Below, piece by piece: positions 1 through 64,000 of a stretch of DNA of 64,000 nucleotides. The stretch is from Streptomyces sp. NBC_01451 (GTDB lineage: Bacteria; Actinomycetota; Actinomycetes; Streptomycetales; Streptomycetaceae). The notes beneath the pieces are model-generated. The model was not told the origin of the DNA. It did not search any database and worked only from the letters and a program-made list of their open reading frames with translations. Location: the NCBI RefSeq assembly GCF_036227485.1, contig NZ_CP109479.1, forward strand, positions 1,178,001 through 1,242,000, read 5' to 3'. The first letter of the stretch is position 1; each line of letters starts with the position of its first letter. The position numbers were made by a program, and so were the translations under genes.

Positions 1-434
1 GTGGCCTGCGAGTGCTGCGCCCCGAAGCCGAGCCCGCCGCCGTTCGCGGTGCGGACGACCAGCGGCACGGTGACCTGGCCACCCGTCATGTAGCGCACTT
101 TCGGTATCTCGTTGGCGAGGTAGTCCCAGCAACAGGCCAGGAAGTCGGAGAACATGATCTCGGCGACCGGCCGCATCCCGGTCATGGCGGCGCCCATCGC
201 GGCGCCCACGATGGCCTGTTCGGAGATGGGCGTGTCCCACACCCGCCCGGGCCCGAACTCCTTGAACAGCCCGGCGGTCGTCTTGAACACCCCGCCGGCC
301 TCCCCGATGTCCTCCCCCAGGCACACGACCGCCGGATCGCGCCGCATCTCCCGCGCGATGCCCTCGGCGACGGCCTCGCGATAGGTGATCCGCCGTTGCT
401 CAGAAGCCTCCTGAGGCACCATCAGGTCCGCCAT
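1..434 (-). CDS. 2-oxoacid dehydrogenase E1 component, beta subunit (partial)
   Basis: The N-terminal 144 or so residues of an E1 beta subunit of a thiamine-diphosphate-dependent 2-oxoacid (pyruvate, acetoin or branched-chain) dehydrogenase; the gene runs off the left edge. The start is ATG at 434 and the reading continues MADLMVPQEASEQ..., with family landmarks 'GEDIGEAGGVFKTT', 'DTPISEQAIVGAAMGAAMTG', 'AEIMFSDF' and 'GGGLGFGAQHSQ'. Its first codons overlap the end of the E1 alpha gene by 13 bases, so the subunits are translationally coupled and should form the alpha2beta2 E1 enzyme. An E2 lipoyl acyltransferase may follow outside the window. The substrate cannot be read from the sequence. 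Confidence 0.92.
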   Translation of the reverse strand, partial: MADLMVPQEASEQRRITYREAVAEGIAREMRRDPAVVCLGEDIGEAGGVFKTTAGLFKEFGPGRVWDTPISEQAIVGAAMGAAMTGMRPVAEIMFSDFLACCWDYLANEIPKVRYMTGGQVTVPLVVRTANGGGLGFGAQHSQA

Positions 435-1411
435 GCCGCACCTCCGTCCGCCCACACTTCGGTCAGCGCCTCGGCCGGATCGGGCGCGGGAGCCGCCTTC
501 GCGGCCTCGACTGCCGCCCGTACCACCTCAGTTGCCCGTTCGTCGGCCGCGGTGACCGCCTCCGCCGGCACGCCCAGTACGTGGAGCCGGCCTCGCGCGA
601 GGTCCAACGGGTCGTGCTTGAGCCAGCGCTCGACCTCCTCGGCGGGCCGGTAGGTGGCCGGGTCGGCGCGGCTGTGCCCGTAGTGCCGGTAGGTCTCGGC
701 CTCCAGGACGGCGGGACCGTCCCCGGCCCGGGCCCGCCGTGCGAGCCGCTGCACGGCCTCCTGAACCAGCACCACGTCGTTGCCGTCGACGACCTCGCCC
801 GGAATGCCGTACGCCGGGGCCCGGTCGGCGGCCGGCCGGGGCACCGCGGTGACGTCCGCGATCGCCGTGTACTCCATGTAGAGGTTGTTCTCGCAGACGA
901 ACAGCACGGGCAGTCTCCATACGGCGGCCAGGTTGAGCGCCTCGTGGAAGGCGCCGATGTTGGTCGCGCCGTCACCGAAGAAGGCCACCGCGAGCTGGTC
1001 GGTGCCTCGCAGCCGGGCGGACCAGGCGGCACCGACGGCCATGGGGAGGTGGGCGCCGACGATGGCGTACGAGCCGAGCATGCCGGCGGACGCCTTGGTG
1101 AGGTGCATGGAGCCGCCCTTGGCCTTGCAGAGCCCGGTGGCGCGGCTCATCAGCTCGGCGAGGCACTCCTCGGGGGTGGCGCCGCGCGCGAGGGCGTGGT
1201 GATGGCCCCGGTAGGTGGCGAAGACGTAGTCGTCGTCGCGCAGCGCGGCACTCGCGCCGACGGCGATCGCCTCGTGACCGGCGGCGAGGTGGGTGGTGCC
1301 CTTGACCAGCCCGGACAGGAACAGGTCGTGCGCGGCCTTCTCCGTACGACGGATGACTGCCATCTGCCCGTACAGGGTGAGGAGTTCCTCACCGGTGACC
1401 GTGGTGGCCAT
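422..1411 (-). CDS. 2-oxoacid dehydrogenase E1 component, alpha subunit
   Basis: 329 residues, the normal length for an E1 alpha subunit that decarboxylates a 2-oxoacid using thiamine diphosphate and passes the acyl group to E2. The thiamine-diphosphate motif is visible as GDG (in 'FFGDGATNIGAFHEAL') through to 'ENN'. The 'GLCKAKGGSMHL' and 'HYGHSRADP' loops are typical of the pyruvate/acetoin type. The ATG at 1411 shares one base with the stop of the upstream M24 gene (TGATG), so the two are coupled. Longer readings upstream only run into the M24 gene in another frame and were discarded. The pairing with a peptidase-fold gene and an XRE-cupin regulator suggests a dedicated catabolic operon, not housekeeping pyruvate dehydrogenase. 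Confidence 0.93.
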   Translation of the reverse strand: MATTVTGEELLTLYGQMAVIRRTEKAAHDLFLSGLVKGTTHLAAGHEAIAVGASAALRDDDYVFATYRGHHHALARGATPEECLAELMSRATGLCKAKGGSMHLTKASAGMLGSYAIVGAHLPMAVGAAWSARLRGTDQLAVAFFGDGATNIGAFHEALNLAAVWRLPVLFVCENNLYMEYTAIADVTAVPRPAADRAPAYGIPGEVVDGNDVVLVQEAVQRLARRARAGDGPAVLEAETYRHYGHSRADPATYRPAEEVERWLKHDPLDLARGRLHVLGVPAEAVTAADERATEVVRAAVEAAKAAPAPDPAEALTEVWADGGAAWRT

Positions 1412-2745
1412 CAACCGCTCCCGTTCCTCGGGGTGTTGAGGTGGGACTGGGCCTCGCGCCGGGTGTCGAGCTCGCCGCCGACCGTCCAGTACTTGCGGCC
1501 CGCCACCAGGAGTTCCTCGGCCGGGAACTTGGTGATGACCTCGCAGCCGTCGGCGGTGACGACGATCTCTTCCTCGATGCGTGCCGCCGTCCAGCCGTCG
1601 GCGGCCGGCCAGTAGGTCTCCAGGGCGAACACCATGCCCTCTTCGAGGACTTCGGGATGGTCGAGCGAGACGAGGCGGCTGAAGATGGGCTTCTCCCAGA
1701 TCGACAGACCGACCCCGTGGCCGTACTGGAGCGCGAAAGCGGCCGTCTCGTCCGGGAAGCCGAACTCCGCGGCGCGCGGCCACACCTGGACGATGTCGGC
1801 GGTGGTCGCGCCCGGCCGGACCAGGGCGATGGCCTCGTCCATGTACTCCCGGCAGCGGACGTACGCGTCGCGCTGGGCACCGGAGGCGCTGCCGACGGCG
1901 AAGGTGCGGTAGTAGCAGGTGCGGTAGCCGAGGTGGCTGTGCAGGATGTCGAAGAAGGCGGGGTCGCCCGGGCGGATCAGGCGGTCGCTGAAGACATGCG
2001 GATGGGGTGAACAGCGTTCCCCGGAGATGGCGTTGACGCCTTCGACGTACTCGCTGCCGAGGTCGTAAAGGACCTTGCTGACGAGTCCGACGCACTCGTT
2101 CTCGCGGACGCCCGGGCGAAGGTACCCGTACAGCTCCTCGTAGGCCGCGTCGACCATCGCGCAGGCCTGGGTGAGGAGAGAGATCTCGTCCGCGGTCTTG
2201 GTGCGGCGGGCCTGGAGGAAGACCTGCTGGCCGTCGACGACGTCGATGCCCTCGGCGCGCAGGGCCATCAGGACCGGCATCTCGGCCAGGTCGACGCCGA
2301 GCGGTTCGTCCGCCAGGCCGTGGGCGCGCAGCTCGGTGGCGATCTTGCGGGCCACGTCCTCGGCGATGCCCGCGTCCGGGTGGAAGGCGCCACGCAGGGT
2401 GGAGATCCCGGCGCGGGCGCCGGTGGGCGGGCCGTCCTTGCCGTCGCTGTAGTCGAGCCAGGGGTTGTAGAGCTGGTGGTGCCGGGCGGCGGAGCCGAAG
2501 TCCCACAGGACCGGTTCGCCGCCGCGCACCAGCAGCGCGAAGCGGATCAGTTTGTCCATGGCCCAGGTGCCGATGTGGGTGGACGTCATGTAGCGGATGT
2601 TCGCGAAGTCGAAGCTGAGCACGGCGCCCAGCTCGGACCGGTTGAGGGCCTGGTGGAGCCTGGCCAGCCGCTCCCTGCGCAGCCGTTCCAGGTCGACGCG
2701 CTGTTCCCAGTCGACGGCATTGGGTCCGAATGTGCGGATCGCCAT
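1411..2745 (-). CDS. M24 (creatinase/aminopeptidase P fold) family protein with altered metal site
   Basis: 444 residues with an N-terminal creatinase-like domain (about 1-185) and a pita-bread M24 domain (about 190-440). Of the five usual metal ligands I can place D266, H343 (YGHGVGL), E376 (FALET) and E391 (RIEEE). The second aspartate, expected 11 residues after the first, is C277 ('YRTCYYRT' where the family has 'xxSDxxRT'). It may therefore bind metal differently or have another chemistry, as in creatinase-like or lyase-like M24 members. I chose ATG at 2745, which sits 5 bases after GGGGGTGG; an in-frame GTG at 2760 is the alternative. It lies between the XRE-cupin gene and E1 alpha, so its product may feed a 2-oxoacid to the dehydrogenase (inference). 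Confidence 0.82.
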   Translation of the reverse strand: MAIRTFGPNAVDWEQRVDLERLRRERLARLHQALNRSELGAVLSFDFANIRYMTSTHIGTWAMDKLIRFALLVRGGEPVLWDFGSAARHHQLYNPWLDYSDGKDGPPTGARAGISTLRGAFHPDAGIAEDVARKIATELRAHGLADEPLGVDLAEMPVLMALRAEGIDVVDGQQVFLQARRTKTADEISLLTQACAMVDAAYEELYGYLRPGVRENECVGLVSKVLYDLGSEYVEGVNAISGERCSPHPHVFSDRLIRPGDPAFFDILHSHLGYRTCYYRTFAVGSASGAQRDAYVRCREYMDEAIALVRPGATTADIVQVWPRAAEFGFPDETAAFALQYGHGVGLSIWEKPIFSRLVSLDHPEVLEEGMVFALETYWPAADGWTAARIEEEIVVTADGCEVITKFPAEELLVAGRKYWTVGGELDTRREAQSHLNTPRNGSG

Positions 2746-2785
2746 GGCGACCACCCCCACTTTGGAGTGAACGACTCGGCGGCGC

Positions 2786-2810
2786 GAGTGTCAACCTCTA
2801 CTGAACACTC
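2786..2810. promoter_or_regulatory. Imperfect inverted repeat, possible XRE operator or internal promoter
   Basis: The arms GAGTGTCAA and TGAACACTC match at 7 of 9 positions and flank a short spacer between the XRE-cupin stop and the M24 gene. On the minus strand a TTGACA lies inside the repeat, but no convincing -10 follows. It could be an autoregulatory operator. Confidence 0.3.
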
Positions 2811-3442
2811 TGGCCGGCCACGAACCACACCCCGACCGCCGGTTCCGCGCTGTCGTTGCGGTACCGGTGCGGGGTCGTCGACTCGAAGCACACCGCGTCC
2901 CCGGGGCGCAGTACGTGCTCGTCGAAACCGAGGGTGAGGACCAGTTCACCGGCGGTCAGATAACCGTGTTCGGTGCCGGCGTGCCGCATCAGCCCACCGC
3001 CGCTCGACGACGAACCGCCGGGCCGGTAGGTCACCAGCAGGAAGTCGACATCGGTACCCGGGACATGCCCGAGCCGCTCCCACACCACCCCCGAGTCCAG
3101 CTCGATCGTCTCCCGCTCACCCGTCCCCACCAGCGGCCCGATCCGTCGGCCGGGGTCTGCGGCGAACGCGGCGAGGGCGTGCACCACCGTGGATCCGGCG
3201 ACCACCGGGGATTCCCTCACGGTGTCCGCCGACGCGTCGAAGAGCGACTCGACGGAGATACCGAGGGCCGTGGTGATCGCGTACAGCGTGCTGACGGACG
3301 GCTGGCTCTTGCCGGTCTCGATCTGGGAGACGAGGCTCGCGGAGACCCCGATCTCGCGTGCGAGGGCACGCAGGCCCATCCCCCGTTCGAGGCGCGCCTG
3401 CCGGATCCGCGCCCCGACGGGCGGCACGGCGGCGGATGGCAC
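2798..3442 (-). CDS. XRE-family regulator with C-terminal cupin domain
   Basis: 214 residues: a helix-turn-helix of the lambda-repressor/XRE type at about 12-66 ('IRQARLERGMGLRALAREIG', 'SASLVSQIETGKSQPSVSTLYAI') followed by a cupin_2 domain at about 130-210 ('HRYRNDS' histidine, 'PGDAVCFES'). Such XRE-cupin proteins usually sense a small metabolite in the cupin barrel and control the adjacent catabolic genes. The GTG at 3442 follows GAGAGGAG with 6 bases between, which is why I start there rather than at the longer reading. It is first in the operon with the M24 and E1 genes, so it is probably their local regulator. Confidence 0.9.
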   Translation of the reverse strand: MPSAAVPPVGARIRQARLERGMGLRALAREIGVSASLVSQIETGKSQPSVSTLYAITTALGISVESLFDASADTVRESPVVAGSTVVHALAAFAADPGRRIGPLVGTGERETIELDSGVVWERLGHVPGTDVDFLLVTYRPGGSSSSGGGLMRHAGTEHGYLTAGELVLTLGFDEHVLRPGDAVCFESTTPHRYRNDSAEPAVGVWFVAGQSVQ

Positions 3443-3543
3443 GGGCGGCTCCTCTCGCTCCCGGTCCACACCGGTTCGCTCCGATGATGTGCAGTGCCAT
3501 TGAACAGCAGATGCCGGTCGTGCCACCAGAGAACTCCGGCGCG

Positions 3544-4710
3544 TCACGCCTTCCCCGCGGGGAAGAGCGCCCGTACCTCCCATCCCTCCGTCCGACCGGC
3601 CCGTGGTCCCGCGCGCAGGGCCCCGCCCAGGGCGCTGACGCGTTCCGTGAGGCCGACCAGGCCGAAGCCGCCACCGTGTGCGGCGGCCGGGAGCTGGGTG
3701 CCGCCCCGGCCGTCGTCGGTCACACCGACCTCCAGCCGGCGTCCGTCGTAGCGGAGCCGGACGGTGATCTCGGTGGCGTCGGCAGCGTGCCGTCGTACGT
3801 TCGTCAGCGCCTCCTGCACCACCCGGAACGCGGCGGCCTGCACCTCGTGCGGGAGGTCGTCAGGCACCGTGGGGTCACGGTCGAGGCGGACGCGCTGGAC
3901 CGGGCTCGCGAAGCCGTCCGCCAGTTCCACGATGCCGGCGAGGTCACCGACCGGCCGGCGGTCGGCGGCGTCCGGCCCGGTGTCCCTCAGCACGCCGACG
4001 GTACGGCGCATCGACGCCAGGGCTTCCGTGGCCGCGCGTTCTATGCCCGCGAGGACCGTGTCCAGGTCCTCCGGCCGGGTGGTGGCCATCATCCGGGCCA
4101 TCTGGGTCTGGACGAGGATGCCGGTGACATGGTGGGCGACGAAGTCGTGCAGGTCGGCGGCGATCGCCACCCGTTCCGACCGCCGGGTCTCGACGACCGC
4201 CACGGCCCGCCGGTAGTCCTGCGAGCGCAGGAACGCGGCCATACCGCCGACGACGCCGATCAGGACGAGCGCCACCATCATGAAGCCCAGCAGGCTGGAC
4301 TCGTCGTCCTGGTAGAAACGCACCGGTGTGCCGAGCAGCGCGGCGCCGGTCAGGATCCCGCAGACGACGGCCCAGGGCTGGGGGCACTGCCGTACCGCGA
4401 CGAACAGCAGACCCAGCAGGACCGCTGTCTCGCCCGGGCCGAACAGTGCCTCCTGGCCCAGCAGCAGCGAACCCCCCGTGAACAACAGCGAGGCGGCGGC
4501 CGGTGCGCCCGTGCGCAGCTGCGGGGTGAGCCACTGTGGCCGCCGCCGGGCCGGCCACAGCAGCGCGGCGTACCCGAGGACCAGGACAGCCGCGTAGGGC
4601 CAGATCGTGTAGCCGCCCTCGCTCGCGTTGAGCAGGTCGGGGATCCCCGCCATGACGAGCAGCGCGACGACGAAGGCCCTGGCGCAGTTGCGGGGCGAGT
4701 CCGATGTCAT
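3544..4710 (-). CDS. Sensor histidine kinase, NarL-partner type (HisKA_3)
   Basis: 388 residues. Four or five hydrophobic segments fill residues 10-165 with little extracytoplasmic material. A HisKA_3 dimerisation domain follows, with phospho-acceptor H188 in 'ADLHDFVAHH', then an HATPase with N-box 'EALTNVRRHA' and G-boxes 'DDGRG' and 'GFGLVGL'. ATG at 4710; a GTG nine bases upstream is possible. It is divergent from the small exported protein and ABC genes and is the likely partner of the response regulator at 8198-8908, which closes the same gene group. The arrangement suggests a kinase that senses the envelope or the transporter itself. Confidence 0.92.
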   Translation of the reverse strand: MTSDSPRNCARAFVVALLVMAGIPDLLNASEGGYTIWPYAAVLVLGYAALLWPARRRPQWLTPQLRTGAPAAASLLFTGGSLLLGQEALFGPGETAVLLGLLFVAVRQCPQPWAVVCGILTGAALLGTPVRFYQDDESSLLGFMMVALVLIGVVGGMAAFLRSQDYRRAVAVVETRRSERVAIAADLHDFVAHHVTGILVQTQMARMMATTRPEDLDTVLAGIERAATEALASMRRTVGVLRDTGPDAADRRPVGDLAGIVELADGFASPVQRVRLDRDPTVPDDLPHEVQAAAFRVVQEALTNVRRHAADATEITVRLRYDGRRLEVGVTDDGRGGTQLPAAAHGGGFGLVGLTERVSALGGALRAGPRAGRTEGWEVRALFPAGKA

Positions 4711-4863
4711 GCGGATCACCGTATGCGCGGACGGCGACGGCGGTATCGGCCGAATGGCCGAGGAGCGGTCCGCGAAGGATGGCCGGACGACCGAGGCGCG
4801 CGCCCGTGCCCGCGGGACAGAGTGGAGCCACTGCCCACACCGCCCCACCTTCAGGAGTACGAG

Positions 4864-5232
4864 ATGCAGCGCAAGGCCCTCATCAGCGTGATCGGCGGTG
4901 CGACGGCCGCGGTCGCCCTGGCCGGTGTCGGAACCCATCTGCTCGCGGGCACCGAGTCGACGACCTCCTTGGACAAGTACACGGCAGTGACCGTGGACGG
5001 TCACCGGGCCCTGGCGGCGAACATCGTCGCGGGCCGCGCCCAGAGCAAGTTCCACCCACTGCCCTGGGTGGGCACGAAGGTCTCCCGGGTGTCCTGCCCG
5101 ACAGGTCTGAAAGCCGTGGCCGGCGCGAGCATCACGTGCACGGGCCACACCGGCAAGGGCAAGGACATCGACATACCGGTGACGGTGGTCACGGCGACGA
5201 AGAACTCCGTGACCTGGAAGTTCGAGCGCTGA
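4864..5232 (+). CDS. Small exported or membrane-anchored protein, DUF4333-like
   Basis: 122 residues. An uncleaved or cleavable N-terminal hydrophobic segment (about 5-29, 'ALISVIGGATAAVALAGVG') precedes a compact domain with two cysteines ('VSCPTGLKAVAGASITCTGH') and a 'VPVTV' type strand. That pattern matches the actinobacterial DUF4333 fold; the assignment is by eye only. AGGAG stands 7 bases before ATG. It is first in a plus-strand run with the ABC genes and next to the histidine kinase promoter, so it may be an extracytoplasmic partner of the kinase or transporter (inference). Confidence 0.75.
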   Translation: MQRKALISVIGGATAAVALAGVGTHLLAGTESTTSLDKYTAVTVDGHRALAANIVAGRAQSKFHPLPWVGTKVSRVSCPTGLKAVAGASITCTGHTGKGKDIDIPVTVVTATKNSVTWKFER

Positions 5233-5267
5233 GCAGCGGCGAGGAGAGCAAGGGGAACGAGAAGATC

Positions 5268-5954
5268 ATGAGCACCGTCCTGGCCGGTCTCGGCCTCATC
5301 AAGAAGTACGGCTCCACCACCGCGCTGCACGGCGTGGACGTGAAGGTCGGCGTCCGCGAGTCACTGGCGATCATGGGTCCGTCGGGTTCCGGGAAATCGA
5401 CCCTCCTGCACACCCTGGCCGGAGTCGTGCGCCCGGACGGCGGCGAGGTCCTGCTGCACCGCGAACGCATCGACAACCTGGGCGAGAACCGGCTGAGCGA
5501 ACTGCGGCGCAAGCGGTTCGGATTCGTGTTCCAGTTCGGCCAGTTGCTGCCCGAACTGCCCGCCGAGGAGAACATCGCCCTGCCCCTGATGCTGGACGGC
5601 ATACCCCGGGGCCGAGCCGTCTCCCTCGCCCGCCGCTGGTTCGCCCCGCTCGGCCTGGACGGTCTGGAGACCCGCCGCCCCGGCCAGTTGTCCGGCGGTC
5701 AGGCCCAACGCGTCGCGATAGCCCGCGCGCTGGTCGTCCAGCCCGACGTGGTCTTCGCAGACGAGCCGACGGGCGCGCTGGACCAGGTGACCAGCGAGGA
5801 GGTCATCCTGCTGCTGACCACGGTCACCCGCGACCAGGGCGCCTCCCTGGTGATGGTCACGCACGACCCGGACGTCGCCGCCCACTGCGACCGCGTCCTC
5901 CAGGTCCGCGACGGGCGGATCACGGGCCACCACCAGTACACCGTCGCGCCCTGA
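5268..5954 (+). CDS. ABC transporter ATP-binding protein (MacB/LolD type)
   Basis: 228 residues with all ATPase motifs: Walker A 'GPSGSGKST', Q-loop 'FVFQFGQLLPEL', signature 'LSGGQAQRVAIARAL', Walker B 'VVFADEP' followed by 'TGALD', and H-loop 'VTHD'. The sequence around these motifs is that of ATPases serving FtsX-type permeases. The nearest ATG (5268) is preceded by AGGGGA. It lies 35 bases after the exported protein gene and just before the permease at 6080, with which it should form one transporter. Confidence 0.95.
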   Translation: MSTVLAGLGLIKKYGSTTALHGVDVKVGVRESLAIMGPSGSGKSTLLHTLAGVVRPDGGEVLLHRERIDNLGENRLSELRRKRFGFVFQFGQLLPELPAEENIALPLMLDGIPRGRAVSLARRWFAPLGLDGLETRRPGQLSGGQAQRVAIARALVVQPDVVFADEPTGALDQVTSEEVILLLTTVTRDQGASLVMVTHDPDVAAHCDRVLQVRDGRITGHHQYTVAP

Positions 5955-6079
5955 GCCACCGGCCCTGCCGCTCCCGTCCCCTTCCCCTCCGCCCCTGCTT
6001 CACCCTGCCGCGCCTCCTGCCATGCCCGCTGCCACGAGCACCGGCCCCCACCGCGCCCTTCCGATCACCCGGAGCACTC

Positions 6080-8089
6080 ATGTCCTCGCCCGTCCCGCAG
6101 TTGACGTGGTTCCTCGCACGCCGCTCCGGCCGCCGCGGCCTGCACAGCCAGTTGCTGGCGGCCGGTGCCGCGGCCGTCGGCTCGCTGATCCTGCTGGTGC
6201 TGACGGCCGCCTACTTCGGCAGCGGTGCCCGCGCCCACGACACGGCGTGGCGCACCCCGGCCCCCGACCGGCACGGCACCGCCGTGCAGACGCTCGGGAC
6301 GACGTATTTCGGCGACCGCCCGGTGACCGTCGTGTCGCTGGCCCAGCTGCCCGGCCGCAAGGCGACTCCGGCGCCCCCGGGGCTGGCCTCGTTCCCGGAG
6401 CCGGGGCAGGTGTACGTCTCGCCCGCCCTGGCCGACCTGCTGCACCGGACGCCGGCGAACCAACTCGCCGACCGCTTCCCGAAGGTGTCCTCGTACGGCA
6501 CCATCGGCGGCGCCGGTCTCGCGGCGCCCGAGGAACTGGTGGCCGTCGTGGGCAGGGCGGCGTCCGACCCGGCGGTCTCCGCCGCGGCCGAACCACTCGG
6601 TCTCTTCGGCCAGTTCGGCGGTCAGACCGCACGCGCGGTGGTCTCCGGCTTCGACGGAACCCACGTCAGTGTGTTCACGTCGGCGGACAAACCCGCGGTG
6701 TCGATCGGTGTGGCGATAGTCGCCGTCCCCGTGGTCGTGCTCGCCGCGGCGGCCGGACGGCTCGGTGCGGCCCGGCGTGAGCAACGGCTCGCCGCGCTGC
6801 GGCTGGCGGGGGCGACACCGCGCCAGATCCTCGCGATGACCGGCCTGGAGTCGGCGGTCGTCGGCGCGGCCGGGGCCCTGGCGGGCGCGCTGGCGTACTG
6901 CCTGCTGCTGCCCGCGCTCGCGGAGATCCCGTTCGGCATCGGCACCTGGTACACCGGCCGGCTGTGGGTGGGCCTGCCCCGGCTGCTGGCGGTCGTCGCG
7001 TTCGTGGCCGGTCTCATCGCGGTGAGTGCCATGACGACATTGCGCCAGGTGGCGATCTCTCCGCTGGGCGTGGCCCAGCAGGCGAACCCGCGCCGTACAC
7101 GCCTCGTCCGCCTGGTCCTCTTCGCCGCGGTCCTGCTCTACATCTACGTGACGGCCTCGTCGGGCGACGCCGGCGCCGGCCGGCAACTGGCCATGCTGCT
7201 CATGTTCTACGGCGCCTTCTGGCTGTTCGGCCCGTGGGTCGTGGACCGGCTCGGCCGGATCACGGCCCGCTTCGCCCGTCGTCCGGCGACCCTGCTGGCC
7301 GCGCGCCGGCTCAGCGACGACCCGCGCGGCTCCTGGCGCACCGTCAGCGGGCTGGTCCTCGCCGGGTTCGTCGCCGGGTTCTTCACCGTGGGCAACGTGG
7401 GCATCGACGACTACCGCTTCCCCGGCCAGGTCGCCGTCCCCACCACGAGCACCGCCACGGCCCGCACCGCCATGGCCGAGGCTCGCACGCTGCTCCACGC
7501 GGCCGGGGTGAGGGCGACCGTCACCACGACCGACGGCGCCGACGACGGAATACTGTTCGGCACGCCAGGAGTGGTCGTCCACGTCTCCGGCAGCGCCGCA
7601 CAGCTCGACACGGCGGTCACCGCGCTGTCGGGCCTGGTGCCCGGCAAACTCCCCTACACCCAGGCCTATGCCACCGCCGAGAACGATGCCTTCACCGGTC
7701 GGCTCGGCGAGCTCGGCACCGCCGCCCTGGCGGTCAGCTTCCTCGTCGCGACCGCCTCCGCCGGGCTGACCGCTGCCGCCAACGTGCTCGACCGGCGACG
7801 CGTCTACGCCCTGCTGCGGCTGGCCGGGACCCCCTTGAAGCTCCTCGACCGGGCCAGGTTCCGTGAGACGGTCCTGCCGCTCGTCGTCCTCGCCGGCGGC
7901 ACCACCGCCGCCGGAATATACGCCGCCTTCCAGGTCAACAAGTTGTTCGGCAGCACGATCAGCACCTCCGGCGCGGTGACCCTGGCGGTGTGCGTGACCG
8001 TCGGCGCGCTGGCCATGTTCGCGGCGATCGGAGCGAGCAGACCCCTGCTGCGGGCGGTCACGGAGGATGCCGCGCAGACGGCCGACTGA
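6080..8089 (+). CDS. FtsX-like ABC transporter permease
   Basis: 669 residues. Membrane segments occur near the N-terminus, in a central FtsX block (about 215-345) and in a C-terminal FtsX block (about 540-660), separated by two extracytoplasmic stretches. This two-FtsX-module layout is typical of actinobacterial permeases for lipids, peptides or signal relay. ATG at 6080 follows CGGAG. With the upstream ATPase and the flanking kinase and response regulator it resembles sensor-transporter modules that respond to cell-envelope stress, though the substrate is unknown. Confidence 0.9.
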   Translation: MSSPVPQLTWFLARRSGRRGLHSQLLAAGAAAVGSLILLVLTAAYFGSGARAHDTAWRTPAPDRHGTAVQTLGTTYFGDRPVTVVSLAQLPGRKATPAPPGLASFPEPGQVYVSPALADLLHRTPANQLADRFPKVSSYGTIGGAGLAAPEELVAVVGRAASDPAVSAAAEPLGLFGQFGGQTARAVVSGFDGTHVSVFTSADKPAVSIGVAIVAVPVVVLAAAAGRLGAARREQRLAALRLAGATPRQILAMTGLESAVVGAAGALAGALAYCLLLPALAEIPFGIGTWYTGRLWVGLPRLLAVVAFVAGLIAVSAMTTLRQVAISPLGVAQQANPRRTRLVRLVLFAAVLLYIYVTASSGDAGAGRQLAMLLMFYGAFWLFGPWVVDRLGRITARFARRPATLLAARRLSDDPRGSWRTVSGLVLAGFVAGFFTVGNVGIDDYRFPGQVAVPTTSTATARTAMAEARTLLHAAGVRATVTTTDGADDGILFGTPGVVVHVSGSAAQLDTAVTALSGLVPGKLPYTQAYATAENDAFTGRLGELGTAALAVSFLVATASAGLTAAANVLDRRRVYALLRLAGTPLKLLDRARFRETVLPLVVLAGGTTAAGIYAAFQVNKLFGSTISTSGAVTLAVCVTVGALAMFAAIGASRPLLRAVTEDAAQTAD

Positions 8090-8197
8090 GGACGAAGTAC
8101 GACGTCAGGGCCGACGACAGGAAGCCGTTCCCCGCCTCTGCGTCCGGGCCTCTCCCTCCGCTCCGCCACCCTCCCACCCCTGAGGCATGATCGAGCC

Positions 8198-8908
8198 ATG
8201 ACCCCCGCCCCGCCCAGCCCTCCGATCCGCGTCCTCATCGCGGACGACCAGGACATGGTCCGTACCGGCTTCCGCTTCTTCCTGGACGCCCAGCCCGACA
8301 TCACCGTGGTCGCCGAGGCCGCCGACGGGGAGGAGGCGGTGGCACTGGCCCGCCGGGAGCGTCCGGACGTGTGCCTGCTGGACATCCGGATGCCCAAGCT
8401 CGACGGACTGGAGGCGACCCGGCTGCTGGCCGGCCCCGGTGTCACCGACCCGATGCGGGTCGTCGTGGTCACCACCTTCGACCTCGACGAATACGTGTAC
8501 GGAGCACTGCGCGGCGGCGCCTGCGGGTTCCTGCTCAAGGACTCGGGGCCCGCCCTCCTCGCGGAGGCGGTGCGGGCCGCGGCGGCCGGTGACTCCCTGG
8601 TGTCGCCGTCGATCACGGTCCGTCTGCTTCAGCACATCACCGGCCCGCAGGCCACCGCGTCCCGCCCGGCGGCCCCGCCCCCGGTCTCCGCGGCGACGCT
8701 CAGGGAACCGCTCACCGACCGGGAACTCGACGTGGTCAGGCTGGCCGCCCTGGGCCACACCAACGCCGAGATCGCCTCCGCGTTGTTCGTCTCCCTCTCC
8801 ACGGTCAAGACGCACCTGTCGAGCGTGCAGGCGAAGCTGGCCGCGCGGAACCGGGTGGAGATCGCGGCCTGGGCATGGCAGAACGGGCACGCGCGCCCGG
8901 AGGCGTGA
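8198..8908 (+). CDS. NarL/LuxR-family response regulator
   Basis: 236 residues: receiver domain (about 9-130) with acidic pocket D16-D17, phospho-acceptor D62 ('LLDIRMP'), T and K landmarks ('VVTTFD', 'LLKDS'), then a linker rich in Ala/Pro and a LuxR helix-turn-helix (about 170-225, 'LTDRELDVVRLAALGHTNAEIA', 'LSTVKTHLS'). The start is ATG at 8198. It follows the permease by 108 bases and matches the class of the kinase at 3544-4710, making the two a probable pair that regulates the transporter operon. Confidence 0.94.
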   Translation: MTPAPPSPPIRVLIADDQDMVRTGFRFFLDAQPDITVVAEAADGEEAVALARRERPDVCLLDIRMPKLDGLEATRLLAGPGVTDPMRVVVVTTFDLDEYVYGALRGGACGFLLKDSGPALLAEAVRAAAAGDSLVSPSITVRLLQHITGPQATASRPAAPPPVSAATLREPLTDRELDVVRLAALGHTNAEIASALFVSLSTVKTHLSSVQAKLAARNRVEIAAWAWQNGHARPEA

Positions 8909-8990
8909 GAGCGGCGGGTCACCCGGATGTGGCGCGTTCGACGTGGAGCGGCTATGCAGAAACAGGACGAGTTGAAAGTACGATCAGCCA

Positions 8991-9527
8991 ATGTCTGACA
9001 TGATCGAAACCACGCCCGGCTGGCTGGCACCCGACGAGCTCGAACAGTCTCGCGCACGGATGCCGATCCTGTACGTCGAAGCCGTACCGGTGCGCGTCGA
9101 CGACAACGGCGAAGTCACCAAGATCGGCCTGCTCCTGCGCATCAGCTCGGACGGCACGGTCAGCCGCGCCCTGGTGTCGGGCCGCGTCCTGCACCACGAG
9201 CGCGTGCGCGACGCCCTCCTGCGCAACCTGGAGAAGGACCTCGGCCCGGTGGCGCTGCCCCGGGTCCCGGCCTCTCCACAGCCCTTCACCGTCGCGGAGT
9301 ACTTCCCGACGCTGGGGGTCACCCCGTTCCACGACCCGCGCCAGCACGCGGTGTCCCTCGCCTACATCGTCCCGGTGGCCGGCGACTGCCGCCCCCGCCA
9401 GGACGCCCTGGACCTGGTCTGGTTCAGTCCGGAGGAGGCGTCCTCCCCCGTGGTCCAGAACGAGATGCCGGGCGGCCAGGGAATGCTCCTCAAGCAGGCC
9501 CTGGCCCATGTCGGCCGCCTGTCCTGA
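8991..9527 (+). CDS. DUF4916 (NUDIX-like) protein
   Basis: 178 residues resembling the actinobacterial DUF4916 family, a NUDIX-fold group without a readable canonical NUDIX box. Landmarks are 'PDELEQSRARMPILYVEAVPVR', 'ALVSGRVLHHERVRDALLRNLEKDLGPVALPR' and 'VEYFPT'-like 'VAEYFPT'. No strong ribosome site precedes ATG 8991; ATG 9000 is an alternative. It appears to be a single-gene unit between the response regulator and the AT-rich leader at 9528. Function unknown. Confidence 0.85.
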   Translation: MSDMIETTPGWLAPDELEQSRARMPILYVEAVPVRVDDNGEVTKIGLLLRISSDGTVSRALVSGRVLHHERVRDALLRNLEKDLGPVALPRVPASPQPFTVAEYFPTLGVTPFHDPRQHAVSLAYIVPVAGDCRPRQDALDLVWFSPEEASSPVVQNEMPGGQGMLLKQALAHVGRLS

Positions 9528-9738
9528 ACAGGGCCGACAATCAAAACCCAGGAATTACAAAGGTTTCCACAGCATTTCCATGGCAATTGAATTCTGAGAT
9601 TTCGACTAACACCGCGCGGGGCCGTGTTAAGTTTCCTTTCATAGGGCGGCGGGGCGGCCCGGGGCGAGAGCCCCGATCCCCCTGTTTGTCCTCGCGGAAT
9701 TCCTCCCGTGCAGTACTGGAAACTCAGAAGGAGTCAGT
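9528..9738 (+). promoter_or_regulatory. AT-rich promoter and 5' leader of the 51-residue peptide gene
   Basis: This stretch is visibly poorer in GC than everything around it (for example 'caattgaattctgagatttcg'). It contains a small hairpin with a GAGA tetraloop at 9660-9675 (CGGGGC/GCCCCG), and a CCTCC-containing segment near 9697 that could pair with the AAGGAG ribosome site at about 9729. I cannot name a certain -10/-35 pair. Confidence 0.4.
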
Positions 9739-9894
9739 ATGAGCTTCAGGGTTGTTGCCCCGCTTACCCCTCGCCGGAACGCGAACACGGACCCCAACGC
9801 CAATCGGTTCCCGCAGCCCCCGCAGGACGCCCAGCAGGCGCGCCGTCGGCGCCCGCGCCCCGGCGAGCCCGTGCCGCCCCGGGCCGGCAACTGA
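9739..9894 (+). CDS. 51-residue Arg/Pro/Asn-rich peptide of unknown function
   Basis: A short gene with an excellent ribosome site (AGAAGGAGTCAGT before ATG). The product starts MSFRVVAPLTPRRNANTDPN and ends in a very basic, proline-rich tail (ARRRRPRPGEPVPPRAGN). It has no cysteine, one Ser, two Thr, no signal peptide and no membrane segment, and looks intrinsically disordered. It stops 18 bases before a perfect 15-bp hairpin and is followed by an ABC half-transporter gene. It might be a secreted or modified peptide exported by that transporter, or a leader ORF controlling readthrough into it. I do not recognise the family. Confidence 0.6.
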   Translation: MSFRVVAPLTPRRNANTDPNANRFPQPPQDAQQARRRRPRPGEPVPPRAGN

Positions 9895-9912
9895 CGTAAG
9901 AGCCCTGCTCAT

Positions 9913-9946
9913 CGGGAGGGCCGGTGGTGTTCCACCGGCCCTCCCG
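9913..9946 (+). terminator. Perfect 15-bp hairpin after the peptide gene
   Basis: Arms CGGGAGGGCCGGTGG and CCACCGGCCCTCCCG pair at every position around the 4-base loop TGTT. There is no T-run, as is common in Streptomyces terminators. It lies between the peptide stop (9894) and the transporter start (9988), so it either ends the peptide mRNA or acts as an attenuator. Confidence 0.85.
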
Positions 9947-9987
9947 GCGTTTCCGCTCCGCAGCACTGCGTGCGTCACAGGAGAATC

Positions 9988-11967
9988 ATGCGTGCGACCG
10001 AGGGTTATTCAGGAACCGATCATCCCCGAAGTGTTCCACCGGGTATTGAAATGTCCGTGTACGGGTTTCCGATCAATTCGGAAAGGGGTGAACCGGCCGA
10101 GAAATACGGGACTTGCACCACCCCTGCCGTCCCCGCCCGCACCGCATTCCGGCGTTTCTGGCCCATGACGAAGGGCCTGCGGCGCTGGCTCGTGACCGTG
10201 TGGCTGTGCACGGTTCTCGGCGCGATCGCCGAGACCTCCGCCATCCTGCTCTTCGGCGACCTCACCGACAACGCGCTGCAGAACGGCTCGCTGGACGCCT
10301 TCTGGACACCCGCCGTCCAGTGGCTCGGCATCGCCGTGGTGGGAGCGGCCATCGGGTACGCGGGCGGTTCCCTGTCCGTATGGGTGTCGGAGCGGTTCGT
10401 GATGCGGCTGCGCGAGCAGGTCTTCGACCATGTGCAGAAACTGCCCCCGCACTTCTTCCAGCGCCACCGTCAGGGCGATCTGCTCTCGCGGCTGACCGGT
10501 GACATCGAGGCCATCGAGCAGATGGCCGTCTCCGGCCTCATCGGGACCGCGTCCGCGCTGTTCAGCGCCGTCTTCTACGCGGCGGCCGCGTTCTGGCTGC
10601 AGTGGGACCTCGCAGCGGTGACCTTCGCCCTCGCCCCGCTGTTCTGGCTGGCCGCCCGGAGGTTCTCCGCCGGCGTCAGGTCCGTCGCCAGGGACGGCCG
10701 CGTGGCCGACGGCGCGGTCACCTCCGTGGTGGAGGAGTCCCTCGGCAATCTCGTCCTCACCCAGGCGTACGGCCGCGAGGACGCCGAGCGGCGCCGGCTG
10801 AAGGAGGAGGCCACGGCGTGGTTCCGGGCGTCGGTGCGCTCGGCGCGTCTCAACCAGGCGTACGGACAACTGGTCCAGGTCATCGAGACGGTCTGTGTGC
10901 TGGCCGTGATCGGCATCGGCGTCTGGGAGATCTCCGAAGGACAGATGACGCTCGGCCGGCTGCTCGCGTTCGCCGCGCTCCTCAGCTACCTCTACCCGCC
11001 CATCCGCGGCCTCGCCCAGCTGGGCCTTCTCGTCACCGCCGCCACGGCCGGCGCGGAACGGCTCATCGAGGTGTTGGACGCCCGGCCTGCCGTCTCCGAC
11101 CCGGCCGGCCCCGCACGCACCGGGACCGGCCGGCCCGACGGCAGCGTCGAGGTGCGCGATGTCTCCTTCCGCTATCCGGGCGCCGACAGCACAGCGCTCG
11201 ACGCGCTGTCGTTCACCGTCCGCCCCGGCGAACTGGTGATCGTCACCGGACCGAGCGGCGCCGGCAAGTCCACCCTCTCCAAGCTCCTGCTGCGCTTCTA
11301 CGACCCCGACTCCGGCGCCGTCCTGCTGGACGGCACCCCGCTGACGGACTTCCCGCTGGACCGCCTGCGCGAGTACGTCGCCCTGCTGCCGCAGGAGACC
11401 CTGGTCCTGCGCGACACGGTCCGCGCCAACATCGCCTGCGGCCGGCCCGGTGCCAGCGACCACGCCATCGAGGAGGCGGCCCGCACAGCCGACGCGCACG
11501 AGTTCATCACCGCGCTCCCCGACGGGTACGACACCCGGGTCGACCCCAACTCGGCGCGGCTGTCCGGCGGCCAGTTGCAGCGCCTCGCCATCGCCCGGGC
11601 CGTACTGCGCGACGCGCCGGTCCTCGTCCTCGACGAGCCCACCACCGGCCTCGACGCGATCGCCTCCCGCCGCATCGTCGAACCGCTGCGGCGCCTGATG
11701 ACCGGCCGCACCACGATCGTGATCACGCACGACCTGGACCTGGCTCCCGACGCCGACCGCATCCTCGTCATCGACCGGGGCCGCGTCGTCGAGACCGGCC
11801 GCCACGCCGAACTCCTCGCCCTGGGCGGCACCTACGCCCGCCTCCACAGCTCCCGGAGGGAGGCCTCAGCCGGTCCGGCCGAGGCGTTCCCGCCCTCGCC
11901 CGCGCATCTCCCGTACGCCGTGGCCGGTGGCCCCGAGGGCTACTACTACGGCGGACAGGCGTCCTGA
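9988..11967 (+). CDS. ABC half-transporter (fused membrane and ATPase domains)
   Basis: 659 residues: a polar N-terminal extension of about 60, six membrane helices (about 65-350, ABC_membrane), and an ATPase domain with Walker A 'GPSGAGKST', signature 'LSGGQLQRLAIARAV', Walker B 'VLVLDEP' and switch 'ITHD'. ATG 9988 is 5 bases after AGGAG, supporting the long N-terminus. There is no peptidase C39 domain, so it would not cleave a leader peptide. It probably works as a homodimer. Location behind the 51-residue peptide gene makes that peptide a candidate substrate (inference only). Confidence 0.92.
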   Translation: MRATEGYSGTDHPRSVPPGIEMSVYGFPINSERGEPAEKYGTCTTPAVPARTAFRRFWPMTKGLRRWLVTVWLCTVLGAIAETSAILLFGDLTDNALQNGSLDAFWTPAVQWLGIAVVGAAIGYAGGSLSVWVSERFVMRLREQVFDHVQKLPPHFFQRHRQGDLLSRLTGDIEAIEQMAVSGLIGTASALFSAVFYAAAAFWLQWDLAAVTFALAPLFWLAARRFSAGVRSVARDGRVADGAVTSVVEESLGNLVLTQAYGREDAERRRLKEEATAWFRASVRSARLNQAYGQLVQVIETVCVLAVIGIGVWEISEGQMTLGRLLAFAALLSYLYPPIRGLAQLGLLVTAATAGAERLIEVLDARPAVSDPAGPARTGTGRPDGSVEVRDVSFRYPGADSTALDALSFTVRPGELVIVTGPSGAGKSTLSKLLLRFYDPDSGAVLLDGTPLTDFPLDRLREYVALLPQETLVLRDTVRANIACGRPGASDHAIEEAARTADAHEFITALPDGYDTRVDPNSARLSGGQLQRLAIARAVLRDAPVLVLDEPTTGLDAIASRRIVEPLRRLMTGRTTIVITHDLDLAPDADRILVIDRGRVVETGRHAELLALGGTYARLHSSRREASAGPAEAFPPSPAHLPYAVAGGPEGYYYGGQAS

Positions 11968-11998
11968 GCCACGGCCGGGGGCGGCTCGGTTGCCCGGC

Positions 11999-12042
11999 GG
12001 CCCGGCTCCCGAGAGGTTGCGCTGTCGCCCGGGAGCGGGGCC
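11999..12042. terminator. Hairpin between convergent ABC transporter and pyc genes
   Basis: Arms at 11999-12011 and 12030-12042 pair at 12 of 13 positions (GGCCCGGCTCCCG against CGGGAGCGGGGCC) around an 18-base loop. Its position between two gene ends suits a bidirectional terminator. Confidence 0.6.
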
Positions 12043-12051
12043 GCCCCGGAT

Positions 12052-15000
12052 TCAGGCGATCTCGACGAGCAGGTCACCGCCCTCCACCTGCTGGATCCTG
12101 GTGATGGCCAGCCTCGTGACCTTCCCGGCCTTCGAGGCCGTGACCGCGGCTTCCATCTTCATCGCCTCGATGGTGGCCACCGTGGCACCGGCCGCCACCT
12201 CGTCCCCCTCGGCGACGGCGAGGGTCACCACTCCGGCGAACGGCGCGGCGACATGCCCGGGGTTGGCCCGGTCCGCCTTCTCCGTGGCCGGGATGTCCGA
12301 GGACACGGCGCTGTCGCGGATCTGGATCGGCCGCAGTTGGCCGTTCAGCGTGGACATCACGGTGCGCATACCGCGCTCGTCGGCCTCGCCCACCGCCTCC
12401 AGCTCGATGAGCAGCCGTACGCCCGGTTCGAGGTCGACGGCGTACTCCGTCCCGCGACGCAGCCCGTAGAAGAAGTCCTTGCTGGCCAGCACGCTGGTGT
12501 CGCCGTAGGTCTGACGGTGCGTCTCGTACTCGCGCGTCGGCCCGGGGAACAGCAGCCGGTTGAGCGTCGCCCGCCGGTCCTTGGCCAGCCCCGTGCGGTC
12601 GTCCGCGGTCAGTTCCGCCAATGGCCTGGGGGCGGCGCGGCCCTCCAGCGCCTTGGTGCGGAACGGCTCCGGCCAGCCGCCGGGCGGGTTGCCCAGCTCG
12701 CCGCGCAGGAAACCGATGACGGAGTCGGGGATGTCGAACCTGTTCGGTGTCGCCTCGAAGTCGTCCGGCGAGACGCCGGAACCGACGAGGTGGAGTGCGA
12801 GGTCCCCGACCACCTTCGACGAAGGGGTCACCTTGACGAGCCGGCCGAGGATCCGGTCGGCGGCGGCGTACATCGCCTCGATCGCCTCGAAGCGGTCGCC
12901 GAGACCCAGCGCGACCGCCTGGGTGCGCAGGTTGGACAGCTGCCCGCCGGGGATCTCGTGGTGGTAGACACGCCCGGTCGGCGAGGCGAGGCCCGCCTCG
13001 AACGGTGCGTAGATCTTCCGGACGCTCTCCCAGTACGGCTCCAGGTCGCCCACGGCCTTCAGGCTCAGCCCGGTGGGCCGCTCGGAGTAGTCGGTCGCGG
13101 CGACGATGCCCGACAGCGACGGCTGCGAGGTGGTGCCCGCCATCGACGCCACCGCGCCGTCGACCGCGTCCGCGCCGGCCTGGATCGCCGCGAGGTAGGT
13201 GGCGAGCTGGCCGCCCGCCGTGTCGTGGGTGTGGAGGTGCACCGGCAGGTCGAACTCGCGGCGCAGCGCCGACACGAGGGTCGCGGCGGCCGGGGCCCTG
13301 AGCAGGCCCGCCATGTCCTTGACGGCCAGGATGTGGGCGCCCGCGTCGACGATCTGCTCGGCCAGCCGGAGGTAGTAGTCCAGGGTGTAGAGGCGCTCGG
13401 ACGGGTCGGACAGGTCGGAGGTGTAGCAGAGGGCGACCTCGGCGATCGCCGTGCCCGTCTCGCGTACGGCGTCGATGGCGGGCCGCATCTGCCCGACGTC
13501 GTTGAGCGCGTCGAAGATCCGGAAGATGTCGATGCCGGTGGCCGCGGCCTCCTGCACGAAGGCGTCGGTCACCTCGGTCGGGTACGGCGTGTAGCCCACG
13601 GTGTTGCGCCCGCGCAGCAGCATCTGGAGGCAGATGTTCGGGACGGCCTCGCGCAGGGCGGCCAGGCGGTCCCACGGGTCCTCGGCGAGGAACCGGAGCG
13701 CGACATCGTAGGTGGCGCCGCCCCAGCACTCCAGGGAGAGCAGCTCGGGCAGGGTCCGCGCCACCACCGGGGCGATGGCGAGCATGTCCTTGGTACGGAC
13801 CCGGGTGGCCAGCAGGGACTGGTGGGCGTCGCGGAACGTGGTGTCGGTGACGCCGATGGTCGGCGACTCGCGCAGCCACCGGGCGAAGCCCTCCGGACCG
13901 AGTTCGACGAGCCGCTGCCGGGAGCCCGCGGGCGGTTCCCCGTTCGGCAGGGGCGGAATCTTGCCGACCGGGTCGATCAGCTCGGGCCGTTCGCCGTGCG
14001 GCTTGTTCACGGTGACGTCGGCGAGGTAGGTGAGCAGCTTCGTACCGCGGTCGGCGGAGTGACGTGCCGTGAGCAGCTGCGGCCGTCGCTCGATGAACGA
14101 CGTCGTGACCCGGCCGGCCCGGAAGTCCGCGTCGTCGAGCACGGCCTGCAGGAACGGGATGTTCGTGGCCACGCCGCGGATCCGGAACTCGGCGACGGCA
14201 CGCCGGGCCCTGCTGATCGCGGTCCCGAAGTCCCGGCCCCGGCAGGTGAGTTTGACCAGCATCGAGTCGAAGTGCGCGCTGATCTCCGTACCGGCGTGGG
14301 TGGTGCCGCCGTCCAGCCGGATGCCGGAGCCGCCGGGCGAGCGGTAGGCGCTGATCCGGCCGGTGTCCGGGCGGAAGCCGTTGGCGGGGTCCTCGGTGGT
14401 GATGCGGCACTGGAGCGCGGCACCGTGCAGGGTGACGGTCTCCTGGGAGAGCCCCAGGTCGGCCAGTGTCTCGCCGGAGGCGATGCGCAGCTGTGACTGC
14501 ACGAGGTCGACGTCGGTGACCTCCTCGGTCACCGTGTGCTCGACCTGGATGCGCGGGTTCATCTCGATGAACACGTGGTTGCCGTCGCGGTCGAGCAGGA
14601 ACTCCACGGTGCCCGCGTTGCGGTAGCCGATCTCCTGGGCGAACCGCACGGCGTCGGCGCAGATCCGGTCGCGGAGCGCCGGGTCGAGGTTGGGCGCGGG
14701 GGCCAGCTCGATCACCTTCTGGTGGCGCCGCTGCACCGAACAGTCGCGCTCGAAGAGGTGGATGACGTTGCCCTGGCCGTCGGCGAGGATCTGCACCTCG
14801 ATGTGGCGTGGCTCGACGACCGCCTTCTCCAGGAAGACCGTGGAGTCGCCGAACGCGGAGGCCGCCTCGCGCGCCGCGGCCTCGATGGACTCGCGCAGCT
14901 GGGCGGGTTCCTCGACGCGCCGCATACCGCGTCCGCCACCGCCGGCGACGGCCTTGACGAACACCGGGAAGCCGATGTCCTCGGCGGCGCGGACGAGTTC

Positions 15001-15426
15001 GTCCACGTCGGCGGAGGGTGCCGAGGAGGCCAGTACCGGTACTCCGGCCGCGCGGGCGGCGGCCACCGCGCTCGCCTTGTTGCCGGTCAGCTCCAGCGTG
15101 TCGGCGCTGGGCCCGACGAAGGTGATGCCGGCCTCCTCGCAGGCACGCGCCAGATCGGGGTTCTCGGACAGGAACCCGTAGCCGGGGTACACGGCGTCCG
15201 CGCCCGCCTGTCGCGCCGCGCGGACGATCTCCTCCACGGAGAGGTACGCCCGGACCGGGTGTCCCGGCCGGCCGATCTCGTAGGCCTCGTCGGCCTTCAA
15301 CCGATGCAGTGAATTGCGGTCCTCGTGCGGGAACACGGCCACGGTCCTCGCGCCCAGCTCATAGCTGGCGCGGAACGCGCGAATCGCGATCTCACCTCGG
15401 TTGGCGACCAGCACCTTGCGGAACAT
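12052..15426 (-). CDS. pyc: Pyruvate carboxylase
   Basis: 1124 residues, full length for the single-chain enzyme that carboxylates pyruvate to oxaloacetate with biotin and ATP (anaplerosis, cytoplasm). Order of domains: biotin carboxylase N-domain starting 'FRKVLVANRGEIAIRAFRA', ATP-grasp with 'GGGGRGMR' and 'EMNPRIQVEHTVTEE', biotin carboxylase C-domain, carboxyltransferase HMGL-like barrel ('DTTFRDAHQSLLATR', 'ECWGGATYDVA'), PYC_OADA region, and a biotinyl domain with K1090 in 'EAMKMEA'. ATG at 15426 is preceded by AAGGGA; the longer reading is not supported. It is apparently its own unit, ending convergently with the ABC gene. Confidence 0.98.
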   Translation of the reverse strand: MFRKVLVANRGEIAIRAFRASYELGARTVAVFPHEDRNSLHRLKADEAYEIGRPGHPVRAYLSVEEIVRAARQAGADAVYPGYGFLSENPDLARACEEAGITFVGPSADTLELTGNKASAVAAARAAGVPVLASSAPSADVDELVRAAEDIGFPVFVKAVAGGGGRGMRRVEEPAQLRESIEAAAREAASAFGDSTVFLEKAVVEPRHIEVQILADGQGNVIHLFERDCSVQRRHQKVIELAPAPNLDPALRDRICADAVRFAQEIGYRNAGTVEFLLDRDGNHVFIEMNPRIQVEHTVTEEVTDVDLVQSQLRIASGETLADLGLSQETVTLHGAALQCRITTEDPANGFRPDTGRISAYRSPGGSGIRLDGGTTHAGTEISAHFDSMLVKLTCRGRDFGTAISRARRAVAEFRIRGVATNIPFLQAVLDDADFRAGRVTTSFIERRPQLLTARHSADRGTKLLTYLADVTVNKPHGERPELIDPVGKIPPLPNGEPPAGSRQRLVELGPEGFARWLRESPTIGVTDTTFRDAHQSLLATRVRTKDMLAIAPVVARTLPELLSLECWGGATYDVALRFLAEDPWDRLAALREAVPNICLQMLLRGRNTVGYTPYPTEVTDAFVQEAAATGIDIFRIFDALNDVGQMRPAIDAVRETGTAIAEVALCYTSDLSDPSERLYTLDYYLRLAEQIVDAGAHILAVKDMAGLLRAPAAATLVSALRREFDLPVHLHTHDTAGGQLATYLAAIQAGADAVDGAVASMAGTTSQPSLSGIVAATDYSERPTGLSLKAVGDLEPYWESVRKIYAPFEAGLASPTGRVYHHEIPGGQLSNLRTQAVALGLGDRFEAIEAMYAAADRILGRLVKVTPSSKVVGDLALHLVGSGVSPDDFEATPNRFDIPDSVIGFLRGELGNPPGGWPEPFRTKALEGRAAPRPLAELTADDRTGLAKDRRATLNRLLFPGPTREYETHRQTYGDTSVLASKDFFYGLRRGTEYAVDLEPGVRLLIELEAVGEADERGMRTVMSTLNGQLRPIQIRDSAVSSDIPATEKADRANPGHVAAPFAGVVTLAVAEGDEVAAGATVATIEAMKMEAAVTASKAGKVTRLAITRIQQVEGGDLLVEIA

Positions 15427-15525
15427 CGTGGATCCCTTCAGCCTGCCGGTGACGCGCCCCATGTTGTCGGCCAGGCCCGGCTCGCGCCATGTGAGCCGGG
15501 CCACTCACCCCTGCCGGGGCCTCGT

Positions 15526-17340
15526 TCAGTGGAGATCGGCCCCGGCAGGGGTGTCGTCCAGGAAGCCGCCCGACTGGTGCTGCCAGAGCTTCGCATAGGC
15601 ACCCTCCGTGGCGAGCAGCTCCTGGTGCGTGCCCTGCTCGACGATCCGGCCTCGGTCGAGGACGACGAGCCGGTCCATGGTGGCGACCGTGCTCAGCCGG
15701 TGGGCCACCACGAGCGCCGTCCGTCCCTCCATGAGCCGCCACAGGGCCTCCTGGACGAGGATCTCGCTCTCGGAGTCCAGAGCGCTGGTGGCCTCGTCGA
15801 GCAGCAGGATCGGCGCGTCGCGCAGGATCGCCCGGGCCAGCGCGACCCGCTGGCGCTGTCCGCCGGACAGCTTGACCCCGCGTTCGCCCACCATGGTGTC
15901 GAAGCCGTCCGGCAGCGCGTCGGCGAACTCCGTGACGTGCGCCGCCTCGGCCGCGCGACGGATCTCGGCCTCGGTGGCGTCCGGGCGGGCGAACGCGATG
16001 TTGTCCCGCAGGGTGCGGTGGAACATCGCCGGGTCCTGCGGCACGTAGGCGATCAGGCCGCGCAGGTCCGTCTGGCGCAGCCGGCTGATGTCCTGGCCCC
16101 CGATCATGATCCGGCCGGAGTCGATGTCCGTCATCCGCAGCAGCAGGCGGCTGAGCGTGGTCTTGCCCCCGCCGGAACGGCCGACGAGGCCGATCTTCGC
16201 CCCGCTGGGCACCGCGAGGTCGAGTCCCTCGAAGAGCGGCTCGGCGCCTGCGTGGGCGAAGGTCACGTTCTCGAAGCGGACGTCGGCGGCCCGGGACCGC
16301 AGGGCCTCCGGAGTGGCCGGGTCGAGCACGGTCGGCGACGTCAGCAGCAGTTCGGTGAACTGCGCGGCCTCCGTCATCGAGCTCTCCAACCGACGGTAGA
16401 TCTGGTTGAACTCGAACATGATCCGCGTGGCGTTCGAGTAGTACGTGAAGGCGACCACGACCGTCTCCACGCCGTGTCCGTCCCCGGCGAGCGTGACCGC
16501 GAGCAGCAGCCCCAGGGCGTTGGTCAGCACGGACAGCGGCGCGACCAACGTGTCGATGCGCAGGTTGCCGTAGTCCCACGACCTCAGCATGAGCCGCCTC
16601 GACGCCGCGACCCGGGACCGGTGCTCGGCGGCCTCACGCTCCTCGGCGGCGAACGCCCGGACCGTGTCCATGTTCATCAGACTGTCGGCGACATGGCCCG
16701 ACACCCGGGCGATCGCCTCCTCCCGCTTGTCGACGAGTGCCTGGCGGCGACGGATGAGGGGCACCACGCACAGCGCCGTCAGGGCGATCATCGCCACCAG
16801 GCCGACCACGAGCAGCGGCTCGTAGCGCCACAGCACCACCGACCCGAACACGAGTGGCACCAGACTGCCCACGACCTGGAAGGTCAGTGTGTCGACGAAC
16901 TCCTCGAACCGGGAGGCGAAGCTGAGCACGCGCTTGGTCAGCGACCCGGCGAAGTTGTCGTGGAAGAACGCGGCGTCCTTGGCGAACAGCTCGTCCATGC
17001 CGATCACGTACAGATGCTCGATACCACGGGCGTCGACACGGTTCAGACAGTGCAGGCCCACGCGCCACAGCACCTCCGAGAGGAGCATGACGCCGGCGAA
17101 GGCAAGGACGTAGGGCATCGCCGAGCCGACGGTGATGCCGTCGCCGTCGGCGATCCGGCCGACGAGTTTCGCGACGACCAGCGGCGCGATGTAGGCGAGA
17201 CCGATGTTGCCGAGCGCCGGCAGCAGCATCGCGGGGAGCGTCAGCCGCCTGAGGCGAGCCAACTCCCGTACGTAATATCGGAGCGCGAGGAGCACCGGCC
17301 CTTTGCCCGGTGGGACCTCGCGAGATTCAGGCGATCCCAT
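15526..17340 (-). CDS. ABC half-transporter (fused membrane and ATPase domains)
   Basis: 604 residues: an ABC_membrane domain with six helices (about 30-320) and an ATPase domain with Walker A 'GRSGGGKTT', signature 'LSGGQRQRVALARAI', Walker B 'ILLLDEA' followed by 'TSALD', and H-loop 'VAHRLST'. It is a type IV exporter of the lipid/multidrug class. ATG at 17340 follows GGGTGGGA. It ends 100 bases before pyc and shares its direction; whether they form one transcript is unclear. Substrate unknown. Confidence 0.93.
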   Translation of the reverse strand: MGSPESREVPPGKGPVLLALRYYVRELARLRRLTLPAMLLPALGNIGLAYIAPLVVAKLVGRIADGDGITVGSAMPYVLAFAGVMLLSEVLWRVGLHCLNRVDARGIEHLYVIGMDELFAKDAAFFHDNFAGSLTKRVLSFASRFEEFVDTLTFQVVGSLVPLVFGSVVLWRYEPLLVVGLVAMIALTALCVVPLIRRRQALVDKREEAIARVSGHVADSLMNMDTVRAFAAEEREAAEHRSRVAASRRLMLRSWDYGNLRIDTLVAPLSVLTNALGLLLAVTLAGDGHGVETVVVAFTYYSNATRIMFEFNQIYRRLESSMTEAAQFTELLLTSPTVLDPATPEALRSRAADVRFENVTFAHAGAEPLFEGLDLAVPSGAKIGLVGRSGGGKTTLSRLLLRMTDIDSGRIMIGGQDISRLRQTDLRGLIAYVPQDPAMFHRTLRDNIAFARPDATEAEIRRAAEAAHVTEFADALPDGFDTMVGERGVKLSGGQRQRVALARAILRDAPILLLDEATSALDSESEILVQEALWRLMEGRTALVVAHRLSTVATMDRLVVLDRGRIVEQGTHQELLATEGAYAKLWQHQSGGFLDDTPAGADLH

Positions 17341-17612
17341 TCCCACCCTGTGTCGTCGTAGGGCGGCCCGCCGCACGCTGTCGCCGGGGTCGTCCCGGCA
17401 GACGGGCACGACGACGGAGCCCCCGCGAGGTTCGCGGCGGCGCCGAAGTGCGAGTACGGGCAGGCCAGAAGTCCCAGTGTCCCGCGCCGCCGCCCGCGTG
17501 GTCCAAGCGTTTTCTCGGCCAACGGCACACCGAACACGGGTGCGAACCGGGACGGGGCGGACGCGAACGCGAGTGCGAACCCGGGCCGGACGGGCGCGTC
17601 TATCCTTCGACC

Positions 17613-18644
17613 GTGGCTGACACCGACACCGACACCGAGCTGATGCGGCTTCCCGACATGCCGCTGCACGATCCGTTCGTCGTCGCCGACGAGAAGACCC
17701 GCACCTACTACCTCTACACGTCCAACGACCCGTCCGTATCGGGCGTGGACGGCACCGGCACGATGGTCTACCGCAGTCACGACCTGCGCGACTGGACGCG
17801 TCCGGTCGTGGTCTTCCTCACCGCCGGGCAGAAGGAGCTGTGGGCGACCGACGGCGGCTGGGCCCCCGAGGTGCACGAATGGGACGGCAGGTACTACCTG
17901 TTCACCACGCTGCACAACGAGGACAGGCCGCTTCCGGTGCCGCCGCCCAACCAGTGGGGTACACCGTTCCAGATCCCGGCCTACATGCGCGGCACGATCA
18001 CCGCCGTCTCCTCCTCACTGCTGGGCCCGTTCACCGTCGTCGACCCCGCACGCCCCACCCCGCCCCCGAACCTCATGACCCTCGACGGCACGCTCCACGT
18101 CGACCCGGCCGGCCGGCCGTGGATGGTGTACGCGCACGAGTGGCTGCAGACCATCGACGGAACCATGGAAGCGATCCGGCTGGCCCCGGACCTGTCCCGG
18201 ACGATCGGGGATCCGGTCCTCCTGTTCAAGGCCTCGGACGCGCCCTGGCTCACCGAGGAGATCCCCGCCGGGCTGCCGAGCCAGCTCCCGCCCTACATCA
18301 CCGACGGCCCTCAGCTCCACCGCACCCCCGACGGGTCGCTGCTGATGCTGTGGTCGACGTACGAGAAGAACGTCGTCGGCCGGGACGGGGCCGTCAGCGG
18401 CGGTTACGTACAGACGTACGCCACCTCGGAGTCGGGCGACGTCACCGGTCCGTGGCGGCAGCACCGGCCGCTGGTCCGCGACGACAGCGGTCACGGCATG
18501 CTCTTCCACACGTTCGACGGCCGGCTGATGATGGTTCTCCACCGCCCCTTCGAGAACGCGCGGGGCAAGCTGTACGAGATGGAGTTCGCCGGCGACGAGC
18601 TGCGGGTGCTCCGCCAGCGCGCCGACCTCGACGGCGGCGGCTGA
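17613..18644 (+). CDS. Glycoside hydrolase family 43-like protein
   Basis: 343 residues, cytoplasmic (no signal peptide). The five-bladed propeller pattern of GH43 is visible: an early aspartate in 'LHDPFVVAD', 'WAPEVHEWDGRYYLF', 'DGTLHVDPAGRPWMVY' and 'TDGPQLHRTPDGSLLMLWS'. These enzymes hydrolyse arabino- or xylo-oligosaccharides, but the substrate here is unknown. I start at GTG 17613, the first codon consistent with the fold; the ribosome site is weak. It is divergent from the ABC gene and ends in a good terminator. Confidence 0.85.
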   Translation: MADTDTDTELMRLPDMPLHDPFVVADEKTRTYYLYTSNDPSVSGVDGTGTMVYRSHDLRDWTRPVVVFLTAGQKELWATDGGWAPEVHEWDGRYYLFTTLHNEDRPLPVPPPNQWGTPFQIPAYMRGTITAVSSSLLGPFTVVDPARPTPPPNLMTLDGTLHVDPAGRPWMVYAHEWLQTIDGTMEAIRLAPDLSRTIGDPVLLFKASDAPWLTEEIPAGLPSQLPPYITDGPQLHRTPDGSLLMLWSTYEKNVVGRDGAVSGGYVQTYATSESGDVTGPWRQHRPLVRDDSGHGMLFHTFDGRLMMVLHRPFENARGKLYEMEFAGDELRVLRQRADLDGGG

Positions 18645-18662
18645 CGCCGCTGCGCGGAAACG

Positions 18663-18702
18663 CCGGAGGCCGCTCTCCCATTGCTGGAAAAGCGGCCTCC
18701 GG
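18663..18702. terminator. Hairpin between GH43-like gene and tRNA-Pro
   Basis: CCGGAGGCCGCT and AGCGGCCTCCGG form a perfect 12-bp stem with a 16-base loop. It lies 18 bases after the GH43-like stop and just beyond the tRNA 3' end, so it may serve both directions. Confidence 0.8.
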
Positions 18703-18718
18703 CCTCCGACTTCTCACG

Positions 18719-18792
<74 letters not shown>

Positions 18793-18891
18793 ATGCTGTC
18801 TGACCTGGTGTTTCCCCTGGCCGAACACGCATGGAAACAATACCGCACTCGGGTCGATGGTCGCGCACCCCTTTATTCGGACTCCGGCCCC

Positions 18892-18922
18892 TTGACCTCA
18901 AGCTTGGTTGAGGTCGCACGAT
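18892..18922 (+). promoter_or_regulatory. SoxR-type promoter of the transketolase pair, apparently leaderless
   Basis: The -35 TTGACC (18892-18897) and -10 CACGAT (18917-18922) are separated by 19 bases, the over-long spacer of MerR-family promoters. The spacer region carries ACCTCAAGCTTGGTTGAGG, which keeps the ACCTCAAG-N5-TTGAGG pattern of the SoxR box. The ATG follows the -10 by only 7 bases, so transcription should start at or beside the A of the start codon. Confidence 0.82.
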
Positions 18923-18929
18923 CGTCCTC

Positions 18930-19682
18930 ATGACAGCCACAACCACGCACGTCGACACGTCCGAGACACGCGACACCCACGCCACGCACGACACCCACCA
19001 CCGGCACGAGTACGCCGAGCTGGCCGGACTCATGGGGCTGATGACCGGCGCCGAGAAGCACGGGCCCGCGGCGACCTCCACGCTGGACGTGCTCTGGGTG
19101 CTCTACGACCGGGTCCTGCGGGTCGGCCCGGACCGGACGGCCGACCCCGAACGTGACCGGTTCCTGCTGTCCAAGGGGCACGGGCCCATGGCGTACTACG
19201 CGGTACTGGCCGCCAGGGGCTTCCTGCCCGTGGACTGGCTGCCGGGCTTCGGCTCGTACGACTCGCCGCTGGGCCACCACCCCGACCGGGTGCTGGTGCC
19301 GGGGGTCGAGATCGGCAGCGGCTCGCTGGGGCACGGGCTGCCGATCGCCGTGGGTTCGGCGCTGGGGCTGCGCGCCCAGGGACTCGACGGACCCGCGGTG
19401 TGGGTGCTGATCGGCGACGCCGAACTGGACGAGGGCAGCAACCACGAGGCGATCGCCTTCGCCGGTCCCGCCGGCCTCGAACGCCTGCACACCGTCGTCG
19501 TCGACAACTCGTCCGCCAGCCACGCCCGGCCCGGTGGCATCGCCGCCCGCTTCGAGGCCGCGGGCTGGTCCACGACGACGGTCGACGGCCGGGACCACGA
19601 AGCCCTGTACGCCGCCTTCACCACTCCCCACCCAGGCCGCCCGCACGTGGTCGTGGCGCGGGTCGAACCGAAGTCCGGCTGA
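18930..19682 (+). CDS. Transketolase, N-terminal (thiamine-diphosphate-binding) subunit
   Basis: 250 residues. The thiamine-diphosphate domain is recognisable from 'STLDVLWVLYDRVLRV', 'DRFLLSKGHGPMAYYAVLA', 'SGSLGHGLPIAVGSALG' and the GDAELDEGSNHEA motif. After a His/Thr-rich N-terminal tail of about 28 residues it has the length of the N-half of split transketolases. It pairs with the C-half 84 bases downstream. Split transketolases act in non-oxidative pentose phosphate or related two-carbon transfers. The promoter looks SoxR-controlled, so this is probably a redox-stress isoform. Confidence 0.93.
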   Translation: MTATTTHVDTSETRDTHATHDTHHRHEYAELAGLMGLMTGAEKHGPAATSTLDVLWVLYDRVLRVGPDRTADPERDRFLLSKGHGPMAYYAVLAARGFLPVDWLPGFGSYDSPLGHHPDRVLVPGVEIGSGSLGHGLPIAVGSALGLRAQGLDGPAVWVLIGDAELDEGSNHEAIAFAGPAGLERLHTVVVDNSSASHARPGGIAARFEAAGWSTTTVDGRDHEALYAAFTTPHPGRPHVVVARVEPKSG

Positions 19683-19766
19683 TCCCGGCACGTCCGGCCC
19701 GTCCGACCCGTCCCAGTCTCCCGTCGCACCTACCCGTCCCACCCGTCCGAAGGGATCCACTCCGCC

Positions 19767-20663
19767 ATGGACACCATGCGCGACCGCTTCGCCCCCGTCC
19801 TGACCAGGCTGCTCGACGAGGATCCACGCGTCGCCGTCGTCCTCGCCGAGATCGGCGTGGACGCGTTCACCCGGGCACAGGCCCGGCATCCCGACCGGGT
19901 GATCAACGTGGGCATCCGTGAGCAACTCCTCGTCGGCGCGGGCGCCGGCCTGGCCCTCACCGGGATGCGCCCCGTCCTGCACACCTTCGCGAGCTTCCTC
20001 GTGGAGCGCCCTTTCGAGCAGGTCAAGCTCGACCTCGGCCACCAGGACGTCGGCGCCGTACTCGTGAGCGCCGCCGCCTCCTTCGACTGGCCGGCGGGCG
20101 GCCACACGCACATGGCACCCGGTGACGTGGCCCTCCTCGACACCCTGGACGGCTGGACCGTCCATGTACCGGGACATCCCGACGAGGCCGAGACGCTGCT
20201 GCGGCACGCGGTCGCCGCGGGCGACGACAGGGTGTACGTACGGCTGTCGACGCAGTCCAACGCGGAAGGGCTCGCGGTCGACGGCGAACGGTTCCGCACC
20301 GTCCGCGAGGGCCGTTCCGGTGTCGTGATCGCCGTCGGGCCGATGCTCGACGCGGTGCTCGCCGCCACGGAGGGGCTGGACGTCACCGTCCTGTACGCGA
20401 CGACCGTACGGCCCTTCGACACGGGCGCCCTGCGCCGGGCCACGGAGACGGCGGGCACCGATGTCGTCCTCGTCGAGCCGTACCTCGCCGGCACGTCCAC
20501 AGCCGTCGTGAACGACGCGCTCTGCGGGGTGCCCCACCGGGTGCTGGGCCTCGGCGTGGGCCGCCGCGAACTGCGCCGCTACGGAGACGTCGACGAGCAC
20601 GTGGCCGCGCACGGACTCGACGCGCGCACGCTCCGGGAGCGGATCCGGGGGTTCGTGGCCTGA
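19767..20663 (+). CDS. Transketolase, C-terminal subunit
   Basis: 298 residues with the pyrimidine-binding and C-terminal domains of transketolase/DXS-type enzymes. Landmarks are 'VLAEIGVDAF', 'PDRVINVGIREQLLVGAGAGLALTG' (catalytic Glu in 'GIREQ'), 'VHTFASFL'-like 'LHTFASFLVERPFEQVKLD' and 'YATTVRPFD'. ATG 19767 follows AAGGGATCC. It forms the complete enzyme with the preceding gene. Sugar substrate specificity cannot be read from the sequence. Confidence 0.93.
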   Translation: MDTMRDRFAPVLTRLLDEDPRVAVVLAEIGVDAFTRAQARHPDRVINVGIREQLLVGAGAGLALTGMRPVLHTFASFLVERPFEQVKLDLGHQDVGAVLVSAAASFDWPAGGHTHMAPGDVALLDTLDGWTVHVPGHPDEAETLLRHAVAAGDDRVYVRLSTQSNAEGLAVDGERFRTVREGRSGVVIAVGPMLDAVLAATEGLDVTVLYATTVRPFDTGALRRATETAGTDVVLVEPYLAGTSTAVVNDALCGVPHRVLGLGVGRRELRRYGDVDEHVAAHGLDARTLRERIRGFVA

Positions 20664-20678
20664 GCTCGCCGCCCGGAC

Positions 20679-21038
20679 TCAGCCGGCGTCCGGTGCGCCC
20701 AACTCCGGGTAGGCGTCCAGCAGCCGGGTCGGGGCCGCCTGGCGCCAGGAGTCGGCGAGGATGTCACGCAGTTCGCCGTCGTCCTCCAGCGCGGCCAGGC
20801 GCACTCTGACCCAGGCGAAACCCGCCTCGTGGTCGGCGATCCAGAACTTCTCGGGCTCGGCCAGGACCAGTTCGTCGCGCTCCTCCTTCGGGCAGCGCAC
20901 GGCGATGGAGGTCTCGTCCTCGGGGAGCGTGGCGAACATCTTGCCCGCGACCCGGAACGTGGGCATGCTCCAGGCGATCTTCTCCGTCGTGTCCGGCAGG
21001 GAGAGGGAGATACGGCGTACGTCTTCGGCTTCCGGCAT
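20679..21038 (-). CDS. MmcQ/YjbR-family protein
   Basis: 119 residues of the small YjbR fold (double-wing DNA-binding-like). Visible landmarks: 'SLPDTTEKIAWSMPTFRVAGKMFATL', 'VRCPKEERDEL' and 'HEAGFAWVRVRLAAL'. ATG 21038 is the most likely start; in-frame GTG codons lie upstream. It converges on the transketolase pair with only 15 bases between stops. Function unknown; family members are often near metabolic genes. Confidence 0.85.
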   Translation of the reverse strand: MPEAEDVRRISLSLPDTTEKIAWSMPTFRVAGKMFATLPEDETSIAVRCPKEERDELVLAEPEKFWIADHEAGFAWVRVRLAALEDDGELRDILADSWRQAAPTRLLDAYPELGAPDAG

Positions 21039-21119
21039 GCAACGCACCGTAGCCAATGCCACTGACAATCACCCGCGGTCGTCCGCCAGGGGCCCGCTCC
21101 TCCGGGCCGGGAGCCACGC

Positions 21120-22022
21120 CTACGTCCGCGCGGCGGTGCCGAGCGCCTCCAGCACCGGGCGGATCAGCGGGTGTTCCTCCGCTCCCCGGCGTACGGCCGC
21201 GAAGACCCTCCGGGTGGGCGCCGTCCCGTCGACCGGCCGCACGACCACTCCCGTCAGCTCCATGCCGCGCAGCGCCGAACGCGGTACGAGGGCCACACCG
21301 GCGTCGGCCGAGGCAAGGGCCACGACCGCACGGAAGTCGTCGGAGGAGTGTTCGAGGCGGGGCCGGAAACCGGCGTTCTCGCAGGCCAGGACGACCACCT
21401 CGTGGCAGGGGTTGCCGGGGTAGGGCCCGATCCACGCGTCCTTGGCCAGTTCGGCGAGCGGCACCTCGTGGGCGTCGGCGAGCCGGTGGGTGACCGGGAC
21501 GACCGCGTCGAAGGGCTCGGCGTAGAGGGGGACGTGGGTGAGGCGCGGGTCGTCCGCGGGCGGCGCTCCCCGGTACTCGACGGCCACCGCGACGTCGACC
21601 TGCCGGTCGAGCACCATCGGCAGGCTGGCGTCACCCTCGGCGTCCTGGACGCGGACCCGGATACCGGGGGCGGTCCCGGCGAGGCGGGCCAGGGCCGGGG
21701 CGACGACCAGGGCGATGCCGGTCGCGAAGGCGGCGACGGTGACCGTGCCTGCGGCGCCCGAGTCGTACGCGGCCAACTCGGCCTCCGCGCGCTCCAGTTG
21801 GGCAAGGACCATGTTGGTGTGGGCGAGCAGGATCTCGCCGGCCGGGGTCAGCCGTACGCCCTTGGCGCCGCGCTCGACGAGCCGGTGGCCGGTCTCCTGC
21901 TCCAGGGCCGTGAGCTGCTGGGAGACGGCCGAGGGGGTGAGGTACAGCGCGGCGGCAGCCGCTGTCACCGTCCGGTGGTCGGCCACCGCCCGCAGGATGT
22001 GGAGCCGCCGCGCTTCGATCAT
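21120..22022 (-). CDS. LysR-family transcriptional regulator
   Basis: 300 residues: winged helix-turn-helix at about 1-60 ('RLHILRAVADHRTVTAAAAALYLTPSAVSQQLTALEQETG') and an effector-binding domain. The start ATG 22022 gives the standard N-terminus 'MIEARRLHILR'. AT-rich sequence containing 'gcgatcgattatcc' lies just upstream. It follows kbl in the same direction, 78 bases downstream, so it may report on threonine/glycine metabolism, but LysR genes usually control divergent targets and none is present here. Confidence 0.92.
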   Translation of the reverse strand: MIEARRLHILRAVADHRTVTAAAAALYLTPSAVSQQLTALEQETGHRLVERGAKGVRLTPAGEILLAHTNMVLAQLERAEAELAAYDSGAAGTVTVAAFATGIALVVAPALARLAGTAPGIRVRVQDAEGDASLPMVLDRQVDVAVAVEYRGAPPADDPRLTHVPLYAEPFDAVVPVTHRLADAHEVPLAELAKDAWIGPYPGNPCHEVVVLACENAGFRPRLEHSSDDFRAVVALASADAGVALVPRSALRGMELTGVVVRPVDGTAPTRRVFAAVRRGAEEHPLIRPVLEALGTAART

Positions 22023-22100
22023 GCGATCGATTATCCAGTAATGTCCGGGACGGCGTGCGCGCGACGGCACGCCGGCAACGGTCCGCCGGGAACGGTCCGG

Positions 22101-23300
22101 TCAGCCCTCCAGCTCCGCCCGGGCCGCGACGAAGGCGTCGACCGCACGGTTCACGTCCTCGGTGGAGTGCGCCGCCGACAGTTGGACGCGGATCCGGGCC
22201 TTCCCCTGCGGCACGACCGGGTACGAGAAGCCGATCACGTACACGCCGCGCTCCAGCAGCAGCTCCGCCAGCCGGCCGGCCTTCGTGGCGTCACCGATCA
22301 TCACGGGTGCGATGGCGTGGTCGCCGGGGAGGATGTCGAAGCCCTCCTCGGTCATCCGGCGGCGGAACAGGGCGGTGTTCCCGGCGAGCCGCGTCCGCAG
22401 CTCGTCCGCCGACTCCAGCAGGTCGAGCACCTTCAGCGAGGCGGCGGCGATCACCGGGGCAAGCGTGTTCGAGAACAGGTACGGCCGGGAGCGCTGCCGC
22501 AGGAGCGCGACGATCTCGGCGCGCGCGGCCACATAGCCCCCGGACGCACCGCCCAGCGCCTTGCCCAGCGTGCCGGTGACGATGTCCACGCGGTCCATGA
22601 CGCCGTGCAGTTCGGGGGTACCCCGGCCACCGGGGCCGACGAACCCGACGGCGTGCGAGTCGTCGACCATGACCATGGCGCCGTGGCGGTCGGCGAGGTC
22701 GCAGATCTCGCGCAGCGGGGCCACGTAGCCGTCCATGGAGAACACGCCGTCGGTGACGATCAGCTTCCGGCGCGCGCCGCCCTCCGCGGCCTCCTTCAGC
22801 TGCCGCTCCAGGTCGGCCATGTCACGGTTGGCGTACCGGAACCGGCGGGCCTTTGACAGGCGGATGCCGTCGATGATCGAGGCGTGGTTGAGGGCGTCGG
22901 AGATCACCGCGTCCTCGGCGTCGAGGAGGGTCTCGAAGACGCCGCCGTTGGCGTCGAAGCAGGAGGAGTAGAGGATCGTGTCCTCCTGCCCGAGGAACGC
23001 CGACAGGCGGGCCTCCAGTTCCTTGTGCACCTCCTGCGTACCGCAGATGAACCGCACGGAGGCCATGCCGTAGCCCCAGCGGTCGAGGGCCTCGTGGGCG
23101 GCGGCGACGACCTCGGGGTGGTCGGCGAGGCCGAGGTAGTTGTTGGCGCAGAAGTTGAGCACCTCGCCGGGACGCCCGCCCGAGGTGACGGCGACGGTCG
23201 CGGACTGCGGGCTGCCGATGACGCGCTCGGGCTTGTGCAGACCGGCGGCACGGATCTCGTCGAGAGTGGCGCGCAGGTCGTCGCGCACGGAGTCGAACAT
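22101..23300 (-). CDS. kbl: Glycine C-acetyltransferase (2-amino-3-ketobutyrate CoA ligase)
   Basis: 399 residues, normal length. This PLP enzyme cleaves 2-amino-3-oxobutyrate with CoA to glycine and acetyl-CoA, the second step of threonine degradation. Family motifs: '[14 protein letters not shown]', '[16 protein letters not shown]', '[15 protein letters not shown]' and PLP-lysine K247 in 'GTLGKALGG'. CAGGAG lies 8 bases before ATG 23300. It is 28 bases downstream of tdh, forming a tdh-kbl operon. Confidence 0.96.
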
Positions 23301-23328
23301 GACAGAAGCTCCTGAGGATATGAGGGAG

Positions 23329-24357
23329 TTACGTGGTCCAGTCGAGGATGACCTTGCCGCCCCGGCCGCTCGCCGCGTCCGCGAACGCGGCCTCGTGGTC
23401 GCGGTGGTCGTAGCGGCCGGTGATGACCGGCGAGAGGTCGAGGCCGCCCTCCAGCAGCACCGACATCGCGTACCAGGTCTCGAACATCTCTCGACCGTAG
23501 ATCCCCTTGATGGTGATCATCGAGGTGACGATCCGGGACCAGTCGACCGCGAACTCCTCGGCCGGCAGACCGAGCACGGCGATGCGTCCGCCGTGCGTCA
23601 TGTTGGCGATCATGTCCCGCATCGCCTCCGGGCGACCGGACATCTCCAGCCCGATGTCGAAGCCCTCGCGGAGTCCGAGGGCGCGCTGGCCGTCGGCGAC
23701 GGTCGCGCCGGAGACGTTCAGCGCCAGGCTCGCGCCGATCTTGCGGGCCAGTTCGAGCCGTTCCTCGCTGACGTCGGTGACGACCACGTTCCGTGCCCCC
23801 GCGTGCCGGGCCACCGCCGCCGCCATCAGCCCGATCGGGCCGGCCCCCGTGATCAGGACGTCCTCGCCCACCAGCGGGAACGACAGGGCGGTGTGCACGG
23901 CGTTGCCGAACGGGTCGAAGATGGCCGCGACGTCGAGGTCGACGGGCACGCGGTGCACCCACACGTTGGCGGCGGGCAACGCCACGTACTCGGCGAAGGC
24001 GCCGTCCCGCCCGACACCGAGCCCCACCGTGGCCCGGCACAGGTGGCGGCGCCCGGCGAGGCAGTTGCGGCACCGGCCGCACACGAGGTGCCCCTCGCCG
24101 CTGACCCGGTCGCCGACACCGATGTCGGTGACATCGCGTCCGGTCCGGACGACCTCGCCGACGAACTCGTGCCCGACCACCAGTGGCGTCCGGATCGCCT
24201 GCCGCGCCCAGCCGTCCCAGGCACGGATGTGCAGGTCGGTGCCGCAGATCCCGGTTCTGAGCACCTTGATCAGCACGTCACCGGGGCCCGTCACCGGTTC
24301 CGGTACGTCCGCGAGCCACAGCCCGGGTTCCGCCTTCTTCTTGACCAGCGCCTTCAA
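23329..24357 (-). CDS. tdh: L-threonine 3-dehydrogenase
   Basis: 342 residues, zinc-dependent medium-chain dehydrogenase oxidising threonine to 2-amino-3-oxobutyrate with NAD+. Catalytic zinc ligands C38 ('TGICGTDLH') and H63-E64 ('VGHEF'), structural zinc cluster 'CGRCRNC...C', nucleotide fold '[10 protein letters not shown]'. The start is TTG at 24357, 7 bases after AGGAG; the reading MKALVKKK fits the family N-terminus. It is first gene of the tdh-kbl unit and ends with TAA, which is uncommon in this window. Confidence 0.95.
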
Positions 24358-24707
24358 CGCAACGCTCCTGTGGGTAAGACCCCGGGGCAGGGCACGCCGA
24401 AGGAGCCCGTGGCGGGGAGAATGGTGACGTCGACGGCAGGACCGACGAGAACGCGGACCCGAGAACGCGAGTCGAAATCTGCCGTACGGCGGCTCCCAGG
24501 TCCATCGAGGTTTTCTTAAGCGCCGCCGCAGCTCTCCTTCACGCCGGGTGGCGACTGGCATATCCCTATTGGCCGGAAGAACGACAGCCGCGGCACCCCT
24601 GTTGATCCGACCGGAACGATCAGCCGTATCCCTTCTGAGAACCGCGCGACCCGACAACGGAACCGACAGCCGCGCCCCGCGGGGCCGTAAGGAGCCAGGA
24701 ACCCGTC
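24358..24707. other. Divergent intergenic region, tdh / DUF2264 gene
   Basis: About 350 bases without a gene between two divergent starts. It holds a small AT-rich patch ('gaggttttcttaagcg', 24509-24524) and the ribosome sites of both genes. I see no clear palindrome. Confidence 0.5.
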
Positions 24708-26594
24708 ATGCCCGCACCGCACTTGGCGCTTCCGCCCAACGACCGGGTCCTGTCCCTGTTCACCGGCTGGACCCGGGCGCACTGGGAGGCGCTCGCAGAC
24801 CGGCAGTTGGCCGCGCTGGTCCCCTACGCGACGCCGGGTCTCGCGCAGTACCGGCTGCCGGGCCGAAACTCCTCGGCGGGCGTGGTGTCGGACGGCCTCG
24901 AAGGTTTCGCGCGGTCGTTTCTGCTGGCCTCCTTCCGGATCGCGGGAGCCGCGGGCGATGTGGATCAACGTCTCGTGGAACGCTACGCGCAGGGTCTGAC
25001 AACGGGCACGGACCGGGACAGCGGTGAGGCCTGGCCCGAACTCACCGACTGTTCCCAGCCGATGACCGAAGCCGCCTCGATCGCGATCGGGCTGCACGAG
25101 ACCCGCCCGTGGATCTGGGACCGGCTCGACGTGGACGTGCAGGAGCGGATCGTCGACTGGCTGTGGGGCTTCGTGGGCCGCCGGACCCGGGACGACAGCG
25201 GACGGCTGTGCCAGGTGGTCGCCGAGCAGTTCCTGGCCTCCGTCGGGGCGCCGCACCGCCAGGAGGACATCGACGGCGGTCTCGACCGGATCGACGACTG
25301 GTATGTCGGCGGCGGCTGGTACAGCGACGGCGACGGCCGCGTTTTCGACTACCACGTCGGGTGGGCACTGCACCTCTATCCCCTGCTGTGGTGCCGGATG
25401 ACGGGCGGCGAGGACGGCGGTCGCGGCCGGGTCCACCGGCGCCGGCTGGCCCAGTTCCTCGCCTCCTACCCGCACTTCTTCGGGGCGGACGGGGCCCCCG
25501 TCCACCAGGGCCGCTCCCTGACGTACCGTTTCGCCGCGACCGCTCCCGTCTGGCTGGGCGCGCTGGCCGAGTGCACCCCGCTGGCGCCCGGGCTGACCCG
25601 GCGGCTGGCCTCGGGCGCGGTGGCGCACTTCGTGGAGCGCGGGGTGCCCGACGAGCGCGGGCTGCTGCCGCTGGGCTGGTACGGCACGTTCCTGCCGGCG
25701 ACCCAGGCGTACTCGGGGCCCGGATCGCCGTACTGGTCGAGCACGGCCTTCCTGGGGCTGCTGCTGCCCCCGGAGCACGCGGTGTGGACCGCCCGCGAAC
25801 GCCCGCTGCCCGTCGAGGAGTCGGACCATTACACGGCGTTGCCCGGACCGGGCTGGCTGCTGCACGGCACCCGGCACGACGGCATCGTGCGTCTCGTCAA
25901 CCACGGCAGCGACCACAACCCGACGGAGGGACCCGCCGAAGACGACCCGCACTACGCGAAGTTCGGCTACTCGACGGCGACGGCCCCGGAGACGGGCGCG
26001 GGCGCCTGGGAGCGGAACGTGGACGGTCACCTGGCTCTCCTCGCCCCCGACGGTACGGCGTCGCGCCGGCGCGGAATCCTTCCGCTGCACTGCTCGGGGC
26101 GGGTCGCCGCCTCCCGGTACGAGGCCGAACTCCCGGGCGTGGAGGGGGAGTTCCGGGTCGAGTCGACGAGCGTGCTGCACGGCTCCTGGGAGATCCGCGT
26201 ACATCGGGTCCAGGCACCGGCCGAGGCGGCGGTCCGGGAGGGCGGCTACGCGGTGGCCGACACCGCCCTGCCGGAGGCCGAGCGGGGTGACGGCTGGGCC
26301 CTGACCCGTACCGGTTCGGGTCTGACCAGCGTGGTCGTCGCGCTGCACGGCTGGGACGAGGCGACGGGCGTGGCCCGCGAGGTCGACGCGAACGCCTTCG
26401 GCCCGCACTCGGCGACGCCGTATCTCCAGCGCGCGGCCGAGTCCCCGGGCGCGAGCAGGCTGTTCGTGACCCTGGTCGCGCTGACCCGGGACGCGGTGCA
26501 TCCGCAGGCCCTGCGCGAGGCCGTGTCGTGCGCGGTGACGGAGGAGGGCCGCGCACTGGTCATGTTCCCGGACGGCGAGACGGTCTCCGTGTGA
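24708..26594 (+). CDS. DUF2264 domain-containing protein
   Basis: 628 residues, no signal peptide. The N-terminal two thirds match the DUF2264 (alpha/alpha-barrel, glycosidase-like) pattern: 'SFLLASFRIAGAAGD', 'EAWPELTDCSQPMTEAASIAIGLHET', 'GGWYSDGDGRVFDYHVGWALHLYPLL' and 'GPGSPYWSSTAFLGLLLP'. A beta-rich C-terminal part follows. Such proteins are expected to act on carbohydrates but the reaction is not established. GTAAGGAG precedes ATG. Its promoter region is shared with tdh. Confidence 0.88.
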   Translation: MPAPHLALPPNDRVLSLFTGWTRAHWEALADRQLAALVPYATPGLAQYRLPGRNSSAGVVSDGLEGFARSFLLASFRIAGAAGDVDQRLVERYAQGLTTGTDRDSGEAWPELTDCSQPMTEAASIAIGLHETRPWIWDRLDVDVQERIVDWLWGFVGRRTRDDSGRLCQVVAEQFLASVGAPHRQEDIDGGLDRIDDWYVGGGWYSDGDGRVFDYHVGWALHLYPLLWCRMTGGEDGGRGRVHRRRLAQFLASYPHFFGADGAPVHQGRSLTYRFAATAPVWLGALAECTPLAPGLTRRLASGAVAHFVERGVPDERGLLPLGWYGTFLPATQAYSGPGSPYWSSTAFLGLLLPPEHAVWTARERPLPVEESDHYTALPGPGWLLHGTRHDGIVRLVNHGSDHNPTEGPAEDDPHYAKFGYSTATAPETGAGAWERNVDGHLALLAPDGTASRRRGILPLHCSGRVAASRYEAELPGVEGEFRVESTSVLHGSWEIRVHRVQAPAEAAVREGGYAVADTALPEAERGDGWALTRTGSGLTSVVVALHGWDEATGVAREVDANAFGPHSATPYLQRAAESPGASRLFVTLVALTRDAVHPQALREAVSCAVTEEGRALVMFPDGETVSV

Positions 26595-26634
26595 CCGTCC
26601 CCGTATGTCGCCCTCCGTACGGCGGAGCCGCCCC

Positions 26635-27216
26635 TCAGAGAGGGGCCTCACCCGGCGCGAGGTGCCCGACGAGTTCCGCAGCCATCGCCTTGATGGTCTC
26701 CAGCCCGGCCCTCCCCCAGGGGCGCGGCTCGAAGGCGGCGACGCACACCGTGCCCAGCGCCATGCCCGCGCTGTCGATGAGCGGCGCGCCCAGATAGGAA
26801 CGGATGCCGAACTCGTCGACGACCGGGTTGCCCGCGAACCGCGGATAGTCGCGGACGTCCTCCAGGACGAGCGCCTTGCGCCGGACCACCACATGCGGGC
26901 AGAACCCGTGGTCGCGCGGCAGCCGGCGGCCCACACGCGGCTTCGCCTCGCCCGGGTCGCCGCCCGCCTCCCGGCCGGTGCCGGCATCGGCCGGGACATG
27001 CAGCCCGGCGAAGAACTGCCGCTCCGCACCGACGAAGTTGACCATCGCGTAGGGCGCGCCGACCATTTCGGCGAGGCGGTCCGCGAAGGCGTCGAGGGCG
27101 GGCTCGGGCCGTTCCCCGAAGCCCAGTCCGCGCAGCCGCCGGGTGCGGGCCGGGGCCTCGTCGTCCTCCGGCGTCAGCAGCAGACGGCCGGCCGGGCGGG
27201 GCGGGTCGTAGCTCAT
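26635..27216 (-). CDS. GAF-domain protein at the end of the conservon
   Basis: 193 residues with one GAF domain (about 40-185: 'ADRLAEMVGAPYAMVNFVGAERQFFAGL', 'CPHVVVRRKALVLEDVRDYPRFAGNPVVDEFGIRSYLGAPL', 'ALGTVCVAA'). No kinase or output domain is attached. Its start overlaps the GTPase gene stop by 4 bases (27213-27216), so it is co-translated with the conservon and probably adds a ligand- or redox-sensing input. Confidence 0.9.
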   Translation of the reverse strand: MSYDPPRPAGRLLLTPEDDEAPARTRRLRGLGFGERPEPALDAFADRLAEMVGAPYAMVNFVGAERQFFAGLHVPADAGTGREAGGDPGEAKPRVGRRLPRDHGFCPHVVVRRKALVLEDVRDYPRFAGNPVVDEFGIRSYLGAPLIDSAGMALGTVCVAAFEPRPWGRAGLETIKAMAAELVGHLAPGEAPL

Positions 27217-27821
27217 GGGCGGGCTCCCTCACTGTGGGCACTGGGTGCGGGCGCGGGCGCGTGGGCGAGCAGATGCCGCACGAGGGTGAGCAGGGTCTGC
27301 ACCCCGGAACTGGAGATCCGGGCGTCGCAGCGCACGATCGGGATGTCGGGGTCGAGGTCGATGGCGGCGCGCACCTCCTCGGGGTCGTAGCGGTACGAGC
27401 CGTCGAACTCGTTGATCGCGACGATGAAGCCGAGGCCGCGCTGTTCGAAGAAGTCGACGGCCGCGAAGCAGTCCTCCAGGCGCCGGGTGTCGGCGAGGAT
27501 CACCGCGCCGAGGGCGCCCTCGGAGAGCTCGTCCCACATGAACCAGAACCTCTCCTGTCCGGGCGTGCCGAACAGGTAGAGGACGTGTTCCGGATCCAGG
27601 GTGATGCGGCCGAAGTCCATCGCCACGGTGGTCTCGACCTTGTTCTCGATGCCTTCGAGACTGTCGGTCGAGGCGCTCACCGTGGTGAGCAGTTCCTCCG
27701 TGCTGAGCGGCGCGATCTCGCTCACCGCGCCGACGAGGGTCGTCTTGCCGACTCCGAACCCTCCCGCCACCAGGATCTTCAATGCGGTGGGGAAGGGATC
27801 AGAGCTGTCGTCGTAGTCCAT
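27213..27821 (-). CDS. cvnD: Conservon small GTPase (CvnD)
   Basis: 202 residues, Ras-like P-loop protein of the conservon type: Walker A 'GGFGVGKTT', switch region ending 'GTPGQERFWFMWDEL', guanine-specificity element 'INEFD' in place of NKxD. Together with CvnA-C it forms a membrane-associated complex reminiscent of a eukaryotic G-protein receptor, known from Streptomyces. Its start overlaps the DUF742 gene by 23 bases. Confidence 0.95.
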   Translation of the reverse strand: MDYDDSSDPFPTALKILVAGGFGVGKTTLVGAVSEIAPLSTEELLTTVSASTDSLEGIENKVETTVAMDFGRITLDPEHVLYLFGTPGQERFWFMWDELSEGALGAVILADTRRLEDCFAAVDFFEQRGLGFIVAINEFDGSYRYDPEEVRAAIDLDPDIPIVRCDARISSSGVQTLLTLVRHLLAHAPAPAPSAHSEGARP

Positions 27822-28170
27822 CGAGCACTGCCTCCAGAAGAGACCGGTCAGTGGGTTTGTGGTAGAACTCGGGCGGTTTCGTCGTGAGTGCCCCGCAGTC
27901 GACGAGGTCGGACAGCAGCACCTTGGTGACCGCCGCCGGCAGTTTCAGCTGGGCGGACACCTCGGCTACCGAGACGGGTTCCCGGCACAGGTCGAGCGCC
28001 TGTGCGTGCTCGGGGCCGAGGTAGCCGAGGGGGGTGGCTCCGGTGGCCATCACCTGGGACATGAGGTCGAGGGCGGTGGTCGGCCGGGTCCGGCCGTTGC
28101 TGACGGTGTAGGGGCGCACGAGCCGTCCGGCCGCGTCGTCGAGCCACGGCCCGTCGCCGGCCGCCGTCAC
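27799..28170 (-). CDS. cvnC: Conservon DUF742 protein (CvnC)
   Basis: 123 residues with the DUF742 winged-helix pattern: 'LVRPYTVSNGRTRPTTALDLMSQV', 'EHAQALDLCREPVSVAEVSAQLKLPAAVTKVLLSDLVDCGAL'. The start is ambiguous: TTG 28176 overlaps the cvnB stop, but GTG 28170 has better spacing from GAGG and is used here. It is the usual third member of a cvnABCD group. Confidence 0.92.
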   Translation of the reverse strand: MTAAGDGPWLDDAAGRLVRPYTVSNGRTRPTTALDLMSQVMATGATPLGYLGPEHAQALDLCREPVSVAEVSAQLKLPAAVTKVLLSDLVDCGALTTKPPEFYHKPTDRSLLEAVLDGLRRQL

Positions 28171-28172
28171 GC

Positions 28173-28607
28173 TCAAGGCCTCATCGCCGTAGGTTCGACG
28201 GCGGACTGCCGGGGGGCGGTCATCAGGTACGGGCGGACGCTCTTGACCAGCATCGCCATCTCGTAGCCGAGGACCGCGGCATCGGCCTCGCGGCCGGCCA
28301 GCACGGCGAGACAGGTGCCGGAGCCGGCGGTGGTGACGAACAGCAGGGTCGAGTCGAGCTCGACGACGACCTGCCGCACCTCACCGCCGTCCCCGAACCG
28401 GACGCCCGCGCTGCGTCCCAGGGAGTAGAGACCGGAGGCCAGGGCGGCCATGTGGTCGGCGCTGTCCGGGTCGAGTCCGTGCACGGACTTGACGAGTCCG
28501 TCGCAGGACAGGAGTACCGCGCTCGTGGTGTGCGGTACGCGCTGGACGAGACCGCTCATCAGCCAGTCGAGATCGGATACATGGCCGGTCGGCACATCGC
28601 TCGCCAT
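28173..28607 (-). CDS. cvnB: Conservon roadblock/LC7 protein (CvnB)
   Basis: 144 residues, roadblock/LC7 fold: 'LDWLMSGLVQRVPHTTSAVLLSCDGLVKSVHGL', 'ADHMAALASGLYSLGRSAG', 'VVVELDSTLLFVTTAGSGTCLAVLA'. Such proteins bind and regulate the small GTPase. AAGGAG lies 10 bases before ATG 28607. It lies between cvnA and cvnC as in known conservons. Confidence 0.94.
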   Translation of the reverse strand: MASDVPTGHVSDLDWLMSGLVQRVPHTTSAVLLSCDGLVKSVHGLDPDSADHMAALASGLYSLGRSAGVRFGDGGEVRQVVVELDSTLLFVTTAGSGTCLAVLAGREADAAVLGYEMAMLVKSVRPYLMTAPRQSAVEPTAMRP

Positions 28608-28684
28608 GGTGGATCGACTCCTTGGGGTACGAAGCTCTGCGGGAGCGCTGGAGGTGGGGGCGGGGGTGGTGCTGCGGGGGGTGG

Positions 28685-30829
28685 TCATCCGGCCGGTGCG
28701 CTCCCGTCGTGCCGGGCAGTGAGGTCCAGGTCGTGTCCGGGCGCGCGCAGCCGATGCGCCTCGGATATGGGGGACGTGTCCGTGGTCGGTACGTCCCTGG
28801 GGTCCACGGAGGACACGGCGACATCGGTACGGCCCGCTCCGTCGCCCGGCGCGGGGACGGAGAACGGATCCGGGTGTACGGCCTCCGGCACGGCCGGATA
28901 CGTGGACTGCGCGTACGTCGGTTCCGCGATTCCCGGTTGCCCGGGTGCCGGTTGCCCGGTCGGCGCCTGAGAGCGCGCCGACCCCCCGTACTCGGCCTCG
29001 TACGCCCTCTCCATCGCCGCCACGGCCGGGTCCGTGTAGTCCGACTCCAGTTGGCGTGCCTCGGCGAGCCCGATGCCGCGCTGGAAGGCCGCCATGAGTC
29101 CGGGGTCGTGCTCGACGTGCTCGCTCTCCGGGCGGGGCGCCGCCGGGCCGCCGCGCAGTTGGGGCGCGATGTGCTCCTGGGCGCGGCGGCGGGGCAGTTG
29201 GGGCTTGCCCATGGTGCCGCGCACGGCGCTGTTGCGGGGGGTGGGCGGGGTGGCCACGTTCTCCGCGACGGTCCGCCGGTCGTCGGGGCGGACGCCCGGC
29301 ATCGCCTCCGCGGGGTTGGGCCGCTCCGCCCGGGCCCCGCGTACGGGCAGCGGGGCCGGGCCACGGCCGTTCGGCACCGGTTCGGTGGGCCCGGGTGCCT
29401 CCGGTCGGCGGCGCGCCGAGCCGCCGGGCTGTGTGCCGGGGCCGGGCATCGGGTCCGCCGGGTGCCGTCCCTGGTGGCCGGCGGCCGACGGCCGCTGGCG
29501 GGGCGGCTCGGCCACCCTCCGCATGCTCCCGGTCTCCTGGATCCGGGGCTGGGCGGTGTCCTGGGGCCGAGCCGTCACCGGGGGCCTGGACTGGGCTACG
29601 CCCACGACTCCGCCCGCTGCCGTGTCGGTGCCCAGCAGTCCCTGCGGTACGACGAGTACGGCCTGGACACCGCCGTAGATGTTGCTCTGGAGGCGGACGT
29701 GGATGCCGTGCCGGCGGGCCAGCTGGGAGACCACGAAGAGACCGATGCGGCCGTCCTGGAGGAGGCTGGCGACGTTGACCTGGTCGGGGTCGGTGAGCAG
29801 CGTGTTCATCTTGTGCTGTTCGTCCACGGGCATGCCGAGGCCGCGGTCCTCGACCTCGATGGCGAGCCCCGAGGTCACGAGGTTGGCGCGCAGCAGCACC
29901 TGGGTGTGGGGGGCGGAGAACACGGTGGCGTTCTCGACGAGTTCGGCGAGCAGGTGGATGACGTCGGCGACGGCGTGTCCGCGCAGGGTGCCGTCGATCG
30001 GGGGCACGAGTTTGACCCGTGAGTACTGCTCGACCTCCGCGATGGCCGAGCGGAGCACCTCCGTCATGGAGACCGGGTTGCTCCACTGCCGGCGCGAGAC
30101 GGCGCCGCCGAGGACGGCGAGGTTCTCCGCGTGCCGGCGGATGCGGGTGGCCAGGTGGTCGACGTGGAAGAGGCCCTTGAGGAGGTCGGGGTCCTCGATC
30201 TCGTGTTCCAGCTCGTCGAGGATGGAGATCTCGCGGTGCACGAGCGACTGGAGGCGCCGGGCGAGGTTGACGAAGACCTCGACCTTCTGTTCGCTGCCCG
30301 CCTGGCTGGAGAGCTGCGAGGCCTGGACGACAGCGACGACGGCACTGTCATGGGCTCGCGCGAGGTCCGCGCCGAGAAGTTCGAAGTCGTCGGCGTCGGC
30401 AGCGGGTGCGCCCCGCGTCTTGCGGGCGGGCGGTGGATCGCCGCGCCGCAGTCCCTCGACGAGGGCGCGCAGCTCCACCTCACCGCGGGCGCTGGTGCGG
30501 CGCAGGGCTCCGAGGCGTTCGTGCACGGATCTGGCGGTCCGGTCGGCGGCCACCAGGGCGATGACGACACCTCCGAGTGCCACGGCGATCGCCCCGGTGA
30601 GTACGGCGAACAGGGTGAGCGTGGGGCGCACCCCGGTGTCGCGGACGATGAACAGGACGGCCGCGCAGGCGCTGAGGGCGACCGCGAGGGGCGGCAGCAC
30701 GGCGAGCCGCATGAGCTGGGGCCGTATCTGGGTCTCGGGCAGTGAGGGGACAGTACGCGCGACCGGCCGACCGTGCCGACCGCCCTCACGGCGGTCTGCG
30801 CGGGGGGCCGGTGCTCGGAGGTGAGACAT
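28685..30829 (-). CDS. cvnA: Conservon sensor kinase-like protein (CvnA)
   Basis: 714 residues. Two membrane helices near 37-95 ('LAVLPPLAVALSACAAVLFIV', 'LFAVLTGAIAVALGGVVIALV'), a coiled linker, a histidine-kinase-like core with 'ELVENATVFS' and 'EDRGLGMP' of the HATPase, then a long Pro/Arg/Gly-rich disordered C-terminal tail of about 280 residues. I see no classical phospho-acceptor H-box, as in other conservon sensors. ATG 30829 follows GAGGACGAAG. It heads the cvnABCD-GAF operon. Confidence 0.92.
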   Translation of the reverse strand: MSHLRAPAPRADRREGGRHGRPVARTVPSLPETQIRPQLMRLAVLPPLAVALSACAAVLFIVRDTGVRPTLTLFAVLTGAIAVALGGVVIALVAADRTARSVHERLGALRRTSARGEVELRALVEGLRRGDPPPARKTRGAPAADADDFELLGADLARAHDSAVVAVVQASQLSSQAGSEQKVEVFVNLARRLQSLVHREISILDELEHEIEDPDLLKGLFHVDHLATRIRRHAENLAVLGGAVSRRQWSNPVSMTEVLRSAIAEVEQYSRVKLVPPIDGTLRGHAVADVIHLLAELVENATVFSAPHTQVLLRANLVTSGLAIEVEDRGLGMPVDEQHKMNTLLTDPDQVNVASLLQDGRIGLFVVSQLARRHGIHVRLQSNIYGGVQAVLVVPQGLLGTDTAAGGVVGVAQSRPPVTARPQDTAQPRIQETGSMRRVAEPPRQRPSAAGHQGRHPADPMPGPGTQPGGSARRRPEAPGPTEPVPNGRGPAPLPVRGARAERPNPAEAMPGVRPDDRRTVAENVATPPTPRNSAVRGTMGKPQLPRRRAQEHIAPQLRGGPAAPRPESEHVEHDPGLMAAFQRGIGLAEARQLESDYTDPAVAAMERAYEAEYGGSARSQAPTGQPAPGQPGIAEPTYAQSTYPAVPEAVHPDPFSVPAPGDGAGRTDVAVSSVDPRDVPTTDTSPISEAHRLRAPGHDLDLTARHDGSAPAG

Positions 30830-31118
30830 CTTCGTCCTCGTACTGGTGCGTCGGGACCTGCGGATCGCGCGTCTGCGCGAGCCGGGCGTGCGCCATCGCA
30901 GCGCCGGTCGAGAGCCGAAGAAATCGGCCCTGTGTTGCCCGGCGGCCACTCACAGTAGTCGGCAACGCATCACGTGCGGTGGGCAGTTGACAAACTCCCC
31001 CGCACGGGGTCCCGCTCTGGTATGACACCTCGCACGGCAGACCGATAAGCCCTTCGGACGTACGTTCCCTCACGCCGTCGAATCGATCAGAGCTGGTCGG
31101 AACCGGTCACATGCAGTC

Positions 31119-31156
31119 GGCGAGGGCCGGGGAGCCCCTGCTCACCGGCCCTCGCC
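31119..31156. terminator. Orphan 12-bp hairpin
   Basis: GGCGAGGGCCGG and CCGGCCCTCGCC pair perfectly around a 14-base loop. No gene I can support ends at it, so it may belong to an unseen small transcript or a lost gene. Confidence 0.5.
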
Positions 31157-31619
31157 GTTCGTACGGCAGTCCGCCCGTCGTCCGTTTTCACCCGTCGCCG
31201 TCAGCCCGCGGAGACCGCCCTGGGCTCTCCGCTGCCGTCGGCGGTTCCACCCTGAATGTCACCGGCCGTGTCGATCCGGGGGGCATCCGCATCAGCCGTA
31301 CGAGTGATATCGGCCGTCCGAGGGGCACCGGCGGCCCCGGCTGCCGCGCGATCCGCGCGTCCGCCCTGGAGGCGTCCTGGGGAGGTCGGGCCGGGACGCG
31401 AACGGGTCCGTGCCGGACAGCCCTGACACATGCACCATCTGCGGCATCAGCCGACGCCGCAGGGCCTCCCCTGACGCCCGGTCCGCCGGCACCCTGCTCC
31501 GAGCGGAGCCGTCGCCCCGGCAACGAGGGTCCGTCCCGTGCGGGTTCGCCTCCCACGCGGACAGTGGTATCCGGCACCGCCGTGTCCGACGGTCATCCGT
31601 GGCCCGGCCCTCCATGCGG

Positions 31620-31655
31620 GGGCCGTACGGGCCAAAGCCTGGGACCGGTGGACCC
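31620..31655 (+). promoter_or_regulatory. Two DosR-like boxes upstream of the first universal stress protein
   Basis: GGGCCGTACGGGCC (31620-31633, one mismatch to GGGCCGNNCGGCCC) and GGGACCGGTGGACCC (31641-31655) stand 83-118 bases before ATG 31738. Paired boxes are common in DosR-type promoters. Confidence 0.5.
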
Positions 31656-31737
31656 TGCGCCGTGCGACGGCACGGCACGACGATGGGAGGAGGACCGAGA
31701 AGGACCGGCCACGGGAGAACCACGGAGGTGCCCCGCC

Positions 31738-32640
31738 ATGTCACGACCGGTCGTCGCCGGAGTCGACGGATCCCCCGAAAGCCTGGCCGCCGCCGAATGG
31801 GCCGCCCGGGAGGCGGTGCGCCGCGATCTGCCCCTGCACCTGGTGCACGCCTTCGACCGGGGCCCGGACCGAACGCCCTCCGCCGCGGCGGACGCGGTGC
31901 GGCGCCACCTGGGACGCGGCATTCTGCGCAGGGCCGAGGACCGTATCGCGCGGACCTGCCCCACGGCGCGGCTCACCGACGAGCAGGTCGAGGGCCCGAC
32001 GGCCGTGGCCCTGTCGCACGCCGCGCAGAACGCCGAGTTGCTCGTGCTCGGTTCGCGCGGCCTGAGCGGCTTCACCGGGTTCCTCGTCGGGTCCGTGGCC
32101 CAGTCGCTCGTGGCCCGGGCGACCCTGCCGGTCGTTCTGGTCGAGGCCGGGGAGCGGTCCGAGGACGAACATCTGGCGGACGAGGACGGCAACCCGTCGC
32201 TCCTCACGCCGTACCGTGACGTCGTTCTCGGCATCGACGTGCGCGACCCGTGCGACGCGGTGGTCGAGTTCGCCTTCGAGACGGCCCGGCTGCGCGGTGC
32301 GACGCTCCACGCGGTACATGCCTGGGACAACTCGTCGGCCGTCGCGCTCGGCCCGGGCGCGCCCGGCATCGGCGAAGGGCCCCGTCGCGAGGAGGAGTGG
32401 CGCGGCTTCCTCACCGCCGTGCTGCGGAACTGGCGCGACAAGTACCCCGGTGTCGAGGTCGCCGAGACCGTCGTCAAGGGCAGGGCAGGACCCCGGCTGG
32501 TCCGCGCCGCCGCGGGCGCAGGACTCCTCGTCGTCGGCCGCCGCGTGCGCGAGACCCGCCTCGGCCCGCACACCGGCCCGGTCACGAACACCGTGATCCA
32601 CCACGCGCGTTGCCCTGTCGCAGCCGTGGCGCACGACTGA
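31738..32640 (+). CDS. Tandem universal stress protein (two Usp domains)
   Basis: 300 residues: Usp domain 1 (about 4-140) with the ATP-binding pattern 'LGSRGLSGFTGFLVGS', and Usp domain 2 (about 158-298) where the equivalent 'VGRRVRETRLGPHTGPV' is altered. Tandem Usp proteins of this kind dominate DosR/OsdR-type dormancy regulons and bind ATP or cAMP. ACGGAGG lies 7 bases before ATG 31738. It is 42 bases upstream of the nitroreductase gene, so the two are probably one transcript. Confidence 0.94.
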   Translation: MSRPVVAGVDGSPESLAAAEWAAREAVRRDLPLHLVHAFDRGPDRTPSAAADAVRRHLGRGILRRAEDRIARTCPTARLTDEQVEGPTAVALSHAAQNAELLVLGSRGLSGFTGFLVGSVAQSLVARATLPVVLVEAGERSEDEHLADEDGNPSLLTPYRDVVLGIDVRDPCDAVVEFAFETARLRGATLHAVHAWDNSSAVALGPGAPGIGEGPRREEEWRGFLTAVLRNWRDKYPGVEVAETVVKGRAGPRLVRAAAGAGLLVVGRRVRETRLGPHTGPVTNTVIHHARCPVAAVAHD

Positions 32641-32682
32641 GCCCTGAGAGGATCAAGACAGCGACGAACGGCGGTGTCCGCC

Positions 32683-33666
32683 ATGGACGCGACACACACC
32701 CGGGTCGACCACGCGGCCAACCACCTGGTCCGCGCGGCCGTCACCGCGCCCTCGGTCCACAACAGCCAGCCCTGGCTGTTCGTCAACCGGGAGACGGGGC
32801 TCGATCTGTACGCGGACCCCACGCGCCGGCTCCTGCTCACCGACCCGGACGGGCGGGAGCAGGTCATCAGCTGCGGCGCGGCCCTGTTCAACCTGCGGAT
32901 CGCGATGCTGCACCTGGGCTTCCGGCCCGTCGTGCGGATGTTCCCCGACCCGTGGAACCCGGCCCACGTCGCCGGCGTCGGCTGGGGAGCGCACGCCCGG
33001 CCGAGCAGCGACGAGAACCTCATGTACCGCGCCCTGCGGCAACGGCACACGCACCGCGGCCCGTTCCACCACTCCCCTCTCCCGGAGCCACTGGTCGGGG
33101 AACTCCGCGAGCACGCACGGGCCGAGGGTGCCGAGCTGTACACGGTGGAATTCCCCCATGCCCGGCGCGACCTCGCCGAGTTGGTCCACACCGCCGAAGC
33201 CGTCAACCGCGCCGATCCCGGACGTGTCGCCGAACTGACCCGCTGGACCCGGGCCCCCTTGGACGAGCGTCCGGACGGTGTCCCCCTGGACGCCTGCGCC
33301 GCCCACCCGGACCGGACCGGTCTCGCCGGGCGCGACTTCCTCCGTTGCACAAGCACCCCGCCCGTCGCACCCGCGGTCTGGCCGCCGGAGACCGGACTGA
33401 TCGTCCTCCTCACCACGCGGCACGACACCCTGGAGGACTGGCTGCGCGCCGGACAGGCCCTGCAGCGAGTCCTCCTGCACGCCACCACGCGCTGGGCCGT
33501 GGCCGCCTTCCACACCCAGCCCCTCGAAATGCCCCGGCTGCGCGCCCGGCTGCGCACGACTCTCACCCGCGGAGAGTTCCCGCAGATGATCCTCCGCCTC
33601 GGTCATGCCACCCGGGGCCGGCCGACCCCACGACGACCGGTCGACGCGGTCCTGGCCGCCGGGTGA
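32683..33666 (+). CDS. Nitroreductase-fold protein, Acg/Rv3131-like
   Basis: 327 residues of the Acg subgroup of FMN-binding nitroreductases, recognised by 'LVRAAVTAPSVHNSQPWLF', 'GREQVISCGAALFNLRIAMLHLG', 'RALRQRHTHRGPF' and a C-terminal 'AGQALQRVLLHATTRWAVAAFHTQPLE'. In Mycobacterium tuberculosis such proteins belong to the DosR regulon; their role may be FMN storage or redox defence, not classical nitroreduction. ATG 32683; GTG 32674 is an alternative. Co-directional with the stress protein just upstream. Confidence 0.9.
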   Translation: MDATHTRVDHAANHLVRAAVTAPSVHNSQPWLFVNRETGLDLYADPTRRLLLTDPDGREQVISCGAALFNLRIAMLHLGFRPVVRMFPDPWNPAHVAGVGWGAHARPSSDENLMYRALRQRHTHRGPFHHSPLPEPLVGELREHARAEGAELYTVEFPHARRDLAELVHTAEAVNRADPGRVAELTRWTRAPLDERPDGVPLDACAAHPDRTGLAGRDFLRCTSTPPVAPAVWPPETGLIVLLTTRHDTLEDWLRAGQALQRVLLHATTRWAVAAFHTQPLEMPRLRARLRTTLTRGEFPQMILRLGHATRGRPTPRRPVDAVLAAG

Positions 33667-34039
33667 CAGCGGACGCCCCACCGCTGTACGGCACGGCCCG
33701 AGTCAGGGCTCCACGCAGCCGTCCTCGTTGAGCGGGAAGTCGTACAGCGGGCCAAGGGGTCGGTGAACCGGTCGACGAGGTCTCGCCACAGCTCCCTCCA
33801 CCCGGCACCTCGTCGGGCCCGGGCTCCTCCCCATCGCGCAGCCGCGTCCGCTGCCGCCGGACGGGATCGTCGCGGTCGCGGCGCGGCCACGCGGACCGCC
33901 GTGACCCCGCACTCGGCAGGGCGTGACAGTGTCCGCGCGGTCGGACGTGAGCCGGCTGACGCCTCTCATGGCGAAGTGGAAGGAGCGAATGCCCTGGCCA
34001 TGGCGGTCGACCACGAGTGAGCCGGTCAGGATCCGATTG

Positions 34040-34074
34040 GGGCCGGTCGGGCAGGAAACCGGGCCGACCGGCCC
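34040..34074 (+). promoter_or_regulatory. DosR-like box (and half-site) upstream of the DUF1918 gene
   Basis: GGGCCGACCGGCCC at 34061-34074 fits the island consensus exactly; GGGCCGGTCGGGCA at 34040-34053 is a weaker partner. The good box ends 90 bases before ATG 34165. The 500-base gap 33667-34164 otherwise holds no gene I can support. Confidence 0.65.
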
Positions 34075-34164
34075 CCGCATGAGGGTTGTCGAGCCCATGC
34101 GGCGGCAGGCAGCGGGTGACACGTTGGGTACACCAGCACTCCGAGGAAGGGAAGGACGGCGACC

Positions 34165-34398
34165 ATGCAAGCTCAACTGGGCGATCAGCTCATTGTCGAA
34201 AGCCCGACCACCGGCACCACCAGGCACGACGGAGAGATCGTCGGACTGCACCACGAGGACGGAACGCCACCCTACGACGTGCGCTGGTCGGACACGGACG
34301 AGGTGACGCTCGTCTTCCCCGGCCCCGACGCACACGTCCGCCATGTCGAACACGGGACCGGAAACACCGACGCGCCACCCCCGGCCGGACACGGATGA
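34165..34398 (+). CDS. DUF1918 protein
   Basis: 77 residues with the compact DUF1918 pattern 'GDQLIVES...TRHDGEIVGLHHEDGTPPYDVRW...VFPGPDAHV'. These small actinobacterial proteins are frequent in dormancy gene sets; the molecular role is unknown. GGGAAGGACGG precedes ATG. A single gene behind a DosR-like box. Confidence 0.92.
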   Translation: MQAQLGDQLIVESPTTGTTRHDGEIVGLHHEDGTPPYDVRWSDTDEVTLVFPGPDAHVRHVEHGTGNTDAPPPAGHG

Positions 34399-34439
34399 GG
34401 CAGGTGCGCAGGCGGGCGCAGTGTCCGTCGCGACGCCCT

Positions 34440-34790
34440 CGCGCGAGGTGCCACCCACCCGGCTGTGGACCACCTCGTGGTGCACTTCCGCCTCCGGGTG
34501 AGCGGCCTGGGCGGCCCGCCGGCTCGTCCGGACGCCGAGGAGAGTCGGGTGCCACACCTGCGGCACCCGCAGCGCGGCGCCGTACAGCGCGGCTGCCCAA
34601 AGGCGTGGTCGACGGCGGCCACACAACGGCGACGGCCGTCCCGACCGGCCCCCACACCGACGACGACGTACGGCAGTTGTCGGCTGACATGCCCGGTATC
34701 GCCCACGACCGCCACCGGACAGTCGGCGCGCGGTGACCGGCAGCGCGCGGGAGCCGAGGTGAGCCGCTCCTCCGGCGTGCTCCGACGGTG
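34440..34790 (-). pseudogene. Decayed universal stress protein (multiple frameshifts)
   Basis: On the minus strand, pieces of a tandem Usp protein appear in different frames. One is the end of domain 1 and start of domain 2 ('ADCPVAVVGDTGHVSRQLPYVVVGV' then 'VAAVDHAFG'). Another frame continues with 'AALYGAALRVPQVWHPTLLGV' and 'AEVHHEVVHSRVGG'. A short piece 'HLGSRALPVTA' lies before. The order is that of intact tandem Usp proteins, so at least two frame changes have broken the gene. Limits are approximate. Confidence 0.6.
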
Positions 34791-35450
34791 CGAGCCGCGT
34801 ACGACGGCTGCGGCCGTGAGCCCGCTCGCGCAGGGCCGGCGCGAGACCTCGTCGTCCCGGCCGCGCTCGGCTCCCTCGTGTTCGGGCATGGGCACCCGCC
34901 ACGGGGCGGCACCCGGGTGGGCTCGGCCACCGGCGGGCTCTCGTCCGGCCGGGCGGCGCCGTCCCGACTGCCGCCCGATGGGAGCTGCCGGGTCGGAGAG
35001 ACTCGGTGCCGTAGCCGCCGGCAGGTGAGCACTTTCGCCGCCGCAAGCACTCGACTTCTGACGTCGGGCCGTGCCCCGGCCGGGAGGCCCGTCGAATCCT
35101 GAGGTGTGGCCGCCCATCCCCGGACAGACCTCCCCGGCCGCAGCCCACCAGGACGACGGCACACCCAGCGTCGGACACCTGCCGACGGCCGACGTCCCGC
35201 GGCATGAGCGGCGCACCTCCTTCGACTACGGCCGGACGGCCGTCACGAGCCGGGCACACCGCCCGGGAGGATGGACGATGACGCCCTCTCGGCGGGCCGT
35301 TCGGCCCTGGACCGGTCGTGCGGAGGAGCGCAGGCTGAGGAGTGGAGGGAGAAGCCGCCCCGCGCGCTCTTCCGCAGTCCCGCTCCGGACATCTGCGGAC
35401 CGGACCGCCCGGCGTCCGGCCCTCGCACCCGCCACTCGGGAGTGATCACG
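34791..35450. other. Region without a supportable gene, carrying one DosR-like box
   Basis: About 660 bases. It may contain the degraded N-terminus of the adjacent Usp pseudogene. The exact box GGGCCGTTCGGCCC lies at 35294-35307, 143 bases before the DUF1876 start and upstream of the pseudogene on the other strand. Nothing else is convincing. Confidence 0.55.
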
Positions 35451-35708
35451 ATGGAAGCCAAGCAGTGGACCGTACAGATCTACATAACCGAAGAGGGAGA
35501 CGACACCCACGCACGTGCCGTCCTGACCACCCGGGACACGTCGAAGGTCACCGGCCGGGGCGTGGCCCGCCGCAACCCGATCGACCGTTCCGTTCCGGAG
35601 ATCGGCGACGAACTCGCCGCCAGCCGCGCCCTGGAAGATCTCGCCATCCGGCTCCACGACGTCTACTCCGACGACATCGTCCAGTTGACGGGTCCCGCCC
35701 AGCCCTGA
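35451..35708 (+). CDS. DUF1876 protein
   Basis: 85 residues with the DUF1876 pattern: 'KQWTVQIYITEEGDDTHARAVLTTRD', 'GRGVARRNPIDRSVPEIGDELAASRALEDLAIRL'. This small fold is often near universal stress protein and DUF1918 genes in actinobacterial stress islands. Function unknown. It ends 210 bases before the V/A-ATPase operon ends on the opposite strand. Confidence 0.92.
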   Translation: MEAKQWTVQIYITEEGDDTHARAVLTTRDTSKVTGRGVARRNPIDRSVPEIGDELAASRALEDLAIRLHDVYSDDIVQLTGPAQP

Positions 35709-35917
35709 CGGCACGCGGACAACGACCCACGTCGTACGCCACCTCGCAGGCCACCGATCCGCCGTCGACGAGGCGTCGTCTGCCGACCGGAAGCCTCCGG
35801 GCGACTACCGGAGGCGAGGTACGAGGAGGCTGATGACGATCGTCCTCGTGCCTCGCCGGCAGTCGCGACACGAGCTCCGCGGCACTGGACGTGTGCTGCC
35901 GCCTCCTGCCGTCAAGG

Positions 35918-36538
35918 TCAAGCATCGTCCTGAAGGGCACGGACGGCCCAGCGTCTGCGTACCGCGTCCTCGTGCTCGCTCTGTTCCAGGGCGAGTTCGA
36001 CGCGGGCCAGCGCCTGCTCCAGTCGCGGGATCAGTTTGCGCCGCAGGGCGCGCACGCGCCGGCGGGTGCTGAGCACCTCGGCCCCGACGGCGCGTGCCGC
36101 TGCGCGGGCGACGGCGTACTCGGCGGCGGCCCGCACGGCCTCGGCGTAGGCGGCCTCGGCATGGATCAGCGCGGTGTTCGCGGGCGACAACGCCTCCGGC
36201 TCCCGTTCCGGCACCGTGCAGGACGCGGTCCGCGGGTGTCGTACGCCCATCGTGGACGTCCAGACCACTTCCAATCCGGCGGGACGCTTGGGGGGCGGCC
36301 CGTCCAGGGACCCTTCGCCACCGAGAAGCAGCCCGCGCCGCAGCCAGGTCTCGGCCTCCCTCAGGCACTCGTGCCAGTGATCGCGTGCGGTGTGCTCGGC
36401 GCGCAGGAGTTCCGCGTGCCTGGCGCGCAGGATGCGCAGTTTCCGGTCGAGCAGGTCCGCGCCGCGCCGCGCGACCTCCAGACTGCGGCGCACCCTCGTC
36501 CGTCCGGCCCGTCCGAGCGGGATCCGCAGATCCGCCAT
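35918..36538 (-). CDS. ntpD: V/A-type ATPase subunit D (central stalk)
   Basis: 206 residues. Long N- and C-terminal helices ('GRAGRTRVRRSLEVARRGADLLDRKLRILRARHAELLR' and 'RRVRALRRKLIPRLEQALARVELALEQSE') flank a variable middle, the form of the rotating stalk subunit D. It ends the operon. AGGGAGGGTGATCCC precedes ATG 36538, 4 bases after the subunit B stop. Confidence 0.92.
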   Translation of the reverse strand: MADLRIPLGRAGRTRVRRSLEVARRGADLLDRKLRILRARHAELLRAEHTARDHWHECLREAETWLRRGLLLGGEGSLDGPPPKRPAGLEVVWTSTMGVRHPRTASCTVPEREPEALSPANTALIHAEAAYAEAVRAAAEYAVARAAARAVGAEVLSTRRRVRALRRKLIPRLEQALARVELALEQSEHEDAVRRRWAVRALQDDA

Positions 36539-36542
36539 GGGA

Positions 36543-37937
36543 TCACCCTCCCTCCGCCGCGCCATGCGCGTCGAGGAACTCCGTCGGCAGCATGGACAGT
36601 TGGCTGCGGGGCAGGGTGAGCAGCACCTGCCAGGCGCGCTCCAGGGTCTGTTCGAGCGTGCGCAGTTCGTCGCGCCGCTGGGCCACGAACCCGCGGGCGA
36701 ACGCCTCGTCGAGATCGAGGTACCGGCGGTCGGTGGAGCTGAGCGCCGCCTGTCCGACGAGGTCCGCCAGTTCCTTGATCTGCCGGGCCCGCGCCAGGGC
36801 GGCGAGCAGTTGCGCGGCGACATCGAGGTGGTCGTCACGGGTACGGCCCGGACCCGCGCCCCTGCGCATCAGCCGGGACAACGAGGACAGCGCGTCCACC
36901 GGCGGATAGACACCCCTGGCGTGCATCTCGCGGGAGAGCACGATCTGGCCCTCGGTGATGTACCCGGTGAGGTCCGGTACGGGGTGCGTGATGTCGCCCG
37001 CGGGCATGGTCAGCAGCGGCAGCACGGTGACCGACCCGGGCAGGCCCCGGATACGCCCGCACCGCTCGTAGAGGGACGCCAGGTCGCTGTAGAGGTAGCC
37101 GGGATAGGCGCGGCGTGCCGGGATCTCACCGCGGGCCGCGGAGACCTCGCGCAGCGCCTCGGCGTAGCTCGTCATGTCCGTCATCACCACCAGCACGTGC
37201 CGACCCTCGCCGAAGGCCAGCCGCTCGGCGACGGTGAGCGCGATGCGCGGGGTGAGGATGCGTTCGATCACGGGGTCGTCGGCGGTGTTGAGCAGGAGCA
37301 CCAACTCACCCGCGGCGGACCGCTCCTCCAGCTTGTCGCGGACGAAGTCGGCGTCCGCGTGCGTCACCCCCATGGCGGCGAAGACCACACAGAACGGCTC
37401 TCCTCCGGCCGTCGACTGGGCCGCGATCTGCGCGGCCAGCTCCAGGTGCGGAAGACCCGCCGCCGAGAACACCGGCAGCTTCTGGCCCCGTACGAGGGTG
37501 GAGAGCGCGTCGACGGCGCTGATCCCGGTCAGCACCGGTTCCGCGGGGGGCTCGCGGCGCACCGGGTTGATGGGGAGGCCGCCGACGGCGGAGTCGGCGG
37601 CGCCGAAGACGGGCGGACCTCCGTCGAGGGGTTCACCGCGGCCGTTGCACACCCGCCCCAGCCAACCGGGTCCCACCGGGATGCGCAGCGGCGCCCCGGT
37701 GAAGGCGGCGCGGATGCGCGCGGGGTCGATGCCCGCGGTGTCCTCCAGCACCTGCACCACGGCCGTGCCCCGGTCGACCTCCAGCACGAGTCCGTGCCGC
37801 TGCTCGCCCGAGTCGAGGGTGAACAGCACGAACTCGTCCCAGCCGACTCCCTCGACCTTGTCGACGACCGCGAGGGGACCTCGCAGTTCCCGCACCGAGG
37901 TGTACTCGATGCGGCCCCAGTCCTCCGTGGTGTTCAC
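36543..37937 (-). CDS. ntpB: V/A-type ATPase subunit B (non-catalytic)
   Basis: 464 residues, family length. It has the B-type start 'EYTSVRELRGPLAVVDKVEGVGWDE', a non-catalytic nucleotide region without Walker A ('LVRGQKLPVFSAAGLPHLELAAQIA') and the conserved 'RRAYPGYLYSDLASLYERCGR' and 'VPDLTGYITEGQI' elements. It alternates with A in the hexameric head. GTG 37937 follows GGGGAGG and overlaps the subunit A stop by 4 bases (GTGA). Confidence 0.96.
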   Translation of the reverse strand: MNTTEDWGRIEYTSVRELRGPLAVVDKVEGVGWDEFVLFTLDSGEQRHGLVLEVDRGTAVVQVLEDTAGIDPARIRAAFTGAPLRIPVGPGWLGRVCNGRGEPLDGGPPVFGAADSAVGGLPINPVRREPPAEPVLTGISAVDALSTLVRGQKLPVFSAAGLPHLELAAQIAAQSTAGGEPFCVVFAAMGVTHADADFVRDKLEERSAAGELVLLLNTADDPVIERILTPRIALTVAERLAFGEGRHVLVVMTDMTSYAEALREVSAARGEIPARRAYPGYLYSDLASLYERCGRIRGLPGSVTVLPLLTMPAGDITHPVPDLTGYITEGQIVLSREMHARGVYPPVDALSSLSRLMRRGAGPGRTRDDHLDVAAQLLAALARARQIKELADLVGQAALSSTDRRYLDLDEAFARGFVAQRRDELRTLEQTLERAWQVLLTLPRSQLSMLPTEFLDAHGAAEGG

Positions 37938-39670
37938 GACACCTCCCCGAGCCGGTCCAGCATCGCCTTGCGCAGCGCCTCCACCGTCGCCGCGTCGTGC
38001 GGGCCCGCCTCCTCGCGGGCGCGCAGCACCGGTGTGAAGTCGACCTCCTCGACGCGCTCCGCCGGCACCCCGGAATCGACCAGTTCGCGGCACCTGCCGA
38101 CGACGGCCAGCGCCGCCTCGGCGAGCGCGGCCGTCTTCTCCGCGCCGCTGTAGGCGTCGCGTTCGGACAGCGCGCTCTGCTGCAGCACGCCTTCGCGCAC
38201 GATCCGACCGCCCAGGACGCTGATCCGCTCCTGTGCGGGCAGTGCGGTGATGCCGACCAGGTCGACCAGGTCGGCCAGTCGGTCGGCCTCCGCGAGCAGG
38301 TCCGTCACCAGTGCCCGGCGGGCGGGCCAGCCCGGGTCGTCCGTCGCGGCGTGGTGGGCACCGAGCGCCTCGGCGTCGCGGGAGAACGACTCGGCCCAGG
38401 AGACGGCCGGGTAGTGGCGGGCGTAGGCGAGTTCGCGGTCCAGGGTCCACAGACAGCGCACGAAACGCTGGGTGTGGGCGGTGACGGGCTCCGCCATGTC
38501 GCCGCCGGGCGGGGACACCGCGCCGATCACCGTCACCGAACCCTTGCAGCCGCCCAGGGTCGTCACCGCCCCGGCACGTTCGTAGAACGCGGCGAGGGCC
38601 GAGGCGAGGCCTGCCGGATAGCCCTCCTCGGCGGGCAGGGCGCCGGTGCGGGAGGCGAACTCGCGCAGCGCCTCGGCCCACCGGGAGGTGGAGTCGGCGA
38701 TGACGACCACGTCCAGGCCCATGTCGCGGAAGTACTCGGCGACCGTGACCCCGGTGTGGATGCTGGCCTCGCGGGCCATCATCGGCATGTTGGAGGTGTT
38801 GGCGATGATCACGGTCCGGTCGGTGAGTCGGCCGCCGGTGCGCGGGTCGGTCAGCGCGGTGAACTCGTCGATGACGTCGGCCATTTCGTTGCCGCGTTCA
38901 CCGCAGCCGACGTAGACGATGACGTCCGCGTCGCACCACTTGGCGATCTGCTGCAGCAGCACCGTCTTGCCGGTGCCGAAGCCGCCGGGGACGGCGACCG
39001 TGCCGCCCAGGGCCACCGGGAAGAGCAGGTCGATGGCCCGCTGTCCGGTACCCAGTGCCCTGCCGGACTCCAGGCGCTCACGGACGGGGCGGGGCCGGCG
39101 GACGGGCCAGTGGGCCGTCATCCGGACCGGGGTGCCCGCCACCGACGCGACGATCGCGTCCGCGGGGTGGCGGCCCGCGCGCGCGATGTGGTCCACCGGG
39201 CCGTTGCAGCCGGGCGGCACCAGAACCCGCAGCGGAACCGGACCCGCGCCGTGGAGCTCGCCGAGGACGGTCCCCTCCTCGACCGGGTCGCCCGCCGCCA
39301 CCCGGGGCACGAACGCCCACTCGGGCCGCCGCCCGTCCGGTCGGCCGACGGCGCCGGGCTCCAGCCACGTGCCCGCCGCCGCCAGCGGGCGCAGCAGCCC
39401 GTCGAAGATGCCGCCCAGCAGTCCCGGGCCGAGCGGCGCCGACAGCGGTCTGCCGAGCGGGCGCACCGGTGCACCGGGGGCCAGACCACCCGTGTATTCG
39501 TACGCCTGGACGGTGACGACCCGGTCCCTGATCGCGACGACCTCCCCGGGCAGGCCGGCGTCGCCGAGTGCGACCAGGTCGCTCATCGCGGTGCCGCCGA
39601 CGTCCTCGGCCTCGACCAGCGGCCCGGTGACCCGCGCCACGCGGCCGGGTCCGTGCGGTTCGAACGTCAT
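37934..39670 (-). CDS. ntpA: V/A-type ATPase subunit A (catalytic)
   Basis: 578 residues, full length for the catalytic subunit, including the V/A-specific non-homologous insert (about 110-190). Walker A 'GGFGTGKT' at 229-236, catalytic glutamate in 'GER' at about 258, 'ADSTSRWAEALRE' and 'SPPGGDMAEPVT' match functional A subunits. ATG 39670 overlaps the subunit E stop (ATGA). Catalytic residues are intact, so the enzyme should be active. Confidence 0.97.
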   Translation of the reverse strand: MTFEPHGPGRVARVTGPLVEAEDVGGTAMSDLVALGDAGLPGEVVAIRDRVVTVQAYEYTGGLAPGAPVRPLGRPLSAPLGPGLLGGIFDGLLRPLAAAGTWLEPGAVGRPDGRRPEWAFVPRVAAGDPVEEGTVLGELHGAGPVPLRVLVPPGCNGPVDHIARAGRHPADAIVASVAGTPVRMTAHWPVRRPRPVRERLESGRALGTGQRAIDLLFPVALGGTVAVPGGFGTGKTVLLQQIAKWCDADVIVYVGCGERGNEMADVIDEFTALTDPRTGGRLTDRTVIIANTSNMPMMAREASIHTGVTVAEYFRDMGLDVVVIADSTSRWAEALREFASRTGALPAEEGYPAGLASALAAFYERAGAVTTLGGCKGSVTVIGAVSPPGGDMAEPVTAHTQRFVRCLWTLDRELAYARHYPAVSWAESFSRDAEALGAHHAATDDPGWPARRALVTDLLAEADRLADLVDLVGITALPAQERISVLGGRIVREGVLQQSALSERDAYSGAEKTAALAEAALAVVGRCRELVDSGVPAERVEEVDFTPVLRAREEAGPHDAATVEALRKAMLDRLGEVS

Positions 39671-40194
39671 GGTGCCCACAGCTCCTCCGCCTCCGTACCG
39701 GTCCGCTCCAGTGCCCGGCGCGCGAACGCGGCCAGACTGCAGTCGAGCCTGCGGCCCTCCGTCTCGCCGACGACACCTCCGCCGGGGGCCTCGGTCACCC
39801 GGACGCCGGCGCCCAGCGCGGCGCGGACGTACGTGGTCAGCCGGGTGCGGAGGAGCGGGTACGAATCGGCCCTGCGCAGGTCTTCCACACCACGTACGAC
39901 CAGTCGGCCCAGTTCCTCCCAGCATTCCCGGCGGGCGGCGAGCTCTCGGGCACGGGCGGCCCTGCGGCCACGGGTGTGCGCGGCGTCGCGGGCGGCCTCG
40001 GCGTCGGCCTCGCCCAGCCTGCGCGCCTCGGCGAGAATCGCCGCGACCCGGCCCTCGGCCTCGGCGAACACGGCCGCGACCTGGGCATCGGCCTCGGCCA
40101 GCAGGGCCTCGCCATCGACCCTGGCGGCCCGCAGCAGCTGTGCCCGCACCGGATCGAGCGCGGCGTCGGCTTCCGGGGGGAGTGAGGTCCTCAT
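39667..40194 (-). CDS. V/A-type ATPase subunit E-like (peripheral stalk)
   Basis: 175 residues: an Ala/Glu/Arg-rich coiled coil (about 15-100) followed by a globular C-terminal part ('EELGRLVVRGVEDLRRADSYPLLRTRLTTYVRAALG'), the layout of the peripheral-stalk subunit E. Position between F and A and the 4-base overlaps at both ends support the call; sequence identity to any reference cannot be judged here. Confidence 0.8.
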   Translation of the reverse strand: MRTSLPPEADAALDPVRAQLLRAARVDGEALLAEADAQVAAVFAEAEGRVAAILAEARRLGEADAEAARDAAHTRGRRAARARELAARRECWEELGRLVVRGVEDLRRADSYPLLRTRLTTYVRAALGAGVRVTEAPGGGVVGETEGRRLDCSLAAFARRALERTGTEAEELWAP

Positions 40195-40412
40195 GGCGGC
40201 ATCACCGCGATGAGCGGACCCTGCCCGTCCACCGGCCCTTCGCCGAGCACCTCGGCCGCGGCCGGTGTGAGGATGACCAGATCCACGTCCGGCGCGAGCC
40301 CGTGCCAGGCTGTGCGCACTGCTTCCGGATCCTGCGCGGGGTGCAGGACCACGCCCGCGGACGCCAGTCCGGCGATGCGCAGCCGTTCCCCGATCGCCGC
40401 TATGTGAGCCAT
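40191..40412 (-). CDS. V/A-type ATPase subunit F-like
   Basis: 73 residues, somewhat short. The start 'AHIAAIGERLRIAGLASAGVVLHPAQDPEAVRTAW' followed by 'DVDLVILTPAAAEVL' is the CheY-like fold of subunit F, which modulates the central stalk. Overlaps the E gene by 4 bases (ATGA). Confidence 0.82.
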   Translation of the reverse strand: MAHIAAIGERLRIAGLASAGVVLHPAQDPEAVRTAWHGLAPDVDLVILTPAAAEVLGEGPVDGQGPLIAVMPP

Positions 40413-40414
40413 GA

Positions 40415-42253
<1,839 letters not shown>

Positions 42254-42270
<17 letters not shown>

Positions 42271-43180
42271 CGAGGTCCTCCCGTGCCCGGCCCTGGTGGG
42301 CGGCGGCGACCAGAGCGGCGCGCACCCGCCAGGCATCGACGGTCAGCACGGCGGTGGCGCCCACGACCGGTGTCACGTCGAAGTGCGCCCTGTGCAGCAT
42401 CCGCAGGCCGTCCCTCTCGACGGCGAGCCACCAGCGGGCCTCGGCCCGCCACAGGTCCGCGGGGTGCTCGGTGTCCTCCAGTGCCCAGCGGGCCACCGAC
42501 GGCAGACGCGTGCGGAAGTCGCCGTAGGACGGGGCCCGCACGGCCGACCGGCCCAGGATCCGCTCGGCATGCACGGCGGCCCGCCCGGTCGGGCCGCGGC
42601 CCAGCAGGAAGGTCTCGCGAGCCACGAGCAGCGCGGCATCGCCCGCCGCCCACCGGGCCGCCGGCGGCAGGTCGGCCACCATGCGGGCGTCCGCCGACAG
42701 CCGCATCCCGGTCACCACCGCCGGCATCGACTCACCCCCGGGGTCTCCCCACGCGGAGGCGGTCAGTACGGCCCGCACCTCGCCCGGAGACCTCGCCCGG
42801 GCCAGCCGGGGCCAGGCGGTCGACAGCGTGCCCAGCCGGTACGGCGCGGGCCGCTGCTCGCCGGACAGGGCACGCAGGTGGTCCCGGGTGTTCGCGATCT
42901 CGAAGCCGGCGGCGAGCCGGCGTACGGCGGCGACACCCGGGCGGGGCTGCCATCCGGCGAGCACCCGCAGCTGCCACAGCAGGGCACCGAGGACCGCGCG
43001 CCCGGACTCGGCGGACTCGGGCTCCGCGTCCAGGGCACGTCGGTAGGAGGTGCCGGGCAGTGCGCGCAGGGCGTCGGTCGGGGTGGCCGCGTCCGCCAGT
43101 TCCCGTGCCCGGTCCGGGCCGAGGCGTCCCGCGGCCATCGACCTGGCGCGTGTCACGCCCGCGACCCAGCCCGCGCCCAT
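42254..43180 (-). CDS. ntpC: V/A-type ATPase subunit C (AC39/d-like)
   Basis: 308 residues, mostly helical, with a start ('GAGWVAGVTRARSMAAGRLG') and repeated helical modules consistent with the AC39/subunit C socket that links the central stalk to the c-ring. Identification leans on operon position, since this subunit diverges quickly. CTAGGAGG precedes ATG 43180. Confidence 0.82.
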
Positions 43181-43190
43181 GGCGACCCTC

Positions 43191-43649
43191 CTAGTCCGGT
43201 CCGCTCCGCTCGGTGCGGGGGACCATGCTCAGTTCGTCCGCCACCCGCGCGACCAGGCGCGCCGCGAAGGCAGGCGTGCGCTCGCGCGCTCTCTCACGCA
43301 ACGCCTCCACCGCACGCCGCGACGAGGCGTCCGTCCGTTCGGCCTCGGCGACGGCCTCTTCCCGGATCCGCTTCGCGGTCCCGCTTCTGACCTCCAGTGC
43401 CTGCGCCCGTGCCGCCCGCACCATGTCCTCGGCCTGCCGGGCAGCGACGCGGCGACGTGCTTCCGCCTCCCGGACGGCGGCGGAACGGATTCGGTCGGCC
43501 TCGGCCACGGTGTCGTCCAGCCGTGTGAGCGGAGGCTCCAGCTCGGCCGCGAGCTCGGCCGACCGGTCGGCGGGGACACCTCCCGGTGCGGCCTGGCCGG
43601 GTGAACCGGCCGGCCGAAGGCGGATACGGAACTCTCGGATCCCAGGCAT
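43191..43649 (-). CDS. V/A-type ATPase subunit H/G-like (peripheral stalk coiled coil)
   Basis: 152 residues with a long Ala/Arg/Glu coiled coil (about 35-125: 'LTRLDDTVAEADRIRSAAVREAEARRRVAARQAEDMVRAARA'), as in the NtpF/AhaH stalk subunit that pairs with E. It is the first gene of the nine-gene operon (H-C-I-K-F-E-A-B-D). CGGAGG lies before ATG 43649. The shared promoter region carries the 24-bp palindrome. Confidence 0.8.
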   Translation of the reverse strand: MPGIREFRIRLRPAGSPGQAAPGGVPADRSAELAAELEPPLTRLDDTVAEADRIRSAAVREAEARRRVAARQAEDMVRAARAQALEVRSGTAKRIREEAVAEAERTDASSRRAVEALRERARERTPAFAARLVARVADELSMVPRTERSGPD

Positions 43650-43740
43650 CAGAACCTCCGGGCACGACATCGGCGCTCGCCGTGACCCGGCTCTCACGTT
43701 ACGAAGGTTCCGAAAGCCTCTCTAGGGCTGATTGCCCTAC

Positions 43741-43764
43741 GGACAGGGCCGATCGGCCCTGTCC
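43741..43764. promoter_or_regulatory. Perfect 24-bp palindrome (DosR-like box) between V/A-ATPase operon and CBS-BON gene
   Basis: The core GGGCCGATCGGCCC (43746-43759) is extended by 5 matching bases on each side (GGACA.../...TGTCC), so the whole 24 bp is self-complementary. It is 91 bases from the start of the ATPase operon (43649, minus) and 70 bases from the CBS-BON start (43835, plus), well placed to act on both. Confidence 0.82.
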
Positions 43765-43834
43765 TGGGCGATGCGCGGGCGAGACGGTGGAAACACAGCA
43801 GGGCCACGGTCTCCACCCGGTGTGGGAGGTAGCC

Positions 43835-44701
43835 ATGAACCACCGAGAGGCACGGGAACACGGCGCCGCGTCGGCGGAGGCGCGGCGTGTCGTTCCGACG
43901 TTCGCCCCGGCGCCGGCCGAAGAGTTCCACCAGGACATGATGGTGCGCTACCTGCAGGCCATGGCCGCTCACTCGCACTCGGAGGCCGCCGCCGTCCAGG
44001 GGCCCCTGCCCGCCGCGAAGACCCCTGTCGGCACGACCCGGCACCCTCATGCGAAGGCGGGCACGATCGCGGAACTTCAGGTGCGCGACATCGTGAGGCG
44101 GTCCGCGGCCGGAATTCCCGGCGACACGCCGTTCCTTGACGTCGCCCGGATGCTCGCCCGCCAGCAGACAGGGGCCATACCCGTGGTGGACGACGCCCAG
44201 CAGGTGATCGGCGTGGTCGCGGAGTCCGACCTCCTGGCCCGGGCGGCGTCCCTCACCGCGGGTGACCGCCCCGGCGCGTTCGCCCGGATGCTTCGGTCAC
44301 GTGGCACGGACGCGGGAGTGACGGCGGCCACCCTGATGTCGGCGCCGGCGCTCACCGTCCACCCCTGGACCTCGGTGATCGATGCGGCGCGCACGGCCGC
44401 CCGCTCCCGGATCAGGCAGCTGTTCGTGACCGACCACAAGGGACACCTGGTGGGGGTCATCAGCCGCGGTGAGCTGCTGCAGGCCCTGGTCCGGGACGAC
44501 GCGGCCATCCGGGCGGAGGTCGTCGCCTGCGTCGTCGAGGGCGAGCTGGGCATCGATCCGGCACGTGTGCAGGTTCAGGTCCTGAACGGCACGGTCACGA
44601 TGAAGGGCTCGCTGGACGCCGCACTGATCCCGCGCTTGAGGTCGGCGGTGGAACAGATCCCGGATGTGGTCGCGGTTGCGGACCGTCTCATCGCCGTGTG
44701 A
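43835..44701 (+). CDS. CBS-pair and BON domain protein
   Basis: 288 residues: a polar N-terminal region (1-80), a CBS pair (about 85-215: 'VRDIVRRSAAGIPGDTPFLDVARMLARQQTGAIPVVDD', 'ATLMSAPALTVHPWTSVIDAARTAARSRIRQLFVTD') and a C-terminal BON domain ('VQVLNGTVTMKGSL'). CBS pairs bind adenosine nucleotides and BON domains bind membranes or lipids; this combination recurs in dormancy gene sets. GGGAGGTAGCC precedes ATG 43835. Divergent from the ATPase operon across the 24-bp palindrome, so both may sense or answer to energy state. Confidence 0.92.
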   Translation: MNHREAREHGAASAEARRVVPTFAPAPAEEFHQDMMVRYLQAMAAHSHSEAAAVQGPLPAAKTPVGTTRHPHAKAGTIAELQVRDIVRRSAAGIPGDTPFLDVARMLARQQTGAIPVVDDAQQVIGVVAESDLLARAASLTAGDRPGAFARMLRSRGTDAGVTAATLMSAPALTVHPWTSVIDAARTAARSRIRQLFVTDHKGHLVGVISRGELLQALVRDDAAIRAEVVACVVEGELGIDPARVQVQVLNGTVTMKGSLDAALIPRLRSAVEQIPDVVAVADRLIAV

Positions 44702-44823
44702 GGCCGTATGAGAAGGGCCACGCAGCGGTGTGTCTCATGGTAGTCGTGGAGCGTGACGCCGGTCGTGCCGTGCTGCCCAGTGGTCTCGGCGAGCTGGTGT
44801 CCCGGCGGGGAAACGCCCTCTCA

Positions 44824-44877
44824 CACCGTCAGGAGGACGAGTGACGACCGCACCGTCAGGAGGACGAGTGACGACGC
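44824..44877 (+). repeat. Tandem duplication of a 27-bp unit containing a ribosome site and GTG
   Basis: The 25 bases from 44824 and from 44851 are identical, period 27. Each copy holds AGGAGGACGAGTG, a strong ribosome site and start codon. Both GTGs (44841, 44868) are in one frame that ends at 44963, giving a 40- or 31-residue Thr/Ser/Ala-rich reading. The rest of 44702-45196 holds no gene I can support. Confidence 0.6.
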
Positions 44878-45060
44878 ACTCGACGACCTCGACGATGGCT
44901 GCACGGGATACGTCTGCGACACCTTCCGCAGTCCCCGGCTTCGGCTCGGCGAGCGGCGCGTGACTGTTCGCTCGGTTTCGGTCTCACAGAGCGCGAGGGC
45001 GGCAACGCAGCAACAACCTCGGCGGTGCGTGCGGCGCCGAGTCGGCTCCCCGGCGCCCCT

Positions 45061-45105
45061 CGCCGGACGCCACCCAGGTCCGGCGCATCGGGGTGGCGTC
45101 CGGCG
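45061..45105. terminator. Perfect 15-bp hairpin before the glycosyltransferase fusion stop
   Basis: CGCCGGACGCCACCC and GGGTGGCGTCCGGCG pair perfectly around a 15-base loop. It lies between the convergent CBS-BON and glycosyltransferase genes, nearer the latter, and can terminate both. Confidence 0.8.
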
Positions 45106-45196
45106 TGCGTGCGAGCAGACCCGGAACGTACGCGCGTAGGTGGCACTGTGTTCCCGCAGACGGGACCCGTGTGCTCGGGTGCCACGCGAGCGGGCG

Positions 45197-48100
45197 TCAG
45201 TTGTCACGGGCGCTCCGGGGCCGGTCTCCCTTGGCTCCCTGGGTCTGCCGAACCGGTCGTGGCCAGAGGCGTACCGGACGTTTCGCCGCCCGGTCCTCCG
45301 ACCATCCGACAAGCAGCACCGCTAGGGCGATGAGTGGCCAGGCGACGAGGTACAGGAACCATGTGGCTCCGAGTGGCAGGGAGTTCTCCAACGCGGGCAC
45401 CTGCCACATCCGGTCGATGAGGACCACCCCGAGCACCAGCGCCACCTCGTGCCACAGGTACACCGTCACGGCCCGGGCGTTGAGCAGGACGACGGCAGCG
45501 TGCACCGGCCGGTGGCGGGTCACCCAGTGGTCGCTCCGCGGGCCGAACCGCAGCAGCAGGAGCACGAAGCCGAAGGACCACAGAGCCTGACTCACGGGGA
45601 TGGAGCCGAGGTCGTAGCCCTCCTCGGTGCGGTGGGTCAGGGCGTACCAGCCTCCCGCCGCCATGACGACGGCGGACACCGCCCACACCCGGACCGCCGG
45701 CAGCCCGAGCACGAGCTTGTCGCGGTGGGCGAAGCCCAGCAGCCAGCAGGCTCCGAAGACCGACAGATCGGTGAAGGGCTCCGCGACACGTGCGGGCAGC
45801 GGCAGCAGCCCGCTCTGGGCCAGGGCCGCCAGGGCCAGGAACGCCGCCGTCGAGGTCCGGGGCATCCTGCGGAACACCCTCAGCAGCGACGGCGAGAGGA
45901 CGACGAACAGCAGGTAGGCGCGGATGTACCACAGCGGCTCGACGATCTGCCGGGCCCAGTCGGTGTCGGCGAAGGGCGGTTCGCCGACCGGCACGATCCA
46001 GTACACCGTCCGCGCCCACCCGGCCGCCTTCGGGCCGCCGCCCTCGTCCGGGCGCCAGCCCGTCAGCAACATCGCGGCGACGACCACCAGGCCGAACAGC
46101 CATACCGGTGGCAGCAGTCGGCGCATGCGGGCACGCACCACCGCGAACGCGGAGCGGTCGCCGCGGTCGAGGGACCGGGCCATCAGCGAGCCGGCCAGGG
46201 CGAACATCACGCCCATGGCCGGGAAGGCCAGGGTGAGCCAGGCCCAGTTGAAGGTGTGGTAGGTCACCACACGGACCAGTGCCAGCGCGCGCAGGAAGTC
46301 CAGGTAGAGGTTCCGGCCGCTCCTGCGGAACGCGGTCGGGGCGGTCTGCGTGGCCGCAGCGGCAGCAGGCGGCCCGCCGCCCGGTGCGGGTGGCGGCACC
46401 CCTTGCGGCCTCGGGGGCAGCTCCACGGCAGGTGCCGCCGGTGCGGTCAGCCGGCCCGTCCGGCGCAGCTTGTGCCAGCGCAGGCGGGCACCGGTCAGCG
46501 CCGTGGTGCAGGACTGCAGGAGAACCGTGTAGAGGAACTGCCGGTAGAAGAGTTGCTGGAGGGGCAGCGCCCAGAGCACGCGCAGCTTCTCGCCGTCGAT
46601 CCGCAGCGCGTAGGCGGCGCACAGGAGTTGTACACCGAGCAGCGTGCCCCAGGCGAGCGCGGTGCGTATCGGGTCCTGGAAGAGGAGCCCGTACAGCAGG
46701 AACAGGTCGATGAGCGGGGCGAGCAGCGGGGTGAGAACGGTGAACAGCACCACCAGCGCCAGTCCGTACCGGCCGAAGTGGCCCGCGTGGCCGCGTTCGA
46801 CAACCGCGTGGCGGTGCTTCCACATCGCCTGCAGCGTCCCGTAGCTCCACCGGTAGCGCTGCCGCCACAGCTGGCCGACGGAGGCGGGCGCCTCGGTCCA
46901 GCCGCGGGCGCGCTCCTCGAACACCACCTGCCAGCCGCCCCGGTGCAGGGCCATGGTCAGGTCGGTGTCCTCGGCGAGGGTGTCGCCGCTGAGCCCGCCG
47001 ACGTGTCGGAGGGCGCTGCGCCGGTAGGCGCCGACGGCGCCGGGCACGGTGGGGATGCAGCCCAGCATGTCGTACATCCGGCGGTCGAGGTTGAGGCCCA
47101 TCACGTATTCGAGGTGCTGCCAGGTGCCCAGCAGGCGTCTGCGGTTGCCGACCTTGGTGTTGCCGGCGACCGCTCCGACGCGGCGGTCCGCGAAGGGCTG
47201 CACCAGATGGTGCACGGTGGCCGGTTCGAAGACGGTGTCGCCGTCCAGCATCACGATCAGCCGGTGCGAGGCGTATGCGATGCCGGTGTTGAGTGCGGCG
47301 GGCTTGCCGCGGTTGGGCTGCCGTACGACCCTGACGCCGGGCAGTGCCAGTGACGCGACGACGTCGGCCGTGCCGTCGGTGGAGCCGTCGTCGACCACCA
47401 CGACCTCGACCGGGTGCTCGCTCCTGACCACGGACAGCACCGTCTGCGCGATGCACGCGCGCTCGTTGTAGGCGGGGATCACCACGCTGACGGGTTCGGT
47501 GACCTCCGGCCCCCATGAGAAGTCCGGGTCGCGGCGGCGCCGCGCGTGGCGGTGGGCGAGGACGAGCATGGCCGCGAACCGGGCGAGCATCAGCGCCCCC
47601 ACCGCGGCCAGCAGCACGGCCAGGGCGGGCACGATCCGGTCGCCGGCCACCACGGCCGCCACGAAGACCCGTCCGCTCCACAACTCCGCTCCGGCGACCG
47701 GATGGTGGGCGCCCGCACCGCCGAGCGCACCGGTGACGGTGGTGAACCGGTAGCCGCGGTCGCGGAGTCGGGGGATCAGGATGTCCAGCGCCCGGACGGT
47801 CTGCGCGCGGTCACCGCCGGAGTCGTGGAGCAGCACCACGACGCCCTGCCCGGTCAGCGACCCGGTGACGCGGGAGGCGATGGCGCGCGCGTCCGGGCGG
47901 CGCCAGTCCTCGGTGTCGACGTCGACGAACGCGGTGATATACCCCTTCTCGCCCAGCCGCTCGACCACCGGCCACGACAGGTCGTCCAGGTCGGCGGCGT
48001 GCGCCGAGTAGGGCGGGCGCACGAGCGAGCTGTGGATCCCCGCCGCGCCCGCCAACGCGAGCTGGGTCTGCGCCAGTTCGCGCTGTATCCGGGACTCGGA

Positions 48101-48595
48101 CTGGTACACCAGGTCGGGGTGGGTGAAGGTGTGCAGGCCGACCTCGTGTCCCTCGTCGACCATGCGGCGTACGAGTCCGGGCTCGCGGGCGGTCGCCGCG
48201 CCGGTGACGAAGAACGTGCCCTCGGCGTCGTAGCGGTCGAGCACGTCGAGCACCTTCGGTGTCCATGTCGGGTCGGGGCCGTCGTCGAAGGTCAGGGCGA
48301 CGGTGCGGTCCGGGAGTGGGTAGCTGCGCGTGCGGGAGCCGGTGGTGTCGATCACCGGGCCGCCCCGCAGCACTTCCCGGGGCACGTGGTCGGCCGCCAC
48401 CGGAGGGTGGACGCGGTGGTCCGCGGCGAACTCCCCGTGCGCGTAGCCGTGCAGGAGCAGCACTCCCGACAGGACGGCCAGGACGAGGAGCAGGGACACG
48501 ACACGGGGGCGGGAGGCGGAGCGCCGGGCGCGGGCGGTGTCGCCGGGACGGGTGGTCTGCCGCCCGGTGGAACGCCTCGTCGGTCGTCCGGGCAT
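45197..48595 (-). CDS. Trifunctional polysaccharide deacetylase / family 2 glycosyltransferase / acyltransferase
   Basis: 1132 residues in three modules. (1) Membrane anchor 31-49 and NodB deacetylase, with D104-D105 ('TFDDGPDP') and H155/H159 as metal site. (2) Membrane helix near 320-345 and a processive GT2 with 'DDG' 402-404, 'DGD' 451-453, 'EDTDL' 542-546 and 'QRYRW' 579-583. (3) A multi-spanning acyltransferase-3 domain from about 770 ('NLYLDFLRALALVRVVTYH'). It should make, deacetylate and acylate an extracellular N-acetylhexosamine polymer. GT2-deacetylase fusions are known in Streptomyces (MatB-like), but the added acyltransferase makes a complete polymer-modifying machine. It starts 2 bases after the small membrane protein gene upstream. 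Confidence 0.93.
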   Translation of the reverse strand: MPGRPTRRSTGRQTTRPGDTARARRSASRPRVVSLLLVLAVLSGVLLLHGYAHGEFAADHRVHPPVAADHVPREVLRGGPVIDTTGSRTRSYPLPDRTVALTFDDGPDPTWTPKVLDVLDRYDAEGTFFVTGAATAREPGLVRRMVDEGHEVGLHTFTHPDLVYQSESRIQRELAQTQLALAGAAGIHSSLVRPPYSAHAADLDDLSWPVVERLGEKGYITAFVDVDTEDWRRPDARAIASRVTGSLTGQGVVVLLHDSGGDRAQTVRALDILIPRLRDRGYRFTTVTGALGGAGAHHPVAGAELWSGRVFVAAVVAGDRIVPALAVLLAAVGALMLARFAAMLVLAHRHARRRRDPDFSWGPEVTEPVSVVIPAYNERACIAQTVLSVVRSEHPVEVVVVDDGSTDGTADVVASLALPGVRVVRQPNRGKPAALNTGIAYASHRLIVMLDGDTVFEPATVHHLVQPFADRRVGAVAGNTKVGNRRRLLGTWQHLEYVMGLNLDRRMYDMLGCIPTVPGAVGAYRRSALRHVGGLSGDTLAEDTDLTMALHRGGWQVVFEERARGWTEAPASVGQLWRQRYRWSYGTLQAMWKHRHAVVERGHAGHFGRYGLALVVLFTVLTPLLAPLIDLFLLYGLLFQDPIRTALAWGTLLGVQLLCAAYALRIDGEKLRVLWALPLQQLFYRQFLYTVLLQSCTTALTGARLRWHKLRRTGRLTAPAAPAVELPPRPQGVPPPAPGGGPPAAAAATQTAPTAFRRSGRNLYLDFLRALALVRVVTYHTFNWAWLTLAFPAMGVMFALAGSLMARSLDRGDRSAFAVVRARMRRLLPPVWLFGLVVVAAMLLTGWRPDEGGGPKAAGWARTVYWIVPVGEPPFADTDWARQIVEPLWYIRAYLLFVVLSPSLLRVFRRMPRTSTAAFLALAALAQSGLLPLPARVAEPFTDLSVFGACWLLGFAHRDKLVLGLPAVRVWAVSAVVMAAGGWYALTHRTEEGYDLGSIPVSQALWSFGFVLLLLRFGPRSDHWVTRHRPVHAAVVLLNARAVTVYLWHEVALVLGVVLIDRMWQVPALENSLPLGATWFLYLVAWPLIALAVLLVGWSEDRAAKRPVRLWPRPVRQTQGAKGDRPRSARDN

Positions 48596-48597
48596 GG

Positions 48598-49212
48598 TCA
48601 GGCTCCGGACGGGATGTCGCCGGACGCCGTGTCATCCGTGCCGGGCGACGCGGTGGGCGTGGTCCCGGAGGTCGCGGGGCTCGGGCTCGGTGTCTCCTCG
48701 GGCGGGCCGGTCGAGGCCGGTGTTTCCGTGTCGGAGGGGGTGCCGGACGCGGTCGTCGGGCTGGTGTCGCCGGTGGGCGTGGTCGGTGGACCCGGGCTCG
48801 TGGCCGGGGAGGACGGCTGCCCGGAGTCCGTGGGGGTGGCGGACGGGCCGGGGATGTCCGACGGGGAGACGGAGGGGCCGCCGGACGGGGACGTCGCCGG
48901 TGTGACCGGCAGGTCGCGCGGGGTCTCGCCCACGGAACCCGGCTTCTCGGAGGGCACGCCCGGCACGGGCAGCACGGTCCTCGGGGCGAACGGTGTCGCA
49001 CCCATGAAGCTGAGCGCCAGCACCGCGGTGTACCCGGCACAGAGCGCGCCCGCGGCGTACACGACACGCCGGATGCGGCGGCCCCGGCGCCCGCTGGAGT
49101 CGACGAACACCGGATCGGAACCGTCCTGCCCCGCGGCCGGCTCCGGGACCAACCGCACGGTGTCGGTGTCCGGATGCCCGAGCCTGGACGACTTCCCCCG
49201 GGACCACAGCAT
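48598..49212 (-). CDS. Single-pass membrane protein with Ser/Thr/Pro-rich exterior
   Basis: 204 residues: cytoplasmic basic N-terminus, one membrane helix (about 55-75, 'VVYAAGALCAGYTAVLALSFMG'), and about 125 residues made almost only of Pro, Ser, Thr, Gly, Asp and Glu outside. No enzyme domain. GGGGGGA stands before ATG 49212. The gap to the deacetylase-glycosyltransferase gene is 2 bases, so it is its partner, perhaps a wall-spanning or glycosylated stalk. Confidence 0.82.
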   Translation of the reverse strand: MLWSRGKSSRLGHPDTDTVRLVPEPAAGQDGSDPVFVDSSGRRGRRIRRVVYAAGALCAGYTAVLALSFMGATPFAPRTVLPVPGVPSEKPGSVGETPRDLPVTPATSPSGGPSVSPSDIPGPSATPTDSGQPSSPATSPGPPTTPTGDTSPTTASGTPSDTETPASTGPPEETPSPSPATSGTTPTASPGTDDTASGDIPSGA

Positions 49213-49288
49213 GTCTCCCCCCTCGCCACCACATCCAGCCTTGCCACGGGACATCGCGGTCCTCAAGGGGCCTACCGGCACCCGGGAC

Positions 49289-49302
49289 GGGTCCTTGGGC
49301 CC
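49289..49302 (-). promoter_or_regulatory. Variant DosR-like box upstream of the polysaccharide operon
   Basis: GGGTCCTTGGGCCC, one mismatch from a perfect inverted repeat, 76 bases before the start at 49212 on the minus strand. Weaker than the other boxes. Confidence 0.35.
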
Positions 49303-49399
49303 CTGCCCCCGAGGGCGTTCCGGCTCCGGCCTCGATTCGGGAACCGTTCGGGGAGGGGAAGACCACGGCGCCCGTCGCCTTCGGCAAGGCGACCGGTGC

Positions 49400-49600
49400 T
49401 TCGCCGGCACCGCCACGGTGTACGTCACCCGCGACCAGGTCGGGGGCATGACACCGGGTGAGCACCTGGCCGTCACGAAGGACGTCGTGGGCGTTCTCCG
49501 CCCCGAGGGCCTGGAGATCCCCGCACCGGACCTGGTGGTCGACGTGGCCGGGGACACCGGCGCAGCCACCCGCCTCCGCGCGACCGCGAAGGTGGGCGGG
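49400..49600 (+). pseudogene. Orphan coding-like fragment, unrecognised
   Basis: One plus-strand frame reads 'FAGTATVYVTRDQVGGMTPG', then 'EHLAVTKDVVGVLRPEGLEI', then 'PAPDLVVDVAGDTGAAT', with nearly every codon ending in G or C, as in real genes here. A preceding frame gives 'GKTTAPVAFGKATG'. There is no start codon with a ribosome site and the frame degrades after about 49600. I take it for a broken gene of unknown family. The remainder of 49303-50066 holds only the box at 49930. Confidence 0.4.
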
Positions 49601-49929
49601 ACGTCACCCGGGCCGTCGTCAGGCTCCCCGGACACCCCACCCGGAGCAGGGCGTCGCAACTCCGAGTCGCGGTGCGCCGCGATACCGTGCCCTGCTTCTC
49701 TGCCGGAACCCGCCTGCGGCCTCCCGGGGACGCGGGGTCGGGCCCGGCGGACGCACCGGGCCCTCAGGACACGGACCCCGGTCACGCAACCGCACCGCTC
49801 GCGAAACGCCGGCCGCCTTCCGGGGAGGCCACGCCGGACCGAGCCCGCCCGTACTGCGGGCCCCGAGCCGTGCGGCATCGGCCGCGCCCCTCAAGGGTTC
49901 GGGCTCTCCTGGCCGGCCGACCCGCCACA

Positions 49930-49943
49930 GGGCCGGACGGCCC
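49930..49943 (+). promoter_or_regulatory. DosR-like box upstream of the second universal stress protein
   Basis: GGGCCGGACGGCCC, exact match to GGGCCGNNCGGCCC, 123 bases before ATG 50067. Confidence 0.65.
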
Positions 49944-50066
49944 CGGGAGCGAACCTTCCGGCCCTCGTCCGGCAGCCGTCCGGCAACGATCCTGGAAGTG
50001 ACCGAGGTGGGGGAATGCGCGCGGCACAGTGGTCCCTGCGCGCCGCGCAGACACCGGAGGTGCGCC

Positions 50067-50957
50067 ATGACCGGTCCTGTCGTCGTCGGACTCGACGGTT
50101 CCCCAGCCGGCACGTCGGCCGCGTGGTGGGCCGCCCGTGAAGCGGTCGAAAGGCGGCTTCCCCTTCTCCTCTTCCACTCCTGGACCACCCAGCCGCTCGA
50201 TGTGCCCGGCGCCCGGGAAGCCCTGGGCAAGCAGCAGTACGGGGGACGGGCACTCCAGCGGGCCGAGACCGAACTGCGCCACCGCTACCCCGGTCTGACC
50301 TTGACCACGGAGCTGGCCTCGTCCCCGGCCGCGGAGGCGCTGGTGGACCTCAGCGGGACCGCGGCACTGGTGGTGCTCGGCTCCCGCGGACACGGATCGA
50401 CGGCGAGCTTCCTGCTCGGTTCCATCAGCCTGCGGGTACTGGGCCTCGCCCGGTGTCCGGCCGTCACCGTCCGGGCCGGCGACCCCGCCGTCGAGAACGG
50501 CTGGGAGCATCCCGCGGCCGTGGACCACGATGAGATCGTGGTCGGCCTGAAGCAGCCGGGACCGGCCTCCGACTCCCTCCTGGAATTCGCGTTCACCTCC
50601 GCCGCCTCGCGCGCAATGGGCGTGCGTGCCGTACGGGCCCTCCCGCTGTCCACCCTGATGCCCTATCCGCACACGATGGCCGCCGGGCGCGCCGACAGCC
50701 GCTACCAGGCTGAGGAACGCATACGACTCACGGCCGCACTGGTGCCCTGGCGCGAGAAGTTCCCCGACATTCCCGTCGTCGAGCAGGTCTCGACCGGTCC
50801 GGCCTCGGCGGTGCTCCTGTACGCCGCGGCGCACAGCGGACTCGTGGTCGTGGGCCGCCGAAGGCATCCGTCGCGCCTGCGCTGGAAACTCGGGCCGGTC
50901 GCGCACGCGGCGCTGCACCACGCGCCGTGCCCGGTCGCCGTCGTCCCGCACGACTGA
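50067..50957 (+). CDS. Tandem universal stress protein (two Usp domains)
   Basis: 296 residues. Domain 1 (about 3-137) begins 'PVVVGLDGSPAGTSAAWWAAREA' and keeps the ATP-binding pattern 'LGSRGHGSTASFLLGS'; domain 2 (about 153-295) has the altered 'VGRRRHPSRLRWKLGPVAHAALHH'. CCGGAGG lies 6 bases before ATG. It is close in layout to the stress protein at 31738 and probably arose by duplication within the island. Confidence 0.94.
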   Translation: MTGPVVVGLDGSPAGTSAAWWAAREAVERRLPLLLFHSWTTQPLDVPGAREALGKQQYGGRALQRAETELRHRYPGLTLTTELASSPAAEALVDLSGTAALVVLGSRGHGSTASFLLGSISLRVLGLARCPAVTVRAGDPAVENGWEHPAAVDHDEIVVGLKQPGPASDSLLEFAFTSAASRAMGVRAVRALPLSTLMPYPHTMAAGRADSRYQAEERIRLTAALVPWREKFPDIPVVEQVSTGPASAVLLYAAAHSGLVVVGRRRHPSRLRWKLGPVAHAALHHAPCPVAVVPHD

Positions 50958-51149
50958 CACCCCTGCCCTGCCGACCTGTGCCGGGGCCCGGCGGTGTCGC
51001 AGCCGTGGCGCCCGCGTCGGGCCGGGGACCGGCCGCGCTGCGGCACGGGTCGCGCGGGCATGGATCCCATCGCGGACCTGGCCCTGCGCCGCCGACGGAC
51101 CATCGGTGCCGGAACCTGACGCCCCGTCAACCACGCCGCCCCTGCCGCG

Positions 51150-51163
51150 GGGCCGAACGGCCC
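51150..51163 (+). promoter_or_regulatory. DosR-like box upstream of the GerMN lipoprotein gene
   Basis: GGGCCGAACGGCCC, exact match to the consensus, 95 bases before ATG 51259. The 300-base gap 50958-51258 otherwise appears empty. Confidence 0.65.
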
Positions 51164-51258
51164 GTGCATTCACCCCGGTCGGCCTCGTGACCAGTGCCGA
51201 CAGGCCCTGGAAGCCCGCCTCCGGCAGGACTTGGATGGAAGTGTCCCGGGAGGCTGCC

Positions 51259-52245
51259 ATGAACAGTGAAGCCCCGAACTCCCGCGTCTGCCGACGCCAC
51301 CGCAGAGCCCTCACCGCGGTGTTGGCTCTCCCCTTGCTCGTGGTCACCGCGTGTGGCACGAGCGGCGGCTCGGGTACGCCAGGAGGAATCGACCAACCCT
51401 CGCGATCCCCGGCCGGCACAGCCACCTCGGGCGGTACCACCGGAACGCCCGCACCGGCCACGCCGTCCACGCCCGCCGCCCCGGGTACCACACACCCCGC
51501 GCCCTCGACGAGCAGCGGCTCCGCCACCGCGGCCAAACAGATCCGCACCGCGGTCTACTTCCTGCACGGCGAGCAGGTCTCGCCCGCCCCGCGCACCGTG
51601 ACCGCCCCGGCCACCGCCACCGGGGCCGTCCACGCCCTGCTGGCCGGCCCCAGCCGCTACGAAGGCGCGCGCAGCCGCACCACTGCCATCCCGTCCGGCA
51701 CCACGCTGCGCTCCGTCGTGGTCCGCGACCACGTGGCGACCGTGGACCTCTCCGGCCGGTACGACGGCGGCGGCAGCCTGTCCATGCGGGCCCGCCTCGC
51801 CCAGGTCGTGTTCACCCTGACCCGCTTCCCCTCGATCCACTCGGTCAGGTTCGAGCTCGACGGCAAGCCGGTGAAGTACTTCGGCGGCGAGGGCATCGTC
51901 CTCAACGGCCCCGTGGGACGGGCCGACTTCGAGGACCTGGCCCCGGCCGTCCTGATGGAGTCCCCACTGATCGGCGACACCGTGCGCACCCCCGTACGAG
52001 TCTGGGGCAGCGCCAACACGTTCGAGGCGGTGTTCCGTCTGAAGGTCACCGACACCACCGGACACACCGCGGCCGACGTGCGGGTCCAGGCGACCTCCGG
52101 CACCGGCACCCGCGGCACCTTCGACGTCACCTTCCCCTACAAGGCCGCCCGCGGCGGACCGGGCCTGCTGACCGCGTACTACCTGTCCCCCAAGGACGGC
52201 AGGCCCGTCACCGTCGACACCGTGCCACTGACCGTGAACCGCTGA
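51259..52245 (+). CDS. Lipoprotein with GerMN and Gmad2 domains
   Basis: 328 residues. Signal peptide with lipobox 'VTAC' (C32), a Ser/Thr/Pro/Gly linker to about 92, a GerMN domain (about 95-195: 'TAVYFLHGEQVSP', 'VHALLAGPSRYEGARSRTTAIPSGTTLRSV', 'ATVDLSGRYDGGGSLSMRARLAQVVFTLTRFPSIHSVRFELDGKPV') and a Gmad2 immunoglobulin-like domain (about 225-325: 'ESPLIGDTVRTPVRVWGSANTFEAVF'). GerMN domains occur in spore germination and in cell-wall lipoproteins. GGGAGG precedes ATG 51259. A DosR-like box suggests expression in dormancy. Confidence 0.92.
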   Translation: MNSEAPNSRVCRRHRRALTAVLALPLLVVTACGTSGGSGTPGGIDQPSRSPAGTATSGGTTGTPAPATPSTPAAPGTTHPAPSTSSGSATAAKQIRTAVYFLHGEQVSPAPRTVTAPATATGAVHALLAGPSRYEGARSRTTAIPSGTTLRSVVVRDHVATVDLSGRYDGGGSLSMRARLAQVVFTLTRFPSIHSVRFELDGKPVKYFGGEGIVLNGPVGRADFEDLAPAVLMESPLIGDTVRTPVRVWGSANTFEAVFRLKVTDTTGHTAADVRVQATSGTGTRGTFDVTFPYKAARGGPGLLTAYYLSPKDGRPVTVDTVPLTVNR

Positions 52246-52339
52246 CGCCGACCGTACGGTGCCGGCACGAGGAGACCGCGTCCAGGGCCGTCGCGGGCCG
52301 GATGGAGAGCTGACCGGCCCGCTCTGCCCGGGCCCCCTG

Positions 52340-52415
52340 GACGGGACGCTGAAGCAGACCGTCACGGTCGGCGTGGTCACCCTCGCAGGGCAGGTGTCGA
52401 GCGACGCGGCGGGAA
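52340..52415 (+). pseudogene. Remnant of a BON domain
   Basis: One frame reads 'GTLKQTVTVGVVTLAGQVSSDAAG', matching the core strand-turn-strand of BON domains (compare 'VQVQVLNGTVTMKGSL' in the CBS-BON protein at 43835). No start, no CBS pair and no intact frame around it. Probably a leftover of a second CBS-BON gene. The rest of 52246-52755 is non-coding apart from the box at 52682. Confidence 0.35.
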
Positions 52416-52681
52416 GCGGATCGCCCTCGGCAGGAAGAGCCGGACGGCGGCGTCGGCACGGCAGAGGTGGCGACCAGCGCTGTTACCGCGGCCGACCGCC
52501 ACCGTTACGGAACGGCACCCTCACCCGCACCCGCACCGGCACCGGCAGTCCCGGACGTGGAAGGGCCGCCGCGCACCGTCCGGCCACCGACATGTGCCCG
52601 CGCTTCCGCCTCGGCCAGGCGGCAAGGAACCGTATGTCCCCGCGCGACCGCCGCAGAAGCGGCCCGTTCGGCACCCGCTCA

Positions 52682-52695
52682 GGGCCACTTGGCCC
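52682..52695 (+). promoter_or_regulatory. DosR-like box upstream of the third universal stress protein
   Basis: GGGCCACTTGGCCC: perfect 6-base arms around CT, 60 bases before ATG 52756. Confidence 0.65.
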
Positions 52696-52755
52696 ACGCC
52701 TCGGCCACCCGGTCCGGGCCACCGTGGGAGCAGCGGGCCATCCGGGGAGGTTGCC

Positions 52756-53319
52756 ATGACCGAACTCAGCGCCGGCAACGGCATCGTGGTGGGCATCGAC
52801 GGGTCGGAGGCGTCCAGGGAGGCGCTGCGCTGGGCGACCCGGCAGGCTCACGCTCTGCACACGGATGTCGTCGCCGTGCACGCCTGGGAGCCGACCGGCC
52901 CACGGCTCGCCCCCTATGCCCCCGTCTCGGCACGTCCGACGCCCGCCGAGCAGCGGGAGCGGGCCGCACAACTCCTCTCCTCGACGCTCCGCGAGGTCTT
53001 CGGGCCACGGATCGACAGTGCCGTACACGCGGTCGTGGTGGAGGGACCACCCGCACGGGTTCTGCTGCAACAGGCGCGCGGCGCACTGCTGTTGGCGCTC
53101 GGGCGCTCGCCCCGTGGGTCGTACGACCAGCTCGCGACAGGTCCAGTGGCCCGCGCCTGTCTGCGTCAGGCGACGGTCCCCGTGGTCGCGGTGCCCGCCC
53201 CGCAGTGGCCCGCGTCGCCTCCCGCCGGCGTCGGAGCGCTCCCCACGGCCAGAACGGGAGGCGCACAACAGACAGCGGACGTCAGGGAACTCCGCACCAG
53301 GAGTGCGGGCACAGGGTGA
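52756..53319 (+). CDS. Single-domain universal stress protein
   Basis: 187 residues: one Usp domain (about 8-145, 'NGIVVGIDGSEASREALRWATRQA') and a polar C-terminal tail of about 40. The nucleotide loop reads 'LGRSPRGSYDQLATGPV', so the usual final GS is GP and ATP binding is uncertain. GGGGAGG precedes ATG. It is 62 bases upstream of the flavodoxin-domain gene and probably cotranscribed. Confidence 0.9.
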   Translation: MTELSAGNGIVVGIDGSEASREALRWATRQAHALHTDVVAVHAWEPTGPRLAPYAPVSARPTPAEQRERAAQLLSSTLREVFGPRIDSAVHAVVVEGPPARVLLQQARGALLLALGRSPRGSYDQLATGPVARACLRQATVPVVAVPAPQWPASPPAGVGALPTARTGGAQQTADVRELRTRSAGTG

Positions 53320-53381
53320 TCGCCGGGCGACCGCTTCCGAAGCCCGCCCGAAGAGGTCGAGGGGAACGTCGAGGTGCCGTC

Positions 53382-53891
53382 ATGGATGTCCTGGTGGGTT
53401 ACGCGACCGATCACGGTTCGACGCGTGAGATCGCCGAGCGGCTGGCCGTCCGGCTGAGCGAGGCCGGGTTGAGGGCCGAGGCGCGGGCCATGACGACGGT
53501 GGACGACGCCGACGCGTACCGGGCGTTCGTCCTGGGCAGCGCCGTGCACGGGCAGACCTGGCTGGATGCGGCCAAGGACTTCCTGCGTGACAACCTCGAT
53601 GTACTGGGCTCCCGGCCTGTGTGGATCTTCAGTGTCGGTATGCCGGGCGCGCTGCGTGGTCCGTGGAAGCGGCTGGCGCCCAAGGAGATACCGGTGATCG
53701 TCGGGAGCCTGCCCGGCGATCTGCCGTTCCGGGACCACCGGTTGTTCTCCGGTGTCATCGCACGAGATCAGCTGCCCCGCACCGGACGCGTCCTGTTCCA
53801 CCTGGTGGGCGGCCGGTTCGGCGACCACCGCGACTGGGACGCCATCGACGTCTGGGCCGTGGGGATCGCCGACGAGCTGACCACCGGATGA
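53382..53891 (+). CDS. Flavodoxin-domain protein
   Basis: 169 residues of the flavodoxin_5/HemG-like type: FMN phosphate loop 'GYATDHGSTREIAERLA', 'VLGSAVHGQTWLDAAKDFL', 'PVWIFSVGMPG'. It could be an FMN electron carrier or protoporphyrinogen-oxidase-like enzyme. GTCGAGGTGCCGTC precedes ATG 53382. Same direction as the stress protein before it. Confidence 0.9.
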   Translation: MDVLVGYATDHGSTREIAERLAVRLSEAGLRAEARAMTTVDDADAYRAFVLGSAVHGQTWLDAAKDFLRDNLDVLGSRPVWIFSVGMPGALRGPWKRLAPKEIPVIVGSLPGDLPFRDHRLFSGVIARDQLPRTGRVLFHLVGGRFGDHRDWDAIDVWAVGIADELTTG

Positions 53892-53929
53892 CGGCGGGCC
53901 TTCGCCCAGCGGCTTCGCCGACGCGGAGC

Positions 53930-54124
53930 TCAGCAACGGACGGCCATGCCGTGATCCGTCCCCGGCCGGGGCGGCTTCCGCGTCGGCGCCCTGCGTACCC
54001 GGCGACGCAGCAGACGGACAGCGAGCGCGTCGAGCACCGCGGTGAGGACGAACATCACCCCCACGGCCGCGACCAGCAGAACGGCGAACAGCTCCCAGAT
54101 CTGCGGTGTGGGACTCGTACCCAA
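53930..54124 (-). CDS. Small single-pass membrane protein
   Basis: 64 residues starting TTG 54124, which follows AAGGGAG by 6 bases. One membrane helix (about 10-33, 'LFAVLLVAAVGVMFVLTAVL') and a strongly basic C-terminal tail. Family not recognised. A partial palindrome, GGGTCCCAAGGGGCCC, lies at 54214-54229, about 90 bases upstream. It converges with the flavodoxin gene. Confidence 0.6.
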   Translation of the reverse strand: MGTSPTPQIWELFAVLLVAAVGVMFVLTAVLDALAVRLLRRRVRRAPTRKPPRPGTDHGMAVRC

Positions 54125-54382
54125 GGTCGCTCCCTTCGGACTCGCGCCGTTCCCTCTTGCTGCCAGCCGACTCCTTTGCGGGGTGGCGCACATGAGCCTT
54201 CCGGGCCGGACTCGGGTCCCAAGGGGCCCTTGTCCGGTCCGGACGACCAGGAAGTCCACCGTGCCGGCGAGAGTGGTGAGTTCGGGATAGCCGTCCTCGT
54301 CGACGCGTACGCCGCTGCGCTCCGACCTGCGGACACCGTCCGGTCGGCCGCTTCCCTACCGAGAGACCTGTCGGCCGCGCCG

Positions 54383-55819
54383 TCAGCGGACGAGCACGTG
54401 CTCTCCGGAGCGGGGTACCACGGCGGTCCAGCCCAGGGTTCGGTCGATGCGATCCCGCAGATCCTCGGCCGCGTCCGGTTCGCCGTGCACCAGGTATGTG
54501 GTGTGCGGGGCGGGCGCGCCCCGCAGCCAGTCGATGATCTGCGCGGCGTCGGCGTGGGCCGAGAAGTGCGGCACGTCGGCGACCGTGGCACGCACCGGCA
54601 CGTACTCGCCGAACATCTTCAACGCCGTGGCGCCGTCGACGAGGTCGCGGGCGCGCGTGCCCCGCGCCGCGAAGCCGACCACGACGACGGCGTTGCGCGG
54701 GTCGGGCAGCAGGCGTCGCAGGTGGTGCAGGACACGGCCTCCGGTGGCCATGCCGGACGCCGAGACGATGACCGCCGGTCCGGTGGATTCACCGATGTCG
54801 ATGGACTCCTGGATCGACCGTGCGGCGAGGAACGGCTCGGGGCTCAGCGCGGCGTGGCCCGCGGCGACGACCTCGGGGCGCAGCTCGGAGGCCCGGGTGA
54901 GGATGGCTTCGCGGTAGACGTCGAGGGCGGCCAGGGCCATCGGGCTGTCCACGTACACCGGCACGGCTGCCGGAAGGCGACCGGTGCGGCGGAGTTCGGC
55001 GAGTTCGTGCAGGACGACCTCGGTGCGGTCGAGAGCGAACGCCGGGATGACCACGGTGCCGCCACGGGCGAGGGTACGGGTCAGCACGTCCGCGAAGTGG
55101 ACGCGCGCTGCCTCTTCCTCGTGACGCCGGTTGCCGTAGGTCGACTCCATGAGCAGCACGTCCGCCCCGGAGAACGGCTCCGGCGGCCGTAGCAGAGGGT
55201 GACCCGGGCGGCCGAGGTCGCCGCTGACGGCGAGGGTGTGACCGTCCTCCAGGGTGAGCCGGGCCCAGGCCGAGCCGAGGATGTGGCCGGCGGGATGCAG
55301 GGTGAGCCGGGTGTGCGGGGCGATGTCGATCGGCGTGCAGGTCGGCACCGGGTCGAGAAGCCCCAGGGCGCGGTCGACATCCGAGTCGTCGTACAGCGGC
55401 TGGGCGGGCCGGTGCTTGGACCAGCCGTGCTCGTTGGCGTGTCGGGCGGACTCCATCTGCAGCTTGGCACTGTCCCGCAGCACGATCTCCATCAGACGTG
55501 CGCTGAACTCCGTGGTCACGATCCGACCCCGGAAGCCGTGGCGCACCAGCCTGGGCAGGTATCCGCAGTGGTCCAGGTGGGCGTGGGTGACCACGACCGC
55601 CTCGATGTCGGAGCCGTCGCAGGGCAGACTGCGCCAGTTGCGCCTGCGCAGGTCGGCGAGGCCCTGGAAGAGGCCGCAGTCGACGAGTACGCGCGCGTGG
55701 TCGCTCTCGACGAGGAACTTGCTGCCGGTGACCGTGCCCACACCGCCCAGGAAGGTGAGCAGCGCGGGACGGGGGTGGCCTGTCGCCGATTCCACCGGGC
55801 GGGATTCGGTTGTGGTCAT
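54383..55819 (-). CDS. Metallo-beta-lactamase / beta-CASP ribonuclease-like protein
   Basis: 478 residues: metallo-beta-lactamase domain with 'THAHLDH' (H79, H81, D83, H84) and later 'SGDLGRPG', an inserted beta-CASP domain (about 245-375) with '[16 protein letters not shown]', and a C-terminal RMMBL segment ('[15 protein letters not shown]'). This is the architecture of RNA-cleaving CPSF73-like enzymes. GAGGAGG lies 7 bases before ATG 55819. A DosR-like box lies 35 bases upstream, suggesting RNA turnover as part of the stress program. Confidence 0.93.
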
Positions 55820-55854
55820 GACGGCCTCCTCCTCGAAGGGTGCGGCGCGCCTCG

Positions 55855-55868
55855 GGGCCGTTCGGACC
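55855..55868 (-). promoter_or_regulatory. DosR-like box upstream of the beta-CASP gene
   Basis: GGGCCGTTCGGACC, one mismatch to the consensus, 35 bases from the start at 55819 (minus strand), the shortest spacing in the island. Confidence 0.55.
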
Positions 55869-55978
55869 TGGCGGACTCGCCGTCGGAGTGTTGTGGTGCA
55901 AGTGCCGGGAAGAGCGCGAGGAGATGAGGAGAAACGGCTGGCGGCGGCCGTGCACCGCGCAACCGGGCTCCGCGACAA

Positions 55979-56171
55979 GCGGGCAGGGCCCTGCCCGCCC
56001 TGTCGTTGGCGCGCCTGGCCCGGCAGGTCCCCGGCTGTCCCGGGTGCCGGCGCTCCCGAGCGACGACGACCCACTCGACAGGCGCGGAGACGGCCACGGT
56101 CCCCCTCCTTCCTCGGCGGACGGCTCAAGCCTGCACTCGGATGAGCGCGGCGTGTCAGGGCCGACCGGCCC
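55979..56171. promoter_or_regulatory. Orphan palindromes in a gene-free region
   Basis: A perfect 20-bp palindrome (centre GGGCCC, arms GCGGGCAGGG/CCCTGCCCGC) lies at 55979-55998, and an exact island box GGGCCGACCGGCCC at 56158-56171. The region 55820-56642 has no gene I can support. A plus-strand frame after the box ends at 56471 with '[20 protein letters not shown]', which looks coding but lacks a start site, so a decayed gene may lie here. Confidence 0.5.
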
Positions 56172-56642
56172 CGATGCGAGTGCCGAGCGTCCTCGGCATG
56201 CCCCACGACCTGCTCCTGTGGAACCGGTCGCACCGAATGCGGGGCACCGGGTGTCCCGAGCCGACGGTCGTACGGTCCCGGCAGGAACGCCGCGGAAGGC
56301 GGCACCGGTATCGAGTACGGGCCCGCGATCCGTCGGCGAAGCCGATGCCGCCCCGGCTGCTGCACTCTGCGCTCCGGACGGATCAGCGGCATGCCGTCGG
56401 TCGACGCCTCCACCGCCGCCGTACGGGAGCACACCCGGCAGGGCCGCCGCATCGCCGCCGGTGAGCGGTGACGGGCGCGAGAAGCACGGTTGCCGCGCAC
56501 CGCCGCTGAGCTTCACCGACTGTGCGAGCCCCGTGCCCTGCGCAACGACGTGCGGGCCGCCTCTGCGACCACCGCAGCCGGGACGAGATCGACCGGTGGA
56601 ATGCCCGGGCCCACAGACCTCGGCGGCACGCGCCCCTCCGCC

Positions 56643-57104
56643 TCAGTCGACCTCGACCGTGATCTCGGGCGGCATCCGCAGGGTGTTGTGCACGGTGCAG
56701 TGGTCGACCACCGCGCGCAGGGCCTCCTGCCGCGCATGGCTCAACCGGACGGGCAGCAGGATCCGCAGGCGGACAGCCGCGACCCGGGCGGGCCGGTCGT
56801 CCGCCATGTCGTACTCGGTCCTGACCTGCAGCTGGTCGTAGGGCAGCTGGTGCCGCTGCAGGAACCGGCCCGCGTAGTAGGCGACGCAGGTGGCGAGCGA
56901 GACGACGAACAGCTCGACTGGGGTGGGTCCGTCGTCGTCGCCGCCGGCCTCGACGGGCTGGTCGACGGTGAGTTCGTGTCCCCGTACGAAGACCGCGTAC
57001 GCCTGGTCCGCGACGTGTGTGACCTGGATCTGTCCGGGCGGCTCCGCGATGGTCTGCGCGGGGCGCGGAATCCCCGCGTCGCGGGCTGATGATTTCGTGT
57101 TCAT
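56643..57104 (-). CDS. OsmC-family peroxidase-like protein
   Basis: 153 residues of the OsmC/YhfA type. Both redox cysteines are present: C73 ('SLATCVAYYAGRFL') and C136 ('VVDHCTVHNTL'). The N-half carries 'GHELTVDQPVEAGGDDDGPTPVELFV'. These enzymes reduce organic hydroperoxides or act on thiols. AAGGAAG precedes ATG 57104. It follows the site-2 protease gene by 49 bases in the same direction and is likely the last gene of that unit. Confidence 0.92.
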   Translation of the reverse strand: MNTKSSARDAGIPRPAQTIAEPPGQIQVTHVADQAYAVFVRGHELTVDQPVEAGGDDDGPTPVELFVVSLATCVAYYAGRFLQRHQLPYDQLQVRTEYDMADDRPARVAAVRLRILLPVRLSHARQEALRAVVDHCTVHNTLRMPPEITVEVD

Positions 57105-57153
57105 CACAGCACTTCCTTCGGGTGCTCTCGGCCGTAGGGCGCGGGCCGTTCTC

Positions 57154-58293
57154 TCACGAACCCGCTCGGGTGGCCGTGGTCAGCCAGGTCAGGGCGCGAC
57201 TGACGTCGGCGGGCGTGACGATGCCGACCAACCGTCCGCCGTCGATGATCAGGACTCGGCGGTCCCTGCTCGTCTCCAGACGGGGCAGCAGGTCCACGAC
57301 CGGCTCGTCCGATGCGGCCGTCGCGACGTCGGCGAGCGGACGCAGAACCTCGCCGATCTTGGTGGTGGCGCGGGCCTGGAGCGGAACCTGGTCGACGAGT
57401 GCGACGGTGACCAGTCCGGCGGCCGTGCCGTCCGGGGCCAGGACGGGGAAGGCGGAGTGACGGTAGTGCCCGAAGGGGCCTTCCGCCAGGAAGCGGGAAA
57501 CGGTCGCCGTAGCGGGGACGGTGGCCAGGTCACGGGTCATCACGCGGCTGACGGGGATATCGTCCAGCACACCGCGCACCTGTGCCTGCCGCTCCTCGGC
57601 GGTCGCGGCTGCGATCAGGAACCAGCCGATCAGCGCGGGCCACAGCCCGGACAGGTCGTCGGCGAACAGCACGGCCGCGAAGCCGGTCAGCATCATGAGC
57701 CAGCCCAGCATGCGGCCCGCGGCCGAGGCGCCGCGAGTAGCGCGGAGCCGGTCGCCGGTGCGGTGCCAGATGAACGCCCGCAGCAGCCGCCCGCCGTCCA
57801 GCGGGGCCGCGGGTACGGCGTTGAACACGGCCAGCACGACGTTGATCGCGGCCAGCCACGCGACCGCCTCGACCACCACCCCCGACACGTGCAGCATGTC
57901 CAGCCACAGGGCCAGCCCCGCGAACAGCACGCCGGCCGCCGCGCTGGTGAGCGGCCCCACCGCGGCGATGCGCAGTTCCGCACCCGGCGTGGCGGCTTCA
58001 CCGCGCAGGCGGGCGACACCGCCGAGCATCCACAAGGTGATGCCGTCGACCTCGACACCGTTGCGCCGGGCGACCACCGCGTGCGCCAGTTCGTGCGCCA
58101 GCAGCGAGGCCAGGAACACCACAGCCGTCAGCAGCGCCGGCCCCCAGTACACCCAGCCCGGACGGCCGGGATGAGCCTGGGGGAAGCGGCCGACCGCCAG
58201 CATGACGGATACCAGGCCGACGATGACCAGCACACTCCAGTGCAGACCGACGCGGACACCGGCGATCCGCCCCAGAGGCAGTGTCTCCTTCAC
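57154..58293 (-). CDS. Site-2 protease (M50) with C-terminal CBS pair
   Basis: 379 residues, about six membrane helices. Zinc motif 'HELAH' (H67, E68, H71) and the third ligand region 'NAVPAAPLDGGR' (about 157-168) are intact; a CBS pair fills about 240-365 ('VMTRDLATVPATATVSRFL', 'LIIDGGRLVGIVTPADVSRAL'). It cleaves membrane proteins within the bilayer, with CBS domains sensing adenine nucleotides. The start is GTG 58293 after GGGGAG. It belongs to a unit with the zinc-ribbon gene upstream and OsmC downstream. Confidence 0.94.
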   Translation of the reverse strand: MKETLPLGRIAGVRVGLHWSVLVIVGLVSVMLAVGRFPQAHPGRPGWVYWGPALLTAVVFLASLLAHELAHAVVARRNGVEVDGITLWMLGGVARLRGEAATPGAELRIAAVGPLTSAAAGVLFAGLALWLDMLHVSGVVVEAVAWLAAINVVLAVFNAVPAAPLDGGRLLRAFIWHRTGDRLRATRGASAAGRMLGWLMMLTGFAAVLFADDLSGLWPALIGWFLIAAATAEERQAQVRGVLDDIPVSRVMTRDLATVPATATVSRFLAEGPFGHYRHSAFPVLAPDGTAAGLVTVALVDQVPLQARATTKIGEVLRPLADVATAASDEPVVDLLPRLETSRDRRVLIIDGGRLVGIVTPADVSRALTWLTTATRAGS

Positions 58294-58332
58294 ATGACTC
58301 CCCGCCTTCCCAGGTACCGCTCTCCCCCGGAC

Positions 58333-58559
58333 TCATCCGGCGCACCGCACCTGGTCGAACACCCCGACCTCACGGCACAGCCCGCACGTGACACGCCGCG
58401 CGAGCTTCCGCTCATGACCCGGCCCCTGGCCGGCCATGCGCTCCGCCAGGCGTCCGACGACGTGGGCGTACCGCACGTGCCCCACGCACCCGCATCGGTC
58501 GCACACCTCGGCAGCCGCGGCGTCACCGTTTCCTCGGGTGCGCAGTCGTAGCGGTTCAC
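58333..58559 (-). pseudogene. Small zinc-ribbon gene with an apparent frameshift
   Basis: GTG 58559 follows GGGGAGG and opens a frame reading 'MNRYDCAPEETVTPRLP'. Near 58509 the coding signal passes to the -1 frame: 'EVCDRCGCVGHVRYAHVVG', then 'RLAERMAGQGPGHERKL', then 'VTCGLCREVGVFDQVRCAG', stop 58333. Joined, this gives a protein of about 74 residues with two CxxC pairs, a probable zinc ribbon. Codons ending in G/C dominate before the switch in the first frame and after it in the second. A one-base indel, a sequencing error or a programmed slip would explain it. Confidence 0.55.
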
Positions 58560-58622
58560 GACGCGCCTCCCCTCGTCGCGTTCCGTACCTTCATCGTCGG
58601 ACACGGCGCGGTGACCCGGGGC

Positions 58623-58636
58623 GGGCCGGTCGGCCC
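58623..58636. promoter_or_regulatory. DosR-like box upstream of the zinc-ribbon / M50 / OsmC unit
   Basis: GGGCCGGTCGGCCC, exact match, 63 bases from the GTG at 58559 on the minus strand. Confidence 0.65.
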
Positions 58637-58639
58637 CTT

Positions 58640-59188
58640 TCCCGGGGACGACCGGCCGTGAATCACCGTGGTCCGACAGGCCGGCGGCAAGGTGTCGTGG
58701 CCTGGCAGGAGCAGCCGTGTACCCGCACACGGACAACTGCCCCTACTTCTTCGGCTGTACGACTTCTTCGGGTGTGCGACGAAAACACCTTCCGGTCCCG
58801 GTGGTCGCCGTATCCGCCGTCCAGGACAAGGAACTTGAGCTGCTCCAGCCGTGCGTGGTGGTCGTGGTCGACGGAGAGGGCGAACAGACGGTGTTCCTGC
58901 GGCTGGAACACCTGACAGTAGTGGGGCGGCGGGTTCGGCGGGGCCCGCCGGCGCGGTGCGGCCGGTCACATGGGCGATGCGGGTGCTGGCCAGCCGCACC
59001 GGGCGGCCGACGAGCAGGTCACTGTCGCGGTGGACGTGGACACCTGCCGTCGGCAGCAGACCGCTGCGGTGCACGGCACAGAAGTCCAAGGTCGGCCGCT
59101 GCCTGTGCCGAGGGCCGGGCACTGCTCTCCGCAGAGCCCGGCGAACCGCGTGGACAAGGGCGGGCCGCGCACGAACGGTGCGGTCCGG
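58640..59188. other. Region without a firm gene call
   Basis: About 550 bases. A plus-strand frame from GTG 58717 includes 'VAVSAVQDKELELLQPCVVV' followed by 'DGEGEQTVFLRLEHLTVVG', with fairly coding-like codons, and a minus-strand frame near 58950-59120 has 'GVHVHRDSDLLVGRPVRLAS'. Neither has a good start or a recognisable fold. These could be decayed genes. Confidence 0.4.
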
Positions 59189-59479
59189 TCAGTCCGGGGT
59201 GTCCAGGCACTGCGCGGCCAGTTCCTTCAGCCGGGCCTTCTTCGCGTCCAGCCACCGCTCCTCGGCATACCAGCGATGCCGTGCCCGGTGCCGCCAGCGG
59301 GGCGGTTCGCGGCGTCGCCAGTCCGTCAGCGCGATCTGGGTGCAGGCGTCCTCGACCACGAGCATCATCACGTTCGGCAGCCGGAGCGCGGCCTCCACAC
59401 CCACGGTGCGCTGCGCGCACGGCAGGTCCACAACGGTCATCAGGCGCTTGTGCGACTTGCGCCAGGGAACCGTACTCAT
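59189..59479 (-). CDS. Small conserved-looking protein, unrecognised
   Basis: 96 residues beginning 'MSTVPWRKSHKRLMTVVDLP', rich in Arg and Trp toward the C-terminus ('DWRRREPPRWRHRARHRWYAEERWLDAKKARL'). GGAGGTGGTCGCC before ATG 59479 is a good ribosome site, and third-position GC supports coding. No domain recognised. A degenerate palindrome (CGGCCGAAAGGCCC, 59607-59620) lies upstream. Confidence 0.6.
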   Translation of the reverse strand: MSTVPWRKSHKRLMTVVDLPCAQRTVGVEAALRLPNVMMLVVEDACTQIALTDWRRREPPRWRHRARHRWYAEERWLDAKKARLKELAAQCLDTPD

Positions 59480-59854
59480 GGCGACCACCTCCAGGACGTC
59501 CTCCTCGGGACCCTCTCCGTGCACCGTGTCGAGGCACGACCGGGGCGTGCGGTCATCGTGCACACCCCGGCCGACGCGACGACAGGGGCCGGGTGGGTCC
59601 TCCGGGCGGCCGAAAGGCCCCTGGGTGACGACGGAGACCACGGCGGAGGCGACGGCGGAGCGGCTGTTCGTCGGACTTGGTGCCGGAAACGAGCATGGCC
59701 GCCAGGTCGGGCCGGACCACCGGACGGGTGCGGTGGGTCCGGGTGCCGGAGTCCTGCCAGGTGAGGGCGACCCGGCAACAGCCGGGTCACCCCGCCGGGC
59801 GCGGATCGCATCGCGTTCCGCAGGCTGTCGGTAGGGGCGATCCGGCTCGGAGCC

Positions 59855-59869
59855 GGGACCATCGGTCCC
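59855..59869 (+). promoter_or_regulatory. DosR-like box upstream of the STAS gene
   Basis: GGGACCATCGGTCCC: perfect 6-base arms around ATC, 87 bases before ATG 59957. It is closer to the classical GGGAC...GTCCC form than the other boxes. The rest of 59480-59956 has no gene I can support. Confidence 0.6.
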
Positions 59870-59956
59870 TGCCGCAGGCCCGTGGACGGCGGGACACTCC
59901 TTGTCGGCGTTCGCGCTACGACTGTTCCACCTCTTCGGCCGTGCTCAGGGGGCACC

Positions 59957-60463
59957 ATGACGTGGAGCGTTCCTCTTCCCCTCCGCCCGGCGGCGACATT
60001 TCTGTCCCGTCGTCGGTGGACGCTGCCGCCGCGTTCACGGACGGTGCGAGCCGCTGCCACCGACCCGGATCCCTCGCCCGTCACGGTCCGCCGCTACGCC
60101 GGGTGTCTGCTGATGGAGGTCCGGGAGGAGATCGGCCCGGCCGCCGAACCTCACCTGGGCCGCCTGCTGCACGCCGCCATCCGCCCCGGCGACACCGCCG
60201 TCCTGGTCGATCTTCGGCACACCGGCAGCCTGGGCAGCGGCGGCGTCAACGTGCTGGAACTGGCCCGGACCCTGGCCGACCGGCGCGGGATGCCGTTCGG
60301 CTTCGTCGACGACGCTCCGTCCGCACCGGCCCTGCCCGGGGAAGCACGACAGCCGACGGCCCGACCCGCCGAAGTGTCCTCGGGAGGGTTCGGCGAGGGC
60401 CGACCGCACCCAAACCACGGCCCTTCGGCCCTTCCTCCCTCTCGTCGGCGAGGGCGACCCTGA
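59957..60463 (+). CDS. STAS-domain protein
   Basis: 168 residues: Arg-rich N-terminus (about 1-40), one STAS domain (about 42-118: 'VTVRRYAGCLLMEVREEIG', 'DTAVLVDLRHTGSLGSGGVNVLELARTLADRRG') and a disordered tail. The serine-containing loop 'SLGSGG' occupies the place of the phosphorylatable serine of anti-sigma-factor antagonists. No partner kinase is adjacent. AGGGGG precedes ATG. Confidence 0.8.
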   Translation: MTWSVPLPLRPAATFLSRRRWTLPPRSRTVRAAATDPDPSPVTVRRYAGCLLMEVREEIGPAAEPHLGRLLHAAIRPGDTAVLVDLRHTGSLGSGGVNVLELARTLADRRGMPFGFVDDAPSAPALPGEARQPTARPAEVSSGGFGEGRPHPNHGPSALPPSRRRGRP

Positions 60464-60643
60464 ACAGGGAGGGACAGGACCGACGCTGACGGCGTCGCAG
60501 GGTCGAAGGCGCGCACCCGGGCGACGGCCTCGACGACAGTTCGGGGACAGGACGGACGCCGACGACCGTGGCGCCGACCAGGCACACCACATTCCGCTGC
60601 CCCAGAGCCTGTAGCGAGGCAGAGTCCGCGGAGGCGAGAACCC

Positions 60644-61633
60644 ATGTCCGTCACCATTGCCCTGGCCGGAGATGCCATGCTGGGCCGGGGTGTCGGCGAG
60701 ATGCTGGCACACCGGACGCCGCATCCCCTGTTCTCCCCTGCGGTGCACAAGGTCGTCGCGTCCGCGGACCTGTTCCTGCTGAACCTCGAATGCTGCGTCT
60801 CCGACCGCGGCACCCGCGTCGACGTGCCGGGCAGGACCTTCTTCTTCCGCGCCCCGCCCCGCGCCGCCGACGTGCTGGCCGACCTCGGCGTGGACGCGGT
60901 CTTCCTGGCCAACAACCACACCCTCGACTATGGCCCCACCGCCCTCCTGGACACCCGCGCACACCTGGCCCGGGCGGGTATCCGCTCCGTCGGTGCCGCG
61001 GCAACGATCGAGGAGGCCCGCGCTCCGCTGATCCTGCAGTCCGGCGGGCTGCGCATCGGGATCGTCGCCGCCACCGACCATCCCGCCGAGTTCGCCGCAA
61101 GCCCCGCCCGGCCCGGCGTGGCCCACGCCGACCTGTGGCACGAGGACGTGCCCGACTGGCTCACCGGGACCATACGCACGCTGGCCCACGCCACGGACGT
61201 CGTCCTGGTCAGCATGCACTGGGGCCCCACGATGACCGCCCGCCCCGTTCCCCACGTACTCCATGCCGCACCCGCCCTCACCGACGCCGGAGCCGACCTC
61301 GTCGTCGGCCACTCCGCGCACGTCTTCCACGGCTTCACCCGCCATGTCCTGTTCGACCTGGGCGACCTCATCAACGACTACGCCGTCCACCCGGCCCTGC
61401 GCAACGACCTGGGCCTGCTCTGGCTGATCACCCTGAACGAGTACGGCCCCCGGCACACCGAGGCGATCCCGATCGCCCTGGACTACTGCCACACCCGCCT
61501 CGCCGACCGGTCCGAGTACGCCTGGATCGCCGACCGGCTCACCCGCGCCTGCGCCGAACTGGGCACCCACGTCACCGACGAGGGCGACCGCCTGACCGTC
61601 GGCTGGCCCCGCCGGGCCCCACGGGCACGCTGA
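60644..61633 (+). CDS. CapA-family (poly-gamma-glutamate synthesis-like) phosphoesterase
   Basis: 329 residues, no signal peptide. The calcineurin-like CapA pattern is complete: 'ALAGDAMLGRGVGE', 'LNLECCVSDRG', 'VFLANNHTLDYG', 'VLVSMHWGP' and 'LVVGHSAHVFHGF'. Metal-binding Asp, Glu, Asn and His residues are in place. Actual substrates of such proteins are uncertain. GGAGGCGAG precedes ATG 60644. Confidence 0.9.
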   Translation: MSVTIALAGDAMLGRGVGEMLAHRTPHPLFSPAVHKVVASADLFLLNLECCVSDRGTRVDVPGRTFFFRAPPRAADVLADLGVDAVFLANNHTLDYGPTALLDTRAHLARAGIRSVGAAATIEEARAPLILQSGGLRIGIVAATDHPAEFAASPARPGVAHADLWHEDVPDWLTGTIRTLAHATDVVLVSMHWGPTMTARPVPHVLHAAPALTDAGADLVVGHSAHVFHGFTRHVLFDLGDLINDYAVHPALRNDLGLLWLITLNEYGPRHTEAIPIALDYCHTRLADRSEYAWIADRLTRACAELGTHVTDEGDRLTVGWPRRAPRAR

Positions 61634-61774
61634 CCGTCCCGGCACCGCGGTCGGCGGCACATCGGCCAGGCATGTCGGGCCCCCGTGACACTATTTTTCA
61701 CACACGCGTTCGTGCGCTCGCGGAGCCGTTCGGGCATTCTGGAAGGTACAGGGCGCCCTTCCGGAGGTTGCGGG

Positions 61775-63514
61775 ATGACAGACGATCCGCTGGAGCGACG
61801 GAGGCGCGGACCGGCAGATCCGCAGCTGCGACTGGACGACGCGCTGGAGGGCCTGCGGGCTCCGGTGACTCTGGCAGGGGCCACGAGGGATCGGGTGCGC
61901 ACCCTGCTCGACGCGGTGCTCGCGATCGGTTCCCATCTGGATCTGGATGTGGTGCTGCGGCGCATCACCGAGTCCGCCGTGAGCCTGGTGGACGCCGAGT
62001 ACGGGGCGCTGGGCGTACTGGACGAGGAGCGGCGGATCCGTCGGTTCATCACGGTCGGCATGAACGAGGAGACCGTCCGCGCGATCGGCCACTATCCCGA
62101 GGGCCGGGGAATCCTCGGGCTGCTGATCCGCGAGCCCGAGCCGCTTCGGCTGGCCGACCTGGGAGCGCATTCCGAATCGGTGGGGTTCCCCGCCGGTCAT
62201 CCGCCCATGACCAGCTTCCTCGGGGCCCCGATCCAGGTGCGCGGGCGTGTCTTCGGCAACCTGTATCTGACCAACAAACGCGGCAGAGCGGATTTCGACG
62301 CGGACGACGAGGCCGTGCTGCGCACTCTGGCAGTCGCAGCCGGCGTGGCGATCGAGAAGGCCCGGCTGTACGACGACGCGCGCCGCCGCGAGCGGTGGCT
62401 GACCGCGAGCAGTGAACTCACCCGCGGTCTGCTGTCGGGCACCGACCCTGACCGGGTGCTGCACCAGATCGCCGCCACCGTCCGCGGGCTGGCCGGGGCG
62501 GACCTGGTGACGCTGGCGGTGCCGTTCAACGGCGGCGACGACCTGGTGATCGAGGCCGCCGACGGAGAGGGCGCACCGGAGGTGCTCGGGCTGGTGCTGT
62601 CGGCCACCACGCTGGCCGCGAAGGTCTACCGTTCCAACCAGACAGTCACCAGCAACGCGCTGTCCGACGAACCGCAGGCCGGCGGCGGCTCCGCGGGACT
62701 GGTCGCGCTCGGCGCCGGGTTCCTCCTCCCGCTGGGCACCCGTGAGCACGTACGCGGGGTCCTGCAGGTCGCCCACCTGCCCGGCGGGCAGGAGTTCCCC
62801 GACTCGACCATGGCCATGATCAGCGGGTTCGCCGACCAGGCCGCGCTGGCGCTGGAGATCGCCGAGCACCGGCGCGAGGCCGAGCAACTCCTGGTGCTGA
62901 CCGACCGCGACCGCATCGCCCGTGACCTGCACGATCTGGCCATCCAACAGCTGTTCGCCTCCGGACTGACGCTGAACTCGGTGGTCGGCCGACTGGCCGA
63001 CCGGCCCGAGATGGCCGCGCGCCTGCAGCGCGTGGTCGACGACCTCGACGACACCATCAAGACCGTGCGGTCCACGATCTACGCGCTGCGCGAGCGCGAC
63101 CGCTCCGGCGGGCGCCGCGGGCTGCGTTCCCAGTTGGTGGCCGAGATCGACCAGGCCGTCGACGCGCTCGGGTTCGCGCCCGCCCTGCGCATGACCGGGC
63201 TGCTGGACACCGACGTGCCCGCCGAGTATGCCGAGCACCTGCTGGCGGTGCTGCGCGAGGCGCTGTCGAACGCCGCCCGGCACGCCCACGCCACCGCCGT
63301 CGAGGTCGGCGCCGCCGTGGACGGCTGCCGGCTGCGACTGCGCGTGGCGGACAACGGGGGCGGCATCGACCCGACCGTCACCCGCCGCAGTGGCCTGGAC
63401 AACCTCCGTCGGCGCGCCACCGACCTCGGCGGCACCCTCGACCTGGCTCCGAACCGGCCCAGCGGAACCATCCTGGACTGGACCGTTCCCCTCCCCTCCC
63501 CAACGCATCGGTGA
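61775..63514 (+). CDS. DevS/DosT-like sensor histidine kinase (two GAF domains)
   Basis: 579 residues, soluble. GAF-A (about 42-195) contains 'SVGFPAGHPPM' with H142 at the place where DevS-type sensors carry a haem-ligating histidine. GAF-B spans about 222-365. The HisKA_3 domain has H386 in 'DRDRIARDLHDLAIQQLF', and the HATPase includes 'EALSNAARHA' and 'DNGGG...GLDNL'. In mycobacteria and S. coelicolor such kinases sense O2/NO/CO or redox state and drive the DosR/OsdR regulon. CCGGAGG lies 7 bases before ATG 61775. No response regulator follows within the window. Confidence 0.92.
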   Translation: MTDDPLERRRRGPADPQLRLDDALEGLRAPVTLAGATRDRVRTLLDAVLAIGSHLDLDVVLRRITESAVSLVDAEYGALGVLDEERRIRRFITVGMNEETVRAIGHYPEGRGILGLLIREPEPLRLADLGAHSESVGFPAGHPPMTSFLGAPIQVRGRVFGNLYLTNKRGRADFDADDEAVLRTLAVAAGVAIEKARLYDDARRRERWLTASSELTRGLLSGTDPDRVLHQIAATVRGLAGADLVTLAVPFNGGDDLVIEAADGEGAPEVLGLVLSATTLAAKVYRSNQTVTSNALSDEPQAGGGSAGLVALGAGFLLPLGTREHVRGVLQVAHLPGGQEFPDSTMAMISGFADQAALALEIAEHRREAEQLLVLTDRDRIARDLHDLAIQQLFASGLTLNSVVGRLADRPEMAARLQRVVDDLDDTIKTVRSTIYALRERDRSGGRRGLRSQLVAEIDQAVDALGFAPALRMTGLLDTDVPAEYAEHLLAVLREALSNAARHAHATAVEVGAAVDGCRLRLRVADNGGGIDPTVTRRSGLDNLRRRATDLGGTLDLAPNRPSGTILDWTVPLPSPTHR

Positions 63515-63599
63515 CGTCCCCCACCCCACCACCCGGCCAAGAGAGACGCTCCGGGGCGAACGCCGTAGACACGGCGGGCCCGGGGCGGCGCCGGACCTG

Positions 63600-63743
63600 T
63601 CACCCGCTGTTCAGGACGAAGGGCAGCGAGGTGTCCGTCCCGGCGATCTCGATGAGGCGGTCGTCCTTCGCGACGAGATCGGCGATGAAGGCGTCCTCGT
63701 CTCTCGTTCCGGCCCCCTCGGCGATTGCCCCACCGGGTATATG
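63600..63743 (-). pseudogene. C-terminal gene fragment, unrecognised
   Basis: A minus-strand frame reads 'GGAIAEGAGTRDEDAFIADL', then 'VAKDDRLIEIAGTDTSLPFV', then 'LNSG' and a stop at 63600, with strongly G/C-ending codons but no start codon. It looks like the tail of a lost gene between the kinase and thioredoxin genes. Confidence 0.3.
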
Positions 63744-63760
63744 AGACGAGGCCGGACACC

Positions 63761-64000
63761 ATGGCGACCGGTGCGCCGACCAAGGACAACCTCAAGGAGT
63801 CCGTCAGCGGTTCGGACAGCACGCCGATCGGCTCCTGGGCAGCCTGGTGCGGACCCTGCCGGATGTTCGGCCCGTCCTGGAGAATGCCGCCGGCCGCCGC
63901 CCCGACCTCGTCTTCGGCAAGGTCGACACCGAGGCACAGCCCGAACCCGCCGGGGCCCTGCGGATCTCGTCCCTCCCCACGCTCATGGCGGTCCACGACC
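63761..64000 (+). pseudogene. Thioredoxin gene with a frameshift, cut by the window edge
   Basis: From ATG 63761 the frame gives 'MATGAPTKDNLKESVSGSD', then 'IGSWAAWCGPCRMFG' with the WCGPC active site. Immediately after (about 63869-63873) the thioredoxin sequence continues in another frame: 'PVLENAAGRRPDLVFGKVDT', then 'EAQPEPAGALRISSLPTLM', including the cis-proline. One missing C in a C-run would account for it. The segment just before WCGPC ('SDSTPIGSWAAWC') is also atypical, so real decay is possible. The gene continues beyond the window. Confidence 0.7.

Follow-up and report, generated by a model that had tools for sequence, protein, structure and literature searches.

Why should a bacterium equipped with an F-type ATP synthase retain a V/A-type enzyme as well? 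The genome of Streptomyces sp. NBC_01451 raises this question in a concrete form: its F-type ATP synthase operon lies outside the 64,000-nucleotide stretch that was analysed (hereafter, the window), while the window itself holds the genes for another rotary ATPase (V/A type) amid genes typical of dormancy. Experiments in Streptomyces can address the question directly, since this enzyme is accompanied by a candidate regulator, a binding site and a stress. We argue from sequence comparisons that the strain's OsdR/DevR-type hypoxia/redox dormancy regulon probably includes the nine-gene operon. If so, an energy-conserving machine would join this regulon, the bioenergetics of which are important to actinobacteria that are not growing.

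A nine-gene V/A-type ATPase operon

The operon runs from 43649 to 35918 on the minus strand, in the order H-C-I-K-F-E-A-B-D (Table 1). It had been described as nine overlapping genes; the number stands, but overlaps (4–17 nt) are found at five of the eight junctions, the other three being gaps of 2, 4 and 10 nt. Pfam cut-offs are exceeded by A, B, D, I and K, some of the Pfam scores having been computed on open frames longer than the final gene calls. C has no match in NCBIfam, E has no Pfam match for its 262-amino acid open frame, and H has no family match in Pfam (longer frame) or NCBIfam. As no family recognises H, its assignment is based on position, composition and conservation.

Table 1. 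Features of the window discussed in the text (positions are those of the window).
Feature	Position	Strand	Size and evidence
Universal stress protein (Usp) and nitroreductase-family protein	31738..33666	+	domain matches
DUF1918 protein	34165..34398	+	OsdR-like site 97 bp upstream, PWM 15.0
Rv2632c-like protein	35451..35708	+	OsdR-like site 150 bp upstream, PWM 18.1
D, central rotor shaft	35918..36538	-	206 aa; PF01813 98 bits vs 25.7 (longer frame)
B, non-catalytic	36543..37937	-	464 aa; Pfam; NF003235 609 bits vs 349; without Walker A
A, catalytic	37934..39679	-	581 aa; Pfam; NF003220 649 bits vs 470
E, peripheral stalk	39667..40194	-	175 aa; NCBIfam NF002629 E 4.4e-6, under cut-off
F, central rotor	40191..40412	-	73 aa; PF01990 E 0.006, under cut-off
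K, rotor ring	40415..40837	-	PF00137 58 bits vs cut-off 24; E123
I, membrane stator, shortened	40834..42270	-	478 aa; PF01496 exceeds cut-off; R381
C	42254..43180	-	308 aa; PF01992 E 4.4e-6, 26.7 bits, under cut-off 29
H, peripheral stalk candidate, first gene	43191..43649	-	152 aa; position, composition (charged/Ala-rich), conservation (28 sequences)
Second box-like inverted repeat, TAGGGCTGATTGCCCTA	43723-43739	.	21.5 bp from first palindrome, centre to centre
Perfect 24-bp palindrome, GGACAGGGCCGATCGGCCCTGTCC	43741-43764	.	91 bp from ATPase genes
CBS-BON gene, divergent, common box	43835-44701	+	Pfam on longer open frame
Usp, Germane/Gmad2 protein, Usp, flavodoxin	50067..53891	+	OsdR-like sites before 50067 (17.6) and 51259 (16.2)
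Metallo-beta-lactamase/beta-CASP protein, OsmC, M50 protease with CBS	54383..58293	-	OsdR-like site before 54383-55819 (15.9)
GAF-GAF-HisKA_3 kinase, candidate sensor	61895..63514	+	first GAF like DevS GAF-A; DevS 2y8h E 1.1e-48

The residues named in the original prediction are all present: Walker A (GGFGTGKT) and GER in A, the ring glutamate E123 in K and the stator arginine R381 in I. In the panel of relatives, GER is kept in 81/81 A subunits, GGxGTGKT in 80/81 and FxRLAAFG in 62/63 I subunits; R381 is invariant among the 27 aligned I sequences. Two subunits are reduced in size. The I profile aligns to residues 180-646 of the 652 of Thermus I, and F lacks a C-terminal segment, its length being 73 amino acids versus 104-116 in the outgroup loci (7 of the 9, where readable); the best PDB match of the F profile is the V-type subunit F 2qai (E 3.5e-4). 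K consists of a two-helix N-terminal segment followed by a c-type hairpin bearing E123, and its best AlphaFold model has a mean pLDDT of 76, with residues 71-139 above 80 by blocks and the N-terminal part lower.

Sodium-binding rings have a serine or threonine after the ring glutamate, together with a glutamine ligand. This signature is not found in the operon's K: the ring-glutamate motif is LAEG in 72/72 K sequences, with glycine after the glutamate in every one, and helix 3 of the window's K contains no glutamine. As judged from the ring sequence, the enzyme would be proton-translocating. Known bacterial V-ATPases do include sodium pumps, and the K profile has one of them, V-type sodium ATPase subunit K (2bl2), among its PDB matches, but given these ring residues, and a box and neighbours that point to OsdR, we regard a sodium-pumping V-ATPase serving salt or pH stress instead of hypoxia as very improbable.

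The operon lies in a conserved dormancy-type neighbourhood

The original prediction placed the operon inside a dormancy island and proposed that its linkage to universal stress protein genes be compared across genomes. Relatives were represented by the best 80 of 235 named relatives (51 Streptomycetaceae, 29 others), in which dormancy-type genes flank the A subunit gene in 48/51 and 20/29 loci, respectively, against 1/20 control stretches, these being random stretches of Streptomyces alone, drawn from 20 genomes among the 27 in the genus that hold the A subunit. The window supplied the marker families, whose HMMs were trained on 27 loci; some genomes are common to both sets, and the HMM-building and panel sets are therefore not independent. 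A Usp gene lies beside the operon in 13 of 19 non-Streptomycetaceae genomes, where Usp density predicts at most ~1.5 (19 of the 20 non-Streptomycetaceae isolates entered this test; the one left out, L157, also has a Usp). Usp, CBS and nitroreductase genes are linked to the operon far above control, and the opposite pattern, in which homologous operons would regularly lack both the box and a surrounding stress island, did not emerge among the relatives.

The A subunit is patchily distributed, being present in 27/295 genomes of the genus, and its not being found in the other 268 implies that dormancy can do without the enzyme. Degenerate copies also occur: Streptomyces sp. CB02959 (G174) lacks C, I, K and F, and a second genome (G181) has a truncated A. 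Such a pattern might be expected of an operon that hitchhikes in a variable stress island, persisting there under no shared regulation. We consider this quite improbable, given that similar neighbourhoods recur in many genera, that most Streptomycetaceae loci have boxes at a constant distance, and that the Streptomycetaceae sequences fall into one group in the A tree. In the same tree, the operon's clade is set apart from V/A-ATPases elsewhere in the phylum, on a long branch with a support of 100 (18 outgroup rows).

An OsdR consensus box at the operon promoter

A perfect 24-bp palindrome at 91 bases from the operon, common to it and to the divergent CBS-BON gene, had been proposed, and both points were confirmed in the sequence. 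By chance, base composition would yield an estimated ~0.03 perfect palindromes of 24 bp in 64 kb. The 16-bp core of the palindrome (43745-43760) is identical to the published OsdR consensus (PMC5069765), and this exact core has one copy in the 10.27-Mb genome. Core sites with up to 3 mismatches number 11 in the window, where ~1 would be expected from the 170 found genome-wide; the genome-wide number itself shows no excess, being at chance level (170 vs 163 for the reversed pattern).

Among relatives, counts of boxes and of CBS-BON genes leave aside loci cut by contig ends or lacking a recognisable H or C (6/51 and 3/29), so that 45 Streptomycetaceae and 26 other loci were evaluated. The box core (at most 1 mismatch) lies 60-140 bp before the operon in 33/45 Streptomycetaceae loci, the window included (control windows, 6.8%), and in 8/26 loci of other actinomycetes (control, 3.3%; binomial p 1e-6, a value that overstates significance because the loci are related); no box is found at this position in the other 18/26, M. 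interjectum included. Tandem box pairs (at most 3 mismatches in total) precede 28/45 Streptomycetaceae operons (control, 2.4%) and 4/26 of the others (control, 0.9%), and 178 ordinary gene starts gave 10 single and 5 tandem boxes. Co-transcription with an upstream Usp gene was considered as the cause of missing boxes, and is clear solely in Streptomyces sp. NBS 14/10.

The CBS-BON gene is divergent from H in 32 of the 45 evaluable named Streptomycetaceae loci, and the box accompanies it closely: it is present in 29/32 loci with CBS-BON and in 2/13 without. In Streptomycetaceae, the presence of the box is therefore tied more closely to CBS-BON than to the ATPase, and the box could serve CBS-BON alone, the ATPase operon being merely adjacent and driven by an unrelated promoter of its own. 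A candidate for such a promoter exists, as a promoter-like element, GA.ACTG[GA], lies 30-80 bp before H in 24/45 loci (control, 22/4500). We nevertheless judge this explanation unlikely, since boxes at an equal distance occur in the 8/26 non-Streptomycetaceae loci noted above while a divergent CBS-BON gene occurs in 0/26. Two Streptomyces loci point the same way: S. bluensis has the exact core with no CBS-BON call, although its weight-matrix score is low (5.2), and in Streptomyces sp. NBS 14/10 a box precedes a Usp gene that lies immediately upstream of H and is read in the same direction.

Candidate regulator and sensor kinase

A DevR-like regulator is encoded at C1:903365-904057, ~310 kb from the operon; among PDB entries it matches DevR best (3.8e-78), with the runner-up at 3.4e-45. 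Because the comparison with DevR covered 2 of the 83 LuxR-type places in the genome, other regulator candidates remain. Some LuxR-type places lie near box-like sites (422385, 548719 and 9661613). The LuxR-type response regulator within the window (8198-8908) was rejected as the OsdR counterpart, its best PDB match being VraR, with DevR seventh (5.2e-26). No DevR-like protein was seen beside the island among the gene calls of 1240001-1255000, which were read by eye, and the genome-wide list of LuxR-type places has none between 1186875 and 1686532.

Of the features that mark an OsdR/DevR regulon, a consensus box is found upstream of the operon, and the genome encodes both a DevR-like regulator and a DevS-like kinase. 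Together with the conservation of the boxes' position and tandem layout among relatives, and the nature of the neighbouring genes, they lend good in silico support to the proposed placement of the operon in a dormancy island under OsdR/DosR-type control.

Proposed role of the second ATPase

We propose that the DevS-like GAF sensor kinase would sense oxygen loss or a redox change, and that the phosphorylated DevR-like regulator would then bind the 24-bp palindrome together with the less perfect repeat beside it, switching on the ATPase operon and the divergent CBS-BON gene. The V/A enzyme could then operate alongside the F-type enzyme once respiration has stalled. Its most likely role would be ATP hydrolysis that keeps a minimal proton-motive force.

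Close behind comes a role as a low-flux ATP synthase, working on a small proton gradient in dormancy while the F-type enzyme serves growth, although taken by itself we regard this as somewhat unlikely. The Thermus enzyme is an ATP synthase, with a precursor-type K that gives a two-helix ring subunit. The K described here appears to resemble such a precursor in its N-terminal segment, small-x-small motif and hairpin, and a ring with many sites per ATP would favour synthesis at a low gradient. Both the cleavage of K and a many-site ring are, however, putative, and alanine-rich linkers make a small-x-small motif easy to find. A count of A-x-A by pattern (70/70 K sequences) was set aside as not discriminating, and column counts were used instead: column 57 is alanine in 25/33 sequences, and column 59 is alanine in 31/33, with serine in the window.

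The exact copy of the OsdR site and the dormancy cluster suggest a rotary motor kept for survival and not for growth. More tentatively, as an extension that we find plausible but short of probable, many actinomycetes may carry this compact proton V/A-ATPase clade (short F, shortened I, precursor-type K) as a DosR/OsdR dormancy module, made solely when respiration fails; such an enzyme would do work that is beyond an F-type enzyme latent in hydrolysis.

Comparison with known systems

Two known regulons come close to this system: that of OsdR in S. coelicolor (PMC5069765) and that of DevR/DosR in M. tuberculosis. Shared features are the box, the genes for Usp, nitroreductase and CBS proteins, a regulator like DevR and a kinase like DevS. 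The OsdR paper names no ATPase in its main text, where the term ‘ATPase’ occurs 0 times (PMC5069765). A/V-type ATP synthase genes have also been reported in another actinomycete, Melissospora conviva; the relevant passages of that report give their presence alone, read as an adaptation, and contain neither dormancy genes nor regulation (PMC12451618). In the literature covered, which included few subscription papers and no bioRxiv preprints, we found no report linking a V/A-ATPase to DosR/OsdR, Usp or hypoxia in actinomycetes.

Other V/A-ATPases of the phylum have a homologous A subunit (nearly all at 42–51% identity), but differ in their C-F-A gene order (C recognised by eye) and in their longer F (at the 7/9 readable loci). 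The subunits are likewise homologous by sequence to those of the Thermus thermophilus V/A-ATPase, and K aligns with Thermus K, including the N-terminal stretch of the latter. In contrast to the Thermus system, the genes described here follow the order H-C-I-K-F-E-A-B-D, F is without its C-terminal segment, I is ~170 residues shorter near its N-terminus, and the enzyme is accessory to an F-type ATP synthase and encoded amid dormancy neighbours.

The operon and its conserved residues

The original prediction described a nine-gene V/A-type rotary ATPase operon with intact catalytic, ring and stator residues, and both elements hold. Gene calling on the source genome (one contig of 10,266,650 bases, with the window at C1:1178001-1242000) delineates nine genes in the order H-C-I-K-F-E-A-B-D, and the residues named are present in the window and conserved across a panel of relatives, with GER kept in 81/81 and GGxGTGKT in 80/81 A (catalytic) subunits, LAEG in 72/72 K (rotor ring) subunits, and FxRLAAFG in 62/63 I (membrane stator) subunits. 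In Pfam and NCBIfam searches, A and B gave strong matches to both, I, K and D were also recognized by Pfam, matches for C, F and E were weak, and H matched no family. Profiles built from relatives retrieved V-type subunit F chains for F (27 relatives; best E 3.5e-4), V-type subunit I/a for I (27 relatives), and V-type proteolipids together with Thermus K for K (33 relatives) from the PDB. The genome also harbors an F-type operon (alpha and beta identified by family, the remaining subunits by visual inspection of translations). No second match to the V-type subunit I family occurs anywhere in it.

Features discussed in the text, in window positions unless prefixed C1; scores refer to upstream sites and come from a weight matrix built from 26 S. 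coelicolor sites (threshold 14)
Feature	Position	Strand	Score	Remarks
Operon H-C-I-K-F-E-A-B-D	43649 to 35918	minus	21.8	H shares its upstream site with CBS-BON
Subunit F	40191-40412	minus
Subunit K	40415-40837	minus
Palindrome	43741-43764
CBS-BON gene	43835-44701	plus	21.8	Site shared with H
Rv2632c-like gene			18.1
Usp gene	50067		17.6
Germane protein gene			16.2
beta-CASP protein gene			15.9
DUF1918 gene			15.0
PGA_cap gene			14.3	Site >200 bp from start
Gene at 12052	12052		14.0	Site >200 bp from start
LuxR-type regulator in window	8198-8908
Conservon-like set	26635-30712			GAF protein, small GTP-binding-like protein, DUF742, Roadblock, HATPase_c protein
Fusion gene	45197-48595
Sensor kinase gene	61895-63514
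Second dormancy-type island (L202-L204)	C1:868001-928000
DevR-like regulator	C1:903365-904057
F-type operon	C1:2783591-2791532

Distribution and phylogeny

With an A subunit match at E 1e-100 or better as the criterion for presence in the genus sample, A was found in 27/295 genomes (source genome counted), as well as in 16/293 genomes of an order sample overlapping that of the genus, and in 89/396 phylum-sample genomes, where identity is 42-51% in nearly all cases. Among named sequences, the nearest A subunits come from Streptomyces. A scan of named-species genomes yielded 235 relatives. Of the best 80, 51 belong to Streptomycetaceae and 29 lie outside it, the latter with members of Nocardia, Mycobacterium, Mycolicibacterium, Rhodococcus, Saccharopolyspora, Amycolatopsis, Lentzea, Georgenia, Nocardioides, Actinoplanes and Actinoallomurus. 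The complete nine-gene set is present in 67 of these best 80; among the 13 incomplete loci, 11 run into a contig end and two (L170 and L179) do not. Degenerate operons were seen in Streptomyces sp. CB02959 (L055/L170), which retains A, B and D along with fragments of H and E but has no C, I, K or F, and in genome G181 (L059), where a shortened A adjoins CBS-BON and is followed by B and D.

In a tree of A built by a quick method, the actinomycete sequences are united in a single group with support 100, separate from the 18 outgroup sequences of the phylum; nested inside that group, the 52 Streptomycetaceae rows (window counted) cluster together (support 99). Descent inside the family combined with much loss is the simplest reading of the patchy distribution, old transfer being a possible alternative.

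The palindrome and OsdR-type sites

The predicted perfect 24-bp palindrome between H and the divergent CBS-BON gene, GGACAGGGCCGATCGGCCCTGTCC, indeed reads without mismatch, and its core, AGGGCCGATCGGCCCT, is identical to the consensus derived for OsdR, the dormancy regulator of S. coelicolor, as given in excerpts of PMC5069765. This core has a single exact copy in the genome; matches with up to three mismatches number 170 genome-wide, which is chance level (163 for the reversed pattern), and 11 of the 170 fall in the window versus ~1 expected. Further near-perfect sites are grouped around 422-429 kb and 869-943 kb of the genome. Another box-like inverted repeat is centred 21.5 bp from the palindrome, and nine window genes have an upstream site scoring at least 14 (Table).

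A box (core GGG[AC]CNNNNG[GT]CCC with at most one mismatch, 60-140 bp from the H start) precedes H in 33/45 Streptomycetaceae loci (window counted) versus 6.8% of control windows, and in 8/26 other actinomycete loci versus 3.3% of controls (p 1e-6, the loci being related), the remaining 18/26 having no box at that distance. Tandem boxes, spaced 19-26 bp with at most three mismatches summed, occur in 28/45 and 4/26 loci, respectively (controls 2.4% and 0.9%); among ordinary gene starts that adjoin an intergenic stretch (n = 178), 10 have a single box and five a tandem. Actinoallomurus soli displays, by eye, a series of DosR-like sites. Counting against a link to the ATPase are the other actinomycete loci with no box, the several loci with no site scoring at least 13 over 4.5 kb upstream, and the way the box tracks the divergent gene within Streptomycetaceae, being present in 29/32 loci with CBS-BON and 2/13 without.

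A promoter-like element, GA.ACTG[GA], was observed 30-80 bp before H in 24/45 Streptomycetaceae loci versus 22/4500 control windows, and may mark an unusual promoter class.

Dormancy-type neighbourhood and candidate regulators

Using HMMs of the families in the window's island, at least one marker gene was found in 48/51 Streptomycetaceae stretches and 20/29 others (among the best 80 of 235 relatives) and in 25/26 genus-sample loci, versus 1/20 control stretches, taken from 20 genomes among the 27 in the genus sample that have an A subunit. Linkage to universal stress protein (Usp) genes, a check proposed in the original prediction, supports it: in 19 of the 20 non-Streptomycetaceae isolates, which were used for this count and whose genomes contain 13 to 61 Usp domains, the locus stretch contains one in 13/19, versus at most ~1.5/19 by chance even when each domain is counted as a separate, randomly placed gene (~8% of 21.7-kb stretches hold one). 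A conservon-like set lies just outside the island, and next to CBS-BON is a gene for a 1132-aa protein in which polysaccharide deacetylase, glycosyltransferase and acyltransferase domains are fused.

The window also encodes a candidate sensor kinase with two GAF domains and HisKA_3, the first GAF resembling GAF-A structures of the mycobacterial kinase DevS (E 1e-48), with the His of its GHPPM aligned to that of DevS YHPPM, which we take to be the heme ligand. A LuxR-type response regulator ~310 kb away has DevR as its top PDB match (3c3w, 3.8e-78; next family 3.4e-45) and, by eye, Usp-like and pyruvate-phosphate-dikinase-like neighbours; two of the 83 LuxR-type places in the genome were compared with DevR. 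The LuxR-type regulator inside the window was rejected as DevR-like, its best match being VraR, with DevR at 5.2e-26. The DevR-like gene belongs to a second, larger dormancy-type island, in which hydrogenase-like, nitroreductase-like and AdhE-like genes were recognized by eye from translations. LuxR-type genes also adjoin OsdR-box-like sites at C1 near 422385, 548719 and 9661613, so the genome may encode more than one regulator of the OsdR kind.

Proposed function and comparison with known systems

Gene set, key residues, box, linkage and separate clade are established at the level of sequence. We propose that an OsdR/DevR-type regulator would activate the operon at low oxygen, and that the enzyme would move protons, hydrolysing ATP to maintain the proton-motive force. 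Ring sodium sites draw ligands from the residue after the Glu and from a helix-3 Gln; since the window's K has Gly after the ring Glu and a helix 3 without Gln, a sodium site is unlikely and the transported ion is likely the proton. Hydrolysis is favored because F-type enzymes of mycobacteria, and presumably of actinobacteria generally, are weak in this direction; ATP synthesis at low flux is a close rival.

K consists of two helices followed by a linker, in which a small-x-small motif occurs (Ala at column 59 in 31/33 sequences, Ser in the window), and then the c hairpin. Its N-terminal two-helix segment is conserved, including W4 and P9, and may be a cleaved leader, leaving a two-helix subunit. 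Subunit F, a rotor component, spans 70-81 aa in 76 sequences, in contrast to 104-116 aa in phylum outgroups (7/9 loci where readable); the actinomycete clade's F is without the C-terminal segment, and control of hydrolysis is possibly changed. Subunit I (434-477 aa in 63 sequences, trimmed to profile) is shorter than Thermus I (652 aa), of which the profile covers residues 180-646, and the absent part would lie in the N-terminal cytosolic domain. This domain holds the peripheral stalks.

Excerpts of earlier reports note V/A-type genes in an actinomycete (PMC12451618) and describe A/V-type enzymes as widespread in Bacteria alongside F-type ones (PMC10656485), and our literature search found no paper tying V/A-type enzymes to a dormancy regulon. 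The machine is already known; its clade and anatomy are distinct and its proposed regulatory setting is new.
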